64,000 nt of DNA from Halobacterium sp. DL1 (GTDB lineage Archaea > Halobacteriota > Halobacteria > Halobacteriales > Halobacteriaceae). Shown here one piece after another: positions 1 to 64,000 of the stretch. Below the pieces are notes generated by a model that saw only the letters and a program-made list of their open reading frames with translations, made no database searches and was not told where the DNA came from. The position numbers were made by a program, and so were the translations under genes. The stretch is from assembly GCA_000230955.3 (NCBI GenBank), contig CP007060.1, forward strand, positions 1,736,001 to 1,800,000. The letters run 5' to 3'. The stretch's first letter is position 1. The number at the start of each line of letters is the position of its first letter.

Positions 1-1819
1 CGGCGTCGCCGCTGACCGTCACGTTCTCGACACTCCCGCTGAACCGGTAGGAGTCGACGCCGCTGCCGACGATGCCGACGACCTGTCCGTCGCTGGCGAT
101 GTCCTCCAGTTCGTCCCACTCGTTGCCGTCGCTGGTGACGACGCTCGCCGCGGCGTCCCGGGTGACTTCCTCTGTCACCGTGAACGTGTACGTCGACGCG
201 GCTTCCTTGTCCCGCGCGAACACGGAGACGCGGTGCGGGAGAGGGTCGTCTGTGCTGCCGTCGGACGTGCTGCCATCAGACGTGGTGTCGTCGCTCGTGC
301 TGTCGTCCGTCGTCTTCCCGGTCGACTCGTCGTAGATGGTGGCGCCGTCGGCGACGAGTTCCTCGAACGTCGTCGTGACGCCGTTGAGCGCCAGCGTGTA
401 GTCGTAACCGTCGTCGAGCGCGTAGTCGACGACTGTGCCGGTGAACCGGAAGGAGTCCAGTTCGTCGGGCCCGAGGTTGTTGATCTCGACCTGCGTGTTC
501 CCGTCCGAGAGCGTCGTGATGGAGTCGCTGCCGGACTCGGCGTGCTCGCCGAGCGTCGCGTCGCCGCTCACGACCACGTCGAGGTCGAAGTCGCCAGCGA
601 CTGCGTCGCTGGACGTGGGGTTATCGGGGTCGCCGTGGAGAACGAGCGTGTGCTCGTACTCCGTCGTCGTGGTCTCCTCCTCGGTCGGCTCCTGGGTGGT
701 CGTGCCGCTACCGCTCCCAAAAGGGCCGACGTCGGAGCCAACACCCTCGATTTCGTCGGCGACGGCGTAGCCAGTGATCTCCGAGGGGAGGGGCACCGTG
801 ACCTCCTGGTCCGTGAGTCCGTTCCCGGAGTAGTCCGGCTGGATGCCGCGGTTGCCCGAGCCGGAGAACGTGCAGTCCTCGATGGTGACGGTGCAGTCAC
901 CGCCGGTCTTGTCGCGGACGACCCAGCCGTCGGTGTCGTTGTGGAAGTGGCAGTTCCGGATCTCGACGTTGGCGCCCGGCGCTTCGTCGTGGATCTCGAC
1001 CAGGTCGGCCGTGCCGGTGACGTCGAGGTAGACGACGTAGCAGTTCTCGATGACGAAGTTGCCCGGGTAGCGCATCCGGATGCCGCGGGCGTACGAACCG
1101 GCCTCGTAGTCGCTTCGTGTCTGCTGGGTCACGGCGACCAGGCAGTTCCGGATGTACGTCGTGTGGTCCATCGGGTTCGACGTCCCGGCGCTCTCTCGGT
1201 GACCGACACGGATGTTGGCGATGTTGTTGTTGACCGCTGCGACGTTCTCGTACGTCGCCGGTGCTTTGTCGGTGTACGCGCCGTTGTTCGCCATCCACGC
1301 GATCGCGGAGTTCCGGACGGTCGTCCGCTCACTGCCACCGTCGGGGTGGTAGAACGCGCGGTCCTCGCCCTGGCCGCCGCCCTCCGGCCAGATGAAGCCG
1401 TCGACGACGCTGCCCGGGTGGAGGTCGAGACCGGACTTCGACTGTGGGTTGTCGCCGCGGACCACGACGTTCTCGAGTGTCCCCTCGACGGAGCCGGACA
1501 TCGTGCCGGACTCGAGATTCCAGACGACGTCGCCAGGGTTCCCCTCGCCGACGAGCGAGTCGCCGGACGCGATGTCCACGCCCGAGCCGCTCCACGAGTA
1601 CTCGCCAGCGGGGATGGTGACGTCGCCACTCGCGTCGAGGAACTCTTCGACACTGCCCTGAGCCCGCGCATTGCCGAGTAGGGTCGTGCTACCGCCGATT
1701 GCGGCGGCCGCACCGACTGTCTTGATGAACGTCCGCCGGCTGGTAGACGGAGCTTTCTCGTCGCTCGCGTCGGTAGGAGTCTCTTTCTGCGTTTCGTCGT
1801 CGTTGTGGCGTTTCGCCAT
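1..1819 (-). CDS. secreted right-handed beta-helix protein (C-terminus beyond window)
   Basis: Reading on the minus strand from ATG at 1819, the frame stays open to the window edge (606 codons seen), so the protein is truncated by the window. The N-terminus has a twin-arginine signal (SRRTFIK near residues 28-34, then a hydrophobic stretch ending AQG), so export as a folded protein is expected. The middle has short repeats of the parallel beta-helix type, such as RGIRMRYPGNFVIENCYVVYLDV. An acidic Thr/Ser/Glu linker follows, then two related beta-sandwich-like modules containing DSFRFTGTV and DSYRFSGSV. Its helix part resembles that of the lipoprotein at 5384-6826, so the two are probably paralogues. 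A pectate-lyase-like or carbohydrate-binding surface role is inference. Confidence 0.8.
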   Translation of the reverse strand, partial: MAKRHNDDETQKETPTDASDEKAPSTSRRTFIKTVGAAAAIGGSTTLLGNARAQGSVEEFLDASGDVTIPAGEYSWSGSGVDIASGDSLVGEGNPGDVVWNLESGTMSGSVEGTLENVVVRGDNPQSKSGLDLHPGSVVDGFIWPEGGGQGEDRAFYHPDGGSERTTVRNSAIAWMANNGAYTDKAPATYENVAAVNNNIANIRVGHRESAGTSNPMDHTTYIRNCLVAVTQQTRSDYEAGSYARGIRMRYPGNFVIENCYVVYLDVTGTADLVEIHDEAPGANVEIRNCHFHNDTDGWVVRDKTGGDCTVTIEDCTFSGSGNRGIQPDYSGNGLTDQEVTVPLPSEITGYAVADEIEGVGSDVGPFGSGSGTTTQEPTEEETTTTEYEHTLVLHGDPDNPTSSDAVAGDFDLDVVVSGDATLGEHAESGSDSITTLSDGNTQVEINNLGPDELDSFRFTGTVVDYALDDGYDYTLALNGVTTTFEELVADGATIYDESTGKTTDDSTSDDTTSDGSTSDGSTDDPLPHRVSVFARDKEAASTYTFTVTEEVTRDAAASVVTSDGNEWDELEDIASDGQVVGIVGSGVDSYRFSGSVENVTVSGDA

Positions 1820-2352
1820 GGACCGGTAGATTGGGGTTACCTAAAAAGGGATTCTGACGGGGTAGCCGTCCGACGGTAGTAGGATGCTCCTTCTTGCGGA
1901 CAGATGGATGCAAGATAGGGACGAGTTAGATACCAGATAAAGGTGAACGACGGTAGATACCCCTTACCCATCTATAGAAGCGGCTTTCGAGGCGGAAGGT
2001 GTTGGCTACTGTGACTGTCGAGGCGGTACGAGCGGCGTACTTGGGGAAGCAGCAGCCTATTCCGCGGGTAAGAGGCTCTTACCAGGCGTCGAGGCGGCGA
2101 TTTAGGCGTATTCTGCCTCGCACCCGACGTCGAGTACTCTGCGGGGGGAAGCGGTAGGGAGGACAGTACGCGCGTCGCGAAGGACGCGTGACCTACGACC
2201 GCAGGACACTGCGCTCCAGGCGCATCGTGGTCCGCGTGAGCGTTCACAGGACGCTGCTCGCACTGCTAGACGTAGGTACCAAGAGAAGGCATCGGGCAGA
2301 CTGTACAGCAAGCTACTGTGACCGCTCTCGGTCACCGAGCGTGTGCTCGGCC
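1820..2352. other. intergenic region, no gene recognised
   Basis: No frame here has haloarchaeal-looking protein composition; the open frames are Arg/Ser-rich shadows. The stretch 1900-1980 is clearly AT-richer than its surroundings. A perfect palindrome (8-base arms, one central base) sits at 2067-2083. The region separates two minus-strand genes and holds the upstream promoter of the beta-helix gene. Confidence 0.6.
1841..1850 (-). promoter_or_regulatory. TATA-like element for the beta-helix gene
   Basis: On the minus strand a T-rich CCCTTTTTAG lies 22-31 nt before the ATG at 1819, the usual place for a haloarchaeal TATA box serving a nearly leaderless mRNA. Position and composition are the only evidence. 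Confidence 0.4.
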
Positions 2353-2646
2353 CTACGTCCAGATCTCGATGACGCCCGCGCCGGTGATGCGGACGTCGAC
2401 ACCGTCGTGCGTGAACGAGAGTTCGAGGCGCGGCGAGTCCGAGTTGGTTAGGAGTGCGTCGAGTGCGTCTGCGTCGACGCTGTGCTGTAGTGGGTCGAGC
2501 TCCGTCTGCTCTTTCCCCGTCGCTTCCGCGACTGCCTCCGCGACAGCGGTGCTCGGGTTCCCGTAGGAGGTCCAGTCCGACCGGAAGATGCCCGTGTCAG
2601 AATCTGAACGCGTCGAATTCCGGGAAAGGTTCTTATCAGATGGCAT
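2353..2646 (-). CDS. HalOD1 output-domain protein
   Basis: A 97-residue protein consisting mainly of a HalOD1 (halobacterial output domain 1) module, a domain seen alone or attached to haloarchaeal receiver/sensor proteins. The diagnostic part is the C-terminal half: SVDADALDALL, then LELSFTHDGVDVRITGAGVIEIW. The first 25 residues are polar and probably disordered. No receiver or PAS domain is fused, so it would act as a stand-alone output module; its partner is unknown. An AT-rich element (TTAAATAAT, 2686-2694) lies 40-48 nt upstream of the ATG. Confidence 0.8.
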   Translation of the reverse strand: MPSDKNLSRNSTRSDSDTGIFRSDWTSYGNPSTAVAEAVAEATGKEQTELDPLQHSVDADALDALLTNSDSPRLELSFTHDGVDVRITGAGVIEIWT

Positions 2647-3188
2647 GGAGTTCGTTTGTCGCTGCCGTTGCTTACCGTTCGGGGGTTAAATAATCGGTGG
2701 ATTCGGGCAGAAGCTTCGCTTTGCCGGGTTCTATCGCACCGGGCCCCCGGGACGCGTGCCGACTGAACCCGATAACTACCAGGTAGGAGTCACGTTCGAG
2801 GACCGCTACTGCGTGGATTCCCACGCGGGTCGGCTGGGCGGACCGTCCGCGACGGGGAGGCCGACAATTCCGGGGCGGTACCCGGCCCGCGCGGAACAGT
2901 GACAGGCCGGTGTCAGCGAGACTCGCCGGTACAATCGGCGGACCAGACCGTCGAATCCCGTCTAAACGTCAGTCATCGCACGTTCTCACGCACCCGCTGG
3001 GCGGTCCTCTCGGCATCCCCCAGGTAGCCGCCCCATCTACCGCGACTCGGGGCCTCCTGGTCGGGAAAGAACGCAGGCGAGAAGAGAACGAACAGCCGCT
3101 GTCGACGAACGCGTGCGGGCACTGCCCCACTACCCCCGTTCGTAGCCGCCCGATCAGACACCGGGCCGGGAGCCAGCGGCGACTCTCG
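2647..3188. other. intergenic region, no gene recognised
   Basis: About 540 bases with no convincing ORF. The frames that exist (for example on the plus strand from 2910) have Arg/Pro/Ser-rich composition typical of shadows in GC-rich DNA. I saw no tRNA-like folding and no repeat unit. The left end holds the HalOD1 promoter. Confidence 0.55.
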
Positions 3189-3365
3189 TCACTCGCTCCA
3201 CGCGAGCGGCGACTCAGACCGACTCTGTGAGTTCGACGCGGCACCGTCGTCGAGCTCAGCGTTCGGCACACAGTCCATACAGTTGTGGACCGAGTCCTGG
3301 TTGTCACCGAACACTCGTGCGAACTGGACTGTCACGTGACTCCCGCAGTTTCTACACTGTGGCAT
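3189..3365 (-). CDS. small zinc-ribbon protein (DUF7563-like)
   Basis: A 58-residue protein starting at ATG 3365 (MPQCRNCGSHVTV). It has a CxxC pair at residues 4-7 and a second in HNCMDC, the signature of a small zinc ribbon. The acidic/Ser-rich tail looks unstructured. Short proteins of this type, beginning MPxCxNCGS and containing ARVFG, are widespread in haloarchaea. I chose 3365 over the in-frame ATG five codons upstream because the zinc knuckle starts there and a TATA-like element lies about 30 nt further up. Function unknown; a nucleic-acid- or protein-binding role is inference. Confidence 0.75.
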   Translation of the reverse strand: MPQCRNCGSHVTVQFARVFGDNQDSVHNCMDCVPNAELDDGAASNSQSRSESPLAWSE

Positions 3366-3725
3366 CGTTGATGTACGCACAGGCCACGGATTTGGTTATA
3401 CACCTCCTTCACCCGGGGCCCACTTCGTCCGGTTACCCGGGAAGCCCGCCCCGTCCCCGCAGCGGCGCTGTGCGTGCCTCTCGGCCGCCGAGTGGTCCCG
3501 TTACCAGCCAGATAACTGAGCGCTGAGGCTATCGACTGTAACCGCGGCTTACCATCTGTGGTCCGCCGAGAGCGCCTCGCCCCGTTCGAACCCGTCGCAG
3601 TCTGTCGGTTCTTTCGAATCAGTCGTGGCCATCGTCCGCGTAGCTGCAGTATTACAATGCGCTCGTCAGGCGTGAGCGTGACCGGTGACGACGCCGGACA
3701 GCGGCGCCCCGTCACCTGATTGACT
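3366..3725. other. divergent intergenic region
   Basis: This region lies between the start of the zinc-ribbon gene and the start of the PRC-barrel-like gene and probably carries both promoters. A plus-strand AT-rich TATTACA occurs near 3651-3657, about 70 nt before the ATG at 3726. No ORF with plausible composition is present. Confidence 0.5.
3391..3402 (-). promoter_or_regulatory. TATA element of the zinc-ribbon gene
   Basis: On the minus strand TGTATAACCAAA lies about 26-37 nt before the ATG at 3365. It is a weaker match (TAACCAA) to the TAACAAA-type element found upstream of several other genes in this part of the window. Confidence 0.45.
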
Positions 3726-3962
3726 ATGGTACGCGCGTTCAACGCCGACGACAAGGGGAAGAAAGTGATGACGAACGACGGCGACAGCGTCGGAACCGTC
3801 CAGGAGGTCGAGGAGGACACCGCGCACGTCCAGCCGGACAGCGACCTGTCGACGAGCATCCGCCAGCGCCTGGGGTGGGCGAAGGACGACAAGGAGATGT
3901 TCGCGCTCGACAACTCCCACGTGCGCTCGTTCACCGACGACGAGGTGTATCTGAAGGACTGA
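3726..3962 (+). CDS. PRC-barrel-like small protein
   Basis: A 78-residue acidic protein. The sequence MVRAFNADDKGKKVMTNDGD followed by SVGTVQEVEEDTAHVQPD matches the small beta-barrel (PRC-barrel-like) proteins common in haloarchaea, in which 'GKKV' and 'G..VGTV' mark the first strands. The downstream LRWTDD-type segment appears as RLGWAKDDKEMF. I start at ATG 3726; an in-frame TTG two codons earlier is unlikely. It is convergent with the TraB-like gene, with only 7 bases between stops. The cellular role of these proteins is not known. Confidence 0.75.
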   Translation: MVRAFNADDKGKKVMTNDGDSVGTVQEVEEDTAHVQPDSDLSTSIRQRLGWAKDDKEMFALDNSHVRSFTDDEVYLKD

Positions 3963-3969
3963 GTCCGCC

Positions 3970-4731
3970 TCAGGCGCTCCCGGCGCCGCGAACCGCAGCC
4001 TCGATGCCGTCGAGGTGGCCGTAGCCGACGACGGCGACGACCGACGACTCTTTTCGCATCGCGGCGAGCCGACGCCCCATGAACCGTTCCCGGGTCGCGT
4101 CGAGAATGCGGGTCGCTTTCGGCGGGTCGAACGCGCGCAGCAGCGTGCTGCTGCGCTGGAGGTGCGATCGCTCGTGCGCGGCCTGCTCTGTGGGCGACGC
4201 TTCGGGGGTGCAGTCGTACGTGCGCGTCCGCTCGAACCCGCTGCCGAGCCACCGGTCCGAAACTCCCGCATGGCGGAGACAGCCGAGCGCGGTGTGGGTG
4301 ACGAACCGCCCGAAACCGTACACCGCGCGGGCGGCCGTCTCGAGGTTCGGGTCGGCCGCCCGCAGCTCCGAGAAGAGGGCGCCGACCGAGTGCCGACCGG
4401 GGACGTCGATGCCCGCGACCTCGTCGGCCGTCGTCGCGGCGATAGCGCCGGCCATCTCGCCGCCTTCTTCGCCGCCCGCGGCGGCGTACTCCTCGAACAT
4501 CCCCACCAGAACGTCCGGCAGTTCGAGCGCGAGCGTGTCGGGGTCGAGTTCGGCTGCGACGGTTCGCGCGCGATAGACACTGGAGGGGTGGTCGTGTGCG
4601 ACGCCGACGACGACCACAGGTTCGTCGCCGCCCTCGCCGGGGATAACCCGGACGTACTCCTGTTCTAGCCGGGGGTCGTTTTCGAAGACTTCCCGGAGCC
4701 GTCTGTGGGTTTCGGACTGTTCGCCCGTCAC
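3970..4731 (-). CDS. TraB/PrgY-like protein
   Basis: A 253-residue protein of the TraB family (also called Tiki/PrgY-like). The conserved N-terminal block is VVVVGVAHDHPSSVYRARTVAAEL (residues about 40-62), followed by LALELPD, which carries the conserved Glu. The C-terminal conserved block VVAVVGYGHLDGI holds the family's GxHLxG-type motif. No C-terminal membrane segments are seen, so it is a short, soluble member, shorter than archaeal TraB proteins with a membrane domain. Family members are thought to be metal-dependent proteases or regulators of signalling peptides; that activity here is inference. The gene is divergent from the small heat-shock gene. Confidence 0.75.
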   Translation of the reverse strand: MTGEQSETHRRLREVFENDPRLEQEYVRVIPGEGGDEPVVVVGVAHDHPSSVYRARTVAAELDPDTLALELPDVLVGMFEEYAAAGGEEGGEMAGAIAATTADEVAGIDVPGRHSVGALFSELRAADPNLETAARAVYGFGRFVTHTALGCLRHAGVSDRWLGSGFERTRTYDCTPEASPTEQAAHERSHLQRSSTLLRAFDPPKATRILDATRERFMGRRLAAMRKESSVVAVVGYGHLDGIEAAVRGAGSA

Positions 4732-4795
4732 TGTCGTTCGACCGTCGTAGGGACCATCTTACCGTTGGTACAGGCCGAGTCTACTTACGTTGTGC

Positions 4796-4819
4796 GCGTC
4801 CTAACAGCGTCCTAACAAA
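4796..4819 (+). promoter_or_regulatory. tandem 11-bp repeat and TAACAAA element before hsp20
   Basis: The 11-mer GCGTCCTAACA is repeated perfectly head to tail at 4796-4806 and 4807-4817. The second copy runs into AAG, giving TAACAAA at 4813-4819, 32 nt before the ATG at 4845. This spacing suits a TATA-type core element. The upstream copy could be a second recognition site or an operator. Confidence 0.5.
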
Positions 4820-4844
4820 GCTCGCTGGCCCCGAATCGACGACG

Positions 4845-5267
4845 ATGTCCAGAAACAGCCCGTTCGGCGACTTCGAGCGCATCGTCGACGAGATGCAGAA
4901 GCGACTCGACGACTCCGGCGGCGGTGGCCAGCGAGGAACCCAGCCCAGCCTCGACGTGGTGGAGTACGACGAGGAGTTCGTCGTCAGTGTCGACCTCCCC
5001 GGCCACGAGACCGACGACGTGGAGGTCAAGCTCGTCGGACGAACGCTCACCGTGGAGACCGAGCGGTCACGCGAGGAGAGAGTCGAGGAGGACGACGGCC
5101 AGTTCATCCGCCAGGAGCGCTCCCGGAGCACCTCGAGCCAGCAGGTGGAGTTCCCGGCGAGCGTGCGGGGTAGCGACGCCGCCGCGACGATGCAGAACGG
5201 CGTGCTCACCGTTACGGTGCCGAAGACAGACACCGAACAGGACAGCACCAGGGTCGACATCGAGTGA
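4845..5267 (+). CDS. small heat-shock protein, Hsp20/alpha-crystallin family
   Basis: A 140-residue ATP-independent chaperone that holds unfolding proteins in soluble complexes. The alpha-crystallin domain spans about residues 33-135: it begins PSLDVVEYDEEFVVSVDLPGH, continues through DDVEVKLVGRTLTVETE and ends in the diagnostic GVLTVTVPK. The N-terminal arm (FGDFERIVDEMQKRL) and Gly-rich linker are typical. The C-terminal IxI-type anchor is weak. Its promoter region carries a tandem 11-bp repeat. It is transcribed alone, and the next gene has its own promoter element. Confidence 0.9.
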   Translation: MSRNSPFGDFERIVDEMQKRLDDSGGGGQRGTQPSLDVVEYDEEFVVSVDLPGHETDDVEVKLVGRTLTVETERSREERVEEDDGQFIRQERSRSTSSQQVEFPASVRGSDAAATMQNGVLTVTVPKTDTEQDSTRVDIE

Positions 5268-5342
5268 GACCGGAGAGAGCCACCGAGCGCTTCTACCGGC
5301 AGAAATCGAGGGTTCAGGCCGGGCTTACTCGACGGAATCGCT

Positions 5343-5352
5343 CCATAACAAA
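5343..5352 (+). promoter_or_regulatory. TAACAAA-type promoter element
   Basis: CCATAACAAA with TAACAAA at 5346-5352, 38 nt before the ATG at 5384. It has the same core and similar spacing as the elements at 4813, 14042, 15057 and 15390. Confidence 0.45.
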
Positions 5353-5383
5353 CCCGCTTGGCTAGCATCGTTCTACCATCACT

Positions 5384-6826
5384 ATGAACCGCCGGACGGT
5401 CCTCTCCAGCATCGGCACCGCCGCACTCGTCGCCGTCGCCGGTTGTGGCGGTTCTCAGGACCAGCAGTCGACGACGGGGGACGGACAGCCCGACTCGGAC
5501 GGGTCGGGCGGTCCACCGTCGCAACCACCGGGGAACGAACAGTACCCGCGGTCGCTCGCCGAGGAGTTCGGCTTCGACGAGGTCGTGAACTTCGGCGAGA
5601 TGGGCGCCGACCAGACGGGGAACCGACCCGCGGACGACCTGTTCAAGGAGCATCTGGTGGACAACCGACTGCTCTACCTGCCGCCCGGCCGCTACCGCGT
5701 CACCGACACGCTGATGTTCGGCGGCGGTGGCAGCGACCGCCTCGGCATTGTGGGTGAGAACGCGACCATCGTCCCACCGGACGGGTTCCAGGGCGTCATG
5801 TTCGGCTTCGGCTACCCGTCGACGCTCTCGGAGTTGCTGGTGGAAGGACTCACGTTCGACTGCACCGCGAAGAACACGGGTGTCCGCCCCTTCTTCGTGA
5901 GCGCCGACGACCAGATCGTCGCGAAGAACCTCACGGTCCGCGGGGAGATCGACGTCAGACAGGACGTCCTCCGGTTCGACGTGACGAGCAAGTCGGGCCA
6001 GGCGCTCGTCAGGGACGTCAACCTGCCCGACGGCGGCGTCCCGGGGATGGGTGTCACCGGCATGGAGGTCGGCGACAAGAACCACGGCGACATCAGGTTC
6101 GTGGACTGCCACGTCGCCGGCTTCCCGGACAACGGCCTCTACGCGGACCCGCCGGAAGGGCGAGTAGAGGTGCTCGGCGGAACGTTCCTCAACAACGGCA
6201 TCGCGGGCGTGCGCATCGAGACAGCGAACGAGAGCGTCGTCCGCGGCGTGCACGTCCGCTGCGACGACGCCTCGGGCGCCGGCGAGAACATGCGGGGCAT
6301 CCGTCTCCGGAGCGGCAAGTCGTTGCTCGTCGAGGACTGCCTGGTGGAGATGCTCGACGTCACGACGAGCGACGGCGCGGTGACGTTCTCCTCGGAGCTC
6401 GGCTCCGCGACGGTCCGCAACTGCCAGATCAAGGTCGACGCCGACAAGGTCAACGCCGTCCGCATCAAGGAGCCGATGGGGGAGGGCGCCGAACGGGGGC
6501 CGTTCCGCTGTGAGAACGTGGTCATCACCGGGTCGGCTGCCGGCGGCGAGGCCATCCAGGCGGCGAACCGCAACGGCTGCAAGTTCGACAGCGTCTGCGT
6601 CCACCAGACTGGCGAGAACCGGGACGGTTTGGTCGCGGACAACGTCGTCGGGGAACTCCAGAACGCGTACATCTCCGTCACGGGCGACCCGATCTCCGCG
6701 AAGGACTCCGTCATCACCCGGACGAACGTCAACATGAACTCGCGGCCGGGGAAGACCAGCGCGGACATCGACCGCTACTGCAACGCCGCCGAGACCACCG
6801 GGGACCCCCACCCGAACGAGGAGTAA
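5384..6826 (+). CDS. beta-helix lipoprotein (Tat/lipobox)
   Basis: A 480-residue exported lipoprotein. The N-terminus MNRRTVLSSIG with VAVAGCGG is a twin-arginine signal ending in a lipobox, with Cys21 as the lipid-modified residue. Residues about 22-50 form a Gly/Ser/Asp tether. The rest is a right-handed parallel beta-helix of the pectate-lyase-like superfamily, opened by NFGEMGADQTGNRPADDLF, the family's usual entry motif. The stretch MRGIRLRSGKSLLVEDCLV followed by EMLDV aligns with RGIRMRYPGNFVIENCYVVYLDV of the protein at 1-1819, so the two are paralogues. A surface polysaccharide-modifying or -binding role fits the neighbouring sugar operon, but no catalytic residues are assigned. Confidence 0.85.
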   Translation: MNRRTVLSSIGTAALVAVAGCGGSQDQQSTTGDGQPDSDGSGGPPSQPPGNEQYPRSLAEEFGFDEVVNFGEMGADQTGNRPADDLFKEHLVDNRLLYLPPGRYRVTDTLMFGGGGSDRLGIVGENATIVPPDGFQGVMFGFGYPSTLSELLVEGLTFDCTAKNTGVRPFFVSADDQIVAKNLTVRGEIDVRQDVLRFDVTSKSGQALVRDVNLPDGGVPGMGVTGMEVGDKNHGDIRFVDCHVAGFPDNGLYADPPEGRVEVLGGTFLNNGIAGVRIETANESVVRGVHVRCDDASGAGENMRGIRLRSGKSLLVEDCLVEMLDVTTSDGAVTFSSELGSATVRNCQIKVDADKVNAVRIKEPMGEGAERGPFRCENVVITGSAAGGEAIQAANRNGCKFDSVCVHQTGENRDGLVADNVVGELQNAYISVTGDPISAKDSVITRTNVNMNSRPGKTSADIDRYCNAAETTGDPHPNEE

Positions 6827-6900
6827 CCCACTCCGTACTCGGGCTGTGGACGAAACCCTGTAATCGCCATCAGGCGAGGTCTAACGCCTCGCAAGCGCGT

Positions 6901-6911
6901 CTATAACAATG
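6901..6911 (+). promoter_or_regulatory. promoter element for the polysaccharide operon
   Basis: CTATAACAATG with TAACAAT at 6904-6910, upstream of the operon starting at 7056. It resembles the TAACAAA elements nearby, but the distance to the first large gene is about 150 nt, so the transcript would have a leader. That leader contains a 33-codon ORF. Confidence 0.4.
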
Positions 6912-6957
6912 AGACGTTCGCGGGATAAACCGACAACCGCCACCGGCGGTGTCGACA

Positions 6958-7059
6958 ATGTCTCCACGAACCAAACCTATCCGAACCGCCCGGCCGAACC
7001 GACCCGAGAGCCGCGCATCGAGCGCTGAACGTCGCCACGTGGGAGGAGGGGAACGATGA
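6958..7059 (+). CDS. possible 33-aa leader ORF
   Basis: An ATG at 6958 opens a 33-codon Arg/Pro/Ser-rich frame whose TGA overlaps the ATG of the acetyltransferase gene in an ATGA (7056-7059). The start-stop overlap is like those between the downstream genes and would allow translational coupling. The composition is not convincingly protein-like, and a strong GGAGGAGG ribosome-binding site within the ORF (about 7041-7048) could serve the next gene by itself. Confidence 0.2.
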   Translation: MSPRTKPIRTARPNRPESRASSAERRHVGGGER

Positions 7060-7631
7060 CTGACGCCGCATTCGGTCCCGAAGCCGACGTCCACCCAGAC
7101 GCGACGCTCGGCGAACGAACGGACGACGAGCCGACCATCGGTGCGGAGCCGACCATCCGCAGGGGAACCGTCGTCTACGCCGACGTAGAAATCGGCGACC
7201 GGTTCACCACCGGTCACGACGCCCTGGTCCGCGAGGACACCACCATCGGCGACGACGTGCTCGTCGGTACGCAGGCAGTCATCGACGGCGCCTGCACCAT
7301 CGGCGACGGGACGCGCCTCCAGACGGGCGTCTACCTCCCCGCGAACACGACTGTCGGCGACCGCGTGTTCTTCGGACCGCACGCCGTGCTCACGAACGAC
7401 CCGTACCCGCTCCGCACGGCGACAGAGCTCGTGGGTCCGACCATCGAGGACGACGCTTCCATCGGCGCGAACGCGACGATCCTCCCAGGCGTCACTGTCG
7501 GCGAGGGCGCGTTCGTGGCCGCGAACGCCGTCGTCACCGAGGACGTCCCACCGGAGACGCTGGCGGTCGGCTCGCCGGCCGTCCACGAACCGCTGCCGGA
7601 GGAGCTCGAAGGGGGGAACGCGAGCCGATGA
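7056..7631 (+). CDS. hexapeptide-repeat N-acetyltransferase (WbpD/WlbB-like)
   Basis: A 191-residue left-handed beta-helix acyltransferase. Imperfect [LIV]GxxxX repeats run through the whole length (IGDRFTTG, IGDDVLVG, VGDRVFFGPH, IGANATILPG, VGEGAFVAANA) with the usual terminal block AVGSPAV. The His in FFGPHAVLTNDPYP is the likely catalytic base. In the WbpD/WlbB family the enzyme acetylates the 3-amino group of a UDP-2-acetamido-3-amino uronic acid using acetyl-CoA. The directly following aminotransferase, oxidoreductase and dehydrogenase make up the rest of that pathway. A GGAGGAGG sequence 7 nt upstream supports this start. Confidence 0.85.
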   Translation: MTDAAFGPEADVHPDATLGERTDDEPTIGAEPTIRRGTVVYADVEIGDRFTTGHDALVREDTTIGDDVLVGTQAVIDGACTIGDGTRLQTGVYLPANTTVGDRVFFGPHAVLTNDPYPLRTATELVGPTIEDDASIGANATILPGVTVGEGAFVAANAVVTEDVPPETLAVGSPAVHEPLPEELEGGNASR

Positions 7632-8749
7632 TTCCGATAGCCGCCCCCGACGTCGGTGCCGCCGAGCGCGAGCGCGTCCTCGAAGTGCTCGAGGACGGCC
7701 AGCTCGCCGACGGCCCCGTCGTGCGCGAGTTCGAGGACGAGTTCGCCGACTTCTGCGGCGCCGAGGAGGCCGTCGCGACGACGAACGGCACCACTGCCCT
7801 CCACGCGACCCTGGAGGCACTCGGCGTCGGCCCCGGCGACACCGTGGTGACGACGCCGTTCTCGTTCATTGCGAGCGCGAACGCCATCCGTCTCGCGGGC
7901 GCCGAACCTGTGTTCGCTGACGTCGAACCGGAGACGCTGACGCTCGACCCCGAGACCGTCAAGGACGTCGTCTGTCGCCGCGACGACGTCGCCGCGATTC
8001 TCGCGGTCCACCTCTACGGGATGCCCGCCGAGATGCGACAACTCAGGGACATCGCCGACGACCACGGCCTCGCGCTCGTCGAGGACGCCGCGCAGGCCCA
8101 CGGCGCCGAGTACCGCGGGGAACCCGTCGGCACGCTCGGCGACGCGGCGTGTTTCTCCTTCTACCCGACGAAGAACATGACCTCGGGCGAAGGCGGGATG
8201 GTGACGACGGACCACTCGGCGCTCGCCGACCGCGTCCGACGGTTCTGTGACCACGGCCGCACGTCGGGGTACGACCACGCCGACGTCGGCCACAACTTCC
8301 GCATGACGAGCCTCTGTGGCGCCATCGGGCGCGCACAGCTCCGGAAGCTCGCGGAGTACAACGTCGCCCGGCGCGGCAACGCCGCCTACCTCAGCGACCG
8401 CCTCGAGGACGCCAGCGTGGAGACGCCGGCCGAACCACGGAACCGGCGCTCGGTCTACCACCAGTACACCGTGCGCTCGGACGACCGCGAGGGGCTGAAG
8501 GCCCACCTCGCCGACGCCGGCGTCCAGACCGGCGTCTACTACCCGACACCGATCCACCAGCAGGGGGCGTACGCAGACGTTCGCGCGGATATGCCGGTCG
8601 CAGAGCGAGCAGCCGACCGCGTACTCTCCTTGCCAGTCCACCCCGCGCTCTCCGTCCAGGACCTCGACGACATCGCCGACGCCGTTGAATCGTTCGACGC
8701 CCAACCGACTGGCGCCAACGTCGCCGAAACAGGTGTGATGGACTCGTGA
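7628..8749 (+). CDS. DegT/DnrJ-type sugar aminotransferase (WbpE/WlbC-like)
   Basis: A 373-residue PLP-dependent aminotransferase that adds an amino group to a keto nucleotide sugar. The PLP lysine is Lys182 in FSFYPTKNMTSGEGGMV. Other family marks are the N-terminal VATTNGTTALHA, LVEDAAQAHGAEY, and the C-terminal VQTGVYYPTPIHQQ with LSLPVHPALS. Its start overlaps the acetyltransferase stop by 4 bases. In the inferred pathway it aminates C3 of UDP-2-acetamido-3-keto-hexuronate, with glutamate as likely donor. The exact substrate cannot be read from the sequence. Confidence 0.9.
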   Translation: MIPIAAPDVGAAERERVLEVLEDGQLADGPVVREFEDEFADFCGAEEAVATTNGTTALHATLEALGVGPGDTVVTTPFSFIASANAIRLAGAEPVFADVEPETLTLDPETVKDVVCRRDDVAAILAVHLYGMPAEMRQLRDIADDHGLALVEDAAQAHGAEYRGEPVGTLGDAACFSFYPTKNMTSGEGGMVTTDHSALADRVRRFCDHGRTSGYDHADVGHNFRMTSLCGAIGRAQLRKLAEYNVARRGNAAYLSDRLEDASVETPAEPRNRRSVYHQYTVRSDDREGLKAHLADAGVQTGVYYPTPIHQQGAYADVRADMPVAERAADRVLSLPVHPALSVQDLDDIADAVESFDAQPTGANVAETGVMDS

Positions 8750-9720
8750 GCGGCACGCAACTCCGCGCTGGCGTCATCGGCGTCGGGAGTATGGGCCGCA
8801 ACCACGCGCGGGTCTACCAGGAGCTCTCGGACACCAAGCTCGTCGGCGTCGCCGACGCCGACCGCGCGGCCGCAATCAGGGTCGCGACGGAGTACGGGAC
8901 GTCCGCGCTGGACACCGACGTGCTCCTCGACCGCGTGGACGTCGTCTCCATCGCGGTGCCGACACCGGTGCACGCGACGCTCGTCGAGGACTGCATCGAC
9001 GCCGGCGTCCACGCGCTCGTCGAGAAGCCGTTCGTCGACGACCCGGCACGCGGCCGGGAACTCGCGGCGGCCGCGCGGGCCGCCGGGGTCACCCTCCAGG
9101 TCGGCCACATCGAGCGGTTCAACCCGGCGGTGCGCACGCTCGCGGACATCGTCCCAAACCTCGACGTGATGGCGGTGACGGCCGAGCGACTCGGCCCGCC
9201 GCTCGACCGCGAGATGGAGTCGAACGTCGTCTTCGACCTGATGATCCACGACATCGACATCGTCCGGTCGATGCTCGGCGACGACCCGGTGTCCGTCACC
9301 GCCTCGGGAACCGCCGAGGGCGACTACGCCACGGCGTGCTGCTCGTTCGACGACGGCGCGGTGGCGTCGCTGACCGCTAGCCGCGTCACCCAGCAGAAGG
9401 TCCGTCGACTGGCGGTGACGGCCCGGGAGTGCCGGGTCACCGTCGACTACACCGACCAGTCAGTCGAGATCCACCGGAGTTCGACGCCGGAGTACGTCGC
9501 CTCCGACGGCGACATCCGCCACCGCACGGAGAGCGTCGTCGAGCGCCCGCTGGTCGAGAACGGAGAACCCCTGAAACACGAACTGTCGGCGTTCGCCGAG
9601 GCCGTCAGGGAGGGGACCGAGCCGGTCGTGACCGCCGAGGACGGCGTTCGTGCGGTCGAACTGGCCCAGCGAATCAACGAACTCATCGTCACCCGCAGCG
9701 CCACGGAGGTGCCGCAGTGA
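8746..9720 (+). CDS. Gfo/Idh/MocA oxidoreductase (WbpB/WlbA-like)
   Basis: A 324-residue NAD(P)-dependent sugar oxidoreductase. The N-terminal Rossmann fold starts AGVIGVGSMGRNHARVY, the catalytic EKP motif contains Lys94 (LVEKPFVDD), and VGHIERFNPAVRTL is characteristic of the WbpB/WlbA subgroup that oxidises C3 of UDP-N-acetyl-hexuronic acids. The GTG start lies in a GTGA overlap with the aminotransferase stop. It would supply the 3-keto substrate for the aminotransferase upstream. Confidence 0.88.
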   Translation: MSGTQLRAGVIGVGSMGRNHARVYQELSDTKLVGVADADRAAAIRVATEYGTSALDTDVLLDRVDVVSIAVPTPVHATLVEDCIDAGVHALVEKPFVDDPARGRELAAAARAAGVTLQVGHIERFNPAVRTLADIVPNLDVMAVTAERLGPPLDREMESNVVFDLMIHDIDIVRSMLGDDPVSVTASGTAEGDYATACCSFDDGAVASLTASRVTQQKVRRLAVTARECRVTVDYTDQSVEIHRSSTPEYVASDGDIRHRTESVVERPLVENGEPLKHELSAFAEAVREGTEPVVTAEDGVRAVELAQRINELIVTRSATEVPQ

Positions 9721-11102
9721 GCCGCTCGCTGTACGGGTCGGCGGCGGCGCCGTCCACGCAGCGTGAGTGGTTCCGCACCGGCGAGGTGCCGGTGGCCGTC
9801 TACGGCCTCGGCAAGATGGGGCTGCCGCTGGCGGCCGTCTACGCGGAGACGTCCGGCAACGTGACCGGCGTCGACATCGACGAGTCGGTCGTCGAGGCGG
9901 TCAACGCCGGGCGGTCCCACGTGGAGCGCGAACCGGGGCTGCAGGACCTCGTCGCGGACCTCACGAGCCGGGGCGCGCTCTCCGCCACGACGGACGGCGT
10001 CGAGGCGGCACGCGACGCGTCCATCCACGTCGTCATCGTGCCGACGCTCGTCGACGACAACAACGAACCCGACCTCTCGGCGGTCACCTCGGTCGTCTCG
10101 GACGTGGCCAGCGGGCTCTCGCCGGGCGACCTGGTCGTCGTCGAATCGACGCTCCCGCCGCGAACGAGCAGGGACGTCCTGCGGCCGCTGCTCGAGGACC
10201 GCAGCACCGTGGCGAGCGAAGAGTTCGGCCTCGCGTTCTGCCCGGAGCGGACGGCCAGCGGCCGCGCGCTCGGGGACATCCGCGGCGCCCACCCGAAGGT
10301 CGTCGGCGGTGACGACGACGAGAGCACGCGGGTCGCGGAACTCGTCTACAACGAGATCGTCGACAACGACGTGATTCCGGTGTCGGACACCACCACCGCG
10401 GAGGCCGTGAAGGTGTTCGAGGGGCTCTACCGGGACGCCAACATCGCGCTCGCCAACGAACTCGCGAAGTTCACCGACGAACTCGACATCGACGTGCGTG
10501 AGGCCATCGACGCGGCGAACACGCAGCCGTTCTGTGACCTCCACACGCCCGGCCCCGGCGTCGGCGGCCACTGCATCCCCTACTACCCGTACTTCGTGTT
10601 GAACTGGCTGCACGGCGACGCGCCGCTCGTTGCGACGGCGCGCCGCGTGAACGACGGGATGCCCGGGTTCGTTGTAGACACCGTCTCGGAGGGGCTGGCC
10701 GCCGCCCACGAGGCCGAGGAGCAGAACGACGTCTACGCGGCGGACGGGGGCGCCGTCGAGGACGCGACGGTGGCCGTTCTCGGACTGACCTACCGGGCGG
10801 GCGTCCAGGAGACCCGCGCGAGTCCGGGCGTCGACATCTGCGAAGACCTCGACAATCGCGGCGCCGAGGTCCTCGCCGCGGACCCGCTCGTCGACGCCGA
10901 AGGGGTGCCCGCAGAGCACGTCGAACTCGACGAACTCGCGGACCGCGACCTCGACGCCGCCGTGCTCGCCACCGCCCACGCGGAGTTCGACACCGTCGAC
11001 TGGACGACGTTCGACCCGATGGTCGTGGTGGACGGGCACGACGCGCTCCACCTCTCCGGCACGGACCACCGGGTGTACACAGTCGGGAGGGGGTGGCAGT
11101 GA
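9717..11102 (+). CDS. UDP-GlcNAc/ManNAc-type 6-dehydrogenase (WbpA/WecC-like)
   Basis: A 461-residue nucleotide-sugar dehydrogenase of the UDPGDH superfamily, which oxidises C6 of a UDP-HexNAc to the uronic acid in two NAD steps. It shows the NAD-binding VAVYGLGKMGLPLA, VESTLPPRTS, FCPERTASG, and the catalytic cysteine in PGVGGHCIPYYPYF. The C-terminal UDP-binding domain includes LGLTYRAGVQETRASP. The start is the GTG at 9717 in a GTGA overlap; the frame is open further upstream but inside the preceding gene. It would carry out the first step of the diacetamido-uronate pathway. Confidence 0.9.
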   Translation: MSRSLYGSAAAPSTQREWFRTGEVPVAVYGLGKMGLPLAAVYAETSGNVTGVDIDESVVEAVNAGRSHVEREPGLQDLVADLTSRGALSATTDGVEAARDASIHVVIVPTLVDDNNEPDLSAVTSVVSDVASGLSPGDLVVVESTLPPRTSRDVLRPLLEDRSTVASEEFGLAFCPERTASGRALGDIRGAHPKVVGGDDDESTRVAELVYNEIVDNDVIPVSDTTTAEAVKVFEGLYRDANIALANELAKFTDELDIDVREAIDAANTQPFCDLHTPGPGVGGHCIPYYPYFVLNWLHGDAPLVATARRVNDGMPGFVVDTVSEGLAAAHEAEEQNDVYAADGGAVEDATVAVLGLTYRAGVQETRASPGVDICEDLDNRGAEVLAADPLVDAEGVPAEHVELDELADRDLDAAVLATAHAEFDTVDWTTFDPMVVVDGHDALHLSGTDHRVYTVGRGWQ

Positions 11103-11890
11103 ACGACGGGTTCACGATGGCCGGCTACGCCGACCTCCTCGACGCCATCGCGGAAGCCGGCTACGACACCCTCACCGTCCGAGAGTACCTCACGGCGGGG
11201 CGACTCCCGGAACGGTTCGTCGTGCTCCGCCACGACGTCGACCGGAAGCCCGACAACGCCGAGCGCATGGCGGAACTGGAGGCCGAGTACGGCGTCCGGG
11301 CGACCTACTACTACCGGGCGAGGACGTTCTCCCCGGAGCGCGTGCAGCGCGTCGAGGCGCTCGGCCACGAGGTGGGCTACCAGTACGAGGACTACGCCGA
11401 CGCGGGCGGCGACACCGAACTCGCCCACGCGCTGTTCCGGAACAATCTCCGCGTGTTCCGCCGCGCCTGCGACGTCGACACCGTCTGTATGCACGACACG
11501 CCGCTGTCGCCCCACGACAACCAGGAACTGTGGGCGGGCGCGGAGGCGCCCGGCTTCGCGGACTACGACCTCGTGGGGGACGCCTACCTCTCGGTGGACT
11601 TCGTCGACGTCCCGTACTTCTCGGACGTCGGACGCACCTGGACGGACGTCCCCACTGGCGTCGAGCGGCGCGCGGTCGGCTGCCACGACAAACCGGTCTC
11701 CGCTGACACCACGTCGGCCCTCACTCGGCTCCTCCACGACCGCGAACTGGACCGGGCGTGCCTGCTCGTCCACCCCAACCGGTGGGTGGACTCACTGCCC
11801 GAACTGGTCGTCGAACGCTCGAAGGAACGCGCCGCGAACCTCGTGAAACGCGGCGTCGGACTGTTCGAGGACGACACAGCAACATCATGA
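11099..11890 (+). CDS. NodB-fold (polysaccharide deacetylase-like) protein
   Basis: A protein of about 263 residues with the carbohydrate-esterase-4/NodB barrel. The first metal motif is FVVLRHDVDRKPDNAERM, where Asp residues stand in the TFDDG-like position. The second region reads LGHEVGYQYEDY, in which the second His often seen in this branch is Gln. CMHDTPLSPHDNQELW follows. The GTG at 11099 overlaps the dehydrogenase stop as GTGA; an earlier GTG (11093) and a later ATG (11117) are alternatives. Deacetylation of the exported or lipid-linked glycan is the family expectation; the altered metal site makes activity uncertain. Confidence 0.75.
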   Translation: MNDGFTMAGYADLLDAIAEAGYDTLTVREYLTAGRLPERFVVLRHDVDRKPDNAERMAELEAEYGVRATYYYRARTFSPERVQRVEALGHEVGYQYEDYADAGGDTELAHALFRNNLRVFRRACDVDTVCMHDTPLSPHDNQELWAGAEAPGFADYDLVGDAYLSVDFVDVPYFSDVGRTWTDVPTGVERRAVGCHDKPVSADTTSALTRLLHDRELDRACLLVHPNRWVDSLPELVVERSKERAANLVKRGVGLFEDDTATS

Positions 11891-12021
11891 CCACGAACGC
11901 CTACGCACTGGACGAACGAACGGACGCATCGGGGGAAACGAACGGGGGGTCGCCGGGGGGCTGGCCCGACGGCAGCGCGCCGGGCTCGCGGCGCCGGGCA
12001 GACGACGGGATGGTCGACTGA
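11887..12021 (+). CDS. 44-aa bridging ORF
   Basis: An ATG at 11887 overlaps the upstream stop (ATGA), and the ORF ends with a TGA whose last base is the first base of the next ATG (12021). The product, MTTNAYALDERTDASGETNG followed by a Gly/Pro/Arg-rich tail, matches nothing I recognise. The double start/stop overlap is the same arrangement that joins the other genes of the operon, so it is probably translated, either as a microprotein or as a coupling element. Confidence 0.45.
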   Translation: MTTNAYALDERTDASGETNGGSPGGWPDGSAPGSRRRADDGMVD

Positions 12022-13052
12022 TGCACGCGCTCGTCGACGTCACCCACCCGGCGCACGTCCACCTCTTCCGGAACGCCATCACGGCCCTCGAGGAGCGCGG
12101 CCACGAGGTCAGCGTCGCGTCCCGGGAGAAGGACGTGACGACGGAACTGCTCGACGCCTACGGCATCGAGCACACGCCGCTCACGGGCAAGCAGACAGGG
12201 CGCTTCGCGCTCCCCCGGGAGTGGGTGAGCCGCGAACTGCGGCTGTTCCGCTTCATGCGAGCCACCTCGCCGGACGTCGTGCTCAGTCACCTCAATCCGG
12301 CCGCCGCACACGTCTCGCGCGCGCTGGGCGTCCCGAACGTCGTCTTCCACGACACGGAGGTCGCGGGCCTCGTCGAGCGGTTCACGGCGCCGTTCGCGGA
12401 AGTCGTCTGCACTCCCGCAGAGTTCGACCGCGAGGTGCCCGGCCGGCAGTTGCGCTACGAGGGGTTCCACGAACTCGCCTACCTCCACCCCGCGCGCTTC
12501 GAAGCCGACCCCCAACCGCTGTACGAGGCCGGTATCGACCCCTACGAGCCGTTCTCGGTCGTCCGCCTCGTCGCCATGGACGCCCACCACGACCACGGCT
12601 CTGGAGGCTTCTCGCGAGAGCAGGTCGCGGACCTCGTGGAGGGCCTCTCCGAGCACGGCGACGTCTACGTCACGGGCGAGAACGACCTCCCCGACGAACT
12701 GGGCGCCTACGAAGCGCCGACGCCGCCGGAGGCGATGCTCGACCTGCTCGCGTTCGCGGACCTCTACGTGGGCGACTCCGGAACAATGGCGACGGAGGCC
12801 GGGCTACTCGCCACGCCCGCGGTGCGCTACAACCCGCTGGACAGCGAGATGAGCGTCTTCGAGGAACTCGCTGAGTACGGCCTCGTCACCTCCACGATGG
12901 ACGCCGACGAGGCCGTCGAGCGGGCCCTGACGCTGGCCGCGGACCCGGACGCGGGCGCCCGGTGGCGCCGCCGCCGGCGCGAGTTGCTCGCGGAGAAGGT
13001 CGACGTCACCGCGCTCGCCGTCGAACTCGCAGAGGAGGTCGGCGGACCGTGA
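12021..13052 (+). CDS. DUF354 family, GT-B-like protein
   Basis: A 343-residue member of DUF354, archaeal/bacterial proteins with a GT-B-like fold related to UDP-GlcNAc 2-epimerase and glycosyltransferases. It starts MHALVDVTHPAHVHLFRN, the family's diagnostic opening, and has VFHDTEVAG in the first domain. The second domain contains LYVGDSGTMATEAGLLATPAVRYN, a typical nucleotide-sugar-binding loop. It lies between two NodB-like genes with overlapping starts and stops, so a glycosyltransferase or epimerase step in the same glycan is likely. Substrate unknown. Confidence 0.8.
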   Translation: MHALVDVTHPAHVHLFRNAITALEERGHEVSVASREKDVTTELLDAYGIEHTPLTGKQTGRFALPREWVSRELRLFRFMRATSPDVVLSHLNPAAAHVSRALGVPNVVFHDTEVAGLVERFTAPFAEVVCTPAEFDREVPGRQLRYEGFHELAYLHPARFEADPQPLYEAGIDPYEPFSVVRLVAMDAHHDHGSGGFSREQVADLVEGLSEHGDVYVTGENDLPDELGAYEAPTPPEAMLDLLAFADLYVGDSGTMATEAGLLATPAVRYNPLDSEMSVFEELAEYGLVTSTMDADEAVERALTLAADPDAGARWRRRRRELLAEKVDVTALAVELAEEVGGP

Positions 13053-14014
13053 TTGGGAACCGCGAGAACTACGCGGAAGCTCCCGAGCAGGTGGGCCTCG
13101 ACGGCGAGGGCGAGCGCCCGATTCCAGACGGCCACGAGTTCGCGCTCCTGCTCACCCACGACGTCGACCGGCCGTACAAGACCTACCAGTACCTCTACTA
13201 CGCGCTCACCGACCCGGAGAACCGCTGGAACCACCTCTCGGGGCTGCTCTCGGCGGAGAACCCGTACTGGCAGTTCGACCGCGTGACGTCCATCGAGGAC
13301 GACCTCGGCGTGCGGTCGGCGTTCTACCTGCTCGACGAGCAGCGCCTCCGGGACCGGTCCGTCCGCGAGTGGGTCTCGAAGACCGGCTGGCAGCTGTTCG
13401 GCGGCCGGTACTCGCTGGACGACCCCGCCATTCGGGAACTGGTCCAGACCCTCGACGACGGCGGCTGGGAGGTCGGACTCCACGGCTCCTTCGAGTCCTT
13501 CGACGACCCCGACCGCCTGGCCGCCGAGAAGGGCGCCGTCGAAGCGGTGCTCGGAGACAGCGTGGTCGGCGGCCGACAGCACTACCTCAACCTGGACGCG
13601 CCCGTGACCTGGCGCATCCAGCGCGACCTCGGCCTCCGCTACGACGCCAGCCTCGGCTCCAGCGACGACTACGGCTTCCAGCACGGCTACGGCCTCCAGC
13701 GACCCTTCGACGACGAGTTCGTGGTGTTCCCGCTGACGATCATGGAGCAGGCTATCCCCGACCCCGGCGACTCCTTCGACGCCGCGTGGACGGCCTGCGA
13801 GGAGACCCTCCAGGAGGCACGCGAGAACGACGCCGTGATGACGATTCTCTGGCACCCGCGGCACTTCAGCGAGCGGGACTTCCCGGGCTACGGACGACTC
13901 TACCGCCGCCTCGTCGAGCGCGCGCTCGACCTCGGCGCGTGGGTCGGGTCGCCGGGCGAGTTCTACGAGCGAGCGGCCCTCGACGAGCGGCCGGTCGGGA
14001 CCGGCGCCGACTGA
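13049..14014 (+). CDS. NodB-fold polysaccharide deacetylase-like protein
   Basis: A 321-residue protein of the long NodB-like group found next to DUF354 genes. The metal-binding start is FALLLTHDVDRPYKTYQYL, the region GGWEVGLHGSFESFDD holds the second His motif, and TILWHPRHFSERDFPGY is a likely third conserved block with His residues. The GTG start at 13049 overlaps the DUF354 stop as GTGA. It differs from the gene at 11099 in length and motifs, so they are not simple duplicates. It ends the overlapping part of the operon. Confidence 0.78.
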   Translation: MIGNRENYAEAPEQVGLDGEGERPIPDGHEFALLLTHDVDRPYKTYQYLYYALTDPENRWNHLSGLLSAENPYWQFDRVTSIEDDLGVRSAFYLLDEQRLRDRSVREWVSKTGWQLFGGRYSLDDPAIRELVQTLDDGGWEVGLHGSFESFDDPDRLAAEKGAVEAVLGDSVVGGRQHYLNLDAPVTWRIQRDLGLRYDASLGSSDDYGFQHGYGLQRPFDDEFVVFPLTIMEQAIPDPGDSFDAAWTACEETLQEARENDAVMTILWHPRHFSERDFPGYGRLYRRLVERALDLGAWVGSPGEFYERAALDERPVGTGAD

Positions 14015-14037
14015 CCCACCGGGGGGTCGGTAGCCGC

Positions 14038-14049
14038 TCTATAACAAAC
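14038..14049 (+). promoter_or_regulatory. TAACAAA-type promoter element
   Basis: TCTATAACAAAC with TAACAAA at 14042-14048, 34 nt before the ATG at 14076. It indicates that the chimeric gene has its own promoter rather than depending only on the upstream operon. Confidence 0.5.
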
Positions 14050-14075
14050 GGTTCGCGGCCGCCCCTCACCAGTAC

Positions 14076-14768
14076 ATGGAGATCGAGCAGCTCTCACGCG
14101 AGGAGTGGGGAGAGGCGCTTCCGTCGTCCGGATTCGAGGTGTTCCACACGCCCGCGGCGCTCGGCGTTCTCGAGGAGCACACAGCCGGCGAACTCAAACT
14201 GTACGGCGGATTCAAGGGCGACCAGCCTGTCGGGCTGTTTCCCGTCGTCGTGCAGGACCGCGCGGTCGGACGGGCCATCCTCTCGCCGCCGCCCGGGTTC
14301 GCCATCCCGCGACTCGGCCCCATCGTGATGCCGACCAGTCCGAAGCGCCGCAAGCAAGAGCAGGTCAACGGCCGGTTCGCCGAGCAGGTGCTCGAGGAAC
14401 TCGACGTCGACGCCTCGATGACGCTGTTCCGGACCGTCTGCCCGACCGCCTACCCCGACCCGCGCCCGTACGTCTGGTCGAACCTCTCGCTGGACACCTC
14501 CTTCACCTACCACCTCGACGTCGAGGAGGACACCGACGAGATGCTGAAGTCGTTCAGCAAGAGCCTGCGCCGGGAGGTCCGGGACGGGAAGGACCTCGAC
14601 GTCGAGCTCTCCGTGACCCACGTCTCCCGGGCGCTGAAGTCGCTGCGCGAGCGGGACCTCGTCGAACTGCTCGTGCCCGAGGAGCGGCGCAAGGGCCGCG
14701 TCTACGGCATCACGGAGCAGGGACAGGAAGCGTGGGAGCTAATCCAGGCGAAGGACCTCAGCAAGTGA
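14076..14768 (+). CDS. chimera: FemAB/GNAT N-terminal half fused to winged-HTH C-terminal half
   Basis: A 230-residue protein of two unrelated parts. Residues 1 to about 175 match the N-terminal half of the haloarchaeal FemAB/GNAT proteins found in exopolysaccharide clusters (EVFHTPAALGVLEEHTAGEL, PPPGFAIPRLGPIVMPTSPK, FSKSLRREVRDGKD). The second acyltransferase half is missing. From about residue 178 the sequence changes to the recognition helix and wing of a winged HTH (VTHVSRALKSLRERDLVELL, then RRKGRVYGITEQGQEAW), lacking that family's first helices. The result looks like an in-frame deletion fusion. It has a normal start and promoter, so it may be expressed, but neither half is complete. 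A sequencing or assembly deletion is the main alternative. Confidence 0.7.
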   Translation: MEIEQLSREEWGEALPSSGFEVFHTPAALGVLEEHTAGELKLYGGFKGDQPVGLFPVVVQDRAVGRAILSPPPGFAIPRLGPIVMPTSPKRRKQEQVNGRFAEQVLEELDVDASMTLFRTVCPTAYPDPRPYVWSNLSLDTSFTYHLDVEEDTDEMLKSFSKSLRREVRDGKDLDVELSVTHVSRALKSLRERDLVELLVPEERRKGRVYGITEQGQEAWELIQAKDLSK

Positions 14769-15054
14769 GGTCCCGAAACGGGGGTGGGGGAGAAAGTGGC
14801 TCCGGTTCGGGGGTGTGGGGAGCAGCCGTTCCGAGGGGCGTGGTTCGTCTGCGCCCCGTCTGTCTGCTCGACCGCTACCTCCTTTGTTAACCACCCCGTG
14901 AGGCGTGCTGCCGCGGACTGACGACTGTTTTCCACACTCCGCCCGGGCGGCCTCCTTCCTGTGAACGGCGACTTCGAACGGGGAGCGACGCCAGGGGCGG
15001 CAGGGTGAGCCCCACGGGCGACTCCAGCCTACATTTGACCGTGGCTAGTCGAGT
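14769..15054. other. intergenic region, no gene recognised
   Basis: No ORF with haloarchaeal composition and no repeat or RNA-like fold that I can defend. On the minus strand, GGTTAACAAAGG occurs near 14879-14890, another match to the TAACAAA core, but no gene start lies at the expected distance in that direction. Confidence 0.5.
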
Positions 15055-15063
15055 CGTAACAAA
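15055..15063 (+). promoter_or_regulatory. TAACAAA-type promoter element
   Basis: CGTAACAAA with TAACAAA at 15057-15063, 32 nt before the ATG at 15089 of the small zinc protein. Confidence 0.45.
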
Positions 15064-15088
15064 GCTGTTGGGGGTCGCCGTGGGAAGC

Positions 15089-15238
15089 ATGGAAGGCCCA
15101 GAAACCGTCCTCGGGGACTGTCCGCACTGCGCGACGACCATCCCGAAGGGTGGGCTGCTCGTCAGCTACCAGTGCGACGGGTGGCCCGCGATGTACGCCG
15201 AGTGCCCCGATTGCGCCGAGGTCGTCCACCCACAGTAG
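15089..15238 (+). CDS. 49-aa zinc-ribbon microprotein (DUF7837-like)
   Basis: A 49-residue protein starting at ATG 15089, 32 nt after a promoter element. Two CxxC pairs, CPHC (residues 11-14) and CPDC near the C-terminus, form a compact zinc ribbon around GGLLVSYQCDGWPAMYAE. Small proteins of this shape are common in haloarchaea and have no assigned role. The frame is open further upstream, but the promoter position and protein composition favour this start. Confidence 0.7.
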   Translation: MEGPETVLGDCPHCATTIPKGGLLVSYQCDGWPAMYAECPDCAEVVHPQ

Positions 15239-15386
15239 ACGGCGGACCGTCGACCGTGGCGTGGGATTGGTCGCGGTAGTAGCGGTAGCGCGGTCCTCGT
15301 TCCTCTCGACGTCCACGATCCCGTTCGACTCGCGCTCGTAGAGTAGTCAGCACCGTTCGTCGAGCTCCGGTGCGGTGGAAGCCGCT

Positions 15387-15396
15387 GTATAACGAA
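15387..15396 (+). promoter_or_regulatory. TAACAAA-like promoter element
   Basis: TGTATAACGAA core with TAACGAA at 15390-15396 (one mismatch to TAACAAA), 36 nt before the ATG of a 36-codon ORF at 15426. Confidence 0.4.
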
Positions 15397-15425
15397 CTGG
15401 GTTCGGGGGCTCGATACGTCTGGCC

Positions 15426-15536
15426 ATGCGCCTCAAACTACTCGCGACGACTGTCGCCATCGCAACCGTCCTGCTCGCAGCGCGGACCTTCGAACGACGT
15501 ACTCGACCGAACGTAGCCGACGAGTACGACAGCTAG
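15426..15536 (+). CDS. 36-aa putative single-span membrane microprotein
   Basis: A short ORF beginning MRLKLLATTVAIATVLLAA, one hydrophobic segment of about 15 residues after a positive N-terminus, then a polar tail ending DEYDS. It has a promoter-like element at the expected distance. I recognise no family. Support comes only from promoter spacing and a membrane-like pattern. Confidence 0.4.
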   Translation: MRLKLLATTVAIATVLLAARTFERRTRPNVADEYDS

Positions 15537-15836
15537 CGACCACCTGTCCTCCGTCCTGGGCCGGCGCGATGGGTGACGAGCTCACCCTCCTCCAACGCCG
15601 GGCCATCTCTGGTTCTGGGCGAATCCTCCTGCTCGGCGCGTAGAGACGTCTCCGACCCGTAGACGGCGTCTTCACCGCCGTGTGGTGGGGTTCGTCTTCC
15701 TCGGAGCCGCCCGATGGCTGTCCCGCTGGTCTTCGGCTCAGGGCACGGCAGAACCGGTCGTAGACCGACCTTTAGGCGGTGTATACTGTGGTTACTGTAG
15801 ATATTACTTTAGCCGAATCTAACCAAGAGAGGGTCG
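15537..15836. other. intergenic region
   Basis: No convincing gene in about 300 bases. The right end (15780-15815) is AT-rich and contains ATATTACTTTAG near 15800-15811, about 26-37 nt before the ATG at 15837, a likely promoter for the microprotein there. Confidence 0.5.
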
Positions 15837-15956
15837 ATGGCACACCAGATAACCGACGCCGACAAGCAGCGTATGCAGAAGTTTGCGACCACACCGAAGT
15901 ACCAGCGCAGCCCGCACCTCCTGGAGCCAGAAGCCGGCGACGACGACGACGAATAG
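15837..15956 (+). CDS. 39-aa conserved-looking acidic microprotein
   Basis: An ATG at 15837 gives MAHQITDADKQRMQKFATTP, then KYQRSPHLLEPEAGDDDDE. The acidic tail, an amphipathic helix (DADKQRMQKFA) and a PKYQRSPHLL segment look like a real haloarchaeal microprotein rather than a shadow. An AT-rich TATA candidate sits about 30 nt upstream. The pattern reminds me of short haloarchaeal hypotheticals with a helix followed by 'TPxYxRxPxxL', but I cannot name the family. Confidence 0.55.
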   Translation: MAHQITDADKQRMQKFATTPKYQRSPHLLEPEAGDDDDE

Positions 15957-16162
15957 CGCCGGCAGTAACGAGGGGCAAACCCCGAACTGCCGGGGGTCGA
16001 CCTCCGCGAGCGTGCTCGGTTCCGGCGCGCTGGGCGTTCAGACCCCACTCTTCTCCGTTTTCTCCACGGCTCCCCAGGAACAACGGCCAACGACCGAGCG
16101 ACAGGAGTGGTCCAGTGTACGTACAGATTACTGCTGGAAGGCGGAGGATGTGTCGACGAGGC

Positions 16163-16504
16163 CTACTCCCCGTCGGTTATTAACGTGTCGACGAACTCGA
16201 GGAGGGACTCCAGGTCCTCGTCCGGCAGGTAGGTGACAGCGTTGTTGGCCGGGTCGTAGTCGACGACGCCGCGGTCGTCGAGCGTCGGGAGGTGCTTGTG
16301 GTGGAGTTCCGACCTAATCCGTCCTCTATCGGGGGGCCGCGCCCCGCGCGCCTCGGATTCGGCGACCACCTGGTCCACGACGTCGTCGACGGACTGGTCG
16401 TGTGGCCCAGTGACGAGTACGTGGAGAAGCGTTCTGCGACACGAGTCCGTGAGCAGCCGGATGAGTTCGTCGAGGGACTCCGACTCGGTCGAAGTACACG
16501 TCAT
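16163..16504 (-). CDS. DUF7344-type winged-HTH protein
   Basis: A 113-residue haloarchaeal winged helix-turn-helix protein. SLDELIRLLTDSCRRTLLHVL is the first helix pair, RSELHHKHLPTLDDRGVVDYD the recognition helix and wing, and VTYLPDEDLESLLEFVDTL the C-terminal helix. This order is typical of the DUF7344 family, many copies of which occur per haloarchaeal genome, often as regulators with unknown targets. It is monocistronic, with an AT-rich promoter upstream. Confidence 0.8.
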   Translation of the reverse strand: MTCTSTESESLDELIRLLTDSCRRTLLHVLVTGPHDQSVDDVVDQVVAESEARGARPPDRGRIRSELHHKHLPTLDDRGVVDYDPANNAVTYLPDEDLESLLEFVDTLITDGE

Positions 16505-16537
16505 TGGTCCACCTTCCCCTTCCAGTCAGCGGCCAAA

Positions 16538-16550
16538 CCATAATAATTTA
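16538..16550 (-). promoter_or_regulatory. AT-rich promoter of the DUF7344 gene
   Basis: On the minus strand TAAATTATTATGG lies 34-46 nt before the ATG at 16504. It stands out as AT-only DNA in a GC-rich setting and fits a TATA box with a short leader. Confidence 0.45.
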
Positions 16551-16675
16551 ACGGCGGGTTTTGTGGGGTACTGGAACGTAAAGTTCGAGCCGGGCCTCTG
16601 CCACCGGAGTTGGACGGTCGACGAAGAGTCGGGCAAAAGCGCCGGAGTCCCTCACCGGCCAATCCGGCGAGTCTG

Positions 16676-17308
16676 CTAGTGTTCGAGTCCCTCGAGGAGC
16701 GCGTCGACGTGCTGCTGCTCGTCGTCCAGCGCCTGCGGGTAGATGGCGACGGCGACGACGAAGTCACCGTCGTGTTTCACTTTCGTGACGTGGACGTAGA
16801 CGTCGACCGACTGGCCGCCCTGGAAGGTAGCGGTCCCGTCGAATTTCGAGACCTCAGCAGTCTCCTCGAGGACGGTGACGGTCCGCGTGCCGACTTCCTC
16901 CCCGATGGAGAGGCTGCTGTACTGCTCCTGGGCGAGTTCGGCGAGTTCCCGGTTGGAGTAGTCCTTGATGGGGTTGAACGTCTGGCCGACCACGCTGACT
17001 TCGGGGCTGGCGAACGCCGAGAACACCGCGGCGCGCTGCTCGCCGAGCACGGGAACGTCGACGTTGCGCTCGTACATCGCCACCTGGTTCGTGACTGTGA
17101 CGTTCTTCGACTGGCCGGCCGCGGAGAACGTTTTGGTAATCTCGCTGCTCGTGACCGACGCCTCCTCGTAGCCGGTCTCATCGAGCGTACTGTCCCCCAC
17201 CGTCGCCGCCGACGCGGAGAACGTCACTGGGCCACTGAGAATGCCGAGACAACCACTCGTCGCGACCAGCGCTGCGAACGCGAGGACGACTGCTGTTCGT
17301 CTATGCAT
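16676..17308 (-). CDS. DUF6517-type lipoprotein
   Basis: A 210-residue exported lipoprotein. MHRRTAVVLAFAALVATSGC ends in a lipobox with Cys20 as the acyl site. The mature part is about 190 residues of predicted beta structure with KTFSAAGQSKNVTVTNQVAMYER near residue 60, VFSAFASPEVSVVGQTFNPI, and DVYVHVTKVKHDGDFVVAVAIYP near the C-terminus, matching haloarchaeal DUF6517 proteins. Function unknown. It lies just upstream of cysS on the same strand, but the 46-base spacing (starting from its ATG) does not force co-transcription. Confidence 0.78.
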   Translation of the reverse strand: MHRRTAVVLAFAALVATSGCLGILSGPVTFSASAATVGDSTLDETGYEEASVTSSEITKTFSAAGQSKNVTVTNQVAMYERNVDVPVLGEQRAAVFSAFASPEVSVVGQTFNPIKDYSNRELAELAQEQYSSLSIGEEVGTRTVTVLEETAEVSKFDGTATFQGGQSVDVYVHVTKVKHDGDFVVAVAIYPQALDDEQQHVDALLEGLEH

Positions 17309-17354
17309 GACCTACCGACACCGTCGGGTGGAAATAAGCCTGTTGGCAGACGCC

Positions 17355-18839
17355 TCAGCGTCGAAACGAGACGCCGTCGTCCGTATCCTCGACGGTGACC
17401 CCGAGCGTCTCGAGGTGGTCGCGGAGTTCGTCCGCTCGCTCGTAGTTTCCGGCGGTCCGCTCCTCCTCGCGGACCTCCAGGACCAGTTCCACCAGGTCGT
17501 CCGCCAGCGTGACGTCGCCGCCCTCGTCCGCGTCGCCGAAGCGGAAGCCGAGGACGTCGCCACCGAATTCCTCGAACGTCTCGACGGCGTCCACGAGCCC
17601 GCGATAGTCGAAGCTGTCGGCGGCGTCGGCGTGCCGGTTCACTGCGGTGGCGAGTTCGAGCAGTGCGCTCACCGCCGCGCGGCTGTTGAAGTCGTCGTTC
17701 ATCGCGGCGGTGAACGACTCGCGCGCGGACTCGACGGCCGCCCGCAGGTCCTCGTCGACGGTAGTCGCGTAGGCGTCGGGGCTGTCCGCCGCCTCGACGG
17801 CGCGGTCGTAGGCGCGTTCGAGGCGCTCCCAGCGCTCCTCGGCCTCCGAGACGGTGGCCTCCGAGAACGTCTGTCGCTGCGTGTACGACGTCGAGACGAG
17901 GAACATCCGCACGACGTCCGCACCGAACTCCGCGACGGCGTCCTTCACGGTGAAGTAGTTGCCGAGGCTCGAACTCATCTTCTCGTCCTCGGTCTCCAGC
18001 AGGCGGACGTGGAGCCAGTACTTCGCGAACGGTTCGCCGGCGGCCGCCTCGCTCTGGGCGATCTCGTTCTCGTGGTGGGGGAAGACGAGGTCCTGACCGC
18101 CGACGTGGACGTCGATGTGGTCGTCGAGGTGGGTCATGCTCATCGCGGAGCACTCGATGTGCCAGCCTGGGCGGCCCTCGCCCCAGGGGGAGTTCCAGGT
18201 CTGGCCGGACTCGTGGTCCAGCGGCGGCAGGGACTCGTCGCGGTGTTCGTTGGCGTCCGCGGGGTCGACGCCGCCCGCCTTCCAGAGCGCGAAGTCCGCG
18301 GGGTGGCGCTTCTCGCGCTGCTCGTGTTCGGGGCCCTGTGGCTCCACCTCGTCGACCTTCTGGCCCGAGAGCTTCCCGTAGTCCTCGAAGGTTGTGACGT
18401 CGAAGTAGACGGAGCCGTCGGTCTCGTAGGCGTAGCCCTCCTCGATCAGCGTCTCCACGAGGTCGATTATCTCGGGGACGTGCTCGGAGACGCGGGGGTA
18501 GACCTCCGAGCGGTCGAGGTTCAGCGCGCGCATGTCCTCGATGACGGACTCGATGTAGTGGCGCGCCACCGCGGCCTCGCTGTCGCCGAGGTCGTCCTCG
18601 CCGGTTCGGGCGACGATCTTCTCGTTCACGTCCGTGAAGTTCTGCACGTGGCGCACGTCGTAGCCGGCCTTCGCGAGCCAGCGCACGACCACGTCCGACT
18701 GCACCCAGAGGCGAGCGTGCCCGAGGTGGGCGTCGTCGGAGACCGTGAGCCCGCACGTGTACACGAGCACGCTGTCGGGGTCGAGGGGCTCGAAGGGCTC
18801 TCGCTCGCCGGAGAGGGTGTTCGACACGTAGAGCGTCAT
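17355..18839 (-). CDS. cysS: cysteinyl-tRNA synthetase
   Basis: A 494-residue class I aminoacyl-tRNA synthetase that charges tRNA-Cys in the cytoplasm. It has the HIGH-type motif in DDAHLGHARLW near residues 35-45, the KMSKS motif as DEKMSSSLGNYFTVKDA near residue 275, and Zn ligands from CGLTVS near residue 30 plus HIECSAMSM and DLVFPHHENEIAQSEA. Length is normal. The product begins MTLYVSNTLSGEREPF, with ATG at 18839. Confidence 0.95.
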   Translation of the reverse strand: MTLYVSNTLSGEREPFEPLDPDSVLVYTCGLTVSDDAHLGHARLWVQSDVVVRWLAKAGYDVRHVQNFTDVNEKIVARTGEDDLGDSEAAVARHYIESVIEDMRALNLDRSEVYPRVSEHVPEIIDLVETLIEEGYAYETDGSVYFDVTTFEDYGKLSGQKVDEVEPQGPEHEQREKRHPADFALWKAGGVDPADANEHRDESLPPLDHESGQTWNSPWGEGRPGWHIECSAMSMTHLDDHIDVHVGGQDLVFPHHENEIAQSEAAAGEPFAKYWLHVRLLETEDEKMSSSLGNYFTVKDAVAEFGADVVRMFLVSTSYTQRQTFSEATVSEAEERWERLERAYDRAVEAADSPDAYATTVDEDLRAAVESARESFTAAMNDDFNSRAAVSALLELATAVNRHADAADSFDYRGLVDAVETFEEFGGDVLGFRFGDADEGGDVTLADDLVELVLEVREEERTAGNYERADELRDHLETLGVTVEDTDDGVSFRR

Positions 18840-18909
18840 CCCCGGATGCTACGCGCGCCAGCGTTTCAAAGCGTCGGAACTGGCGGCGTCTGTCTGTGGT
18901 GGGGCGGGG

Positions 18910-19386
18910 CTACCGCGGGACGCTCTCGAGGGCGTCCTCGACGACCCGGAGCGCGTCCGCGGCGTCCCGCCGTTCGACGAGCAGCGCGAGCGCTCCCTCG
19001 GCGACCCCCGCGGCCACGGGTTCCACGTCGGCCGCGTGGAGTCGGTCGAGCGCGAACGAGAGGGCGCGCGAGTCCACGTCGCCGTTGGCCAGGAGCGCGG
19101 TGAGACAGCCCTCGCCGGGCGCGTAGCCGTGTCCGGAGACGACCAGGAGCCCGTCCTCGCTCGGGCCGAGACCGGACTCCATCGACACGGTGGCCGCCCG
19201 TTCACCGGCGTCGAAGTTCGAGAGTTCCTCGCCGTACCGCCTGATGGCGGTCGCGACCGCCTCCTCGTCGCCGTCCACGTCGAGGAAGCGCGCCGCGGCG
19301 GCGTGGTTGACGACGCCAGCGCTGAGCGCCTGTCGGAGGAACGGGTGGTCGTCTATCGCGTCCCGGGTTGTCGCCGCCTTCGTCAT
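18910..19386 (-). CDS. DUF7523-like haloarchaeal protein
   Basis: A 158-residue acidic protein starting at ATG 19386 (MTKAATTRDAIDDHPFLRQA). It has a helical N-terminal half (ALSAGVVNHAAAARFLDVDGDEEAVATAIRRYGEEL) that looks like a degenerate HTH, and an alpha/beta C-terminal half resembling an ACT-like fold (GLLVVSGHGYAPGEGCLTALL, VEPVAAGVAEGALALLVERRDAADALRVVEDAL). Conserved in haloarchaea with no assigned function. I chose 19386 because a TATA-like ATTTAAG lies about 29 nt upstream and the frame further up is Arg-rich. Confidence 0.7.
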   Translation of the reverse strand: MTKAATTRDAIDDHPFLRQALSAGVVNHAAAARFLDVDGDEEAVATAIRRYGEELSNFDAGERAATVSMESGLGPSEDGLLVVSGHGYAPGEGCLTALLANGDVDSRALSFALDRLHAADVEPVAAGVAEGALALLVERRDAADALRVVEDALESVPR

Positions 19387-19410
19387 GGCCTCCCCTCGGC
19401 GCCCCCGCGG

Positions 19411-19450
19411 CTTAAATCTCAGCTCCTGCGAGCGACGACCGTCTTTAAAT
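19411..19450. promoter_or_regulatory. two divergent TATA boxes
   Basis: On the minus strand GATTTAAG at 19411-19418 serves the gene starting at 19386 (about 29 nt). On the plus strand TTTAAAT at 19444-19450 serves the HTH gene. Its distance is only about 17 nt to the ATG at 19464 but about 26 nt to the in-frame GTG at 19473, which favours the GTG as a leaderless start. Confidence 0.5.
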
Positions 19451-19463
19451 CCCCGGGGCTGAA

Positions 19464-19817
19464 ATGGCGGGTGTGAGCGAGGACAGCGACCCGACCGCGG
19501 TGCTCTCCGTGCTCGACGACGAGCACGCCCGAGCGATCCTCGCTGCCGCCAGCACGCAACCAATGTCCGCCAGTGAACTGAGCGAGGCGTGCGACGCATC
19601 GACGGCGACAGTGTACCGCAGAATCGACGACCTCACCGAACTGGGACTGCTAGAGGAGTCGATCAACGTCCGCTCGGACGGCAACCACCACCGCGTCTAC
19701 CGCGCGACGCTACAGCGGTTCACGCTCGAACTCGCCGACGGCGAGTTCACCACCGAGGTGGAGTGCGAGTCCGAGGACGTCGCCGACCGATTCACGCGCA
19801 TGTGGGAGGGACTCTGA
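19464..19817 (+). CDS. ArsR-like winged-HTH regulator
   Basis: A 117-residue transcription regulator. The HTH spans about residues 17-65: VLDDEHARAILAAASTQPMS, then ASELSEACDASTATVYRRID and the wing region DLTELGLLEESINVRSDGNHHRVYRAT. The C-terminal part (RFTLELADGEFTTEVECE) is the usual haloarchaeal sensor strand region. It overlaps the following membrane-protein gene by one base (TGATG), a pair often seen together in haloarchaea. The true start may be the GTG at 19473 rather than the ATG at 19464. Confidence 0.8.
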   Translation: MAGVSEDSDPTAVLSVLDDEHARAILAAASTQPMSASELSEACDASTATVYRRIDDLTELGLLEESINVRSDGNHHRVYRATLQRFTLELADGEFTTEVECESEDVADRFTRMWEGL

Positions 19818-20116
19818 TGGACGCCTGGTACGTCGCCATCTTCGCAGTGTCGCTGGCCTCGACTGCTGTGGGCCTGTTCGTCGGCTACCAGGCCTACCGG
19901 GGCTTCCGGCGCCACCAGAGCGAAGCGATGCAGTACCTCTCGGCCGGACTCATCCTGTTGACCGCCGTGACGAACACGGCGGCCTTCGTCGGGTCCGTGC
20001 TGCTCCAGTACGGCGTCATCGACGCGGCGCTGCAGTCGCCGTTCACTCTCGGCGTCCGCCTACTCCAGTTCGCCGGTCTGCTCTGCATCGCCTACTCGCT
20101 GTACCGCCGGCCGTAG
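19817..20116 (+). CDS. DUF7521-like small membrane protein
   Basis: A 99-residue protein with three predicted membrane spans: about residues 4-25 (VAIFAVSLASTAVGLFVGYQ), 38-62 (MQYLSAGLILLTAVTNTAAF) and 75-96 (LGVRLLQFAGLLCIAYSLY). The short cytoplasmic loop RGFRRHQSEAMQ is typical of the family. Its start is coupled to the stop of the HTH regulator upstream, so the pair probably works as membrane sensor plus regulator; that is inference from gene order. Confidence 0.75.
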   Translation: MDAWYVAIFAVSLASTAVGLFVGYQAYRGFRRHQSEAMQYLSAGLILLTAVTNTAAFVGSVLLQYGVIDAALQSPFTLGVRLLQFAGLLCIAYSLYRRP

Positions 20117-20210
20117 CTGCTCGCAGTCCATCGACTCCGCGCGGGCGACGTGAACACCGGATTCCCCCGATTCCCGAATCCCTAAGGTCGCTTCGTCCCT
20201 ACCCGCGAGC

Positions 20211-21092
20211 ATGCAAGCGCTGGTCATCGTCGGGCACGGCTCGCACCTCAACCCCGGGTCCTCGGACCCGGCGTTCGCGCACGCCGACACCATCCGCGAG
20301 GCGGGTGCCTTCGACGAAGTGCGCGAGGCGTTCTGGAAGGAGGAGCCGTCGTTCCGGGAAGTTCTCCGCACGCTCGAATCCGAGGAGGTGTTCGTCGTCC
20401 CGCTGTTCATCTCGGAGGGCTACTTCACCGAAGAAGTCATTCCGCGAGAACTCCGCCTCGACGACTGGGACCCCGCGGACTGGGACTCAGACGGCACCGA
20501 CGCCGACCACGTCACCCTGCGCGCCGAGGACGTGGACAAGACTGTCCACTACTGCGGCCCGGTCGGCACCCACGACTCGATGAGCGACGTCATCGTCCAG
20601 CGCGCGAAGTCCATCACGGGCGACGACGACGTCGGGCCGGGCTTCGGCCTCGCCGTCGTCGGCCACGGCACCGAGCGCAACGAGAACTCCGCGAAGGCCA
20701 TCTACTACCACGCCGACCGCATCCGCGAGACGGGACGCTTCGAGGAGGTGCAGGCCGTCTTCATGGACGAGGACCCGGAGGTCGACGACGTCACCGAGTT
20801 CTTCGACGCCGAGGACATCGTCGTCGTCCCGCTGTTCGTCGCCGACGGCTTCCACACCCAGGAGGACATCCCCGAAGACATGGGCCTCACCGACGACTAC
20901 CGGACCGGCTACGACGTGCCCAGCGAAGTGGACGGCCACCGCATCTGGTACTCGGGCGCGGTCGGCACGGAACCGCTCGTCGCCGACGTCGTGCTCGAAC
21001 GGGCGGCAGAGGCGGGCGCCGACGTCGCGGACGCCATCGAACTGGTTCGCGAGCGAACCGGCGGCGCGAACGCCGCGAGCGCGGGGGACTGA
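20211..21092 (+). CDS. cbiX: CbiX-type sirohydrochlorin chelatase
   Basis: A 293-residue two-domain chelatase of the CbiX family, which inserts metal (cobalt in cobamide synthesis) into sirohydrochlorin. The two halves repeat the fold: the first starts LVIVGHGSHLNPGSSDPAF with PLFISEGYFTEEVIPREL, the second VVGHGTERNENSAKAIYYHA with VVPLFVADGFHTQEDIPEDM. The His of each GHG motif is the likely metal-handling residue. The stop overlaps the start of the DR2241-like gene by one base (TGATG), so the two are translated together. Confidence 0.88.
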   Translation: MQALVIVGHGSHLNPGSSDPAFAHADTIREAGAFDEVREAFWKEEPSFREVLRTLESEEVFVVPLFISEGYFTEEVIPRELRLDDWDPADWDSDGTDADHVTLRAEDVDKTVHYCGPVGTHDSMSDVIVQRAKSITGDDDVGPGFGLAVVGHGTERNENSAKAIYYHADRIRETGRFEEVQAVFMDEDPEVDDVTEFFDAEDIVVVPLFVADGFHTQEDIPEDMGLTDDYRTGYDVPSEVDGHRIWYSGAVGTEPLVADVVLERAAEAGADVADAIELVRERTGGANAASAGD

Positions 21093-22285
21093 TGTCCGCA
21101 CCAGAAACCGTCGACGCCGTCGCCGACGCGCTCCTCGACGCCGCAGACGCCGGCATCGACTTCGATGGCCTGACCGTCGAACCGTTCCGCGAGGCGTACC
21201 GCTGGCAGACGCCGGAGGCCGAGGCCGTCGTCTCCGCCGAGGAACTCCGGGGGTACGCCGACGACCCGTACGCGACGAACTGGTACTACTGGGAACGCGA
21301 GGTCGGCGGCCACGACACCGCGCGGCGCGCGTTTCTCCGATGGCTGGAGGGTGACGACCTGGCCCCCGACCGGTACGAGCAGTTGCGCGGCGGCCACACG
21401 CGCCACTGGGGCGAACTCGCTATCACAGTCGTCCTGAGCGAGGGTGGCACCCGGCGCTACGAGGTGCGCCACGAGGACGACGTGGGCGAAGACGTTCGGA
21501 AGACGACTGAGTCGTCTTCCGCAGTCGCCCGAGAGTCGCTCTGCGTCTCTCGGGATGACGAGAGGGCGAAGCCCTCTCGAACCACCCATCAGAACGCGAA
21601 GCGTTCTGAGGACGTCGACGCGTACACGGACCCCCTCGATGCGCGCCACCTGGTCAAGCACGACGACGAGGGGCGCTACCGCCCGCTCTCGACTGCACCG
21701 TCGCTCCCCCACGGCTGGGCGTTCGTGGACCTCGACGGCAGCGACCTCGTCCAGACCGTGGAGTACATCTACCCCGCGACGGTCGCCAACTGGTACCGCG
21801 AGCGCGAGGGCGACCTGGACGTCGATCACTGGGCCGACGCCGCGGGCCGCCAGACCGGCATCTACAGCATCGTCGAACAGCTCGACGGCGAGGCCCTGGA
21901 GTGGGCCGCAGAGGCCTGCTGCGTCGACTCGCAGTGTCTGAAGCGCCGCGAGTGGGACGAGGACGAGGACACCGAACTCGACGTCCCGCGCGGCGACGGC
22001 GAGTTCCCCTGCCGCGAGCCCTGTTCGCTGTTCGTCGCGGCGGCGCGGAAGTTCGTCACGCTCGAACGCGAGGAGAGCCGCGAGTACACTTTCGAGCTGA
22101 CGCCGGCCGAGAAGGAACAAATCGAGGACATCATCGGGACCGTCGCAGACGGCCGCACGGACGAGATCCGCGAGGCGGACGTCAACGAGGGCGCGAACCG
22201 CTACCGGGCGCGGTTCCTGCGCGCCAAGCGGATGGACGAACACGGCCTCTCGGGGACGCCGACGTACCCCGAGGACCACGACTGA
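21092..22285 (+). CDS. DR2241-family Cys-rich protein with an in-frame hairpin insertion
   Basis: A 397-residue protein coupled to cbiX, matching the DR2241-type proteins that accompany chelatases in haloarchaea. Cysteines cluster near the C-terminus (Cys276, 277, 282, 307, 311), a plausible iron-sulfur site. Residues about 136-173 are unlike the rest: polar, Ser/Arg-rich, and encoded by four back-to-back inverted repeats. Protein similarity to the family should break off after YEVRHEDDVGED and resume at VDAYTDPLDARHLVKHDDEGRYRPL, so the block appears to be an insertion that kept the frame. The role is probably in tetrapyrrole/cobamide metabolism, inferred from the neighbour. Confidence 0.8.
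   Translation: MSAPETVDAVADALLDAADAGIDFDGLTVEPFREAYRWQTPEAEAVVSAEELRGYADDPYATNWYYWEREVGGHDTARRAFLRWLEGDDLAPDRYEQLRGGHTRHWGELAITVVLSEGGTRRYEVRHEDDVGEDVRKTTESSSAVARESLCVSRDDERAKPSRTTHQNAKRSEDVDAYTDPLDARHLVKHDDEGRYRPLSTAPSLPHGWAFVDLDGSDLVQTVEYIYPATVANWYREREGDLDVDHWADAAGRQTGIYSIVEQLDGEALEWAAEACCVDSQCLKRREWDEDEDTELDVPRGDGEFPCREPCSLFVAAARKFVTLEREESREYTFELTPAEKEQIEDIIGTVADGRTDEIREADVNEGANRYRARFLRAKRMDEHGLSGTPTYPEDHD
21498..21609. repeat. array of four consecutive hairpins inside a coding region
   Basis: Four inverted repeats follow one another within 112 bases. (a) 21498-21520: 10-base perfect arms, 3-base loop TGA. (b) 21528-21554: 8-base perfect outer arms CCCGAGAG/CTCTCGGG that extend, past one T-T mismatch, by CGC/GCG around a TCT loop. 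(c) 21559-21579: 9-base arms around GAA. (d) 21589-21609: 9-base arms around GAA. Hairpins c and d contain the heptamer GCGAAGC, known to form an exceptionally stable DNA mini-hairpin. The block is read through in frame by the DR2241-like gene. Confidence 0.85.
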
Positions 22286-22299
22286 CGGCCCGGACGGAC

Positions 22300-22857
22300 T
22301 CAGACGAAGAGGAGGTAGGCTGCGACGGCGACGCCCGCCAGCAGGGCGAGCACGCCCAGAACGAGGGCCAGCGAGTCGGCGACGGCGAGCGCGAGGGCGG
22401 CCGCCAGGACCACGCCGCCGCCCGCCAGGACGAGGTTGCGGACCCCCTCGGTGGTCGTCCCCCCGGCGTCCGTCTCGGCGCTCTGTTTCTCCGCGAGCGT
22501 CTCGTCGACGGCCACCTCGGGACCGCCGTCCTTGCGCTCGGCGGTCACCGTGACGTTGAGCCTCGCCTCCTGGGCGCCGTAGCCGGTCACGAGGTCGACA
22601 TACCCCTTCACGGGGTCGTGTCCCGGCGGGATGGCGACTTCGACGTCAGTGGTCGCCTCCTCCGCGACGTACACCTGGGTCGAGGACGGGCGGGCGACGG
22701 CGCCGAGCGCCTCGTCGAGGTGGAGGTGGACGTGGAGCGGGCCACCGTGGTTGACGAACCGCAGAACGAACGAGCGGTCCGTCTCCAGGGACGCCGCTTC
22801 GGGCGCGACGTCGCGTGGCTCCTCGCGGTTGAGGTGGACCGTCAGGGTCTCCGGCAC
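22300..22857 (-). CDS. DUF7524-like protein with C-terminal membrane anchor
   Basis: A 185-residue protein. Residues 1 to about 110 form an Ig/cupredoxin-like beta domain (LTVHLNREEPRDVAPEAASL, then FVLRFVNHGGPLHVHLHLDEAL with several His residues). A polar linker follows, then two membrane spans (NLVLAGGGVVLAAALALAVA and LVLGVLALLAGVAVAAYLLFV). The start is GTG at 22857. This architecture matches haloarchaeal DUF7524; the exposed domain is probably outside the membrane. Function unknown. Confidence 0.75.
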   Translation of the reverse strand: MPETLTVHLNREEPRDVAPEAASLETDRSFVLRFVNHGGPLHVHLHLDEALGAVARPSSTQVYVAEEATTDVEVAIPPGHDPVKGYVDLVTGYGAQEARLNVTVTAERKDGGPEVAVDETLAEKQSAETDAGGTTTEGVRNLVLAGGGVVLAAALALAVADSLALVLGVLALLAGVAVAAYLLFV

Positions 22858-22875
22858 GCTCGGGGGATGGAACCG

Positions 22876-22882
22876 GGGTTAG
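22876..22882 (-). terminator. T-tract downstream of the Trm112-like gene
   Basis: On the minus strand CCTTTTTC occurs about 18-25 nt after the stop at 22902 and just before the next gene. A short T-run after a stop is the usual archaeal termination signal; it could equally be a TATA-like element for DUF7524. Confidence 0.35.
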
Positions 22883-22901
22883 AAAAAGGTTCCCTGCCGA
22901 G

Positions 22902-23096
22902 TCAGGCGGGCGCCTCCTCGCGCATGTCCGGCGGGAGGAGGTTCGGGATGCCGTCCTCGATGGGGTAGGTCTCGCCGCACTCCGTGCACGTCAGCGTCCC
23001 CGACATGACCTCGCCGTCCTCGCGGGACTCGACGTCGAGTTCCAGGTCGTGCTTGTCGAGCGGACAGCAGATGATGTCCATGAGGTCTTCCTTCAT
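22902..23096 (-). CDS. Trm112-like zinc protein
   Basis: A 64-residue protein with the Trm112/YcaR fold: MDIICCPLDKHDLELDVES, then LTCTECGETYPIEDGIPNLLPPDM. The CCP and CxxC cysteines bind zinc, and the IEDGIPNLLP ending is diagnostic. In archaea and eukaryotes Trm112 activates and stabilises methyltransferases that modify tRNA, rRNA or release factors. I start at ATG 23096 (MKEDLMDIICC); the frame further up has no support. Confidence 0.85.
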   Translation of the reverse strand: MKEDLMDIICCPLDKHDLELDVESREDGEVMSGTLTCTECGETYPIEDGIPNLLPPDMREEAPA

Positions 23097-23256
23097 GTTC
23101 TGAGCGTGGACGGCGCCGGTCAAAAGCGTGCGGGTTCCAGAGTGGGTCCGTGCCGAACCATGCGAGCACACCCCGAGAACAACAGGAACACCAGAAGGCC
23201 CTCGGCTCGCTCGTTCAGTCCAATCAGGCTGCCGGCTGCCCGCAGCAGCTTCCCGC

Positions 23257-23262
23257 GGAAAA
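23257..23262 (-). terminator. T-tract downstream of purA
   Basis: On the minus strand AGTTTTTCC lies about 20 nt after the purA stop at 23282, followed by GC-rich DNA. It is a plausible archaeal U-tract terminator; no other evidence. Confidence 0.35.
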
Positions 23263-23281
23263 ACTGGTCGGGTGGAGACGC

Positions 23282-24595
23282 TTACTCGAACGGGTCCTGG
23301 CGAACGACCGTCTCCTCGCGACCTGGGCCGACGCCGAGGACGTACGTCGGCGTGTCGAGTTCGTCCTCGAGGTACTCGACGTACTCGCGGGCGGCGGCCG
23401 GGAGCGCGTCGTAGCCACCGTCCGCGACCGTCTGCGGGTCGAACTCCTCCCAGCCGTCGAAGCTCCGGAAGACTGGCTCGCACTCGTCCCAGCGCTCGGT
23501 GCTGGCGGGCGTCGCGAGCAGTTCCTCGCCGTCGAGTTCGTACGCGTGGCCGACCTTCAGTTCGTCGAGGCCGGCGAGCACGTCGAGGTGGTTGATGGCG
23601 AGGCCGGTGAAGCCGTTGGCACGGGCGGCGTGCCGGAGCATCGGGACGTCCAGCCAGCCGACGCGGCGCGGGCGGCCGGTGACGGTACCGTACTCCCCGC
23701 CCTCGTCGCGGATGTACTCCGCCAGGTCGCCGTCCAGTTCCGTCGGCATCGGGCCGCTACCGACCCGGGAGAGGTACGCCTTCACGATGCCGACGACTTC
23801 GCCCTGTCCGATGACCGTCGGGCCGAGGCCGGTTCCGGTGGCGGCGTAGCCCGCGGTCGGGTTCGAGGAGGTGACGAATGGGTAGTCGCCGTGGTCGATG
23901 TCGAGGCTGGTGCCCTGGGCACCCTCCAGCATCAGTTCCTCACCGGCGTCGACGCGGTCGGCGAGGTACTCGCCGGCGTTGACGGCCATGTTATCCTCGC
24001 TGATGCGTTCGCCGTACTCGCGGCAGCGCTCGTAGATGGCGTCGACGTCGAACTCGTCGCCCGCGTCGCCGCCGTAGACGTCCTCGTACAGCGTGCGCTT
24101 CTGCGGGACGGCGTACTCCAGGCGGTCCCGGAGCACGTCCGGGTCGAGCAGGTCGCCGACGCGGACACCGCGGCGGCCGACCTTGTCCTCGTACGTCGGT
24201 CCGATGCCGCGGCCGGTGGTGCCGATCTCCTGGTCGTCGTCGGCCTTCGTCTCCTCCTCGATGCCGTCGAGGACGCGGTGGTACGGCAGGATGACGTGTG
24301 CGCGGCGCGCGACCCGGACGTCGGGGTCCAGCCCGCGCTCGCGGAGGGCGTCGATCTCCTCGAACAGGGTCTCGGGGTTCACGACGCAACCGTTGCCGAG
24401 CACGCCGGTCTTCCCGCGGATGACGCCGGAGGGGACCAGGGAGAGCTTGTACTCCTCGCCGCCCACGACGACGGTGTGGCCCGCGTTGTCCCCGCCCTGG
24501 TAACGGACGACGACGTCCGCGGCGTCGCCGAAGATGTCGACGACACCGCCCTTGCCCTCGTCGCCGAGCTGTGCGCCCACGATAGTGACGGTCAT
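23282..24595 (-). CDS. purA: adenylosuccinate synthetase
   Basis: A 437-residue enzyme catalysing IMP + Asp + GTP to adenylosuccinate, the first committed step of AMP synthesis. It shows the N-terminal GTP/IMP loop VGAQLGDEGKGGVVDIFGD, GGDNAGHTVVV, GTTGRGIGPTYEDK, and EGAQGTSLDIDHGDYPFVTS. The start is ATG 24595 (MTVTIVGAQ); an upstream in-frame extension to 24667 does not fit the family N-terminus. Confidence 0.95.
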   Translation of the reverse strand: MTVTIVGAQLGDEGKGGVVDIFGDAADVVVRYQGGDNAGHTVVVGGEEYKLSLVPSGVIRGKTGVLGNGCVVNPETLFEEIDALRERGLDPDVRVARRAHVILPYHRVLDGIEEETKADDDQEIGTTGRGIGPTYEDKVGRRGVRVGDLLDPDVLRDRLEYAVPQKRTLYEDVYGGDAGDEFDVDAIYERCREYGERISEDNMAVNAGEYLADRVDAGEELMLEGAQGTSLDIDHGDYPFVTSSNPTAGYAATGTGLGPTVIGQGEVVGIVKAYLSRVGSGPMPTELDGDLAEYIRDEGGEYGTVTGRPRRVGWLDVPMLRHAARANGFTGLAINHLDVLAGLDELKVGHAYELDGEELLATPASTERWDECEPVFRSFDGWEEFDPQTVADGGYDALPAAAREYVEYLEDELDTPTYVLGVGPGREETVVRQDPFE

Positions 24596-24796
24596 ACACG
24601 TCCGTTCCACGACTGGCGACAAACCCGTTACGGTATTCGCGGAGATTGTGTACACCCCTATGCACATATCCTGGTCGAAGCTCCTACTCCATTGGACGAA
24701 CGAGCAGGTTCAGGCCGCGACACCGGTGGAGCGAAATCGTTAATTGCTAGCACTCCCAAGCTGAGAGCACTCTTACTCGCCGGGAAGTGTGACAAC

Positions 24797-24804
24797 CTTT
24801 AAAA
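24797..24804 (+). promoter_or_regulatory. TATA box of the HTH gene at 24832
   Basis: CTTTAAAA at 24797-24804, centred about 31 nt before the ATG at 24832, a canonical haloarchaeal TATA position. Confidence 0.55.
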
Positions 24805-24831
24805 CCCCGCCAAGACAAGTTAACAAGTGCC

Positions 24832-25134
24832 ATGATAGACCGGCTTGAGAAGGAAGTCGATATGCTAGAACGACATCTGCAGGTCCTCCGAATGGTCATC
24901 GAGAACGAGCCCATCGGTATCGTGAAGATGTCCAACGAGACCGGCTACCCCCACCACAAGGTTCGGTACTCCCTCCGCGTGCTAGAGGAGGAGAACCTCA
25001 TCGAACCGTCCAGCCAGGGCGCCATCACCACCGAGCGCACCCAGGAGTTCGTCGACGAACTCGACGGCAAGGTCGACGAAATCGTGGGGAAGATGGAAGC
25101 GATGAAGATCGACGCGGCCGCGGAAGCCGAGTGA
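24832..25134 (+). CDS. winged-HTH protein with coiled-coil ends
   Basis: A 100-residue haloarchaeal regulator-like protein. The N-terminal helix IDRLEKEVDMLERHLQVLRM looks like a coiled coil. The HTH follows (VIENEPIGIVKMSNETGYPHHKVRYSLRVLEEENLI), and the C-terminal helix FVDELDGKVDEIVGKMEAM is again amphipathic, suggesting a dimer. It has a clear TATA box. Targets unknown. It is divergent from purA and convergent with the DUF7527 gene. Confidence 0.75.
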   Translation: MIDRLEKEVDMLERHLQVLRMVIENEPIGIVKMSNETGYPHHKVRYSLRVLEEENLIEPSSQGAITTERTQEFVDELDGKVDEIVGKMEAMKIDAAAEAE

Positions 25135-25183
25135 GGCGTCTCCGACTTCGGTAGCTGCAGTGAACGGAGGTTCCCGTCGGTAG

Positions 25184-27256
25184 CTACAGTTCGGGGACCG
25201 TCAGGTGGAACGCGTCGTTTCTATCCTCCACCAGACAGAGGTGGTAGCCGTCCTTGCGTCCGACCTTCACGTAGCTCTCCTTGTCGCTGCGCGAGAGGAA
25301 GCCGCCGCCACCGGTCTCCTCGGCGGCGGTCTCCAAGGCCGCGGGCTCGAAGAACGACGCGGTCACGTACATCGCCGCGCTGAGCCCCTCGGTACCCTCG
25401 CTGACGGCCGTCGTCGCGTCCACGAGCGCCTGCATCTCGTCGCCCGTGACGGGTTCTCGCTCCGCGTTCAGCTCCGCGACGACGAGCGGTTCGCCCATGC
25501 GGTCGCGCAACACGACGTCGAACGACCGGGAGACGTTGCCCTCCTCCGTCTCGACCTCGACGGAGCCGTCGAGTTCGGCGCGGTCCACGCGGGGAATCGC
25601 GTCGTAGAGGTCGGAGAGCCCGGACGTGTGGCCCGCGTCCCGGATCTCGTAGGGGAGTTCCCGGACCGCCCAGGCGACGAAACGGTACGCGCCCGTTCCC
25701 GTCAGGAACGATTCGAACGCCTCCCCGTCGACGGTCGCGGTCGAAGCTTCGAACTGCGTGTGGTGGTCGACGCGCATGTTCTGGTTCACGTCGTCCGCGT
25801 CGATACCGTCGCCGAGTCCGTCGAGCGTGGCCTTCCCCTTCGAGTCGTAGCGGACGAAGAGGTTCGTCCCGGAGAGCGCGGCCTCCGGAGAGAGGTCGTT
25901 CTGGGCCGGTTCGCCGCCCGCGTCCCCGGTTGATTCGGCGGCCTCGAGTTCCGCTTCGAGCTCCTCCGCGCGCGCCGCGAGTTCGTCGCGCTCCTCCTGG
26001 AGGCTCCGCACTCGCTCGCGGAGCTGCTCACGCTCACCCTCGAGGTTGTCGATGCGTTCGGCGGCCTCCTCGAGTTTCGCGTCGCGCTGCTGGACGGCCC
26101 GCTTCAGCTTCTCGACGTTCGAGCGGGACTTCCCCGACGATGACGACTGCCGGGTTCGCTTCGGTTGACTCCGTTTGCGCTGGCGCTTCGCCGTCTTCCC
26201 CGTCGAACTCTGGCTCGCCTCCTCTCCAGCCGTCTCGCTCTTGTCCGGGTCGAGTGTCGGGACTGAGCGCGCGTTGCGCCACTCCTCCTCCTCGTCGAAG
26301 ACACCCTCCTCGCCGGCCGCAGCGGCCGCCTTCGCCGCGGCTGAGCCACCGTTGGACGCCGCTTCCTCCGGAGCGTCCGTGGGTCCCGCACCGTCACTTG
26401 GTGACGAGGGAGAATCCTGCTCGGGGGCATGGGTGGGTGGGCTCCTGGACTCGTCGGACTCGTCGGCGCCCTCAGCGCGTGAACCAGTTTCCTTCGTTCC
26501 TGGCGTCGCCTCCTCGGACGGGGACGCTTGTTCCGTCTGAGACGCCCGTTCTGTCTGGGACGTCTGTTCCGCCTCGTCGACGGCACCGGACGGGGGTGTC
26601 GACACTGCTTCGGCGTCCTTCGCAGTGTCGTCTTCCGCCGTGTCGTCTGCCCGGTCCGCAGTCCCGGTGGCTGCTCCAGCGGCGGCCGCGTCGTCGGCGT
26701 TCGACTCGTCGTCCTCGATATCGGGGATGCTCGTGACGTTCACCGGCGTCTTCAGCACCTCGTAGAGGCCCACCTCGTCGTCCGCGCGCTCGAAGGCCTC
26801 GTCGCCGGTGATCAGCTCCTCGCTGGCGCCGACGAACGCGGCGCTCATCGAGCGACCACCGTAGTAGACGACGTAGTAATCGCCGGAGAGAACGTTCTCG
26901 GAGAGCTCGACGTAGCCCGTGAACTTCGCGTCCGAGAGCGTCTCGTTGGCCTCCGAGAGCGGCGTTTCGTTCGTGTAGTACTTCGCCTGCGTCTCGCCGC
27001 CCCGCTCCTGCATTGAGAACAGCAACGCGAGCGACGGGTCCGGCGCCTCGTACACCGTCCCCTCAGCGTCCTCGAACTCCTCGATCTCACCCTCGAAAAT
27101 GCCGATGACGCGGCCGTTCAACATGAACAGCCACGTGTCGCTGGCGACGACCGCGCCCGAGAAGTCTGCGTCCGCGAGTTCGTGCAACTCGTGGAAGCCA
27201 CCCGAGAACGGTCGGGAGTGCCAGGACTCCACCCGCTCGACCGTGTGTGCCTGCAT
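25184..27256 (-). CDS. large DUF7527-type haloarchaeal protein
   Basis: A 690-residue acidic protein. Residues 1 to about 180 form a conserved N-terminal domain (ESWHSRPFSGGFHELHELAD, YEAPDPSLALLFSMQ, SGDYYVVYYGGRSMSAAFVG). Residues about 185-365 are a long low-complexity acidic/Thr/Ser/Glu linker, then a basic patch KRQRKRSQPKRTRQSSS. A coiled coil follows (about 380-450, LKRAVQQRDAKLEEAAERID and on), and a C-terminal domain starts near FVRYDSKGKATLDGLGDGI. No enzyme motif is visible. The ATG at 27256 lies 28 nt from a TATA box; a TTG two codons earlier is less likely. Known to me only as a haloarchaeal family of unknown function. Confidence 0.75.
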   Translation of the reverse strand: MQAHTVERVESWHSRPFSGGFHELHELADADFSGAVVASDTWLFMLNGRVIGIFEGEIEEFEDAEGTVYEAPDPSLALLFSMQERGGETQAKYYTNETPLSEANETLSDAKFTGYVELSENVLSGDYYVVYYGGRSMSAAFVGASEELITGDEAFERADDEVGLYEVLKTPVNVTSIPDIEDDESNADDAAAAGAATGTADRADDTAEDDTAKDAEAVSTPPSGAVDEAEQTSQTERASQTEQASPSEEATPGTKETGSRAEGADESDESRSPPTHAPEQDSPSSPSDGAGPTDAPEEAASNGGSAAAKAAAAAGEEGVFDEEEEWRNARSVPTLDPDKSETAGEEASQSSTGKTAKRQRKRSQPKRTRQSSSSGKSRSNVEKLKRAVQQRDAKLEEAAERIDNLEGEREQLRERVRSLQEERDELAARAEELEAELEAAESTGDAGGEPAQNDLSPEAALSGTNLFVRYDSKGKATLDGLGDGIDADDVNQNMRVDHHTQFEASTATVDGEAFESFLTGTGAYRFVAWAVRELPYEIRDAGHTSGLSDLYDAIPRVDRAELDGSVEVETEEGNVSRSFDVVLRDRMGEPLVVAELNAEREPVTGDEMQALVDATTAVSEGTEGLSAAMYVTASFFEPAALETAAEETGGGGFLSRSDKESYVKVGRKDGYHLCLVEDRNDAFHLTVPEL

Positions 27257-27280
27257 GGTCAACCGAACGCAAGGGGCGGG

Positions 27281-27287
27281 TATAAGG
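27281..27287 (-). promoter_or_regulatory. TATA box of the DUF7527 gene
   Basis: On the minus strand CTTATAC at 27281-27287 is centred about 28 nt before the ATG at 27256, indicating a nearly leaderless transcript. Confidence 0.55.
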
Positions 27288-27334
27288 CTTTCCGGGGCGG
27301 ACGAGCCCCTTTCAGAACTGTTCGGGAACCGTCG

Positions 27335-27613
27335 TTACAGTTTGCCCGAGGCGTCGTCGGCCAGCTCCTGCATGCGCTTGCTGAGTCGGCCCGCGTTGGA
27401 GAACTCGTCGTCGCTCATCGCCGCTGCCAGCGCGTTGCCGAGCAGGAAGACGGCGTGTTTGTGTTCGCTCTTGGACTTGTGGACGTGCGAGGGGTCGACG
27501 TCCAGTTCCTCGTAGGCCGCGAAGGCGTCCTGGTCGACGCTGTCGAACGCGAGGAACTGGTCTTTGATCTGGACCATCTGTTCGTGCAGGTCGAGGAGCT
27601 CGTCCTTGTGCAT
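27335..27613 (-). CDS. UPF0058 family protein
   Basis: A 92-residue, largely helical protein matching UPF0058: it starts MHKDELLDLHEQMVQIKDQF, then YEELDVDPSHVHKSKSEHKHAVFLLGNALA. The His-rich HVHKSKSEHKH stretch is characteristic and could bind metal. A TATA-like CTTAAA lies about 31 nt upstream. Conserved in euryarchaea; function unknown. Confidence 0.85.
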   Translation of the reverse strand: MHKDELLDLHEQMVQIKDQFLAFDSVDQDAFAAYEELDVDPSHVHKSKSEHKHAVFLLGNALAAAMSDDEFSNAGRLSKRMQELADDASGKL

Positions 27614-27671
27614 CGTTGGTCGCAGTACGGAATTCGGTGGTTTAAGCGTTGTCCGCTACGGTGTCACACGG

Positions 27672-27887
27672 TCAGAAGACGTATTCGTCGTCGTGGCCCA
27701 TCATGCCGCCCTCGCTCTCCAGACCCGGGTCCTCCTCGTCGGACGGTCCGCTCGTCTTGTAGGCCCGGATGCCCGAGGACAGCAGCTGTTCGACGGCCTC
27801 TTCGCGGCTCACGAACTCCCCCTGTTCGACGAGCTGAGCGATCTGCATCTCGATCTGGTCCGGGATGTTGATTTCGACGGTGGGCAT
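27672..27887 (-). CDS. ribbon-helix-helix protein (DUF7120-like)
   Basis: A 71-residue protein starting at ATG 27887 (MPTVEINIPDQIEMQIAQLV). The first 45 residues form a ribbon-helix-helix (CopG-like) DNA-binding or dimerisation unit, with the strand VEINIP followed by helices EMQIAQLVEQG and SREEAVEQLLSSGIRAY. The acidic Met/Gly tail is probably disordered. A minus-strand GGCTTAAGAAC about 33 nt upstream fits a TATA box and supports this start over the longer frame. Confidence 0.75.
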   Translation of the reverse strand: MPTVEINIPDQIEMQIAQLVEQGEFVSREEAVEQLLSSGIRAYKTSGPSDEEDPGLESEGGMMGHDDEYVF

Positions 27888-28041
27888 GCTACTGGACGGG
27901 GGTTCGCCACCACCGTTCTTAAGCCTGACGGGGTACCCCCTAGCGGACCCATCAGCGAGCGTCACGGTAGCCGCCAATTTCGGCGGAGCGGCGGGAGCCA
28001 CAGTCGGTAAGAATACGTGTACCGACCCGTTAGGCGCGCTC

Positions 28042-28638
28042 ATGAATGCCGAGAACGTGACCGACCTCTACCGGGAGTTCGGCGACGACCGCCTCCCGCC
28101 GGGGCAACGCGAGACGTCGAAGTTCCCCGTGCTGTCGAAGGGAAGTACGCCGAAGTGGGACCCCGAGACGTGGGAGTTCACCGTCCGGGGCGCCGTGGAG
28201 AACGAACTCACGCTCTCCTTCGAGGAGTTCACTGACCTCGATTCCGTCACCCAGCGACAGGACTTCCACTGCGTCACCGGCTGGTCGAAGTTCGACTGCG
28301 AGTTCACGGGCGTCACGTTCCCCCACCTCGCGGAGCTCGCGGGGGTCCGCGGCGACGCGACCCACGTGATGTTCCACGCGCTCGACGGTTACACGACCAA
28401 CCTCCCCCTCGAGGACTGCATGCGCGAGGAGGTGCTGTTCACCTGGGCGTTCGACAGCGAGGACCTCCCGGCGGAGCACGGCGGCCCGCTCCGCGTCGTC
28501 ACGCCCCACAAGTACGCCTACAAGGGTGCGAAGTGGGTCGACGGCGTCGAGTTCCTCACCGAACCCGAACGCGGCTACTGGGAGAAGCGCGGCTACTCGA
28601 ACACCGCCGACCCCTGGGCAGAAGACCGGTACAGCTAG
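28042..28638 (+). CDS. sulfite-oxidase-fold molybdopterin oxidoreductase (YedY/SUOX-like)
   Basis: A 198-residue protein of the sulfite oxidase fold, the molybdopterin-binding domain alone. The Mo-coordinating cysteine is Cys77 in DFHCVTGWSKFDCEF. TPKWDPETWEFTVRGAVENELTLSFEEF opens the domain, and GPLRVVTPHKYAYKGAKWVDGVEF closes it. No haem domain and no signal peptide are seen, so a cytoplasmic oxidoreductase is expected; the substrate is unknown. The start is ATG 28042. Confidence 0.85.
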   Translation: MNAENVTDLYREFGDDRLPPGQRETSKFPVLSKGSTPKWDPETWEFTVRGAVENELTLSFEEFTDLDSVTQRQDFHCVTGWSKFDCEFTGVTFPHLAELAGVRGDATHVMFHALDGYTTNLPLEDCMREEVLFTWAFDSEDLPAEHGGPLRVVTPHKYAYKGAKWVDGVEFLTEPERGYWEKRGYSNTADPWAEDRYS

Positions 28639-28689
28639 CCCGAGTCGGAAGGAACAGGCTATTAGTCGGAGCGCCCTCAACGTCGCACA

Positions 28690-30015
28690 ATGAGTTCTCT
28701 GTCCGGCGAATCGACCGTCCACGGGCCGGTCGTGAGCAGGAGCGCCCGGGTGGCGGACGTCTCCTACCGGGCGTTCCTCGCGTCGCGGGACCCGCCCCGC
28801 ATTCACTGGGCGGACCCCGACGGCCTCGAACTGTCGGGCGCGGGCGCGGCGGCCGCCGTCACCGCGTCGGGCGCCGAGCGCTTCGACGCGGTACGCAAGT
28901 GGGCGGACCGACTGTTCGCCGAGTCCGACCACGACGGCCCCGACGTCGCCCGACCGCGCCTCCTCGGTGGGTTCGCCTTCTTCGACGACCACGAGGCCGG
29001 CGGAGCGTGGGCCGGGTTCCCCGCCGCGCAGTTCGTCCTCCCGGAGGTCCAGTTGACCAGTGCGGGCGACGAGACGTGGCTGACGGTGACGCGCGCGGGA
29101 ACGGACGTGGACCCCTCGAACGTCGAGGCCGCCCTCGACGACGCCCAGGCTGCCGTCGAGTCGCTCCCGGCGATGAAGCCCGGCGGCCCGCACCCCGGCG
29201 TCGACCGCACGTCGCCGACCCCCGAGAAGGAAGTGTGGTGCGAGCAGGTCGCCGACGCCCTCGACCGCATCGAGTCGGGCGACCTGCAGAAGGTCGTGCT
29301 CGCGACGGCACTGCGCGCGGACCTGGCCGGCCCCGTCGAACCCCGGGACCTGCTCGAACGCCTCCGGCAGCGCTACTCGGAGTGCTTCCGTTTCCTCGTC
29401 GAACCGACCGACGACGCGGCGTTCCTTGGCGCCACGCCCGAACGACTCGTCACGCTGCACGGCAACGTCGTGGAGACGGCGGCGCTCGCGGGGTCGGTCG
29501 GGCGCGGCGACACCCCCGCCGAGGATGCGCGCCTCGCCGAACGCCTGCGCGAGAGTGACAAACTCCGCCACGAGCAGCGCCTCGTCACGGACGCCATCGC
29601 CGACTGCCTCGACGCGTTCGGGGACGTCACTGTCAGCGACCGGGGCGTCCGCAGACTGTCGAACATCCAGCACCTCGAGACGCCCATCCGCGCAGACGTC
29701 GACGAGTCGACCCACGTCCTCGACGTGGTCGAAGGCCTGCATCCGACGCCCGCAGTGAACGGCCTGCCCCCCGCCGCGGCGCTCGCCACCATCCGCGAGA
29801 CGGAGACGTTCGACCGTGGCTGGTACGCCGCCCCAGTCGGCTGGTTCGACGCCGACGGCGACGGGACGTTCGGCGTCGGCCTCCGGTCGGCCGTCACCGC
29901 CGACCGCACCGTCACGCTGTTCGCGGGCAACGGCATCGTCGCGGACAGCGACCCCGAGGCCGAGTGGGAGGAGGTACAACTGAAGTACCGCCCCATCCTC
30001 GACGAACTCGAATGA
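28690..30015 (+). CDS. menF: isochorismate synthase
   Basis: A 441-residue chorismate-utilising enzyme converting chorismate to isochorismate, the entry step of menaquinone synthesis. The C-terminal catalytic domain shows LQKVVLATALRADL, FLGATPERLVTLHGNVVETAALAGS, RHEQRLVTDAIADCL, VEGLHPTPAVNGLPPAAAL, and the terminal GNGIVADSDPEAEWEE. A TATA-like TATTAG lies 28 nt upstream of the ATG. It is followed after 22 bases by menD, so the two are probably co-transcribed. Confidence 0.92.
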   Translation: MSSLSGESTVHGPVVSRSARVADVSYRAFLASRDPPRIHWADPDGLELSGAGAAAAVTASGAERFDAVRKWADRLFAESDHDGPDVARPRLLGGFAFFDDHEAGGAWAGFPAAQFVLPEVQLTSAGDETWLTVTRAGTDVDPSNVEAALDDAQAAVESLPAMKPGGPHPGVDRTSPTPEKEVWCEQVADALDRIESGDLQKVVLATALRADLAGPVEPRDLLERLRQRYSECFRFLVEPTDDAAFLGATPERLVTLHGNVVETAALAGSVGRGDTPAEDARLAERLRESDKLRHEQRLVTDAIADCLDAFGDVTVSDRGVRRLSNIQHLETPIRADVDESTHVLDVVEGLHPTPAVNGLPPAAALATIRETETFDRGWYAAPVGWFDADGDGTFGVGLRSAVTADRTVTLFAGNGIVADSDPEAEWEEVQLKYRPILDELE

Positions 30016-30037
30016 CGACAGCGACGGAGGCCCCTCG

Positions 30038-31777
30038 ATGAGCGACCCGAACCGGAACGCGCTCTGGGCGCGCGCACTCGTCGAGGAACTCGCCCGCAGC
30101 GGCGTCGACGCCGCCTGCGTCTGCCCGGGCAGCCGGTCGACCCCGCTCACTGTCGCGCTGACCGAACACGAGGACGTGCGCGTGTTCTCCCACCTCGACG
30201 AGCGCTCGGCGGCGTTCTTCGCCCTCGGCCGCGCAAAGCGCACCGGTCGACCCACGCCCGTCGTCTCCACGTCTGGAACTGCGACCGCGAACTTCCACCC
30301 GGCGGTGATGGAAGCCAACCAGGCCCGCGTTCCGCTGCTCGTTCTCACCGCCGACCGCCCGCCGGAACTCCGCGACTCCGGCGCGAACCAGACCGTCGAC
30401 CAGGTGAAACTGTACGGCGACGCCGTCCGGTACTACCGCGACCTGCCGGAACCCGAGGCCGACGACCGGAAACTCCGCTCGCTCAGGACCGCCGTCTGCC
30501 GCGCCGTCGGCGCGACGACGGGCGCGAACCCCGGCCCCGTCCACCTCAACGTTCCGTTCCGCAAGCCCCTCGAACCCGTCGAGGTTCCCGGCGACGTTCC
30601 CGAGGAGTTCGCCGCGGACTACCCACTCGCCGCCGAGGGACGGGACGGCCCGTTCGTCGCCGTCGATCACGGCCGCGCGCTCCCCGGCGACGCGATGCTC
30701 GCGGACCTGGCGGCCGCAGCAGAAAGCGCAGAGCGCGGACTGGTTGTCGCCGGTCCGGACGACAGCGGTCTCGCGCCCGAGGCGGCCGCGGCGCTCACCG
30801 ACGCCACCGGCTTCCCGATTCTCGCGGACCCGCTCTCCGGCCTGCGGTTCGGCGACCACGTCCCCGACGCGCCGGTCGTCGGCGGCTACGACGGCTTCCT
30901 CGCGGCCGGGGTTCCAGAGCCTGACTTCGTCCTCCGGTTCGGAGCGTCGCCCACGTCGAAGCCACTCCGCAACTACCTCCGTGACAGCGGCGCGCGAGAG
31001 GTGCTCGTCGACCCCGCAGGCGGGTGGCGCGAGGCGACGTTCACCGCGAGCGACCTCGTCGTCGCGGACCCGACCGAAACCGCTCGCGCGCTGGGCGAGC
31101 GCGTGCACGCCGACCGAGACGGGTGGACCGAACGCGTGATGGCGGCCGAATCCCGCTACTGGGAGGCAGTCGACGAGTTCGACGCGGACGGACTCATGGA
31201 GGGCGACGTGGTCGCGGCCGCTGCCGACGACGCCCCCGACCCCGCCACCGTCTTCGTCTCGAACAGCATGCCGGTCCGTGACCTCGACCGCTTCGCTCGC
31301 CCGCGGGCGGCGGACCTGACCGTGCTCGGCAACCGCGGCGCGTCGGGCATCGACGGCGTCACCTCGTCGGCGCTCGGCGCGGGGAGCGCGACCGACGACC
31401 CGCTCGTGTTGATTACGGGCGACCTCGCGTACTACCACGACTCGAACGGCCTGCTCGCGCTCGAACGCTGCGGCGTGGACGCGACGGTCGTCCTGCTCAA
31501 CAACGACGGCGGCGGCATCTTCCACATGCTCCCCATCGAGGCGTTCGACCCGCCGTTCACCGGCCAGTTCAAGACGCCACACGGCCTCGACTTCGCGCCC
31601 ACGGGCGACACCTACGACCTCGAGTTCTACCGCGTGGAGACGCTCTCGGCGTTCCGCGACGCCTACGGGCAGTCCCTCGACTCGCCGGGGACGCAGGTGA
31701 TCGAGGTGCGGACGGACGCCGAACGGAGTCACCGCGAGCGCGAGCGCCTCGAAGAACGAGTGGCCGACCTGCTCTGA
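30038..31777 (+). CDS. menD: SEPHCHC synthase (MenD)
   Basis: A 579-residue thiamine-diphosphate enzyme joining isochorismate and 2-oxoglutarate. It has the N-terminal VCPGSRSTPLTVALTEH, TSGTATANFHPAVMEANQ, and the ThDP/Mg motif GDLAYYHDSNGLLALERCGVD followed by VVLLNNDGGGIFHMLP. The three-domain length is normal. Its stop at 31777 abuts the convergent DUF7978-like gene (31778) with no gap. Confidence 0.93.
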   Translation: MSDPNRNALWARALVEELARSGVDAACVCPGSRSTPLTVALTEHEDVRVFSHLDERSAAFFALGRAKRTGRPTPVVSTSGTATANFHPAVMEANQARVPLLVLTADRPPELRDSGANQTVDQVKLYGDAVRYYRDLPEPEADDRKLRSLRTAVCRAVGATTGANPGPVHLNVPFRKPLEPVEVPGDVPEEFAADYPLAAEGRDGPFVAVDHGRALPGDAMLADLAAAAESAERGLVVAGPDDSGLAPEAAAALTDATGFPILADPLSGLRFGDHVPDAPVVGGYDGFLAAGVPEPDFVLRFGASPTSKPLRNYLRDSGAREVLVDPAGGWREATFTASDLVVADPTETARALGERVHADRDGWTERVMAAESRYWEAVDEFDADGLMEGDVVAAAADDAPDPATVFVSNSMPVRDLDRFARPRAADLTVLGNRGASGIDGVTSSALGAGSATDDPLVLITGDLAYYHDSNGLLALERCGVDATVVLLNNDGGGIFHMLPIEAFDPPFTGQFKTPHGLDFAPTGDTYDLEFYRVETLSAFRDAYGQSLDSPGTQVIEVRTDAERSHRERERLEERVADLL

Positions 31778-32410
31778 CTAGTCGCCCTGGACGTAGGCGC
31801 CGTGTAGCGCGGCGCCGACTGTTCCGAACGCGACCGCGTATCCCGTGCAGTAGAGCGCCACCGTCGTCGGGTCCGGCCCGACCGTCATCGACGCGAAGCC
31901 GAGGCTGCGCGAGTACGACACGGCGGAGACGACGGCGACGGCGGTGCCACCGTAGCCGAGCGCGATTCGGACACCGGTGAGGGGACTGCTGACGGGTCGT
32001 TCGTCGGCGGTGCGTGCGGCGAGCAGGAAGCCTGCGAGTAGCAGGACGCCGGGCGGGACGAGCACGAGCAGGGAGTCCCAGACGGCCGTCTCCTGGACGT
32101 CGACCGTTCGGTGCACCGTGTTGCCCAGCAGCGACCCGCGGAACTCCAGGGGGACGTAGTGGCTGCCGTAGAAGAACCAGCCGACGAGCTGCACGGGGTC
32201 CGGCTGGAGCCACTCCGCGACGCTCCGAAAGAGCTCCCCGCCGTCGGCGCCGAGGCGCGCTGCGACGTCCTCGACGACGCCAGCGGACTCCCGGACCTCG
32301 TCGTACTGGACGGCGAGTGTGGCGACGAAGCCCACCCAGAACGCGAGAACGCCGGCGAGCGCGCCCGCGGCGGTCGCCCGCCACTCCCGCCACAGCGCAC
32401 CGAACTCCAT
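31778..32410 (-). CDS. DUF7978-like integral membrane protein
   Basis: A 210-residue membrane protein with about five predicted spans: near residues 15-37 (AGALAGVLAFWVGFVATLAV), 72-95, 112-133 (LLVLVPPGVLLLAGFLLAA), 147-167 (ALGYGGTAVAVVSAVSYS) and 180-203. The start is ATG 32410. It sits head-to-head with menB and tail-to-tail with menD. No family function is known; a link to quinone synthesis would rest only on location. Confidence 0.7.
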   Translation of the reverse strand: MEFGALWREWRATAAGALAGVLAFWVGFVATLAVQYDEVRESAGVVEDVAARLGADGGELFRSVAEWLQPDPVQLVGWFFYGSHYVPLEFRGSLLGNTVHRTVDVQETAVWDSLLVLVPPGVLLLAGFLLAARTADERPVSSPLTGVRIALGYGGTAVAVVSAVSYSRSLGFASMTVGPDPTTVALYCTGYAVAFGTVGAALHGAYVQGD

Positions 32411-32512
32411 ACTCGTCGGTCCCCGGGCCAGTCCATAAGCGTGCGGGTCGATGCGCGGTCCTCGCGCGGCTGCTGTACAAACGCTTTTGCCCGCCGCCCG
32501 CGGACGCCCGGT

Positions 32513-33427
32513 ATGGTTTCCGAGCTCTTCGACCCCGACCGCTGGGAGGCGGTCGACGACGTCGACTTCGAGGACGTGACGTACCACCGCGGCACGGACG
32601 TGGACGCCGTGCGCATCGCGTTCGACCGCCCCGAGGTGCGCAACGCCTTCCGCCCTGGCACCGTCGACGAACTCGCGGAGGCCCTCGACCACGCCAAGCG
32701 CCAGGCCGACGTGGGCTGCGTGCTCCTGACGGGCAACGGCCCGAGCCCAGAGGACGACGGCTGGGCGTTCTGCTCGGGCGGCGACCAGTCTGTCCGGGGT
32801 GACTCCGGCTACGAGTACCGCGACGACGACGAGGCCGGCGCCGCGGAGGACGATTCGGTGCGCGAGGCGAAGGCGGGCCGCCTCCACATCCTCGAAGTCC
32901 AGCGCGCAATCCGCTTCATGCCCAAGCCCGTGGTCGCCGTCGTCCCCGGGTGGGCAGTCGGCGGCGGCCACTCGCTCCACGTTGTCTGTGACATGACCCT
33001 CGCCAGCGAGGAGCACGCGAAGTTCCTCCAGACGGACCCGGACGTCGCCTCCTTCGACGCCGGCTTCGGCTCCGCGTACCTCGCCAAGCAGGTCGGCCAG
33101 AAGAAGGCTCGCGAGATATTCTTCCGCGGGAAGACTTACTCCGCCGAGGAGGCCGCCGACATGGGGATGGTCAACGAAGTCATTCCCCACGACGACCTCG
33201 AGGACGTGGCCCTGGAGTGGGCCGACGAGATGGCGAGCAAGTCGCCCACGGCCATGCGGATGCTGAAGTACGCGTTCAATATGGCCGACGACGGCCTCGT
33301 CGACCAGCAGGTGTTCGCGGGCGAGGCGACCCGACTCGGCTACATGACCGACGAGGCCAGGGAGGGCCGCGAGGCGTTCATGGAGGGCCGGGAGCCCGAC
33401 TTCTCGAAGTACCCCTGGCACTACTGA
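32513..33427 (+). CDS. menB: 1,4-dihydroxy-2-naphthoyl-CoA synthase
   Basis: A 304-residue crotonase-fold enzyme closing the second ring of the naphthoquinone from o-succinylbenzoyl-CoA. Oxyanion-hole and active-site segments are RPEVRNAFRPGTVDELAEAL, GWAFCSGGDQSVRG, and VVPGWAVGGGHSLHVVCDMTL. TDPDVASFDAGFGSAYLAKQ is typical of MenB, as is the C-terminal EGREAFMEGREPDFSKYPW. The start is ATG 32513, after a T-rich promoter. Confidence 0.93.
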   Translation: MVSELFDPDRWEAVDDVDFEDVTYHRGTDVDAVRIAFDRPEVRNAFRPGTVDELAEALDHAKRQADVGCVLLTGNGPSPEDDGWAFCSGGDQSVRGDSGYEYRDDDEAGAAEDDSVREAKAGRLHILEVQRAIRFMPKPVVAVVPGWAVGGGHSLHVVCDMTLASEEHAKFLQTDPDVASFDAGFGSAYLAKQVGQKKAREIFFRGKTYSAEEAADMGMVNEVIPHDDLEDVALEWADEMASKSPTAMRMLKYAFNMADDGLVDQQVFAGEATRLGYMTDEAREGREAFMEGREPDFSKYPWHY

Positions 33428-33451
33428 GCAGCGTGGGAGCGCCGACGTCCA

Positions 33452-34003
33452 TCAGCTCTGGACGGCCGAGGGGTTGGTCGAGTGGGTCTTCGAGTAGTAG
33501 AGCGCGACGTTGAGGACGACGCCCGCGACGAGGAGCCCCCAGTTGAACCACGGGTTGTTGTACCAGACGATGTCGATGCCGAGGGACTGCTGGTAGAGCG
33601 GCCAGAACGGCTCGGTGGCCTCGGCGATGTCGGGGGCCGACAGCATGTCCGCGAAGATGTGGGCGAGGCCGGCGACCCACACCATCACGAACCCGAACGA
33701 GTAGGCGTCCCACGCCGTGTCGGGGGAGAACCACTCCGAGTCGCCGAGCGTTCGCCGGAGAACCAGGCCGACCAGGGGGCCGATGACGGCCGCCAAGAGC
33801 GTCACCGCCAGAATGGTGTGCATGATGCCGTGGTGTTTGACGGTCTCGAAGACGCGCCGTAGGTAGAGGTCGGTGTCCGGGAGCATTCCGAACCAGACGC
33901 CAACACCGACGAACGTCGCGGCTGTTTTCGGCGTGTCGAGAATGAACCACGCCGGAGCGAGCCAGATGAGCGCCATCCCGAGGTGACCAGCGACGTCGAC
34001 CAT
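33452..34003 (-). CDS. membrane-bound metal-dependent hydrolase (YdjM/DUF457-like)
   Basis: A 183-residue membrane protein. MVDVAGHLGMALIWLAPAWF is the family opening; VWFGMLPDTDLYLRRVFETV is followed by HHGIMHTILAVTLLA. Conserved Asp and His residues (PDTD, HHGIMHT, HIFADML) lie near the ends of four predicted spans, as in the YdjM/DUF457 group. The chosen start is ATG 34003; an ATG two codons upstream (34009) is equally possible. Substrate unknown. Confidence 0.78.
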   Translation of the reverse strand: MVDVAGHLGMALIWLAPAWFILDTPKTAATFVGVGVWFGMLPDTDLYLRRVFETVKHHGIMHTILAVTLLAAVIGPLVGLVLRRTLGDSEWFSPDTAWDAYSFGFVMVWVAGLAHIFADMLSAPDIAEATEPFWPLYQQSLGIDIVWYNNPWFNWGLLVAGVVLNVALYYSKTHSTNPSAVQS

Positions 34004-34148
34004 ACACATCGTTTTCGCCGCACGTCCGTATGCGTGATGGCACCCGTCGGCCAATACCGCAGGCCGATTCAGGACGAGTGTCGCGGACCCCCGTCGAAAA
34101 ATCGAAACAGATTCAGTCGGCGGGTCGCTCCTCGCCCTTCGGTCCGAC

Positions 34149-34970
34149 TCAGAGGTACTGGTCCTCGATGGGGACGCTGTCCTCGTTCACGCGGTTGAAC
34201 TCGACGGCGACCAGGTTCCCGGCAGGATTGAACAGCTCCCACTCTTCCTGGACAGTGTAGATGGCCCCGTCCTCGACCGTCGCGTCCTCCTGTGGGAAGA
34301 AGAGGAACTCGTCGTCCGCCCCGAGGTACTGGGCGTGGTGGGTGTTGTAGTCGGTGAACAGCCCGCTCTGTGCGACGTCGTCGGGAACCCACCCCTGTTG
34401 ACCGGAGACGACCCGGAAGATCGAGCCGGGCGAGAAGTTCCGCGGCCGCAGCGCGCCCTCGCCACCCTCGTCGAGCACCTCGACCTGGTTGTTGTCCACG
34501 AGGTCGAAGGTGAACTCCTGGTCGTCGACGGTCTGGAACTGGACCTGGACGATTCCCTCGGCACCGCCGCCGTCGACGAACTGGAGGTTCTCGCTCAGCT
34601 GGTACAGCTCGCCCTCCTCGACCTGCACGTCCGGCGGGAGGAACAGCAGGACCTCCTCGTTGGTGTTGAAGTACTCGACGACACGGACGGAGACCCCCTC
34701 CAGTGCCTGTGCGGCGTCGCCCTCGACGGCGTCGAGGCTCGGCGGTTCTTCCAGCTCCGGCGACTGGACGCGGAAGACGGCGCCGGGACGGGCCTCGTCG
34801 TTGAACATCCAGGCGCTCGTCCCGCTCTGGTTGCCGCCGCCGTCGCCCTCCTGGGCCACCGCACTCCCCGAGAGTCCGACCAGGGAAGCGAGCGTCGCTG
34901 CACCGCCTGCTTTGAGGATCGATCGTCGCGAACTCTCTACGCCACGCTCTGAGTGAGATGTCTTGACCAT
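34149..34970 (-). CDS. Tat-exported protein with two similar repeats
   Basis: A 273-residue secreted protein. The Tat signal is SSRRSILKAGGAATLASLVG with AVAQEGD as the likely cleavage region. The mature part has two related modules: ARPGAVFRVQSPELEEPPSL up to about residue 150, and FSPGSIFRVVSGQQGWVPDD to the end. Both have a PG-[AS]-[VI]-FRV start and a DEFLFF/EEVLLFLPP strand. No enzyme motif is seen and I do not recognise the family. The start is ATG 34970, just upstream of RR; longer frames add nothing signal-like. Confidence 0.75.
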   Translation of the reverse strand: MVKTSHSERGVESSRRSILKAGGAATLASLVGLSGSAVAQEGDGGGNQSGTSAWMFNDEARPGAVFRVQSPELEEPPSLDAVEGDAAQALEGVSVRVVEYFNTNEEVLLFLPPDVQVEEGELYQLSENLQFVDGGGAEGIVQVQFQTVDDQEFTFDLVDNNQVEVLDEGGEGALRPRNFSPGSIFRVVSGQQGWVPDDVAQSGLFTDYNTHHAQYLGADDEFLFFPQEDATVEDGAIYTVQEEWELFNPAGNLVAVEFNRVNEDSVPIEDQYL

Positions 34971-35203
34971 GAGTCGTAGTACCTGCGCGAATCCGTTGGG
35001 TTCTGAGACAGAAAAGCCGGCGAGATAGTTAATCAAGTAACGTCGGCTTTGTCCCGTCGGTGTCCACTGTACCAGCCCTTAGCGCTCGTTCCGGCCGGAT
35101 TCGCCGACCCGAGAACCCTCTAGGCCACCCTTTTTCGACCGCCGCCGAGGCGTATCGGTCACTTATTCGTCGTCTCCCATAAGACACCGCACGGGCAACC
35201 TGA

Positions 35204-35227
35204 CGGCGCACGGGTCGTCGTGTGCCG
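35204..35227. terminator. hairpin downstream of the histidine kinase gene
   Basis: Near-perfect inverted repeat CGGCGCACG/CGTGTGCCG (one mismatch, 6-base loop), 28 bases after the kinase stop. It has no T-run, so it could be a terminator-like or regulatory fold. It lies in the 284-base gap that otherwise shows no gene. Confidence 0.3.
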
Positions 35228-35254
35228 TGCGGGTACTTCCCGCCGGCCCGCCGT

Positions 35255-36448
35255 TCAGTCGACGGACGTGCCGAACGAGGAGGTGGGGTCGGCTGGCGAT
35301 TGCCCCGGCTCACTGGACGCCGTCGCTCGCGGGAGTGTTACCCTGAACGTGCTGCCCGCTGCCCCCGTCTCCACCAGTTCGATTGAGCCCCCATACTGCT
35401 CGACGAGTTTGGCCGCGAGGTGCGTCCCGAACCCGTGGTCGGCCGTCCGCTGTGACGGGCGGTCGAACAGCGTCTCGACCTCCTCCTCGGGGATGCCACG
35501 ACCGTTGTCTGTGATATCGACGGTCACGCGGTCGTCGGCCGCGTCCACACTCACGGACACCCTCGGCGGGCTGCTGTCGTTGTGCTCGACGGCGTTCGCC
35601 AGCAGGTTCCCGAACACGCGGAGCAGCAACGGGTCCGCCCAGACGTGAACTGATTCGGGCATCGACGTCTCGACCACCACGGTCTCGTCGAGGTCCTGGA
35701 GTTTCGCGACCTCCTCGACGAGCGTCTCCGTGAGGTCGACGGGTTCAGCCGTCGCCTCCCCGTCGGTCGCGAGCAGCAGGACACGGACGTCCTCGATGAC
35801 TCTCGTTATCTCCTCGCTGCGGCGGTGTATCGTGTCGCTGTGCTCGTACACGGGCGTCTCCTGGTCGTGGTCGTCCTTCAGAAGCGACGCGTACCCCGAG
35901 ATGACGTTGGAGGCGTTCAACACCTCGTGGCGCAGGAGGCTGTTGAGGTAGTCCAGCAGGTCACGCTGGGCCTCGAGGTGTTCGGCGTGGACCTCGGTGC
36001 GTTCGGCGTCCGTCGCTGCCTGGATGGCCCGGGCCTCGACGACGCCGATGAGGACGCCGACGCCCGCACCAACTGCGACGGCCCAGCGGAGCCAAGCGAA
36101 CCCCATGAGCGCGGAGTCGACGGGGAGCACGGTCATGAGAGCCAGGTTCAGGACGGCAGACACGACGGCGCCGACGACCGTCCAACGCCAGATGCGCCCG
36201 AACCGCTGGGGGTCGAGGTCGCTGCCCGCCAGCCAGTATCCGGCGTACGCGATACCCACCAGGAACGGCACCATCGTCGCCACCCCGACGAGGAACGCGC
36301 TGTCGAAGGCGAGGAAAACCGCAGATTCCTCCGGGGAGCCGAGGAGCCGGACGACGGCGTCGGCGACGATGAGGAGACCGAGGACGACGCTCGTCCCGAG
36401 TATCCGCGCCGGCGCCCGGCTATCGGCCCGGGCCGAGGGGATGGACAT
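35255..36448 (-). CDS. membrane sensor histidine kinase
   Basis: A 397-residue kinase. Residues 1 to about 140 hold four or five membrane spans (SVVLGLLIVADAVVRLL, AFLVGVATMVPFLVGIAYAG, VVGAVVSAVLNLALMTVLPV, RWAVAVGAGVGVLIGVVEA). The dimerisation/H-box is LLRHEVLNASNVISGYASLL with His174. The HATPase domain has FGNLLANAVEHND (N-box), VDITDNGRGIPEEE (G1) and GFGTHLAAKLVEQYGG (G2). The start is ATG 36448. No receiver gene is adjacent, so its partner is unknown; the haloarchaeal 'HEVLNA' H-box is typical. Confidence 0.88.
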   Translation of the reverse strand: MSIPSARADSRAPARILGTSVVLGLLIVADAVVRLLGSPEESAVFLAFDSAFLVGVATMVPFLVGIAYAGYWLAGSDLDPQRFGRIWRWTVVGAVVSAVLNLALMTVLPVDSALMGFAWLRWAVAVGAGVGVLIGVVEARAIQAATDAERTEVHAEHLEAQRDLLDYLNSLLRHEVLNASNVISGYASLLKDDHDQETPVYEHSDTIHRRSEEITRVIEDVRVLLLATDGEATAEPVDLTETLVEEVAKLQDLDETVVVETSMPESVHVWADPLLLRVFGNLLANAVEHNDSSPPRVSVSVDAADDRVTVDITDNGRGIPEEEVETLFDRPSQRTADHGFGTHLAAKLVEQYGGSIELVETGAAGSTFRVTLPRATASSEPGQSPADPTSSFGTSVD

Positions 36449-36607
36449 TCGTGCCACCAACGACCGGTCGTCTGTATAAACGCTGGGTTCGTACCACAAT
36501 CTGACATAGAGGGGTGCTAACACGTATCTCTGGCGCCGGAGGTGACGACTCGGAAGGCCGACGACCGACCGCCACCGCTTTTGTACCGCTGTCCGTAGAG
36601 CCGAGCA

Positions 36608-37543
36608 ATGAGCGACACGGCTGACGTGACGCGCCGGCAGGCGTGGCTGATGGCGGCCCGCCCGCACACGTTGCCGGCGGCCGCCGCACCCGTCGTCGTC
36701 GGGACAGGGCTCGCGGTCCACGCGGGCCTGTTCGCGGCGCTCCCGGCGCTCGCCGCCCTCGTCGGCGCGGCGCTGATACAGGTCGGCACGAACTTCGCGA
36801 ACGACTACTACGACGCCGTCCAGGGCGCGGACACCGACGAGCGCGAGGGGTTCACGCGGGTCACCGCGGGCGGCCTCATCGAACCCGAGCGCGTGAAGTT
36901 CGCGATGTACGCGACGTTCGCGCTCGCCATCCTCGACGGCACCTACCTCGTCTACGTCGGTGGCCTCCCGATTGTCGTCGTGGGCCTCGCTAGCGTCGCG
37001 TCCGGCATCGCGTACACCGGCGGCCCGTACCCGCTTGGCTACCACGGCCTCGGCGACCTGTTCGTCTTCGTCTTCTTCGGCGTGGTCGCCGTCACCGGCA
37101 CCTTCTACGTGCAGGCCGTCACCCACCTCGCCGACCCGCTGACGACGACGATTCCGCCGGGGACTGTGACGACGGCGGCGCTGGTCGCCAGCCTCCCCGT
37201 GGCGGCCCTCTCGACGGACATCCTCGTCGTGAACAACGTCCGCGACCGCGAGGAGGACGCGACGACGGGCAAGCGCACGCTCGCGGTCCGGTTCGGCTAC
37301 ACCGCCTCTCGCGTCCAGTTCGTCGCGCTGCTCGCGCTCGCCTACGTCGTGCCTCTCTGGTTCTACGTCGAGGGGTACAGCGCGGCCGTCTTCTTCCCGC
37401 TGCTCTCGCTCCCGCTCGCCGTCTCGGTGACCCGCACGCTGCTCTCGCGGACCGACGGCGAGGCGCTCAACCCCGCGCTCTCTCGCACCGGCCAATTACT
37501 CGCGGTGTACTCGGCGCTGTTCGCCGCCGGGTTCGCAGTATGA
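36608..37543 (+). CDS. menA: 1,4-dihydroxy-2-naphthoate polyprenyltransferase
   Basis: A 311-residue UbiA-family integral membrane prenyltransferase attaching the isoprenoid tail in menaquinone synthesis. The first Asp-rich motif is [18 protein letters not shown], the second [22 protein letters not shown]. About eight predicted spans follow. The start [20 protein letters not shown] leads into [16 protein letters not shown], typical of MenA. A T-rich element lies about 28 nt upstream. Its stop overlaps the menC start in ATGA, giving a coupled menA-menC-menE unit. Confidence 0.92.
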
Positions 37544-38535
37544 TTCGAGCCTTCACCCTCCCCCTGGCGCGACCGCTCCCGACGGCGAGAGGTACCATCG
37601 AGAACCGCTCGGGGTTCCTGTTCGCTCGAGACGGCGGCGTCGGCGAGGCCACCCCGCTCCCCGGGTGGACGGAGTCCCAGGACGACTGCGGGAGCGCGCT
37701 CCGTGACGCCGACGCCGCCGACGACTGGGCGGGCGCGCTCGACGCCTGCGAGGGCGCCCCCGCCGCCCGCCACGCCGTCTCACTGGCGAAACTCGACGCC
37801 GAGGCCCGGGAAGCGGGCGTCCCGCTCGCCGCGTACCTCGCGGACGACCCGGCCGACACGGTGACGGTGAACGCGACGGTCGGCGACGCGAGCGCGGCGG
37901 ACACGGCCGACGCCGTCCGGAACGCTGCGGACGCGGGCTTCGAGACGGTGAAGGTGAAGGTCGGCGCGCGTTCGCTCGACGAGGACGTCGAACGGCTGCG
38001 CGCCGCACACGACGAGACGGACGCCACGCTGCGCGCCGACGCGAACGGCGCGTGGTCCCGGGAGCGCGCCCGCGAGGCGTTCGACCGGCTGCGGGACTTC
38101 CACGTGTCGTACGTCGAGCAACCGCTCTCGGCCGACGACCTGGAGGGGCACCGCGGCCTGGGTGAGGAAGACGGCGTCGGCGTCGCGCTCGACGAGGCGC
38201 TGGTCACCCACGAGTTCGGAGCCATCCTCGACGCGGCGGACTACGTCGTGCTGAAGCCGATGGCGCTCGGCGGCGTCGACCGCGCCCGCCAGGCCGCCCT
38301 CGAAGCTCGCGAGGCGGGCGTCGAACCCGTCGTGACCACGACAATCGACGCCGTCGTCGCGCGGACCGCAGCGCTCCACCTCGCCGCGAGCGTCCCCGAC
38401 CTCCCGGCCTGTGGGCTCGCCACCGCCGACCGCCTCGCTGAAGACCTCGCCCCGGACCCCGCGCCAGTCGAGGACGGTCGGATGGCGGTCCCGGACGCAC
38501 CGGGACACGGCGTCGAGGGGGCCTTCGATGCGTGA
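37540..38535 (+). CDS. menC: o-succinylbenzoate synthase
   Basis: A 331-residue enolase-superfamily enzyme dehydrating SHCHC to o-succinylbenzoate. Catalytic and metal residues are in FETVKVKVG (KxK), LRADANGAW (Asp), YVEQPL (Glu), GVALDEAL (Asp) and VLKPMALGG (Lys). Overlapping starts and stops join it to menA and menE (8-base overlap). Confidence 0.9.
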   Translation: MIRAFTLPLARPLPTARGTIENRSGFLFARDGGVGEATPLPGWTESQDDCGSALRDADAADDWAGALDACEGAPAARHAVSLAKLDAEAREAGVPLAAYLADDPADTVTVNATVGDASAADTADAVRNAADAGFETVKVKVGARSLDEDVERLRAAHDETDATLRADANGAWSRERAREAFDRLRDFHVSYVEQPLSADDLEGHRGLGEEDGVGVALDEALVTHEFGAILDAADYVVLKPMALGGVDRARQAALEAREAGVEPVVTTTIDAVVARTAALHLAASVPDLPACGLATADRLAEDLAPDPAPVEDGRMAVPDAPGHGVEGAFDA

Positions 38536-39982
38536 CGCGGTCGCGCTGCAGACGGCGAGCAACCCCGACGCCACGGCGCTGATCGACGCGGAGAACGGTG
38601 AGGCGTGGACGTACGACGAACTCGACGACGCGGTCGAGGTGACTGCGGGCCGACTCGCGGCGCTCGGCGTCGAATCCAGCGACCGCGTCGGCGTGCTGAT
38701 GGAGACCCGGCCCGCGTTCGCCCGACTGGCGTTCGCCTGCGCCCGCCTCGGCGCCACCCTCGTCCCGCTGAACGCGCGCCTCGCCGTCCCGGAACTCCAG
38801 GAGCAGGTGCGGGCTGTCGAACCGGTCTCCGTCGTCTGCGAGGCGGAAACTGCTGACGACGCCCGGGAACTCGACGCGCCCGTCGCGAGCGTCGACGCAG
38901 GGAACTTGCCGGAACTCGCGGGCAGGAACACAGCGGAGTTCGAGGCCGCCAACCTCGCGTGGAGCGACACCCGCGCGCTCCTGTTCACCTCCGGAACGAC
39001 GGGGTCGCCGAAGGCAGTTCGCCTCACCTACGGGAACGTCGCCGCGAGCGCCGTCGCGTCGGCGTTCCGCCTCGGCGTGCTCCCCGACGACCGCTGGCTC
39101 TGCCCGCTGTCGATGTACCACACAGGCGGCCTCTCGGTCGTCCTCCGGTCGGCGCTCTACGGTACGACCGCTGTCCTGACCCGCGGGTTCGACGCCGCGG
39201 ACACGCTGGCCGCCCTCGACGACTACGACTGCACCGGCGTCTCGCTCGTCCCGACGATGCTCCGCCGGCTACTCGATTCGGGCGAGGTGTCCGACTCGCT
39301 GCGGTTCGCGCTCGTCGGCGGTGCGCCCACGCCCCCCGAACTCGTGGAGCGCGCGCTCGACGCCGGCGTGCCGGTCTGTCCCACGTACGGGATGACCGAG
39401 ACCGCCTCCCAGGTCGCGACGCTCCGTCCTGAGCAGGCGCGAGAGCGGCCGGAGAGCGTCGGCCGCCCGCTGCTCGGCACCGAGGTGACCGTCGTCGGCG
39501 ACGACGGCAACCCCGTGTCCCAGGGCGAGGTCGGCGAACTCGTCGTGTCGGGCCCGACGGTCACCCCAGGATACGTAGGCGGGAGAGGAGAGTCGTTCTG
39601 CGAGTTCGGCCTGCGGACGGGCGACCGCGGGCGCGTCGACACGGACGGCTTCCTCCACGTCGGCGGGCGGCGGGCCGACCAGATAGTCACTGGTGGCGAA
39701 AACGTCCACCCGGAAGAAGTCGGCAACGTGCTGAAGTCCCACCCCGGCGTCGAGGTAGCCGCGGTCGTCGGCGTCCCGGACGACGAGTGGGGCGAGCGGG
39801 TGGGCGCACTCGTCGTCCCGGCGGGCGACGTGACCGTCGAGGCCCTGGAAGCGTTCTGCGAGGACCGTCTCGCGGGCTACAAGCGCCCCCGCGTGGTGGC
39901 GTTCGCCGAGGAACTCCCACGGACAGCCTCGGGGACGGTCGACCGCGAGGCCGTTCGGCGCGCGCTCGCCGACGAGAACTAA
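38528..39982 (+). CDS. menE: o-succinylbenzoate-CoA ligase
   Basis: A 484-residue ANL-superfamily acyl-CoA synthetase. It shows the P-loop LLFTSGTTGSPKAVRLT, VPTMLRRLLDSGEV, the adenylation motif CPTYGMTETASQVATL, LRTGDRGRVDTDGFLHVGGR, and GYKRPRVVAF with the C-terminal catalytic-lysine region LPRTASGTVDREAVR. The start is ATG 38528, overlapping the menC end. It completes the second men block. Confidence 0.92.
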   Translation: MRDAVALQTASNPDATALIDAENGEAWTYDELDDAVEVTAGRLAALGVESSDRVGVLMETRPAFARLAFACARLGATLVPLNARLAVPELQEQVRAVEPVSVVCEAETADDARELDAPVASVDAGNLPELAGRNTAEFEAANLAWSDTRALLFTSGTTGSPKAVRLTYGNVAASAVASAFRLGVLPDDRWLCPLSMYHTGGLSVVLRSALYGTTAVLTRGFDAADTLAALDDYDCTGVSLVPTMLRRLLDSGEVSDSLRFALVGGAPTPPELVERALDAGVPVCPTYGMTETASQVATLRPEQARERPESVGRPLLGTEVTVVGDDGNPVSQGEVGELVVSGPTVTPGYVGGRGESFCEFGLRTGDRGRVDTDGFLHVGGRRADQIVTGGENVHPEEVGNVLKSHPGVEVAAVVGVPDDEWGERVGALVVPAGDVTVEALEAFCEDRLAGYKRPRVVAFAEELPRTASGTVDREAVRRALADEN

Positions 39983-40007
39983 GTGCGGGCGGCCCCTACG
40001 GTGGCCC

Positions 40008-40697
40008 GTGTGTACGCTGGCTCTCGCGTGGTGCGAGTTCGACGACGCGCCACTGGTGGTCGCCGCGAACCGTGACGAGGCAGTCGGCCGGCCGTCCTCG
40101 CCGCCCGCCGTCCGCGGGGACCAGCCCCGCGTTCTGATGCCCCGCGACGAGGAGGCCGGCGGAACGTGGATCGGCGTGAACGAACACCGCGTCTTCGTCG
40201 GCGTCACGAACCGTCCTGCCGACGTCGAGGGCGAGCGCTCGCGTGGCCTGCTCGTGACCGACGCGCTCGGCGCCGAGAGCGCGATGGACGCCCTCCAGCG
40301 CGTCGAGCGCGAGCTCGCCGAGCGCGACTACTCGGGGTTCAACCTCCTGCTCGCGGACGGCGAGGACTGCGTGCTGCTGGAGTGGGACGGCGTGCTCCGC
40401 ACCCACGACCTCGACCCCGGCACGCACGCGGTGGTGAACGCGGGATACGACGACGCCACCGAGAAGTCCCGCTGGGTGCGGGACGCGCTGTCTGGCCACG
40501 ACTCGCGGGCCGCGTGGCACGACGCCGCCCGGACGACAATGCGCGACCACGACGCCGGCGTCTGCCTCCACCACGACGGCTACGGCACGCGCTCGTCGTC
40601 CCTGCTCGCAATCTCGGCCGATGGGAGCGTCGACTACGAGTTCGCCGAGGGCCCGCCTTGTGAGAACGACTACCGGCGTGTGAACGACCACATTTAA
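40008..40697 (+). CDS. NRDE (TANGO2-like) family protein
   Basis: A 229-residue protein of the TANGO2/NRDE group. The GTG start at 40008 places Cys directly after the initiator (M-CTLALAW), as in the family, where the N-terminal Cys has been suggested to be a nucleophile. The name motif is ANRDEAVGRPSSPPAV. GGTWIGVNEHRVFVGVTNRP and a C-terminal YGTRSSSLLAI are also conserved. The animal homologue has been linked to haem handling; the archaeal role is unknown. A TATA box for the next gene overlaps its stop. Confidence 0.85.
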   Translation: MCTLALAWCEFDDAPLVVAANRDEAVGRPSSPPAVRGDQPRVLMPRDEEAGGTWIGVNEHRVFVGVTNRPADVEGERSRGLLVTDALGAESAMDALQRVERELAERDYSGFNLLLADGEDCVLLEWDGVLRTHDLDPGTHAVVNAGYDDATEKSRWVRDALSGHDSRAAWHDAARTTMRDHDAGVCLHHDGYGTRSSSLLAISADGSVDYEFAEGPPCENDYRRVNDHI

Positions 40698-40700
40698 ACG
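40693..40700 (+). promoter_or_regulatory. TATA box of the HTH gene at 40723
   Basis: TTTAAACG at 40693-40700, centred about 27 nt before ATG 40723 and overlapping the stop codon of the upstream NRDE gene. Confidence 0.55.
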
Positions 40701-40722
40701 GGTCGCGGTACGTATCACGCAT

Positions 40723-41079
40723 ATGAGCGCCGAAGCCACCGAGGCGGAACTCTCGGAGGACGAGCAGCACGGACTCGAACTCGTCCGGGAGACGCTCGGT
40801 ATCCACCAGAGCGAGTTCTGGAAGGAACTCGACGTCTCCTCGCGGAAGGGGAGTCGCATCGCCTCCAAACTGGAGGAGAAGGGCCTCGTCGAGCGCGAGG
40901 AGAGCGTCCACGAGGGGAACACCACCTACCTCATCACGCCCGTCATCGACGAGCGCAACCTCGACTTCTCGCTGTTGATGGCCGGCGAGATGCTGTCGCC
41001 GTTCGTCGGCGAGGAGGAGGTCGACCCGCAGGGCGACGCCTTCTCGCAGTGGATCATGAGCCTCGCGTACGAGGACTGA
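40723..41079 (+). CDS. MarR/Lrp-like winged-HTH protein
   Basis: A 118-residue regulator with the helices GLELVRETLGIHQSEFWKEL and DVSSRKGSRIASKLEEKGLV and the wing EREESVHEGNTTYLITPV, followed by an acidic dimerisation tail (LLMAGEMLSPFVGEEEVD). This form is widespread in haloarchaea. Monocistronic, with its own TATA box; target unknown. Confidence 0.8.
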   Translation: MSAEATEAELSEDEQHGLELVRETLGIHQSEFWKELDVSSRKGSRIASKLEEKGLVEREESVHEGNTTYLITPVIDERNLDFSLLMAGEMLSPFVGEEEVDPQGDAFSQWIMSLAYED

Positions 41080-41154
41080 GCCAGCGAGTCCCGCAGGGAC
41101 GACCAACCGCCGACGGCCGACGCCGTTTTGCCGTCCGCTTCCCACCTCCCAGCC

Positions 41155-41457
41155 ATGCCGACAGCCTACGTCACCGCACCCCAAGACGCGGCCGACGACC
41201 TGGCCGAGCGACTCGTCACTGAAGAACTCGCCGCGTGTGTGAACGTCGTCGACTGCCGCTCGGTGTACCGCTGGGAGGGCGACGTGGTCACTGACGACGA
41301 GGCCATCCTGCTCGCGAAGACCACCGACGACGCGTACGACGACCTCGCCGCGTCCGTCGAACGCGTCCACACCTACGACGTCCCCTGCGTCGAGCGCTTC
41401 GACGAGGACGACGTGGCGCCCGAGTTCGGCGCGTGGATTCGGGACTCGGTCGCGTGA
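41155..41457 (+). CDS. cutA: divalent cation tolerance protein CutA
   Basis: A 100-residue trimeric CutA1 protein, starting at ATG 41155 (MPTAYVTAPQ). The family blocks LVTEELAACVNVVDCRSVYRWEG, ILLAKTTDDAY and YDVPCVERFD are all present. CutA1 has been linked to copper/divalent cation tolerance; its exact role in archaea is not known. Confidence 0.9.
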   Translation: MPTAYVTAPQDAADDLAERLVTEELAACVNVVDCRSVYRWEGDVVTDDEAILLAKTTDDAYDDLAASVERVHTYDVPCVERFDEDDVAPEFGAWIRDSVA

Positions 41458-41527
41458 ACGGTCGCCGCCACCCGACCGGCGCGAGCGCTCTCGGTACGTC
41501 CAAGTGCCAGCACGCAGAACTCCGGAC

Positions 41528-42745
41528 GTGACTCACGAGACTGACGTCCTCGTCGTGGGCGGGGGAGCGACCGGCGTCGGGGTCGCCCGCGACCTCGCGA
41601 TGCGCGGCGTGGAGGTGACCCTCGTCGAGCGCGGCAGCCTGGGGAGCGGTACCTCCGGGCGCTCGCACGGCCTGCTCCACAGCGGCGCGCGCTACGCCGA
41701 CACCGACCCAGAGGGCGCCGCGGAGTGCATCGCGGAGAGCCGAATCCTCCGCGACATCGCGGGCGCTTGCGTCGACGCCACGGGTGGGTTCTTCGTCCAA
41801 CTCCCCGGCGACGACCCCGACTACTTCGAGCGGAAGGTCGCTGCTTGCCGCGACGTCGGCATCCCCGTCGACGTGCGCGACGGCGAGGCGGCCCGCGCGG
41901 ACGAACCAGGACTCTCGGCGGACACCGAGCGAGTGGCAGAAGTCCCGGACGGTGTCGTCTACCCCTCGAGATTGGTCGCAGCGACCGCCGCGGACGCCCG
42001 CGGCCACGGCGCGAGCGTCCACACGCACACCCCGGTCCGCAGTCTCCTCGTCGAAGACGGGCGCGTGGTCGGTGCAGACGTGCGAGGCGTCGGCAGAATC
42101 GACGCCGACCACGTCGTCAACGCGACGGGCGCGTGGGCCGACTCGCTGGCCGCCACGGCCGGCGTCGAACTCGACCTCCACCCGACGAAGGGCGCGATGG
42201 TCGTCGTAGAGTACGCGGACCTCGACACGGTGTTGAACCGCTGTCGGCCCGCCGCCGACGGCGACATCGTCGTGCCCCACGCCGACCGCGTCGTCCTCGG
42301 CACGACCAGCGTCGAAGTCGCGGACCCCGACGACGTCCCCGAGGACGAGGCGGAGGTCGAGCGCGTCCTCGCGGAGTGTCGCGCGCTCCTGCCGGAACTG
42401 GACGACCACGAGGTCGAACGCGCGTACTGGGGCGTCCGCCCGCTGTACAGCCCGCGGTCCTACGGCGAGGACGCTCGCGCCATCTCTCGGGGCTTCTACC
42501 TGCTCAACCACGCCGACCGGGACGGCGTTCCAGGCTTGACCACCATCGTCGGCGGGAAACTCACGACCTACCGGCTGATGGCCGAGGCCACCGCCGACCA
42601 CGTCGCTGACCGTCTCGGAGTGGCCGAGCCGTGCCGGACCGCAGCCGAACCGCTGGTCGGCCACGACGACCCGGCGGAACTGGACGCACTCGTCGACGAG
42701 TTCGACGCGGCGAACCCCGCCGACGCCGACGTCCGTGACGACTGA
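41528..42745 (+). CDS. GlpA-like FAD-dependent glycerol-3-phosphate dehydrogenase
   Basis: A 405-residue FAD oxidoreductase of the GlpA/DAO superfamily. The FAD loop is DVLVVGGGATGVGVARDLAM, followed by SLGSGTSGRSHGLLHSGARY. VVNATGAWADSL and TTIVGGKLTTYRLMAEATADHVADRL are the C-terminal signatures of G3P dehydrogenases. It lacks the C-terminal [2Fe-2S]/BFD-like extension of full-length GlpA, and glpB/glpC do not follow, so it is a stand-alone paralogue. The start is GTG 41528. A related 2-hydroxyacid oxidase is the alternative. Confidence 0.75.
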   Translation: MTHETDVLVVGGGATGVGVARDLAMRGVEVTLVERGSLGSGTSGRSHGLLHSGARYADTDPEGAAECIAESRILRDIAGACVDATGGFFVQLPGDDPDYFERKVAACRDVGIPVDVRDGEAARADEPGLSADTERVAEVPDGVVYPSRLVAATAADARGHGASVHTHTPVRSLLVEDGRVVGADVRGVGRIDADHVVNATGAWADSLAATAGVELDLHPTKGAMVVVEYADLDTVLNRCRPAADGDIVVPHADRVVLGTTSVEVADPDDVPEDEAEVERVLAECRALLPELDDHEVERAYWGVRPLYSPRSYGEDARAISRGFYLLNHADRDGVPGLTTIVGGKLTTYRLMAEATADHVADRLGVAEPCRTAAEPLVGHDDPAELDALVDEFDAANPADADVRDD

Positions 42746-42751
42746 GTCTGC

Positions 42752-43120
42752 TCAGGCGCGACCCAGCACCAGCGTCACGCGGTCCACGTCGTCGTCCGCC
42801 TCGTCATCCTTTTCGGCAGACTCGGTCCCGTGGAGCGTTGCGAGGGCGAGGCGCAAGTCGTCCCGCACGCCGGCTCGGTTACAGAGGTCCTCCCAGACGC
42901 GCTCGGGGACGCGCAGCACCCAGCGCGCCCCTGTCCGCTCGACCAGCGGGTCCTCGCGGAACGCCTGGCGCCACTCGTACACGAGGCCGTCGACGGTCGT
43001 GCCCGGGTAGTCATCGACGGCCGCCTGCACCGACGCGGCGGCAGAGGCGAGGCCGGACTCGCTCACGCCGAGGGTGGACGCGACCTGGGCGACGGTGTCG
43101 CGTTCGAACGTGCCATTCAT
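42752..43120 (-). CDS. DUF5800-like protein
   Basis: A 122-residue haloarchaeal protein: MNGTFERDTVAQVASTLGVS, a short HTH-like start, then AVDDYPGTTVDGLVYEWRQAFREDPLVERTGARWVLRVPERVWED. It ends in an acidic stretch and VTLVLGRA. It matches DUF5800; function unknown. ATG 43120 was chosen because the upstream frame is Arg/Ser/Pro-rich shadow. It is convergent with the GlpA-like gene, 6 bases between stops. Confidence 0.72.
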   Translation of the reverse strand: MNGTFERDTVAQVASTLGVSESGLASAAASVQAAVDDYPGTTVDGLVYEWRQAFREDPLVERTGARWVLRVPERVWEDLCNRAGVRDDLRLALATLHGTESAEKDDEADDDVDRVTLVLGRA

Positions 43121-43160
43121 GACTGCCCGTTGGTCCGCGACGAAGAAAACGCCTCGGCCG

Positions 43161-44096
43161 TCAGTAGTCCAGCTCCCCGGTCGCGGCGTTGAGCGCGAGC
43201 ACGAGGCCGGCGCCGACCACGCCGGAGACGAGCAGCGGCACCGCAGCGGCGACGGTCCACTCGGGCGTCGCGTCGGCGATGCGGATGGCCGGCGCGCGGA
43301 GCGCACCCGCCATCAGCGCCACGAGGAACGTCAGCGTCGCTGCGCGGTAGGTGTCCAGCGCCCACTGGACGACCCGCGCGAACGACAGGATGCCCACGAG
43401 CGCACCGAACATGAACACGACGAGCGTCGTCAGCGGGTCGACCGCCTGCCCGAACTCGCCCGCGAACAGGGTGTCCGTCGTGGCGCTCACCGCTCCCGTC
43501 ATCGTCTCGTACTTCCCGACGGTCAGCAGGATGAGCGACCCCGAGACGCCCGGCAGCACCATCGCACAGATGGCGAACGCCCCGACGACGAAGATGACGA
43601 GCAGGCCGCCCGGGAGCGCGTCGCCCTGCGCCTGCCCGCTGAGCACGAACGCGAGGGTGAACCCGAGGACGCCCGCGAGCACTCGGCCCGGCGTGTCCGC
43701 GGACACCTCGTCGAACAGCACGACGACCGAAGCCGCGATGAGACCGAAGAAGAACGCGAACGTGAGCCCGGGGTAGTCGTGGTAGGCGACCTCCACGAGG
43801 TTCGCCACCGTGACGACGGCGCTCAGCACGCCGATTCCGAGAATCGCGAGGAACGGAACCTCCATCTCCGAGAGCGTCCCCCCGAACTCCGCGCGGACGC
43901 CGTCGTTCCCGAGGTCCGGCACGAGCGCAAGGAGCCCCACGGCCTCCCGCGGGTCGAGCGCCGCGAGCGCGCCGACGAGGCGCTCGTAGATGCCCGTGAT
44001 GAGCGCTATCGTCCCGCCGGAGACGCCCGGCACCGCGTCCGCCGCGCCCATCGCCGCGCCCTTCAGGTAGACGGCGGCCCAGTCACTAGCCGCCAT
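43161..44096 (-). CDS. DUF368 polytopic membrane protein
   Basis: A 311-residue DUF368 protein with about eight spans. The diagnostic N-terminus is YLKGAAMGAADAVPGVSGGT followed by IALITGIYERLVGAL. The second PGVSGSLILLTVGKYE repeat marks the internal symmetry of the family. DUF368 proteins have been implicated in undecaprenyl/polyprenyl phosphate recycling across membranes. Its 1-base overlap with aglB suggests a similar lipid-carrier role in N-glycosylation (inference). Confidence 0.88.
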   Translation of the reverse strand: MAASDWAAVYLKGAAMGAADAVPGVSGGTIALITGIYERLVGALAALDPREAVGLLALVPDLGNDGVRAEFGGTLSEMEVPFLAILGIGVLSAVVTVANLVEVAYHDYPGLTFAFFFGLIAASVVVLFDEVSADTPGRVLAGVLGFTLAFVLSGQAQGDALPGGLLVIFVVGAFAICAMVLPGVSGSLILLTVGKYETMTGAVSATTDTLFAGEFGQAVDPLTTLVVFMFGALVGILSFARVVQWALDTYRAATLTFLVALMAGALRAPAIRIADATPEWTVAAAVPLLVSGVVGAGLVLALNAATGELDY

Positions 44097-47000
44097 CAGC
44101 CAGTACGATGGACCAGGAGGCCGGCGACGGCGGGCAGTGCAGCGGCGGTCAGCCCGGCAGTCGTCGGCTGTGAGTCAGCAGGTCCGTCGCCCGTAGCGTC
44201 CGAGGAGCCCTCGGCAGTAATCGACGACGGGTCCGGAGCGCTCACAGACGCGGACGTGTTGTTCTGTGCGCCCTCGGGTTCGTCGACGACGTTCCGCTCG
44301 AGGTCGACGGTCACCGAATCCTCGGACTCGCCGAGCACCTGCGCCTCGGTCACGTCCGCCGTCGCGTTCCAGTTCACGACCGTCAGGCCGTCTTCGGCGG
44401 TCGTGTTCCCCGTCGAGAACTCGTAGGGGCCGGCCGCGCGCACCGAGACGTTCGTGTGGCCGTTCTCCGGCCCGAAGTTCTCGTAGCCCGTCGTCGAGTA
44501 CGGCAGCGTCATCGTGAACTCGCCGTCCGGACCGGTCTCGGCGTGCTGCCTGTAGGTGAACGTCGGGTGAGAGCCGTCCTGACTGCTCGTCATCTGCGTG
44601 AGGTTCAGCTCCACCGTCGCGGTCACCGTCGTGTTCGCGGGCGCGGTGCCGGTCACCTCGGCGCCCTCGACGCGCTCGAACATCTTCACCCACGTCGGCA
44701 TGTAGGCGTAGTTCAGCTCCCCGTTCAGGATGAGGTTCGCCGGCGCCAGGCTGTCGTCGCTCACGCCCACCAGCCGGTACTGTTCGAGCGCCTCGACGTC
44801 CCGGGTCGGGACGTCCTGGAAGCCACCGATCTGTGACGTCGAGTCGTTGGCGACGTACGCCTCGGCGGCGCTCATGTTGGCGAACTGCTGGACGTTCGGC
44901 GTCGAGGAGTCGAAGACGAGCAGTTCCTGTCCGGTCCGGCTGGTACGGGTCTCCCGCCAGTCGAGCACCGTCGGTTGGGCCTGCTTCGCGCTCCCGTGGT
45001 AGCGGTAGAGCCGCACCATCATCGACTCGAAGTACGGCTGGCTCTTCACGAGCGGCGCCTGCTGGAGGTAGCGCGCGCTCTGGATCTGGCCGTTCTCGTA
45101 CTGGGCGTTGTACGCGACCCGGTAGAAGTCGTTACCGCTGAACTCCCGCGGCCCATCGTAGAACACCAGCGGCGCGCCGAACTTCGACTGTCCGGAGCTG
45201 AGGTCCGGACGCGGCGGCATGATCATCTTCCAGTCGACGGCGACGTACTTCGTCTCCGCGTCGTCCTCGTTGATGCCCGCGAGGACATCCGCTGCCTCCG
45301 ACTCGTTCTGGGCGAGCAGGAAGTTCGCGGCCGTGTTCGCGCCCTGCTGGAACGGGTTGGCGTGGGGCACGCGCTGGCCCTCGACGGTGATCCAGTGGCC
45401 GTAGTCCCACCAGGACATCACGCCGTAGGAACCGTCGGGGTAGTCGAAGTCCCCAGTCCGGGAGTACGTCCCGTAGTAGTCCATGGCCTCAGCGTTCGAC
45501 GCGCCGTCGAACTCACCCTCGGTCGGCGTATGCGTCTGCATCCACTCGAGCGCGTCGTCCCACTGGACGACAGCGCCGGGACCGTTCGACGAACCGACAG
45601 TGATCGCAGACCGCAGCGGCACCTGCTGGTTGTTCGCGTTCGTCAGCGTGATCGGCGACGCGCTCCCTCGGACGGAGTCGTTGTTCGTCGCCTCCGCGAG
45701 GGCGGGTGCCGCGACCGGCACCAGCACGAGCAGGACGACCATCACGACCGTGCCGACCTGGTACCAGCTCACGTCCTCGATGGTCGAGGCGGGCCGGTCG
45801 AGGTCGAGCACCGAGAGCACGCTTGCGAGCAGGTACGCGTTCAGCACGACGACCGGCACGACGAGGTAGTAGTTGAACCGCACCTGCGTGAACGCCGCCG
45901 AGGTGATGAACGCGCCCCAGACGACGACCAGCAGCGGCCCAGCGTCGTAGTCGCCGGTCACGGCGATGGCCGCCAGCGTGATGCTGACAATGCCGAGTGC
46001 AGTGAGCTGCCCGCCGATGCCGAAGAGATCGCCGATCCACGCCGGGAAGCCGGGCGCGGCGAACATGAGGAGAACGACCGCGACGCCGACAGCGGCGCCG
46101 GCGAGCCGCTTCAGACTGCCGCTCTCGAGGTGCGGACGCAGCAGGATGATGGCCGCCGCGAGCAGCGCCGTGAAGAACGCGAGCCCGTACTCCAGGAAGA
46201 TGACGCCGAACATCCCCAGACCGTACGCGTTCGTCCGGGAGAGGAACGGCTGGGCTTCGCCGATTGTTCTTTGTGCTGCACCAGAACTAAATCCGATGAA
46301 ACGAAGCAGATTCGACTCCATCATACCCCAGAAGCTCGGTAGAGCAACCGCGGTTACCCCCACACCGACGATGACTATAGCGAACACTGTGACCGGGAAC
46401 GAAGCGCTAGTAAACCCACGTTCGTCCCACTCCCGTGCTAGCCATGCTAGAAAGACGGCGCCCACAGCAACTGCCAGCGAGAACAACGGTTGGAGTAACC
46501 CAAACTCTGTTGCCGAAAAGCTAGTGGTCGAGAGCGTAACCAGCATCAGGAGGGCGGTCGTCGCCATGCTCACCGCGGCGACGATGGCGACGTGCTCCGG
46601 GCTCCGACCGCTGTAGTAGTCGCTGGTCAGCTTCACGAGATAGAAGACGCCGAAGATACCCACGAGGAGGATGCCCGGCGGCCACATCCACATGTAAGCC
46701 GCAGCCGCGGCTCCCGCGAGGATGCTCCAGGCGACGACTCTCCGGAGGCCCGCGATGTCGCGGTCGAGGAACTGTTCGTAGACCGGTTTCTCGCGTTCGG
46801 CGACCCGTAGTGCGACGAGCGTCCCGAGAACGGCGAGTGACTGGAACAGCGGCTCGGCGCCGTTGTGGTCGGCCGCGCCGACGAGGCTGCGCTGGAGGAA
46901 GTAGCCGGGGAGCAGTGCGAGGATGACCGCCGCGAAGACGCCACCGATGCGGCCGCCGAGTTGCTTCCCGATGAAGTAGACCGGGATGGCCAGCAGCGCG

Positions 47001-47401
47001 CCGAAGACGGCGGGCGCGAACAGCAGCGTCATCGCGACCGTGTTCTGCGAAGGGTCGCCTAGGCCGACGACGAGCGCCGCCGTCGCGACGATCTGGTCGA
47101 ACAGCGTGCCGAACTGGCCGACTGATGTCCCAGTAGAGAATGCCGTCCAGACGTCGAACGGCATCGTCTGCGGCCAGTGGTCGACCGTGTACATCACCTG
47201 CCGGAAGTGGTACCAGGCGTCGTTGCCGGAGAAGTACACCTGCCCGTTCCGCGTGAAGTTCTCCCACGACTGGACCCGAACCCATAGCATGAACGCGAGC
47301 ACAGCGCCGAGCGCGGGCACGTGGTACCAGTCTTCGAGAGCGTCGAGGGCTGTATCGACGGAGAGGGAGGACTCCCTCGACGCTTCGGTCTTCTCGCTCA
47401 T
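44096..47401 (-). CDS. aglB: oligosaccharyltransferase AglB
   Basis: An 1101-residue STT3-type oligosaccharyltransferase that transfers the lipid-linked glycan to Asn in Asn-X-Ser/Thr of exported proteins at the outer face of the membrane. About 13 spans fill residues 30-590. The first acidic motif is YFSGNDAWYHFR (Asp61). The catalytic/binding WWDYG motif is MSWWDYGHWITVEG near residue 665. The C-terminal domain is beta-rich and ends in a Thr/Ser linker and a short hydrophobic tail (AAALPAVAGLLV). Residues about 280-380 are encoded by DNA of clearly lower GC. A TATA-like CTTATTC lies about 30 nt before the ATG. Confidence 0.95.
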   Translation of the reverse strand: MSEKTEASRESSLSVDTALDALEDWYHVPALGAVLAFMLWVRVQSWENFTRNGQVYFSGNDAWYHFRQVMYTVDHWPQTMPFDVWTAFSTGTSVGQFGTLFDQIVATAALVVGLGDPSQNTVAMTLLFAPAVFGALLAIPVYFIGKQLGGRIGGVFAAVILALLPGYFLQRSLVGAADHNGAEPLFQSLAVLGTLVALRVAEREKPVYEQFLDRDIAGLRRVVAWSILAGAAAAAYMWMWPPGILLVGIFGVFYLVKLTSDYYSGRSPEHVAIVAAVSMATTALLMLVTLSTTSFSATEFGLLQPLFSLAVAVGAVFLAWLAREWDERGFTSASFPVTVFAIVIVGVGVTAVALPSFWGMMESNLLRFIGFSSGAAQRTIGEAQPFLSRTNAYGLGMFGVIFLEYGLAFFTALLAAAIILLRPHLESGSLKRLAGAAVGVAVVLLMFAAPGFPAWIGDLFGIGGQLTALGIVSITLAAIAVTGDYDAGPLLVVVWGAFITSAAFTQVRFNYYLVVPVVVLNAYLLASVLSVLDLDRPASTIEDVSWYQVGTVVMVVLLVLVPVAAPALAEATNNDSVRGSASPITLTNANNQQVPLRSAITVGSSNGPGAVVQWDDALEWMQTHTPTEGEFDGASNAEAMDYYGTYSRTGDFDYPDGSYGVMSWWDYGHWITVEGQRVPHANPFQQGANTAANFLLAQNESEAADVLAGINEDDAETKYVAVDWKMIMPPRPDLSSGQSKFGAPLVFYDGPREFSGNDFYRVAYNAQYENGQIQSARYLQQAPLVKSQPYFESMMVRLYRYHGSAKQAQPTVLDWRETRTSRTGQELLVFDSSTPNVQQFANMSAAEAYVANDSTSQIGGFQDVPTRDVEALEQYRLVGVSDDSLAPANLILNGELNYAYMPTWVKMFERVEGAEVTGTAPANTTVTATVELNLTQMTSSQDGSHPTFTYRQHAETGPDGEFTMTLPYSTTGYENFGPENGHTNVSVRAAGPYEFSTGNTTAEDGLTVVNWNATADVTEAQVLGESEDSVTVDLERNVVDEPEGAQNNTSASVSAPDPSSITAEGSSDATGDGPADSQPTTAGLTAAALPAVAGLLVHRTG

Positions 47402-47527
47402 TACCCGTAGGGGCGGCCAGCGCGCGAATAAGCCTTGTGAAGTTTCCGGGCCACCCTATCCACTAAGCTTGGGCAAGCATCGGGACGTTGATCGATTAGA
47501 ACCCCGTCTGGGACCCGACGGTTTAGT

Positions 47528-48583
47528 TCAGCGGTTGCTCCACCAGTCGATGAACCTACCGACGCCCTCCTCAAATCCCACCTGGGGTTCCCAGTCTAGT
47601 TCGTTCCGAGCACGAGAAATGTCCGAGACGTACACCTTCTGGTCTCCCTCTCGCCACTCGTCGTACGAGATGTCCGTTCTTCTCCCGGTCTCGTCCTCCA
47701 GTATATCGAGGAATTCTAGTAAGCTAGTGGTGTTCTCTGGCCCGCCACCGACGTTGTACACTGCCGGCTTCCCTTCCGGATCGGAGAGGAATGCGTCGTA
47801 TGCTCGAATCAGGTCTTTCACGTAGAGGACGTCTCGGACCTGTTTCCCGTCGCCGAAGATGGTGAGGGGTTCGTCCCGGAGTGTGCTGATGGCAAAGTGA
47901 GCTACCCAACCTTGGTCCTCGTTGCCGAATTGGCGCGTTCCGTAGATGCAACTCATTCGGAACGCGGCAGCGTCGACTTCTCCCCGATCGGCGTAATCCT
48001 GTACGTAGAGATCCGCCGTAAGTTTCGACACCCCGTATGGAGTGTGTTCACAGTCGTCGATAGATAGTGACTCCGGAATACCGTCCTGATAGTCGGGGTC
48101 GTCGTACTGGTACCGCGTGTCCTCCTCACGGACTGGAATCCCGTTGACGTTGTCACCGTACACCTTGTTCGTCGATGCTAGCACGACTGCTGGATCACTG
48201 TCTGCTTTCCGTGCTGCTTCGAGAACGTTGAACGTCCCGAGAGCGTTCACTTCGAAGTCCGTTCGTGGGTCCTGAATCGAGGCAGTGACGGCGACCTGGC
48301 CTGCGGTGTGAACAATTGCATCGTGACCCTCTACAACCTCTTCTAGAAGTTCCTCGTCACGGATATCACCCTCTACGAGATCGACACCGGGATGGTTCTC
48401 TGAAATGTACTTCCAGTTGTACGCCGCCGTGTTCCGGCTATCGTCCGCCGTTTCTAGTGTGTCGACTCGACTGAGGTTGTCGAGTGCCGTAACGTCGGCG
48501 CCTCGTTCGGCGTAGTACTCCACGGCATGACTGCCGACGAAACCCGCACCGCCAGTGACGAGAACTGCGTCTGGCATGCTCAT
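47528..48583 (-). CDS. NAD-dependent sugar epimerase (CDP-tyvelose-epimerase-like)
   Basis: A 351-residue short-chain dehydrogenase/reductase acting on a nucleotide sugar. The NAD loop is LVTGGAGFVGSHAVEYYAER. The catalytic triad includes Ser in STNKVYGDN and the YxxxK of PYGVSKLTADLY. The blocks NKVYGDN and RQFGNEDQGWVAHFAI resemble CDP-paratose 2-epimerases rather than GalE, although many archaeal annotations call such genes UDP-glucose 4-epimerase. The start could be 48583 or 48577. Less GC-rich than aglB. Confidence 0.82.
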   Translation of the reverse strand: MSMPDAVLVTGGAGFVGSHAVEYYAERGADVTALDNLSRVDTLETADDSRNTAAYNWKYISENHPGVDLVEGDIRDEELLEEVVEGHDAIVHTAGQVAVTASIQDPRTDFEVNALGTFNVLEAARKADSDPAVVLASTNKVYGDNVNGIPVREEDTRYQYDDPDYQDGIPESLSIDDCEHTPYGVSKLTADLYVQDYADRGEVDAAAFRMSCIYGTRQFGNEDQGWVAHFAISTLRDEPLTIFGDGKQVRDVLYVKDLIRAYDAFLSDPEGKPAVYNVGGGPENTTSLLEFLDILEDETGRRTDISYDEWREGDQKVYVSDISRARNELDWEPQVGFEEGVGRFIDWWSNR

Positions 48584-48627
48584 ACAGAGCCAGTGAGACT
48601 TCCAAGACAAAGGTATTCCTCTTCTCC

Positions 48628-49752
48628 TCAGTCTTCACCAACTAGGCCCTTCTCTTCCAGTTCTTGGTGCGCCTTCTCGAAGTTGTCCTCTGCTTCCTGC
48701 TCACGGCCCCACTCGACCAGTTCACGCATTCCCTCCTCGAATCCAATTTCGGCTTCGAACCCGAGCTTGTCGTCGGCCTTCGTCGGGTCTGCGAAGCAGT
48801 GGCGGATATCCCCCTGACGATAGTCGTTCGCGATTTCGGGTTCGAGTTCAGCGGACCTGTCGTAAAGGTCTATGAGCGTTTCAGCTACTTCGTTGATTGT
48901 GGTCGGACTGCCGCTACCAACGTTGACAGCAACGTCTTCCGCGTCGGACTCGACGGCAAGTCGGTTCGCTCTCGCGATATCACTCACGTGAATGAAGTCC
49001 CGGGTCTGTTCGCCGTCCTCGAAGACGAGCGGGGGATTACCGTTCTTGATGCGACTCGAGAAGATGGCGCAGACGCCGGTGTACGGGTTGTCGAGTGCCT
49101 GGCGGCTGCCGAAGATGTTGAAGTAACGCAGCGCAACGGTCGGGATGTCGTACGCGCGACCGATGGAGAGCATCATCTCCTCCTGGTCTTTCTTCGTTAT
49201 CGCGTAGATGCTCGTGCTATCCCGCGGCTTCGACTCGGGCGTCGGTTCGGGTTCGAGCGTCGAACCGCACTCCGAGCAGACGTGTTCCCAGCCGCCACTA
49301 CCCATCTGTTCTTCGCTCCGGAGTGAGGGATGCCGGGATTTCTCGCAGTCCTGACAGTAGTACTCACCCTCGCCGTAGATGGACATCGACGACGCCACCA
49401 CCATCTTCTCGAGTTCGATGTCGTCGTTGACGATTATGTCGAGGATGCGGGCAGTCGCTAACGTGTTCACGTCGACGTACTTCTCGATCTCGTACATCGA
49501 TTGGCCGACACCCACGGCGCTGGCCTGGTGGTTCAGGACATCTGCGTCCTCGAGAAGGTCGATCATCAACTCGCGGTCGCGGACGTCACCCCAAACGTAC
49601 TCTGCGTCGTCGTTCAGGTAGTCAGGTTCGTCCTCGTGGACTTGATCGGTGAGGTTGTCGACGACCGTCACGTCGTAGTCTGCGTCGACGTATTCGTCGA
49701 CGATGTGGCTGCCGACGAATCCAGCACCGCCAGTGACAAGCACGCTGGTCAT
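48628..49752 (-). CDS. NAD-dependent epimerase with zinc-ribbon insertion (dTDP-rhamnose 4-epimerase-like)
   Basis: A 374-residue extended SDR. It has SVLVTGGAGFVGSHIVDEYV, then VVASSMSIYGEGEYYCQDCE and, about 40 residues on, HVCSECGSTLEPEPTP. The two CxxC pairs make a zinc-knuckle insertion just after the active-site Ser region. YAITKKDQEEM holds the catalytic Tyr/Lys. The insertion plus SIYGEG is what I associate with dTDP-L-rhamnose 4-epimerases (WbiB type). The start is ATG 49752. Confidence 0.82.
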   Translation of the reverse strand: MTSVLVTGGAGFVGSHIVDEYVDADYDVTVVDNLTDQVHEDEPDYLNDDAEYVWGDVRDRELMIDLLEDADVLNHQASAVGVGQSMYEIEKYVDVNTLATARILDIIVNDDIELEKMVVASSMSIYGEGEYYCQDCEKSRHPSLRSEEQMGSGGWEHVCSECGSTLEPEPTPESKPRDSTSIYAITKKDQEEMMLSIGRAYDIPTVALRYFNIFGSRQALDNPYTGVCAIFSSRIKNGNPPLVFEDGEQTRDFIHVSDIARANRLAVESDAEDVAVNVGSGSPTTINEVAETLIDLYDRSAELEPEIANDYRQGDIRHCFADPTKADDKLGFEAEIGFEEGMRELVEWGREQEAEDNFEKAHQELEEKGLVGED

Positions 49753-49791
49753 ACAGACTCCGTTTACTGGGTCGGGCAAAAACCCCGCGGT

Positions 49792-50757
49792 TCAGTTGGT
49801 ATCGACGCCGAGATTTTCTTCGAAATCGGGTACTGTTTGCCCGATACCCCGCTCAAGTGAGACGGTCGGCTCCCATTCGAGGAGTTGTTTCGCCCGACTG
49901 ATGTCCGGCCGGCGTACCTGCGGATCGTCTTGCGGAAGGTCTTCAAAGACGATGCCACTGTCTGCGTCCAGCACGTCGACGACGACGTCCGCCAACTCCC
50001 TGATTTCGATCTCCTCGGTGTTCCCGAGGTTGATTACTTTGCCGGATGCCACGGACGGGTCTGCGTCGGCGAAGGCGCGGATTCCCCGCACGAGATCGTC
50101 GACGTAGCAGAAGCTCCGCGTCTGTGTACCGTCCCCATACACTGTCAGTTCGTCGCCACGTAGTGCCTGGGAGAGGAAGTTCGGAATCACTCGGCCGTCG
50201 TCTGGTCGCATTCGCGGCCCGTACGTGTTGAAGATTCTGACTGTTCTGATATCGATATCGTACTGCTGTCTGAATGCGACGGCGAGTGCCTCAGAGAATC
50301 GCTTGCTCTCGTCGTACGGTGCTCGAGGGCCGCGAACGTTCACGTTGCCGTTGTACTCCTCAGTCTGGGGATGTACCTCTGGATCGCCGTAGATCTCACT
50401 CGTTGAGGCGAGGATGGCGCGGGCATCGTGCTCCCGGGCATAGGAGAGCGCATTGTGAGTGCCCTGGCTGTTTGTCAAGGCGATTTCGACGGCGTGGGAC
50501 TCGAAGTCTTTCGGACTCGCGCGAGATGCGAAGTGGAACACGTAATCCACGTCTCCGAGGTCAGGAAACGGCTCCCGGACGTCGTGGTCCACCGAATCGA
50601 AGCGCGCGGAGTCGATGTGCTCCAAGTTCTGTGGTCGACCACTTCCAAAATTGTCGAGAGAGGTTACCCGGTGGCCGTCTGCGAGCAGAGAATCGACCAG
50701 GTGACTACCGACGAAACCGGCACCACCAGTGACGACAGAGTGAGGAGTAACAGTCAT
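49792..50757 (-). CDS. UDP-glucuronate decarboxylase-like SDR
   Basis: A 321-residue SDR close to UDP-xylose synthases. It shows VVTGGAGFVGSHLVDSLLAD, DYVFHFASRASPKDFESH, LASTSEIYGDPEVHPQTE, APYDESKRFSEAL (YxxxK) and VRIFNTYGPRMRPDDGRVIPNFL, characteristic of the UXS group. It overlaps the nucleotidyltransferase gene by 4 bases and probably supplies a decarboxylated or epimerised sugar for the N-glycan. Closely related 4,6-dehydratases are an alternative. Confidence 0.82.
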   Translation of the reverse strand: MTVTPHSVVTGGAGFVGSHLVDSLLADGHRVTSLDNFGSGRPQNLEHIDSARFDSVDHDVREPFPDLGDVDYVFHFASRASPKDFESHAVEIALTNSQGTHNALSYAREHDARAILASTSEIYGDPEVHPQTEEYNGNVNVRGPRAPYDESKRFSEALAVAFRQQYDIDIRTVRIFNTYGPRMRPDDGRVIPNFLSQALRGDELTVYGDGTQTRSFCYVDDLVRGIRAFADADPSVASGKVINLGNTEEIEIRELADVVVDVLDADSGIVFEDLPQDDPQVRRPDISRAKQLLEWEPTVSLERGIGQTVPDFEENLGVDTN

Positions 50758-51764
50758 AGGTTGATGGTGCTGTTATCGCCAACGTTCAGGTGGTTCGCTT
50801 CGCCCCGGACCGTCGCACCGTCGCCGACGATGCTCTGCTCGAGGTTCACGTTCTCGAGGGTCGCATTCTGACCGACGATGCTGTCTCGAATGACACTGTT
50901 CGTGATTGAAGCCCCGTCGTCTACGCTAACGTGTGGTCCGACCACACTCTCCTCGACACTGATGTTGTCACCGAAATCCACGGGTGGAACGACGACTGCG
51001 CTATCGATAGCTGACGACCCGTTCGTGTCTAGCTTGGAGAGGAGTACGCGGTTCGCCTCAAGAAGTGTTTCCGGGCGTCCGCAGTCGTACCAGTCCTCGA
51101 CCTCGAAGATATCTATGCGCGCGTTCTGGTCGATCATCCGCTGGAGGGCGTCAGTTAGTTGGTACTCGTCTCCGGCGCCGCGGATGTTATTCTCGACTAG
51201 GTGGGCCAGTGCATCGAAGAGCAGTGGGGAGTTCTCCACGACGTAGACTCCGCTAATTGCGTAATTCGACTCTGGTTCGTCTGGTTTTTCGACGAGTCGC
51301 TCAACACGACGATCGTCTTCGAGTTCCGCCACACCATAGTGCTGGGGCTCCTCGACAGTCTTCACGCCGAGGCTGGCGTCGGAGGACCCCAGTTCCTCGT
51401 GAGCGGCAAGAAACGTGTTGTAACCTTTCTCGAAGAGCATGTCGCCGAGTACGATGAGGAGTGAATCGCCGCGTGCAACGCTCTCAGTCTGGTGAATACT
51501 GTGGCCGAGTCCCTCGGCGCTCTCCTGCTCGACGAACCAAAACTCGAACTCGTCACCGAAGGACTGCTTCGCATATCGTACAATCTGGTCTTTCATCGGA
51601 CCACCAACGACGATAACGGCTTCATCGATTCGCGTCTCGGTCAAGTTCGAAAGAATGTGGCCCAGTATGGGTTTACCAGCCAATCGGACCATCGCCTTCG
51701 GCTTCGTGTGCGTCTGCGGATACAGACGCGTCCCCTGTCCTGCAGCGGGGATGATAGCCTTCAT
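50754..51764 (-). CDS. sugar nucleotidyltransferase (AglF/RfbA-like)
   Basis: A 336-residue enzyme activating a sugar-1-phosphate. The signature is IPAAGQGTRLYPQTHTKPKA, the metal/nucleotide region IVLGDMLFEKG, and EKPDEPESNYAISGVYVV. A C-terminal left-handed beta-helix (ISVEESVVGPHVSVDDGASI and so on) follows. Of the glucose-1-phosphate thymidylyl/uridylyltransferase type, like AglF in haloarchaeal N-glycosylation. The start is ATG 51764, with a T-rich element about 30 nt upstream. Divergent from the AglD-like gene. Confidence 0.86.
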   Translation of the reverse strand: MKAIIPAAGQGTRLYPQTHTKPKAMVRLAGKPILGHILSNLTETRIDEAVIVVGGPMKDQIVRYAKQSFGDEFEFWFVEQESAEGLGHSIHQTESVARGDSLLIVLGDMLFEKGYNTFLAAHEELGSSDASLGVKTVEEPQHYGVAELEDDRRVERLVEKPDEPESNYAISGVYVVENSPLLFDALAHLVENNIRGAGDEYQLTDALQRMIDQNARIDIFEVEDWYDCGRPETLLEANRVLLSKLDTNGSSAIDSAVVVPPVDFGDNISVEESVVGPHVSVDDGASITNSVIRDSIVGQNATLENVNLEQSIVGDGATVRGEANHLNVGDNSTINL

Positions 51765-51856
51765 GCGTATACCCAGCCACAATTCCGTAAAAAGTGCGTC
51801 GTTCCCATCCGCACAAGGGAAGAGTTTTGAGGAGGGTTCGTTAAACCTCGTTCGGA

Positions 51857-53602
51857 ATGCAGGTCTCAGTCGTCGTCCCGGCCCACAACGAGGAGGGGAA
51901 TCTCCGGCGACTAGTGGACCGTGTGCGGACGGAACTCGCCGAAGTCGACTTTGAGTTGGAACTCGTTCTCGTCGACGACAACAGCACCGACTCGACCGGC
52001 CGTATCTGCGACGAGATTGCCGAGGAGTTCGACGAGGTGACCGTCGTGCACCGGACCACCGACGGCGGGTTCGGGAACGCAATTAAGGCGGGGCTTGCGG
52101 TGGCCTCCGGCGACGCCCTGATTCCGTTCATGGGCGACCTGTCGGACGACCCCGCGGACATCCCGAAACTGGTCGGCGCCTTGGAGGAGGGCTACGACGT
52201 CGCCTACGGGTCGCGATTCACATCGGGCGGGCAAGTCGACGGTTATCCCCCGTTGAAGCTGTTCTACAACCGCTCGTTCAACAACCTAATCCGACTCGCG
52301 TTCGGCATCCGCGCGAGGGACGTGACGAACGCGTTCACCGCGTACCGGCGCGAAGTCATCGAGGAGATCGGCGTGGAGAACCTCGAATCGGAGAGCTTCG
52401 ACCTAACCGCGGAGCTCCCGCTACGGGCGCACATCCACGGGTTCAGCAGCACGGAAGTCCCGGTGTCGTGGCGGAGCCGGGACGCGGGCGTGAGCAAGCT
52501 CAACGCCACCCGAAAGGGGCCGCTGTACCTGAAACGACTCGCACAGATGTTCGTCCTCGGGAACGTAGCTGGACTGCGAGACATCGTTCGCGTCGTCACA
52601 GGCGGCGGCCCGGTGCGCCTGCTCGCCACTGCCGTGTTCGGGCTGCTCGTCCTCGTCGGATTCTTCTCGGTGACGGGGTTCACAGAGGTGTTTGGGGTCG
52701 TATCGGGCGCCAACCCTACCCTCGTCGCCGTCGCGGCGCTCGTGTATCTCCTGTCATTCGTCTTCCGAACGTGGCGCTACCGCGTCCTGCTCCGCACGTC
52801 CGGCCACCTGGCGAGTGTAGGTGGCGTATTCAGGTGCATTGTCGCCGGGTGGTTCGTAAACTTCCTCGTTCCGGCGCGGGCAGGTGACGTCGTTCGCGGC
52901 CTTGCCCTCAAATCCACCGAGGACGTGCCGTTCGGAGTGGCGACCGGATTGGTCGTAGTTGAGCGTATTCTCGACATGGTCACGCTCGGCACAACGATGC
53001 TCTTCGTCGCCGTGGTGGTCGTCGAGACCCAGCAAGTGTCCGACTTCGCCGTTGGCGCGCTCACGATTGCGGTGCTGCTCGCAATCGGCCTCGTCGCAAT
53101 CTGTGTTCTCGACGAACACGTCGTCTCCGTACTCGAACCCGTGCTTCCGAACGCCAGCGGTACCATGGCGGCGTTCAACGAGGCGCTCTCGCAGGTGGCC
53201 CAGAACCGTTACGCACTCGCCCTCACTGCACTCCTGAGCGCGCCCGTTTGGTTACTCGAAGTCGGTACGCTGTACGTGAGTGCGCGAGCGTTCGGCGTCG
53301 CGCTCCCCGCGGTCCAGACCTTGGCCGCCGGCGTCGCCGCATTCCTCTCGCAGGTCGTCGCCGTGACGCCCGCGGGCATTGGCTCCTACGAGTCGGTCCT
53401 CGCAGGGGTGCTCACCCAGTTCGACGTCGCCGCGGCCACCGGGACCTCCCTCGCACTCCTTGACCACTTCACGCGGGTCGCCGTCATCTCCGTCGTCGGC
53501 ACCATCTGTATCGTCCACATCGGATTCCGCTCGCGGGTCTACTTCCGGGAGCGTACAGAACCGACCGAAGATCAGACCGTGCCCGCGTCTGTGGAGGAGT
53601 GA
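51857..53602 (+). CDS. GT2 fused to a flippase-like membrane domain (AglD-like)
   Basis: A 581-residue two-part protein. Residues 1 to about 235 are a GT2 dolichyl-phosphate-sugar synthase-type catalytic domain (VSVVVPAHNEEGNLRRLVDR, LVLVDDNSTDSTGRICDEI, FMGDLSDDP). Residues about 250-560 are an LPG-synthase/UPF0104-type membrane domain with GWFVNFLVPARAGDVVRGLA and AAFLSQVVAVTPAGIGSYESVL. This order is that of AglD, which makes dolichyl-phosphate-mannose and acts in adding the last sugar of the Haloferax S-layer N-glycan. The start is ATG 51857. Confidence 0.85.
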   Translation: MQVSVVVPAHNEEGNLRRLVDRVRTELAEVDFELELVLVDDNSTDSTGRICDEIAEEFDEVTVVHRTTDGGFGNAIKAGLAVASGDALIPFMGDLSDDPADIPKLVGALEEGYDVAYGSRFTSGGQVDGYPPLKLFYNRSFNNLIRLAFGIRARDVTNAFTAYRREVIEEIGVENLESESFDLTAELPLRAHIHGFSSTEVPVSWRSRDAGVSKLNATRKGPLYLKRLAQMFVLGNVAGLRDIVRVVTGGGPVRLLATAVFGLLVLVGFFSVTGFTEVFGVVSGANPTLVAVAALVYLLSFVFRTWRYRVLLRTSGHLASVGGVFRCIVAGWFVNFLVPARAGDVVRGLALKSTEDVPFGVATGLVVVERILDMVTLGTTMLFVAVVVVETQQVSDFAVGALTIAVLLAIGLVAICVLDEHVVSVLEPVLPNASGTMAAFNEALSQVAQNRYALALTALLSAPVWLLEVGTLYVSARAFGVALPAVQTLAAGVAAFLSQVVAVTPAGIGSYESVLAGVLTQFDVAAATGTSLALLDHFTRVAVISVVGTICIVHIGFRSRVYFRERTEPTEDQTVPASVEE

Positions 53603-53606
53603 AACG

Positions 53607-55256
53607 ATGGGCGTGAATCGCTACTGGCAGCAGCTTAACCCGCAGACTCGGGTCGTCGTCATCTTCGCCATCGTGTTCGCAGTTGTGCGGCTCGCGCTCG
53701 CCACTCAGTCGACGTTTCCGTGGCATCAGGGGTGGAATGAAGGCCAATACGCGATGATAGCCCACGGGTTCCTCGACCACCCGCTGGAGCCGCAGTACGG
53801 CGACCGGCACATCTACAACGTCCCGCCACTATTCCCGTACATCGTCTCGCTGAGTTTCGCCATCTTCGGGGAGTCGACAGTCGCGGCTCGCGCGCCGAGC
53901 ACGCTCTTCGGCGCCGGGACGATCCTCGCGACGTACTTCCTCGGCCACCGAGTGTTCAGGGACCAAACGGTCGCCGCAGGCGGGGCCTGCCTGCTCGGCA
54001 CGCTCCCATACTTCCTGCTTTACAGCGGGCGCGCACAGACGGACGTGGCGATGTTGTGGTTCTTCACAAGCAGCCTATACGCAATCGTGAGAGGGTACGA
54101 GGAAGAATCGTCACGGTGGCTAGCCGCCGGTGGAGTCCTATTCGCGCTCGGCGTCACCACAAAGCAGCCGACCGTGCTGTTGGCGGGCGTCGTCCTCTGC
54201 TGGCTGGTGGTCGACCGCCGCTGCCATCAACTGTTCGGTCGAGAGACAGGCGTGATCATCGGTGTGAGCGCTCTCGCACTCCTACCGCTGTTTGCGTGGC
54301 TCGCGCTCAATTATCTCGCTTCACCGGCGGCGTTCGTCCACGATTGGCAGCACGAGCTGTTCACACGGACGCCACCGTTCGCAAACGTGAAATTGCTCGC
54401 CACCGTCGGGCTCTCGCTGGGCGTTACGCCACCCGTGCTCGCGCTCGCCGCCGTCGGGTCGCGTCCGGAGAGCGGGCGGTGGCTTCGCGAGACCGGCAGT
54501 GAGGCGGTGCTGCTCCTCTGGGTTCTGCTATATGGCTCCTTTGTACTCTATCGGACGCCGCACGGCCACCAGTACTACCTGGTCGGCCTGCTGGTCCCGC
54601 TGTCGCTGTACGCGGCGCGAGGCGTCGCTCGGGCCGGACGGTTCCTCCGCGCACGGAAGCTCGTCACGCACCGGCCGAACGCTCTCGTGGCCGGGCTACT
54701 AGTTGTTTTGACGCTCTCTGCGAGCGGCGTGCTCGTTGGCCTCGCTGGCGACTACGCGGTGGGAGGTGGCGAGACAGTGTCAGGGGAAGCCGGCGAATTC
54801 GTAGCAGGGTCGATACCCGACAAGGCGACCGTCTACGTAGTCAACGAGTACGGTCCGCCGATTCAATGGTACGCGCGTGAAGGGTTCAACGCGTCGAAAG
54901 TCAACGTCTACTACGTCTCCAAATTTACCCCTGAGTTCGCGTCGAAACTTCAGAACGATTTCGACGTTCCCGTGTATCTCATGTACCCGACGACCAGCAC
55001 TGACCGCGCCCCCGACCTCCCTTACGAGCGCGTCTACGAGACGTCCGTCTACCGGCCGCCGTTCGTCAGCAGTCTCGGGGTTCTTGTGGACGCGCCGGGG
55101 AAGTTCCAGTACTACCTGGACGGCAGGGGACTGGTCGTGTACCGGCTGGACGCGGCGAACGAATCAGTCGCGGCCGCCGGAGAGAGGGCTGGCGTATCCG
55201 AGGCTCTCGGCGACGCTCCGCAGCATCGCTCGCGTCTGACGGCTCACGCCGAGTAG
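53607..55256 (+). CDS. GT39/GT83-type membrane glycosyltransferase
   Basis: A 549-residue polytopic protein of the ArnT/PMT superfamily, which uses a polyprenyl-phosphate sugar. It begins MGVNRYWQQLNPQTRVVVIF; the first extracellular loop has the acidic motif GWNEGQYAMIAHGF, followed by about ten spans. The soluble C-terminal part (residues about 400-549) is probably outside. Its last 93 bases overlap the end of the flippase gene on the other strand, so its C-terminal tail (from about DAANESVAAAGERAGV) is encoded by DNA that also codes for the flippase. It lies 4 bases after the AglD-like gene. Confidence 0.8.
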   Translation: MGVNRYWQQLNPQTRVVVIFAIVFAVVRLALATQSTFPWHQGWNEGQYAMIAHGFLDHPLEPQYGDRHIYNVPPLFPYIVSLSFAIFGESTVAARAPSTLFGAGTILATYFLGHRVFRDQTVAAGGACLLGTLPYFLLYSGRAQTDVAMLWFFTSSLYAIVRGYEEESSRWLAAGGVLFALGVTTKQPTVLLAGVVLCWLVVDRRCHQLFGRETGVIIGVSALALLPLFAWLALNYLASPAAFVHDWQHELFTRTPPFANVKLLATVGLSLGVTPPVLALAAVGSRPESGRWLRETGSEAVLLLWVLLYGSFVLYRTPHGHQYYLVGLLVPLSLYAARGVARAGRFLRARKLVTHRPNALVAGLLVVLTLSASGVLVGLAGDYAVGGGETVSGEAGEFVAGSIPDKATVYVVNEYGPPIQWYAREGFNASKVNVYYVSKFTPEFASKLQNDFDVPVYLMYPTTSTDRAPDLPYERVYETSVYRPPFVSSLGVLVDAPGKFQYYLDGRGLVVYRLDAANESVAAAGERAGVSEALGDAPQHRSRLTAHAE

Positions 55257-56630
55257 CAAAACGAAGTATCCGGTGACTCCGACAGACACGACCACAGCGA
55301 GCGACACCCACCCCCTTATCGTGACAAGGGAACGGACCCCAACGACGATTGCCAGCATGCCTGCGGCAGCAACGGTCTGTTCTAGCAGCGGGCGTGGAAG
55401 CAGTTCGATGTTCCCCAACTGTCGCCTGACGACGAATGCGAGCGCCGCATACCGGACGGCCTCCGAGACGATTGTAGCGGCCACAATACCGTACACACCG
55501 TAAGCGTATCCCAGTGTGACTCCGAGGACGACGTTCAATCCGAGTGCGACAATCGATACCCGCATGTCCGCCCGCGGATCGTCAAGTCCGCGAAGGACGT
55601 GGCTGAGTGGACGGTTCTGGGTCATTATAATGCGCGCGAGCGCGAGACCAACGAGTAGCGCAGGCGCAGTCTGGTATTCAGTGCCGAAGAACACGCGAAT
55701 CAGCGGCTCGTTGAGTGCGAGTGCGCCCGCGAACAGCGGGAGCGCGAGCACGCTCGTGTACGACAGCGAGTTTGTGACGTCCATCACGACGTCCCGCCGC
55801 TTGCTCCTGAGGTTACTCACGCGGGACATCAACCCCCCAGCGGCGACCTCCGAGACGAAAGTCGCGGGAACGACCAGTGCGAACGCAACTTGGTAGTCGC
55901 CGGCGTAGTCAGCTGCGAGCAGCGCGCCGATTAGGAGCAGGTCAATGTTGTCGAACGTCGTGTTGAATAGTTCCGCGGGGACGCTGTAGACGGCGAACGA
56001 ACCGAGACTCTCAACGATTTCCCGCGAAGGGAGCACAGGCGCAGTAGCGAGGACGTACAGGAGGAGCGGCACCACGAGCAGAGACGCGGCCGCCAGTCCG
56101 AGCGCGAGGCCGACCACGCCCGCGCCCGCTCCCACGACGAGCAGGAGTTGCGTGCCGAACGTCACGTACGACCGGACGGCGTCGATGGCAGTTGTCACGC
56201 TCATCATACCGGTCGCTTCCACGAGTCGCTCGGACGCCTCAAAGAGTCCGATGGTGGCGACGAGCACGACGAACAGTACGGGGCCGGCGTTGAGGCCAGT
56301 GTACTCAACGATGACGTCGGCCGCCAGTAATCCGCCGACGGCAGCGACGGCCGTCCAGAGGACGTACCCAGCTATGACGGACCCCAGAATTGAGCGCCCA
56401 TCACTCGCCGTCTCGGAGAACCGCTTCTTCCCGGCTTCTGCCCAGCCGCCGACTGGACGAATCGTCAGCTGGACCGCGGTCAACAACAGGTAGTAACCTC
56501 CGAACGAGTTCGGGCCGAGCGCCCGCGCGAATACCACCGTGCCGAGGAATCCGACGATTGCCATTCCGAACTTCGCGACTGTTCCCTTCGCCGCCTCGCC
56601 GCCGAGGCTCAGTTCGGAGGGTTCGGTCAT
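55164..56630 (-). CDS. Wzx-type oligosaccharide flippase (AglR-like)
   Basis: A 488-residue MOP-superfamily transporter with about 14 spans and the polysaccharide-synthase start KGTVAKFGMAIVGFLGTVVF followed by ARALGPNSFGGYYLLLTAV. Such proteins flip lipid-linked glycans to the outer face. Its start overlaps the GT4 gene by 4 bases. The C-terminal 31 codons overlap the convergent glycosyltransferase gene. Confidence 0.85.
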   Translation of the reverse strand: MTEPSELSLGGEAAKGTVAKFGMAIVGFLGTVVFARALGPNSFGGYYLLLTAVQLTIRPVGGWAEAGKKRFSETASDGRSILGSVIAGYVLWTAVAAVGGLLAADVIVEYTGLNAGPVLFVVLVATIGLFEASERLVEATGMMSVTTAIDAVRSYVTFGTQLLLVVGAGAGVVGLALGLAAASLLVVPLLLYVLATAPVLPSREIVESLGSFAVYSVPAELFNTTFDNIDLLLIGALLAADYAGDYQVAFALVVPATFVSEVAAGGLMSRVSNLRSKRRDVVMDVTNSLSYTSVLALPLFAGALALNEPLIRVFFGTEYQTAPALLVGLALARIIMTQNRPLSHVLRGLDDPRADMRVSIVALGLNVVLGVTLGYAYGVYGIVAATIVSEAVRYAALAFVVRRQLGNIELLPRPLLEQTVAAAGMLAIVVGVRSLVTIRGWVSLAVVVSVGVTGYFVLLLGVSRQTRAMLRSVAESLGYASPLSGGRD

Positions 56631-57841
56631 CGGTCGAGGAGATCCCGGTATGAATCCATTTGCCGGCTGACTATGGGCTCCGCGCTGAACTGCTTGATTA
56701 CGTGATCACGTGCGGCAGCACTCATGTCCGCGGCGAGCACGTCTTCAATTCCGTCCGCGACGCCTGCCGCGGAGACCGGTACACGCCGCCCGGTTTCGCC
56801 GTCAACGACTGTCTCGGTCATCGGCGGTTCGTCGTGCACGACAGGTGGCGTCCCGCATGCCATCGCCTCTACCGGCACCATGCCGAACGATTCGAGTACG
56901 CTCGGGAACACCACAGCGTCGGCGGTTGCGTAGTACGCTGGCAGGTCGGCGTCGGGCACATACCCGACGAACCTCAGTCGGTCCTCAACCCCCAAGTCTT
57001 GCGCCGTCCTGAGCACGCGCCGCAGGTACGGGTCGAGCGACTCGGTGTCAGTGGGGAGGCCGTCCTCGTCGTCGAACCCCGAGCCGATGGGGCCGAGCAC
57101 CGCGAGCGAGACGGAGGTCTCGGTTTTCGGGAGTGCTTCGACCGCTCGATGGAGACCCTTGTGGGGGACCTTTCGACCGGCGTACAGGACCGTCGGCCCG
57201 TCCAGCAGGTCGACGCTCCCCTCTGGTTGCGCGTCCGGGCGGTACGTCTCCGTGTTGACGAAGTTGTACATCGTTCGGCGCTTCGAACTGACCGACGGCA
57301 CTGCCGCCTCCATCCACGCGCCCTGCGCGTCACTGACGCTGTAAACGCGGTCGGCTTCACGGAACACCTTCCACGCCTCGACGCGACGAATCCAGGTGTC
57401 TGCCTGCCAGCGGGCCGCGTGCAGCGCCGAGAGGTTTTCGATGAATTGCTGTTCCCGGCGCCACGGGTGCGCATTGTGCTCCGTGACCACGACGCGGGTC
57501 GACTCGGGCGCCGAGAACCCGAGCAAGTGAGGGTAAAACTGAGCGTGTACGACGTCTATCGGGTCGCGACGGTGGACGCGGCGCACGGCGTCTTCGAGCG
57601 TGCGGCCAAACCGTATCGGTGGCAGTACGTGAGACGGCGGTTTCGCTATCGGTTCGGTGATCACCTCGAACGAGACGCCGTCGGCGACGTACGACTCAGG
57701 AGGGGCCTCTCCCACGGTGAAGATTGTCGCAGAATGGCCACGTTCGACGAGCGCGACAGCGTACTCGACGGTGAGTTTCTCGATGGCGCCTCGACGCTCC
57801 GGCGTCACTGGCGCGCGCCCACCGACGAAGGCCACGTGCAT
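56627..57841 (-). CDS. GT4-family glycosyltransferase
   Basis: A 404-residue GT-B retaining glycosyltransferase. It shows an N-terminal GTP-like GGRAPVTPERRGAIEKL, the linker PTVLYAGRKVPHKGLHRAVE, and the donor-binding E(x7)E motif ESFGMVPVEAMACGTPPVVHD. Cytoplasmic, acting on the lipid-linked glycan. It is joined with no gap to the GT4 gene on its 5' side (57842) and overlaps the flippase downstream. Confidence 0.88.
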   Translation of the reverse strand: MHVAFVGGRAPVTPERRGAIEKLTVEYAVALVERGHSATIFTVGEAPPESYVADGVSFEVITEPIAKPPSHVLPPIRFGRTLEDAVRRVHRRDPIDVVHAQFYPHLLGFSAPESTRVVVTEHNAHPWRREQQFIENLSALHAARWQADTWIRRVEAWKVFREADRVYSVSDAQGAWMEAAVPSVSSKRRTMYNFVNTETYRPDAQPEGSVDLLDGPTVLYAGRKVPHKGLHRAVEALPKTETSVSLAVLGPIGSGFDDEDGLPTDTESLDPYLRRVLRTAQDLGVEDRLRFVGYVPDADLPAYYATADAVVFPSVLESFGMVPVEAMACGTPPVVHDEPPMTETVVDGETGRRVPVSAAGVADGIEDVLAADMSAAARDHVIKQFSAEPIVSRQMDSYRDLLDR

Positions 57842-59038
57842 TTACGTCACGCTCCAGTACTCGGCTTCTATTTCGTCTACGATTCGCTCCCAGCTGTAGT
57901 GCTCGATTGCGTAGTCGCGCGGGACAATCCGCGGGATATTGGCTGCCAGGATTTCGACGATAGCGTCAGCGAGCGCTTCCCTGTCAGCCGGGGGGACAAC
58001 GCTGCCGACGTCGGCAGTCACTACTTCTGGGATGCCACCGACATCCGTGCCGACGACGGGCGACCCGCTGGCGAGCGCTTCGGTGAGTACCATCCCTTGT
58101 GCCTCGAATCGCGACGGCAGCACGAACACGTCCGCTGCAGCGTACAGCGCTCGCAGCTCGTCGTCCGGCACTTGTCCCACGAAAACGACGTGCTCCCGGA
58201 GCGCTTGCTCGTCGAGGAGCGAATCGATCCGGCGCTCGTACGCATCGCCGCCCGACCCGCCGAACATGTGCTTGTTCGGACCGACGAAGACGAACCGCGG
58301 AGTCTCGTCTGCTACCTCGATCACTCGCCTCGCCGCCCGGAGCAACACGTCCACGCCCTTCGCTTCAACGAGCCGACCGACGAACAGGACAGTCGACCGG
58401 TCGCCGAGGTTGTAGCTCTCGGTGACATCGCTCGTCGAGACGTCTGGCCTGTACAAGTCGACATCAACGCCGTTCGGAATGACTTTCGGACTGGCGTCTG
58501 CGTGTTCTTGCACCCCGTTGGCTACCGCCTGGCTGACGGCGATTGGAAGGTCCGCGCTGCGGAGGAGGTGTCCCTCCACGCGGCGCGCAACGTGTCGCTC
58601 GTACACGTTCACGTCGTCCGCGCACCACATTCCATTGTGGCAGGTATAAGCGAACGCTGCGTCGGCCCGGCGAGCCAGCCGCATCGCTCGCAGCCCCGCA
58701 TAGGCGTTGTGGGCGTGGACCACGTCGGCGTCCGTGACCACACGGGCAGCCTGTCCCAATCGTGCCGCGTAGAGTGCCTCGTTGATGAGGTGGTCGGCCC
58801 ACCCGTCCAGCAGACCCGTGGAGACGCGCCGGGCGGATACACGGCGAAGTGTCACACCGTCCAGCGCGTCTGGGTCGTCGGGACCGTACTGACGGTCCAC
58901 GACAGTGACGTCGTGCCCTCGGGACGCTAGTTCGGTCGTCACTGAGCGAACGTGGCGCTCGACGCCGCCGCCGAACTCCCCGTGGATGGGAACGATACCC
59001 GCCGTGACGTGCACGACATCAAGGCCTTCGTCAGCCAT
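57842..59038 (-). CDS. GT4-family glycosyltransferase
   Basis: A 398-residue GT-B enzyme. It has GGVERHVRSVTTELASRGHDV (acceptor side), STVLFVGRLVEAKGVDVLLRA, and SRFEAQGMVLTEALASGSPVVGTDVGGIPE (E(x7)E donor site). It differs from the neighbouring GT4 enough to add a different sugar or linkage. It overlaps the short GT2 gene by 8 bases and abuts the next GT4, so all are one transcript. Confidence 0.88.
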   Translation of the reverse strand: MADEGLDVVHVTAGIVPIHGEFGGGVERHVRSVTTELASRGHDVTVVDRQYGPDDPDALDGVTLRRVSARRVSTGLLDGWADHLINEALYAARLGQAARVVTDADVVHAHNAYAGLRAMRLARRADAAFAYTCHNGMWCADDVNVYERHVARRVEGHLLRSADLPIAVSQAVANGVQEHADASPKVIPNGVDVDLYRPDVSTSDVTESYNLGDRSTVLFVGRLVEAKGVDVLLRAARRVIEVADETPRFVFVGPNKHMFGGSGGDAYERRIDSLLDEQALREHVVFVGQVPDDELRALYAAADVFVLPSRFEAQGMVLTEALASGSPVVGTDVGGIPEVVTADVGSVVPPADREALADAIVEILAANIPRIVPRDYAIEHYSWERIVDEIEAEYWSVT

Positions 59039-59693
59039 ACTGCCCTCGAGTCAGCCCCGCTTTCTGGAAGGCGAACTGGAGGAGTTTCGGCGCCATGGTC
59101 ACGGGATGGTGGCGCGTGAGATAGTACAGCCACTCCAGGTGCCCGCTGCGAGTCAACGTCGTGTCGACGTCGTGGTGGGGGACGACGTCACGAGGTAGCT
59201 TGCAGACACGCGCACCTGCTTTTTCACAGCGGATGCAGAAGTCTGTGTCCCCTCCGTGCTCTCTGTCCTCGTCGAATCCGCCAACTGCTTCCCACACCGA
59301 GCGGTGGAACACCATGTACCTGGTCAGCAGCCAGTCCATCGGCCAGAAGTCTTCGAGACCGACGACGTGGTGTTCGGACATACCCTCGACCAGCATCGCG
59401 GTCATCGTCGTGGGGAACGTGATGTCGTCGTCAGCGACGATTATCCACTCGCCACTCGCCTCGTCGACGCCCCGGTTGCGCGCGACGTTTCGACCCGGGT
59501 CGGTCCGGACAACGGTCTCCAGCCACTCGGGCGTGCTCTCGGCGGTGTAGTTGCGCACCCGGTTGCTCGCGACGACGACGGACGCCGACGAAAGCGTTTC
59601 CTCTACATCGAGGTCGGCGTGTGCCTCGCCTGTCAAGGGGGCGGGTCCAGGAGTGTCATCGTCGTCGGAGTCTCGGTATTCGTCGTCTGACAT
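59031..59693 (-). CDS. short GT2-like glycosyltransferase
   Basis: A 220-residue GT-A-type protein with an acidic N-terminus (MSDDEYRDSDDDDTPGPAPL). The recognisable part is the second half of a GT2 domain: GRNVARNRGVDEASGEWIIV followed by ADDDITFP (metal DxD), then HRSVWEAVGGFDEDREHGGDTDFCIRCEKAG. The usual first part (PTYNR and VDDGS) is reduced to ASVVVASNRVRNYTAESTPE. It may be a compact form or an N-terminal truncation. An upstream in-frame ATG (59735) adds 14 residues and does not restore the domain. Confidence 0.7.
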   Translation of the reverse strand: MSDDEYRDSDDDDTPGPAPLTGEAHADLDVEETLSSASVVVASNRVRNYTAESTPEWLETVVRTDPGRNVARNRGVDEASGEWIIVADDDITFPTTMTAMLVEGMSEHHVVGLEDFWPMDWLLTRYMVFHRSVWEAVGGFDEDREHGGDTDFCIRCEKAGARVCKLPRDVVPHHDVDTTLTRSGHLEWLYYLTRHHPVTMAPKLLQFAFQKAGLTRGQYG

Positions 59694-59750
59694 AGTGTCA
59701 CGCCCCTCGGATGGGTGGGTGTGTGGTCCAATCATCGTCCCGTTGTCGAC

Positions 59751-61013
59751 TTAAGTATAGCGTCCACTGGCCGACGCTGTCCACGCCTCGTAGGCACGGT
59801 ACACCTGTAAGCCAAAGAGCGCGAACAAACCCCAGATGCCGAGCTGGAGTAATGAGAGTATCGGCCGCAGCGCGGCGAGCTGTGGGAAGATTTCAACGCC
59901 GAAGCCTGCGAAGAACCCCAGCACGTAGGAGTGGACGTGCAACGAGAACACTGCTAGCACCGGCAGCACTGGCACACCATCCGGCCGGCGGAATTCGTCG
60001 ACGAGAACGACGATGAGCGCGGGAAGAATCATGTAGACGGCGTACAGATCGGGGATCGGGGTCGCGAGCGGGACCGTCAGGAACCCGAGACAGAGGACGT
60101 GCCGGTCGAGTTGTTCGCTCCGTCGGGTCGCACTAACAAGCGCGCCTGTGGCGACGACTCCGGCAACGAGGAAGTGCGCGTACAGTGCAGCGTCGCCTAA
60201 GACGTAGAACGGTCGGAAGAAGTACGGCCCCCATTCCGTGATGCCACTCGAAACACCGCCGTCGACGGTCTCCTGCCCCCATCCTTTGCCGATGAGGAGG
60301 ACGTCGACATAGGACTGGAAGGTGTCGACTCCGAATACGAGAACGCTCGTTCCGTAGAGGAACACGACTCCGCCGATGCCACCGAGGAGGCGCCGCCAGT
60401 CGCGGAGGAGGTGCGCGTTCGCCGGCGCGTACATTGGCTTCACGAGCGACGTCACCGCGGTAATCCCGCCAGAGAGGACCGCGGGAACCTCGTCGCCGAC
60501 GCGAGCGCGCTCAGTGAACCCCGCGGCGACGCAGAACGCGCCGGCGAGCAATCCGGAGACCTGCCCAGACTTCACCCAGAGAATGGTCGGGAAGAAGCCG
60601 AATAGCGCTAGGAATACGAGTACGCGCTCCGACCGCGTGAGCGAGACATCCAGCGAGCGCAGCAGGAATGTGACGCCGCCAAACATGAGGACTAGCGAGA
60701 AGGCGACCCAAAGTGTGCCTGCCAGATGCGGCGGTAAAACGGTAAACGGGACGAACACGGAGACGACCACTGGCGGATAGACGTACGGATTGTGGACGCG
60801 TGCGTACAACGGCTGCGAGCCGACCGCGCGCTCGCCGGCGGTGTAGAACGCCTGTATAAAGTCGTAGAACGTGAACCCGGGAACGACGCCGAAAATCTGG
60901 AGCGATAACTCGACAACTGGGAACGCAACTAGTGAGACAAGTGTCAGGAGTGTACAGTAGTACGTAAGAGGCCCCCTTTCTCGGAGGTGGGGAAGGCGAT
61001 TCCGGACGGTCAT
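59751..61013 (-). CDS. GT87/DUF2029-type membrane glycosyltransferase
   Basis: A 420-residue polytopic protein with about ten spans. The N-terminal loop YDFIQAFYTAGERAVGSQPL, then NPYVYPPVVVSVFVPF, is the acidic/aromatic loop typical of the polyprenyl-phosphate-mannose-using DUF2029 (GT87) enzymes. LWVKSGQVSGLLAGAFCVAA and PLATPIPDLYAVYMILPALIV are other conserved blocks. It sits at the 5' end of the GT2-GT4-GT4-flippase unit and is divergent from the methyltransferase. A minus-strand TATTTGC near 61040-61046 may be its TATA box. Confidence 0.78.
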   Translation of the reverse strand: MTVRNRLPHLRERGPLTYYCTLLTLVSLVAFPVVELSLQIFGVVPGFTFYDFIQAFYTAGERAVGSQPLYARVHNPYVYPPVVVSVFVPFTVLPPHLAGTLWVAFSLVLMFGGVTFLLRSLDVSLTRSERVLVFLALFGFFPTILWVKSGQVSGLLAGAFCVAAGFTERARVGDEVPAVLSGGITAVTSLVKPMYAPANAHLLRDWRRLLGGIGGVVFLYGTSVLVFGVDTFQSYVDVLLIGKGWGQETVDGGVSSGITEWGPYFFRPFYVLGDAALYAHFLVAGVVATGALVSATRRSEQLDRHVLCLGFLTVPLATPIPDLYAVYMILPALIVVLVDEFRRPDGVPVLPVLAVFSLHVHSYVLGFFAGFGVEIFPQLAALRPILSLLQLGIWGLFALFGLQVYRAYEAWTASASGRYT

Positions 61014-61102
61014 GATACTGGTCTTCCCTTAGCCTTACTTGCAAATACCGGTTTCATCCCGGTACCGACGTGTTCAAATACGAAAAATCCCCATGGGGAG
61101 TA

Positions 61103-61756
61103 ATGGTCGGTGACATCTATACCGAGGCGGACTACTTCCGCTCCCGGTTTCCGTACGACCGTTCGAAACATCGTATCTGGGCTGAAATTGGGAGTTATCT
61201 CGATCAGGAATACGGTATCGACGGTACCGTCGTTGACGTTGGCGCTGGGTACGGCTACTTCCTTTCGGCGGTTTCCGCGCGTCGGAAACTCGCGGTGGAC
61301 GTCAGCGCATACCCTCTGTCTCGGGTTGACGAGCCCATTGATACGTGTCTCGGAAACGCCACGGACCTGCCGCTCGCCGACGATACCGCCGACGTCGTGA
61401 TGGCGAGCAACGTTCTCGAACACCTTGAAGTTGAAGAGATTCGGCGCGCATTGACGGAGTTTCGGCGCGTGCTCGGTAAGGACGGCACGTTGTTCGTGAT
61501 AACGCCGAACTTCGCGCTTGCGCCAGGTAAGTACTTCGACGACTTCACTCACCGGACGATTCTCACCCACCGGTCCGCCGCTGACCTCCTTGCTGTCTCC
61601 GGGTTCGAAGTGAAGGAAACAGTCGTTCGATTTCTGCCGTTCTCGGCCGAGGGACGGGTCCCTGCGTTCCGCCCGCTCGTTAGACTCTACTTGGCGCTTC
61701 CGATCTCGCCGTTCGCGGGCCAGTCACTGCTGGTCGCGGAGCCGAAACACGACTAA
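61103..61756 (+). CDS. class I SAM-dependent methyltransferase
   Basis: A protein of about 217 residues with the SAM motif TVVDVGAGYGYFLSAVSARR, acidic loop LAVDVSAYP, DLPLADDTADVVMASNVLEHL and FRRVLGKDGTLFVITPNF. A glycan or carrier methylation role is suggested by the cluster. I prefer ATG 61103 because TTCAAATAC at 61072-61080 then sits at TATA distance; a GTG at 61070 would add 11 residues. The stop overlaps that of the convergent gene (61753). Confidence 0.82.
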   Translation: MVGDIYTEADYFRSRFPYDRSKHRIWAEIGSYLDQEYGIDGTVVDVGAGYGYFLSAVSARRKLAVDVSAYPLSRVDEPIDTCLGNATDLPLADDTADVVMASNVLEHLEVEEIRRALTEFRRVLGKDGTLFVITPNFALAPGKYFDDFTHRTILTHRSAADLLAVSGFEVKETVVRFLPFSAEGRVPAFRPLVRLYLALPISPFAGQSLLVAEPKHD

Positions 61757-63513
61757 CCGGACTCGTTGACGGGAGTGCGAACGAACACCGTAAACGAACC
61801 GTACGATTCCCCTGTGTAGTTCTCGTCCCCCTGCAGTACCGACAGGAGTGGCGAGTCGATGCGATAGTACTGCTCGTTGCGGAGCACGACCAACGGTGGC
61901 TTGTCGCGCTGGAAGTCGGCGACTGTATAGCGGTCCTTGTCGTGGTATGGCCCGTCAACGTAGTACCCGATGTCCGTCGGGAATACGGCACGCTTCCTGG
62001 CGTCCTCCGGCAGGGATTTGTACTTCTCTTGCACGACTTTGAGAGTCTCTTCCATACCCTCTTGGCCGTAGTAGTAGTGCGTACTGTAGTCGGCCGATGA
62101 CTGGATCGCGAGCGTCGCGCCATTAGTCCCGATGACGACGACGATGAGCGCGATTGTCGCCGCCGTTCGGCCGTCGACGGATACGCGGTCGGGTGCGCGG
62201 CGTCGCAAGACGTGAACCGCGAAGAGAACGCCGATGAACAAGAGGGCATACGCGCCCACCGTCCTCGCCGTGTCGACGGTCACCGAGTGGAAGCCCGCCT
62301 CGAACGGCGCGAGGAAGGGGTCACCGACGAGGACGGCGGACCCGACGGCGACGGCACCCACCGCGCCGACGAAGAGTCGGCGGTTGACGCACGCCTCGTG
62401 GACACGATTCGACACCGCCAGCGCACCGAGTACCGCAAGCAGTGGCACCGCTGGCCCGACGTACTTCGGGAACCCGTACGGCATCTTCGCGAGGACCGCG
62501 TACTGGAGTATCGTTGCCAACGCCACAGAGAGCAGGAGCGCGGACGCCGAGCGCTCGCGGACGCCGGCGACGATGCGGTTGGCCGACGGAAACGTCCGGC
62601 GAACCGGTGACGGCACCAGCGCGAGCACGGCGAGCGCGACGAGGAACGGCGATACCCAGAGCAGTTCCGTGTACAGCGTCCACGCGGACAGCATCACGCG
62701 CTTCGCCGTGGACGCGGCGTCGGCGTCGGACGCCTCAAAGAGCATACCGAAGTTGTGGGCGTACGGCGAGAGGAACGACAGTTCGAGCGCCGACGACACT
62801 GCGTACCACGTCACCGAGAAGAGCGCGAAACCGCCAACCGCTGCGCCCAGTGTAACCGGCGCCAGCCGAGGCCCACGACGGACGACGAGATAACCGCCGA
62901 CGCAGACGAGCAGTACGGGGAGCGGCCCGAACTTAACCCACGATATCGCGGCGAACCAGAGCAGTAGCCCAGCGGCGAGTTGGCCCGTCGACCATTCCTT
63001 GATTTCCGTCGCCCAGATCGTCCACAGCAGGAACGTTATCGTGGCGAGCGTGAGTAGTGACCCGTCGATGTCAATGAGCGTCGCGTCCTGCACGGCAATC
63101 GGCGACGCGACGAAGAGCAGTGCTGCAAGTCCGAGCAGCCTCGGAGACCCGGGCACCCCGTCCAACCGGTGTACGGCCCGGTGTAGGACGACGACGACCG
63201 GCACGACGAGCGCGGCGAGTAGCATCGTCGCGCCGCGTGTGACGACCACGTCGGCTCCCAGGGTATCAATCCATCCGCCTACGTAGTAGATGTATGTCGG
63301 CGGGTGCCAGAGGCCATACTGCCAGCCGGCCTGCTCGCTCTTGTAGTAGAACGGGACACCGCGGACCGCAACCGCCCGCATCCCTCGGACGAACACAGTC
63401 TCATCGATGATGTAGTTGTCTGAGAGGGAAGGGATGGCGGCGAGCACGAACGCGGCGACGGCCACCACCGACGTCGCGACTTCACGCCGGGACGGCAGGA
63501 GTCTCACGGACAT
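61753..63513 (-). CDS. GT39/ArnT-type membrane glycosyltransferase
   Basis: A 586-residue polytopic protein of the PMT/ArnT superfamily with about 11 spans. The acidic catalytic loop is NYIIDETVFVRGMRAVAVRG, followed by WHPPTYIYYVGGWIDTLGAD. The C-terminal extracellular domain (about 450-586) contains AVFPTDIGYYVDGPYHDKDR. It would transfer a sugar from a dolichyl-phosphate donor outside the cell, and the SMR-like gene and the GT2 upstream could supply and flip such a donor. It begins right after the SMR-like gene with no gap. Confidence 0.82.
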   Translation of the reverse strand: MSVRLLPSRREVATSVVAVAAFVLAAIPSLSDNYIIDETVFVRGMRAVAVRGVPFYYKSEQAGWQYGLWHPPTYIYYVGGWIDTLGADVVVTRGATMLLAALVVPVVVVLHRAVHRLDGVPGSPRLLGLAALLFVASPIAVQDATLIDIDGSLLTLATITFLLWTIWATEIKEWSTGQLAAGLLLWFAAISWVKFGPLPVLLVCVGGYLVVRRGPRLAPVTLGAAVGGFALFSVTWYAVSSALELSFLSPYAHNFGMLFEASDADAASTAKRVMLSAWTLYTELLWVSPFLVALAVLALVPSPVRRTFPSANRIVAGVRERSASALLLSVALATILQYAVLAKMPYGFPKYVGPAVPLLAVLGALAVSNRVHEACVNRRLFVGAVGAVAVGSAVLVGDPFLAPFEAGFHSVTVDTARTVGAYALLFIGVLFAVHVLRRRAPDRVSVDGRTAATIALIVVVIGTNGATLAIQSSADYSTHYYYGQEGMEETLKVVQEKYKSLPEDARKRAVFPTDIGYYVDGPYHDKDRYTVADFQRDKPPLVVLRNEQYYRIDSPLLSVLQGDENYTGESYGSFTVFVRTPVNESG

Positions 63514-63879
63514 TCACGCGCTCCCCCCGAGACCAATGAGGGTGATGCCCACGAACACCAGCAGCGTCCCGAAGATGGTTCGCGGACCGACCGACTCGCC
63601 GAGCACAGTCACGCTCAGGACGACGACAAGTACGTACGTCAGCCCCATAAACGGGTAGGCCAGCGAGAGCCGGGTGCGGGAGAGCGCGTTCACGTAGAGC
63701 GTGAAGCTCGACGCGTACAGCACGCCGCCGACGAGGAAGTACGGGTGGCCGAGTAAGCCGAGCGGGTTAGTAAAGAGGTCACCGAGCGAGCTCAACGCGT
63801 CGGAGCCGATCTTCAACGACAGCTGGCCCGCGGCATTCAGGACAGCAACGAGGACCAGTTGCAGGATGGTAGAACGCAT
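63514..63879 (-). CDS. SMR/EamA-like four-span membrane protein
   Basis: A 121-residue protein with four predicted spans: residues about 3-22 (TILQLVLVAVLNAAGQLSLK), 45-67 (PYFLVGGVLYASSFTLYVNA), 72-92 (LSLAYPFMGLTYVLVVVLSV) and 99-118 (TIFGTLLVFVGITLIGLGG). LAYPFMGLTYVLVVVLS is the SMR/ArnE-F hallmark. Small proteins of this type flip undecaprenyl-phosphate aminoarabinose in bacteria. Between a GT2 and an ArnT-like gene, a lipid-sugar flippase role is the best inference. Confidence 0.75.
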   Translation of the reverse strand: MRSTILQLVLVAVLNAAGQLSLKIGSDALSSLGDLFTNPLGLLGHPYFLVGGVLYASSFTLYVNALSRTRLSLAYPFMGLTYVLVVVLSVTVLGESVGPRTIFGTLLVFVGITLIGLGGSA

Positions 63880-64000
63880 CTACTTGCGGTTCACCCATTC
63901 TTTCACAATGAACACGATCATCACAAGCCCGAGTTTGAAAGCGGGCAAGAACTCCCCGGTAATCTTCGACGTACCCTCCCGCGGCCGGTAGTTGACTGGA
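63880..64000 (-). CDS. GT2 (dolichyl-phosphate sugar synthase-type), C-terminus only
   Basis: The last 39 codons of a gene entering from the right edge: PVNYRPREGTSKITGEFLPA, then FKLGLVMIVFIVKEWVNRK and TAG at 63880-63882. YRPREGTSKI is the characteristic C-terminal motif of GT2 enzymes of the DPM/dolichyl-phosphate-glucose synthase type. The stop is adjacent to the ATG of the SMR-like gene, so synthesis, flipping and use of a lipid-sugar may be encoded consecutively. Confidence 0.7.
   Translation of the reverse strand, partial: PVNYRPREGTSKITGEFLPAFKLGLVMIVFIVKEWVNRK

Follow-up and report, generated by a model that had tools for sequence, protein, structure and literature searches.

Short-repeat deletions in haloarchaea

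Deletions between short direct repeats have already been described in haloarchaea, including Halobacterium (PMC3119063). The cases set out in that report involve direct repeats of 4-20 bp and cores of up to 34 kb, among them a 10,007-bp deletion at an 8-bp repeat in Halobacterium salinarum (PMC3119063, PLoS One 2011). In Haloferax volcanii, deletions attributed to microhomology-mediated end joining were described under CRISPR self-targeting (PMC7521656).

The locus analysed here lies in a window of 64,000 bp of the genome of Halobacterium sp. DL1 and, with a probability of about 95%, reflects a deletion at a short direct repeat that removed about 27.2 kb, probably in the recent past, and fused a femAB-type gene to a winged helix-turn-helix (wHTH) gene, leaving a most likely non-functional product. 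As in the Haloquadratum walsbyi and H. salinarum cases presented in PMC3119063, there is a large deletion, a short direct repeat of which one copy is left, gene truncation, and a repeat that varies slightly where the deletion is absent. Unlike in the cases given in that report, the deletion is inferred here between species, both of its ends lie inside genes, and the frame was kept, giving a fused ORF. The H. volcanii deletions described in PMC7521656 are similar in being haloarchaeal deletions at microhomologies, but they were induced by targeted laboratory breaks. The present case fits repeat-mediated deletion and microhomology end joining alike. Literature searches of one library found no earlier report of this fusion.

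The fused ORF and its parents

The closest relative, a sister species (G012), served as the reference for alignment and deletion size. The features of the locus are as follows.

14029-14045, forward strand: likely promoter, conserved motif GGTAG...ATAAC upstream of femAB, in 7/7 genomes
14076-14768, forward strand: fused ORF of 230 aa, truncated femAB and truncated wHTH gene in frame
14076-14597, forward strand: femAB-type codons 1-174 (335 codons in the intact relative; the DNA alignment to G012 ends at 14606)
14597-14602, forward strand: deletion junction CGACGT, shared by the two parental ends in G012 and left in one copy in the window
14603-14768, forward strand: 3' part of the wHTH gene, V41 of the 95 called residues onwards, including the wHTH stop codon (G012 alignment from 14597 on)

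The initial annotation had proposed an intact ORF with promoter and start, in which the first half of a FemAB protein passes at about residue 178 into a wHTH recognition helix and wing, and this description was borne out. The ORF starts with ATG and encodes 230 aa, and each of its halves has a longer orthologue. Residues 1-174 represent the first half of a FemAB-type protein and residues 178-230 the last part of a small wHTH protein. At the join, purely FemAB sequence runs to L174, either parent can account for D175-V176-E177, and wHTH-only sequence begins at L178. In G012, the N-terminal half of an intact FemAB-type protein (open frame 349 aa; 335 aa as called) shares 92% identity with residues 1-182, and the end of a separate wHTH ORF shares 98% with residues 175-230. 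The recognition helix and wing were assigned by inspection as kept in the C-terminal part, and helices 1-2 as gone. The promoter motif precedes the start in all seven genomes compared. The 99 bases at 13999-14097, comprising the femAB promoter and start, are identical to those of G012, with neighbouring 50-base bins mostly at 82-98%. A second, diverged FemAB-type gene is kept elsewhere in the genome (L002, C1:2174864-2175469; 34% identity, open frame 437 aa).

Six of the 12 other congeneric genomes (G001, G003, G004, G006, G010 and G012) carry the two halves in separate genes on the same strand: the first half of a longer FemAB-type frame (337-349 aa) corresponds to residues 1-181/183, and a second frame, 105-119 aa long, ends in the counterpart of residues 174/175-230. 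The same search gave no femAB match in the remaining six, of which three match the HTH part only and three match nothing. It had been suggested that one deletion joined adjacent femAB and HTH genes; the single deletion and the common polysaccharide cluster stand, but the parents are not neighbours. In all six relatives with both genes, their starts lie some 24.0-27.6 kb apart, namely 27,638 (G012), 27,118 (G004), 26,610 (G010), 24,619 (G006), 24,007 (G003) and 23,962 bp (G001). Both halves occur in one frame only in the window's own genome (1/26 genomes of the family), so the fusion does not constitute a family; the widespread fusion family that the initial annotation had named as its refutation was not found among these genomes, and a real fused family was rejected. 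The best named match was Halobacterium sp. TGN-42-S1 (L003), with 71% identity over residues 1-182.

Taken alone, the two arrangements are as compatible with an insertion as with a deletion, with the compact state being ancestral and the block having been inserted into one gene in the relatives. Against this, both parents are complete genes in six congeneric species, unfused FemAB relatives of 330-339 aa are found at seven loci outside the genus, and in G013, which belongs to another genus, the two halves match separate places about 7.7 kb from each other. Given these full-length relatives, insertion was rejected and is in effect refuted. The direction is that of a deletion, both end genes being whole in the six relatives and truncated in the window.

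Breakpoint and short repeat

Positions 3140-14606 of the window align to G012 at 88% identity, and positions 14597-14902 align at 90%, 27,233 bp further on. The window lacks these 27,233 bp relative to G012, a size measured against a sister species and not a sister strain. At single-base resolution, the join is GACCTCGACGTCGAGGTC in the left parent, GACCTCGACGTCGAGCTC in the window and GCCAACGACGTGGAACTC in the right parent, and all three contain CGACGT; this short direct repeat is found at both ends in G012 and in one copy in the window. The right end reads GACGTCGAC in five other relatives, and the ancestral match may therefore have exceeded 6 bp, with a matching run in the ancestor of possibly up to 9-10 bases. 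A run of at least six identical bases would occur at 0.34% of all femAB/wHTH joins in G012 and at 0.66% of the in-frame ones.

In 50-base bins, identity to the left parent is 86-94% over 14400-14599 and identity to the right parent 90-96% over 14600-14799, where the final bin runs out into the right flank; from the bin at 14800 onwards, indels outside the gene lower the identity. Continued across the join, the two flanks give 33% and 28%. Judging from the longer orthologue of each half and this sharp switch in identity, the join is beyond chance.

The mechanism we infer would have used CGACGT, perhaps extended to up to 10 bp in the ancestor, as the deletion site. The deletion joined codon 174 of the femAB-type gene to codon 40 of the wHTH gene, which in the same surface-polysaccharide cluster lies at the opposite end; the frame was kept by chance, giving an ORF with the promoter and start of femAB and the stop of the wHTH gene. 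The glycosyltransferases, flippase, epimerase, glmM/glmU-type genes and glmS of the cluster were lost as a consequence. The locus shows cleanly, at base resolution, how a chimeric ORF resembling a new domain fusion can arise from a short-repeat deletion, and is a warning that such an ORF should not be annotated as one.

The lost block

Between the breakpoints G012 has 18 whole genes, one further doubtful ORF of 71 aa being left out. In order, they encode a group-1 glycosyltransferase, a 653-aa protein without a Pfam match, a Polysacc_synt flippase, an NAD-dependent epimerase, a 397-aa protein without a match (ATP-grasp-like by eye), a type I phosphodiesterase, a 269-aa protein without a match, a Gfo/Idh oxidoreductase, a DUF1616 protein, a NosD/beta-helix protein, a PKD-repeat protein, a family-2 glycosyltransferase, a phosphohexomutase of the GlmM kind, a GlmU-like nucleotidyltransferase, a DUF7344 protein, a hexapeptide protein, GlmS and a second DUF7344 protein.

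The block was searched for in the window's own genome with DNA queries of 20,000, 4,941 and 2,771 bases, together all but a few bases of it. The 11, 2 and 4 matches were only short or paralogue-like, the longest being 625 bp at 69% and 541 bp at 66% identity, which indicates that the block has not moved; relocation was rejected. These results also bear on the assembly, in which an assembler might have dropped 27 kb of a whole cluster and joined its ends. The absence here of glmS, which is found in 10/13 genomes of the genus, would agree with such an artefact. However, an assembler would normally collapse only a repeat as long as a read or k-mer, and the ends share 6 bp in G012 and at most an inferred 10; the 3.16-Mb assembly consists of two contigs and is 99.81% complete; and the block is absent elsewhere at the identity expected of an orthologue. 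An artefact is thus highly improbable.

The deleted glmS corresponds to G012 C1:141779-143587. The glmS model TIGR01135 scored over its cut-off in ten of the 13 genomes of the genus searched, and in none of the window's genome, G002 and G008; no SIS domain was found in the same three of 13. The TIGR01135 match remaining in these three, of about 100 bits to model positions 1-220, is present in 13/13 genomes and resembles the amidotransferase part of a different enzyme. In G012 itself glmS occurs twice, once in the deleted block and once at C1:198089, in the region beyond AglB that is not alignable between the window's genome and G012. GlmM (C1:2707116) and GlmU (C1:1802962) are kept in the window's genome. 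A NagB-type substitute (PF01182) was found in none of the 13 genomes, the glmS carriers included. It is a speculative and rather unlikely suggestion that, with the last glmS removed by the deletion and GlmM, GlmU and UDP-GlcNAc-type sugar genes kept, the organism imports amino sugars, uses an undescribed GlmS-independent route to glucosamine phosphate, or makes hexosamine-free surface glycans. The locus marks a natural loss of a surface-glycan cluster together with glmS, and the loss of glmS makes the amino-sugar requirement of the species testable.

Domain content of the fused product

Neither domain of the fused product is complete, as had been noted. In the intact G012 protein the GNAT domain PF13480 spans residues 159-303, of which the fusion keeps 159-174, about 90% of the recognised domain being gone. 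The intact parent scores 80.6 bits for PF13480 and 29.6 bits for PF02388; in the fusion the Pfam search gave no PF13480 match, and PF02388 reached 11.4 bits, under its cut-off of 24. The N-terminal 174 residues come from a member of the FemAB / Acetyltransf_6 family (PF02388, PF13480), but the fusion lacks nearly all of the recognised GNAT domain and, at the gathering scores of both models, falls outside that family. The wHTH part has lost residues 1-39 of 95 and begins at residue 40. The intact 95-aa protein matches HVO_A0261_N at 41 bits (cut-off 35) and HTH_5 at 28.5 bits (cut-off 22); the matches in the fusion are at most 15.5 bits, all below cut-off, and the fusion does not qualify as a winged-HTH regulator (HVO_A0261_N / ArsR-like), for which a whole HTH and wing at gathering score are taken as the mark. 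AlphaFold2 gave a mean pLDDT of 45 for the fusion and 55 for the intact FemAB protein, both from shallow alignments (9 and 8 rows), and a profile search of solved structures returned FemX only at an E-value of 0.069.

With about 90% of the GNAT domain and 39 of the 95 wHTH residues gone, a new function is not supported, and the new DNA-binding or dominant-negative protein proposed in the initial annotation is unlikely. On domain content, neither FemAB nor wHTH activity would be expected of the fused product, which is most likely non-functional. The locus may be regarded as a deletion scar, ordinary as a protein and probably recent.

Age of the deletion

The rate of amino-acid change was determined for eight genes, the femAB part and seven genes upstream of it. 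Between the window and G012 the femAB part has a dN of 0.033 and a dS of 0.407 (dN/dS 0.08); of its 173 codons compared, 11 differ non-synonymously and 37 synonymously, and in the wHTH part the corresponding counts are 1 and 12 of 55 codons. The seven upstream genes have dN/dS values of 0.085-0.21. Changes were polarised in the four of the eight genes that had an outgroup sequence; in femAB there are two non-synonymous and four synonymous changes in the lineage of the window vs five and seven in that of G012. Without constraint throughout the lineage, non-synonymous changes in the ORF should number some tens, as estimated from dS/2 and about 390 sites. The small number seen means that either the deletion is recent or the ORF is constrained.

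Constraint would imply that selection maintains a functional chimera made of a FemAB N-terminal part and an incomplete DNA-binding tail. The intact ORF, promoter motif and start and the low amino-acid change rate in both halves are compatible with it, but selection before the deletion explains the low dN/dS, the domain losses described above affect both halves, and among the 26 genomes of the family the chimera exists in this one only; such a protein is very improbable. A recent deletion is the simpler explanation, and on these substitution counts the event is probably recent.

The surviving cluster and its neighbourhood

The upstream part of the cluster survives, with all ORFs open.

7056-14014, forward strand: surviving upstream cluster part, encoding a hexapeptide acyltransferase, a DegT aminotransferase, a Gfo/Idh oxidoreductase, a UDP-sugar dehydrogenase, a deacetylase-like ORF (by eye, without a Pfam match), a DUF354 protein and a polysaccharide deacetylase

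The first four of these, the acyltransferase, DegT aminotransferase, Gfo/Idh oxidoreductase and UDP-sugar dehydrogenase, survive together at 7056-11102. The best match of the Gfo/Idh protein is a UDP-GlcNAc 3-dehydrogenase, under the cut-off, and the set resembles what we take to be a pathway from UDP-GlcNAc to a diamino-uronic sugar.

Further along, positions 47441-64000, and on to about 67002 in window coordinates, are not alignable to G012, with both flanks alignable. This region lies downstream of an AglB-like gene at 44096-47401 (named by eye) and, judging from the alignment pattern, is probably a glycosylation-island replacement near the deletion.

Follow-up and report, generated by a model that had tools for sequence, protein, structure and literature searches.

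The Rickettsia palindromic elements (RPEs, reviewed in PMC10969869) are small dispersed palindromic repeats of ≈150 nt, which lie in frame in many unrelated genes with a conserved reading frame. The haloarchaeal element described here likewise is a dispersed palindromic repeat found in frame in unrelated protein genes, a likeness drawn by analogy and without sequence comparison, and it differs from the RPEs in its archaeal hosts and in a basic unit of only ≈60 nt. The CGTC-tagged REPs, which include RPE-4 and RPE-6 and have been reported from bacteria (Di Nocera et al. 2013, PMC3733652), share with it a CGTC-like foot, stems of ≈8–9 bp, a CCA-like tail, dimers encoding 20–30 amino acids in genes, and the lack of a known dedicated transposase. 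The unpaired CGTC tag is present as a GGACG foot (CGTC in reverse) at the second hairpin (hp2) in nearly all copies, and as CGTC or CGTT at the first (hp1). The loop of 4–5 nt and the A/T bases in the first two stem pairs of the CGTC-tagged REPs are not met, in that the haloarchaeal loops have 3 nt and the stem bases are mostly CG, AC or TC. Furthermore, the bacterial dimers are mostly arranged head-to-head with facing tags, whereas the haloarchaeal tags point outward and the tails face each other; this outward type is rare among CGTC-tagged REPs. The two-hairpin unit of the archaea is very regular.

Within the haloarchaea, one of the closest described systems is SMR-A of Haloquadratum walsbyi, ≈110 bp long with prominent terminal inverted repeats (PMC3119063). 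Both elements are free of a transposase, cause no target duplication, occur in tens of copies and are mobilised by unexplained means; insertion into the near-terminal palindromes of IS605/PATE elements is met at L097, L123, L139 and similar loci, with many copies located elsewhere. In contrast to SMR-A, the present element lacks prominent terminal inverted repeats, is ≈60 nt long and has many copies in genes. PATEs and the IS200/IS605 family (PMC3119063) resemble it in carrying hairpins near both ends and in the absence of target duplication, but their end palindromes are unlike, and element copies persist in genomes without a Y1 transposase. A classical MITE of a DDE transposon was rejected, because terminal inverted repeats with a target-site duplication are absent. 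The element behaves like the RPEs and resembles the CGTC-tagged REPs and SMR-A, but for each of the latter two it lacks one or more of the defining features tested. For an intragenic archaeal family that stays in frame, a limited search of the open-access literature returned no previous description. Palindromic insertions that keep the frame have so far been described mainly in Rickettsia and in certain bacteria rich in REPs, and the haloarchaeal family represents a widespread archaeal counterpart.

The hairpin block and its host gene

The window, i.e. the whole stretch of DNA analysed, comprises 64 kb (C1:1736001–1800000) of a 3.16-Mb Halobacterium genome (G000). Its features are compiled in Table 1. 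The host gene lies downstream of a CbiX-type chelatase gene, and the inserted copy is a composite, with a 60-nt two-hairpin module nested in the spacer of a basic ≈60-nt unit. The right outer part ends in GAC, the same trinucleotide as found at the target.

Table 1. Coordinates of the host gene, the inserted unit and its parts in the window
Feature	Position	Strand	Description and basis
Host gene	21092..22285	+	397-aa protein; DUF7348, DR2241 and Fer4_23 (4Fe-4S) domains
Target tetranucleotide AGAC	21490..21493	+	Adjoins the insertion on the left; family consensus RRC^G
Complete inserted unit	21494..21613	+	120 nt at a GAC^G site; empty site of G010, unit boundaries common to the family
Outer element, left part	21494..21524	+	GTT, hairpin 1, CAG; matches copies with the right part directly after it (60-nt short forms)
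Hairpin 1	21497..21521		11-bp arms, TGA loop
Nested inner module	21525..21584	+	60 nt; hairpin 2, ATGA, hairpin 3, AACCA; partial copies at G000 C1:2386002, 848177, 2481924, 1859205
Hairpin 2	21528..21554		12-bp arms with one mismatch, TCT loop
Hairpin 3	21559..21579		9-bp arms, GAA loop, GCGAAGC tip
Outer element, right part	21585..21613	+	CCCA, hairpin 4, GGAC; pan-haloarchaeal motif CCATCAGAAC..GTTCTGAGGA
Hairpin 4	21589..21609		9-bp arms, GAA loop, GCGAAGC tip

An earlier note, made from the sequence alone, had described four successive hairpins at 21498–21609 (112 bases, residues ≈136–173), two of them with GAA loops containing GCGAAGC, in a block that keeps the reading frame. The four hairpins are located where the note had put them, the GCGAAGC tips were confirmed for hairpins 3 and 4, and the frame is indeed kept, with 40 codons placed between two codons of the gene. 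The extent was nearly correct; alignment to the empty site gave a slightly longer insertion, corresponding to residues 135–174. The folding that the note had proposed as a check was computed; at −44.9 kcal/mol for the DNA and −74.6 for the RNA, the block folds in both forms ≈8 s.d. better than dinucleotide shuffles. In the window, 23 hairpins with arms of at least 8 were listed (some double-counted under different loop lengths), vs 5–8 in triplet shuffles; three of the four block hairpins are perfect enough to appear in this list, all inside 113 nt.

The DR2241 domain match in the host protein is split into two stretches, and the sole PDB relative, 2jh3, aligns from residue 168 onward. All relatives having the host gene align to residues 1–135 and 173–397, with no residues in between. 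The same peptide encoded by divergent DNA in relatives, an outcome which the earlier note had held to refute its reading, was not found; the relatives are simply without the insert. The 120-nt unit is missing from this site in all 12 other genomes of the genus. In the closest relative, G010, the empty site reads GGCGAGGAC^GTCGACG, to be compared with GGCGAAGAC[GTTCGG...TGAGGAC]GTCGACG in the window, and this particular insertion is present in one species only.

Architecture and distribution of the family

The basic unit of ≈60 nt consists of two covarying hairpins in the arrangement GTTC-[hp1]-GCAGCCCA-[hp2]-GAGGAC. A BLAST search with the 113-nt block within the genus yielded full-length relatives in G011 (five, including one copy with 2 extra bases) and G012 (one); two further matches in G011 cover all but the first 16 nt, besides many shorter pieces. 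These pieces resolve into two modules, the outer ≈60-nt unit and a distinct inner two-hairpin unit which also occurs alone. When the GTDB genome collection was searched with an exact pattern for the right half, 116 stretches matched. The listed titles are haloarchaeal, with two exceptions, an odd MAG of bacterial origin and another whose label says no more than Euryarchaeota; hp1 was found directly upstream in nearly all of these matches, though the pattern did not require it. Short units range from 51 to 61 nt, and the element ends have only GTYC in common.

The conservation of the hairpins is shown by a covariance model, R1, built from 32 copies. Its stems covary, with 95.7% of the cells paired and 83 double-change cells vs 24 in shuffles, and none of 500 shuffles reached the score; the covariation was lost when the pairing registers were slid. 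In this context one has to consider that the copies were picked by a pattern fixing the outer part of hp2, and the independent evidence for covariation mostly concerns hp1 and the inner pairs of hp2. All 13 genomes of the genus were matched by R1, with 6 copies in the window's own genome and 57 raw matches in G011, a number which counts overlapping and reverse-strand matches. The search for further copies suggested in the earlier note has in this way revealed a family dispersed far beyond its genome: at E ≤ 1e-4, R1 matched 253 of 292 near-complete haloarchaeal genomes and 72 of 77 genera. Usually there were several copies each, at the least, as few candidates were scored per genome and the counts of this survey are lower bounds. 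No R1 match was obtained in the Haloquadratum plasmid PL47, and viral contigs held weak matches at most, so that viruses as carriers remain unsupported.

On the other hand, the block might be regarded as an element conserved at the RNA level, be it an sRNA, a riboregulator or a signal for processing, which by chance lies within the host gene. The strong RNA fold and the covarying stems are in its favour. Against it, the structure is found in unrelated genes and in spacers, the same gene in relatives is without it, DNA folding is just as non-random, and an Rfam search of 12 related loci gave no credible match, only sub-threshold chance matches to unrelated families. This alternative is considered very improbable, and the proposal of the earlier note that the hairpins form a structured signal in coding sequence, taken as belonging to the host gene, is not supported, since this structure is shared by unrelated genes and by intergenic DNA.

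The hairpin loops are mostly 3 nt long and vary freely (GAA, TTC, TTT, CAA, GCA and others), often as mutual reverse complements, as if the tips invert. A second two-hairpin family, GTCG..[CGAAAG..CTTTCG]TGATGA[CGAGAG..CTCTCG]AACCAC, is the same module as that nested in the window copy; it occurs alone, apparently in spacers, in several genomes (L039–L042, L053–L055, L061, L069 and L075, from G000, G010, G005, G007, G008 and G001).

Target site and empty alleles

Intragenic sites with the element removed were joined to a chimeric query, cut to the first nine sites, and aligned to other Halobacterium genomes. The query runs straight across the junction, typically with 80–96% identity. A junction analysis of 30 loci showed empty alleles for seven of the nine sites and a partial one for another; the remaining empty sites rest on the coordinates of the straight-through alignment. 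The boundaries of the insertion are exact, and so is the target: over 80 distinct loci the consensus is RRC^G, with RRC as the left flank and G as the right base, each in about nine of ten cases or more. At one site in G011, where GGC stands on the left and GAC on the right, the empty allele reads GGC^GTCG, and the duplication therefore amounts to C or CG at most. No target duplication beyond 1–2 nt was observed. The 8-nt repeats flanking the window copy were considered as a target duplication and rejected, as other empty sites have only C (or CG) in common.

Reading frame, orientation and host proteins

Long ORFs from the loci themselves served to train a codon model, by which the flanks of 89 copies were scored; for many loci the intragenic status depends on this score. 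In Halobacterium, 22 copies are confidently intragenic after removal of duplicates, with coding sequence in a single frame on both sides. Every one of them has the same orientation and phase and is inserted between codons, encoding roughly VRKTTESSSAAHQNAKRSED. From the RRCG sites in coding DNA the observed class is predicted at 33%, or at 41% when only the four stop-free orientation/phase classes are counted; the nominal probability of 22/22 is ≈3e-9. Lengths are a multiple of 3 in 21 of the 22 intragenic copies vs 27 of 47 copies with at least one non-coding flank (Fisher p = 0.0015). The frame and strand bias is in this way established, but the copies have a common ancestry and are not fully independent; the p-values are rough, and ≈3e-9 indicates no more than the order of magnitude. 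Outside the genus, the same rule of orientation and phase holds for four scored loci and two annotated plasmid genes (fibrillarin, P-type ATPase). The host protein gains 17–20 residues, and 40 in the window copy because of the second 60-nt two-hairpin module nested in its spacer.

Frame-breaking copies do exist. In the genome of the window itself, one of 58 nt shifts the frame of a macro-domain-like gene, and another of 58 nt, in a thioesterase-like gene, is common to G009 (L267) and G011 (L249). In G009 the ORF downstream of it is still intact; in G011 it carries a second break, and dN/dS against intact relatives is ≈0.7–1.1, a value which is partly due to this second break. Insertion is thus not guaranteed to preserve the frame, favouring selection as the filter, although only two cases are at hand. 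It remains possible that the bias in strand and phase reflects an insertion preference instead of selection.

One could also argue that the inserts are introns, or are otherwise removed before translation, such that the frame is irrelevant; the precise insertion and the unchanged flanking codons would agree with this. It is all but ruled out by the 21 of 22 intragenic copies with lengths divisible by 3, all in one stop-free phase, and by the frame-broken thioesterase-like gene, which went on to a second frame break in G011. The inserts rather appear as part of the proteins, and a peptide close to VRKTTESSSAAHQNAKRSED in haloarchaeal proteins should be annotated as element-derived.

Host genes, identified by Pfam or by direct reading, encode NAD kinase, lipoate ligase, DUF2797, a DUF84 NTPase, a GNAT acetyltransferase, DUF5807, an amine oxidase, MinD/ParA, an MFS transporter, XPB helicase, PhoU, PAS/histidine kinases, Kae1-Bud32, Nnr, a UvrD-like helicase, an ABC ATPase, fibrillarin and a P-type ATPase. 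TrpB carries an insert in both Natrialba and Haloferax, at positions one codon apart, so these were probably independent events; one gene in G011 holds two copies 189 bp apart. The domains around the insert are intact. Since a number of the host genes are conserved and likely to be essential, it is inferred that the proteins probably work with the insert. The element repeatedly provides conserved proteins (Kae1-Bud32, NAD kinase, fibrillarin, TrpB) with short inserts. An AlphaFold2 model of TrpB with its insert, based on two aligned sequences only, had a mean pLDDT of 34 and is meaningless; no structural claim is made.

In the case of the DR2241-type protein, the 40 residues might be a functional addition, selected for its own benefit. 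The peptide is polar, as would suit a halophilic protein, and the reading frame is preserved. On the other hand, close variants of it occur in many unrelated proteins and the insertion in the window is restricted to one species, which makes this explanation very unlikely. The insert appears to be tolerated, and nothing points to a new function. The first reading of the earlier note, according to which a mobile palindromic element lies within the gene, is supported by the absence of the insert in relatives, the many dispersed copies and the many unrelated host genes; that it has been domesticated, as the note added, has not been shown.

Variants of 51 nt in the catalytic region of histidine kinases (L292, i.e. 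G001:C1:841120; G000:C1:2332641; G011:C1:693716) appear to duplicate the NAVEHG motif, ENLFRNAVEHG[STDPQNAKRSED]AVEHG. Many copies from Natrialba, Natrinema, Natronococcus and their relatives have one common flank resembling an IS6-type transposase gene (L080, L085, L096, L106, L112, L121, L127, L152, L154 and others); here the insert brings a stop in the apparent frame.

Origin and mobilisation

The block is most likely a copy of a non-autonomous mobile palindromic element, distributed throughout the haloarchaea and inserting in genes or spacers. Its mobility over evolutionary time is shown. The ancestral unit would have comprised two hairpins with outward-facing CGTC/GACG-like feet, inserting at RRC^G in genes or spacers with a target duplication of at most 1–2 nt. 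Copies surviving in genes would be those that do not split a codon, have a length divisible by 3 and lie in the single combination of orientation and phase from which a short polar peptide is read; selection at the protein level is inferred to filter the insertions. An enzyme supplied in trans, hitherto unidentified, may recognise the folded hairpins, probably on single-stranded DNA, and cut after RRC. Such an enzyme is favoured because the arms covary and target duplication is lacking, both of which fit, but this is inference only. Neither an autonomous partner element with matching ends nor a mobilising transposase was found. No transposition was seen at the strain level or in the laboratory, so present-day activity is unproven.

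Alternatively, the element could derive from an IS200/IS605 transposon of which only the termini are left (PATE), and be moved by the Y1 transposase TnpA. Hairpins at both ends, the lack of target duplication, a short target followed by the insertion, and a right end similar to the target are all IS200/IS605-like; haloarchaeal PATEs of 52 bp (PMC3119063) provide a precedent, and Y1 genes are present in 201 of the 292 genomes. However, the one IS605-type element in the window's genome has different end palindromes (CGCCCGCCGTAAACGGCGGG type), with the reservation that not all IS605 types elsewhere were checked, and the element inserts into IS605-type palindromes instead of being one itself. Y1 is missing in G012 (18 raw matches), G004 (8 raw matches) and other genomes with several copies, where its past presence is not excluded, and the counts of Y1 transposases do not follow the presence of the element. 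A PATE origin is accordingly regarded as unlikely, and a non-autonomous element with an unidentified mobilising enzyme remains the preferred reading.

A bolder version would describe a class-wide archaeal selfish family kept partly as protein-coding DNA, whose hairpins have been shaped jointly by an unknown, structure-recognising mobilisation at RRC^G and by the constraint that one frame must encode a peptide which is polar, halophile-compatible and harmless; taken as a whole, the balance tips slightly against it at present. As Halobacterium and Haloferax are amenable to genetics, the empty sites are exact and the target is defined, a long-standing question becomes testable, namely by what such elements are moved and whether they are merely tolerated by their hosts. 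As a minor observation, the copies at 1607805, 1377287, 1581987, 1821127, 2370020, 1090489, 1723659 and 343399 of G011:C1 sit in a larger repeat with common flanks (GACCGCCCACTCGGCGAACCCCGG...), which may point to a secondary amplification in the G011 genome.
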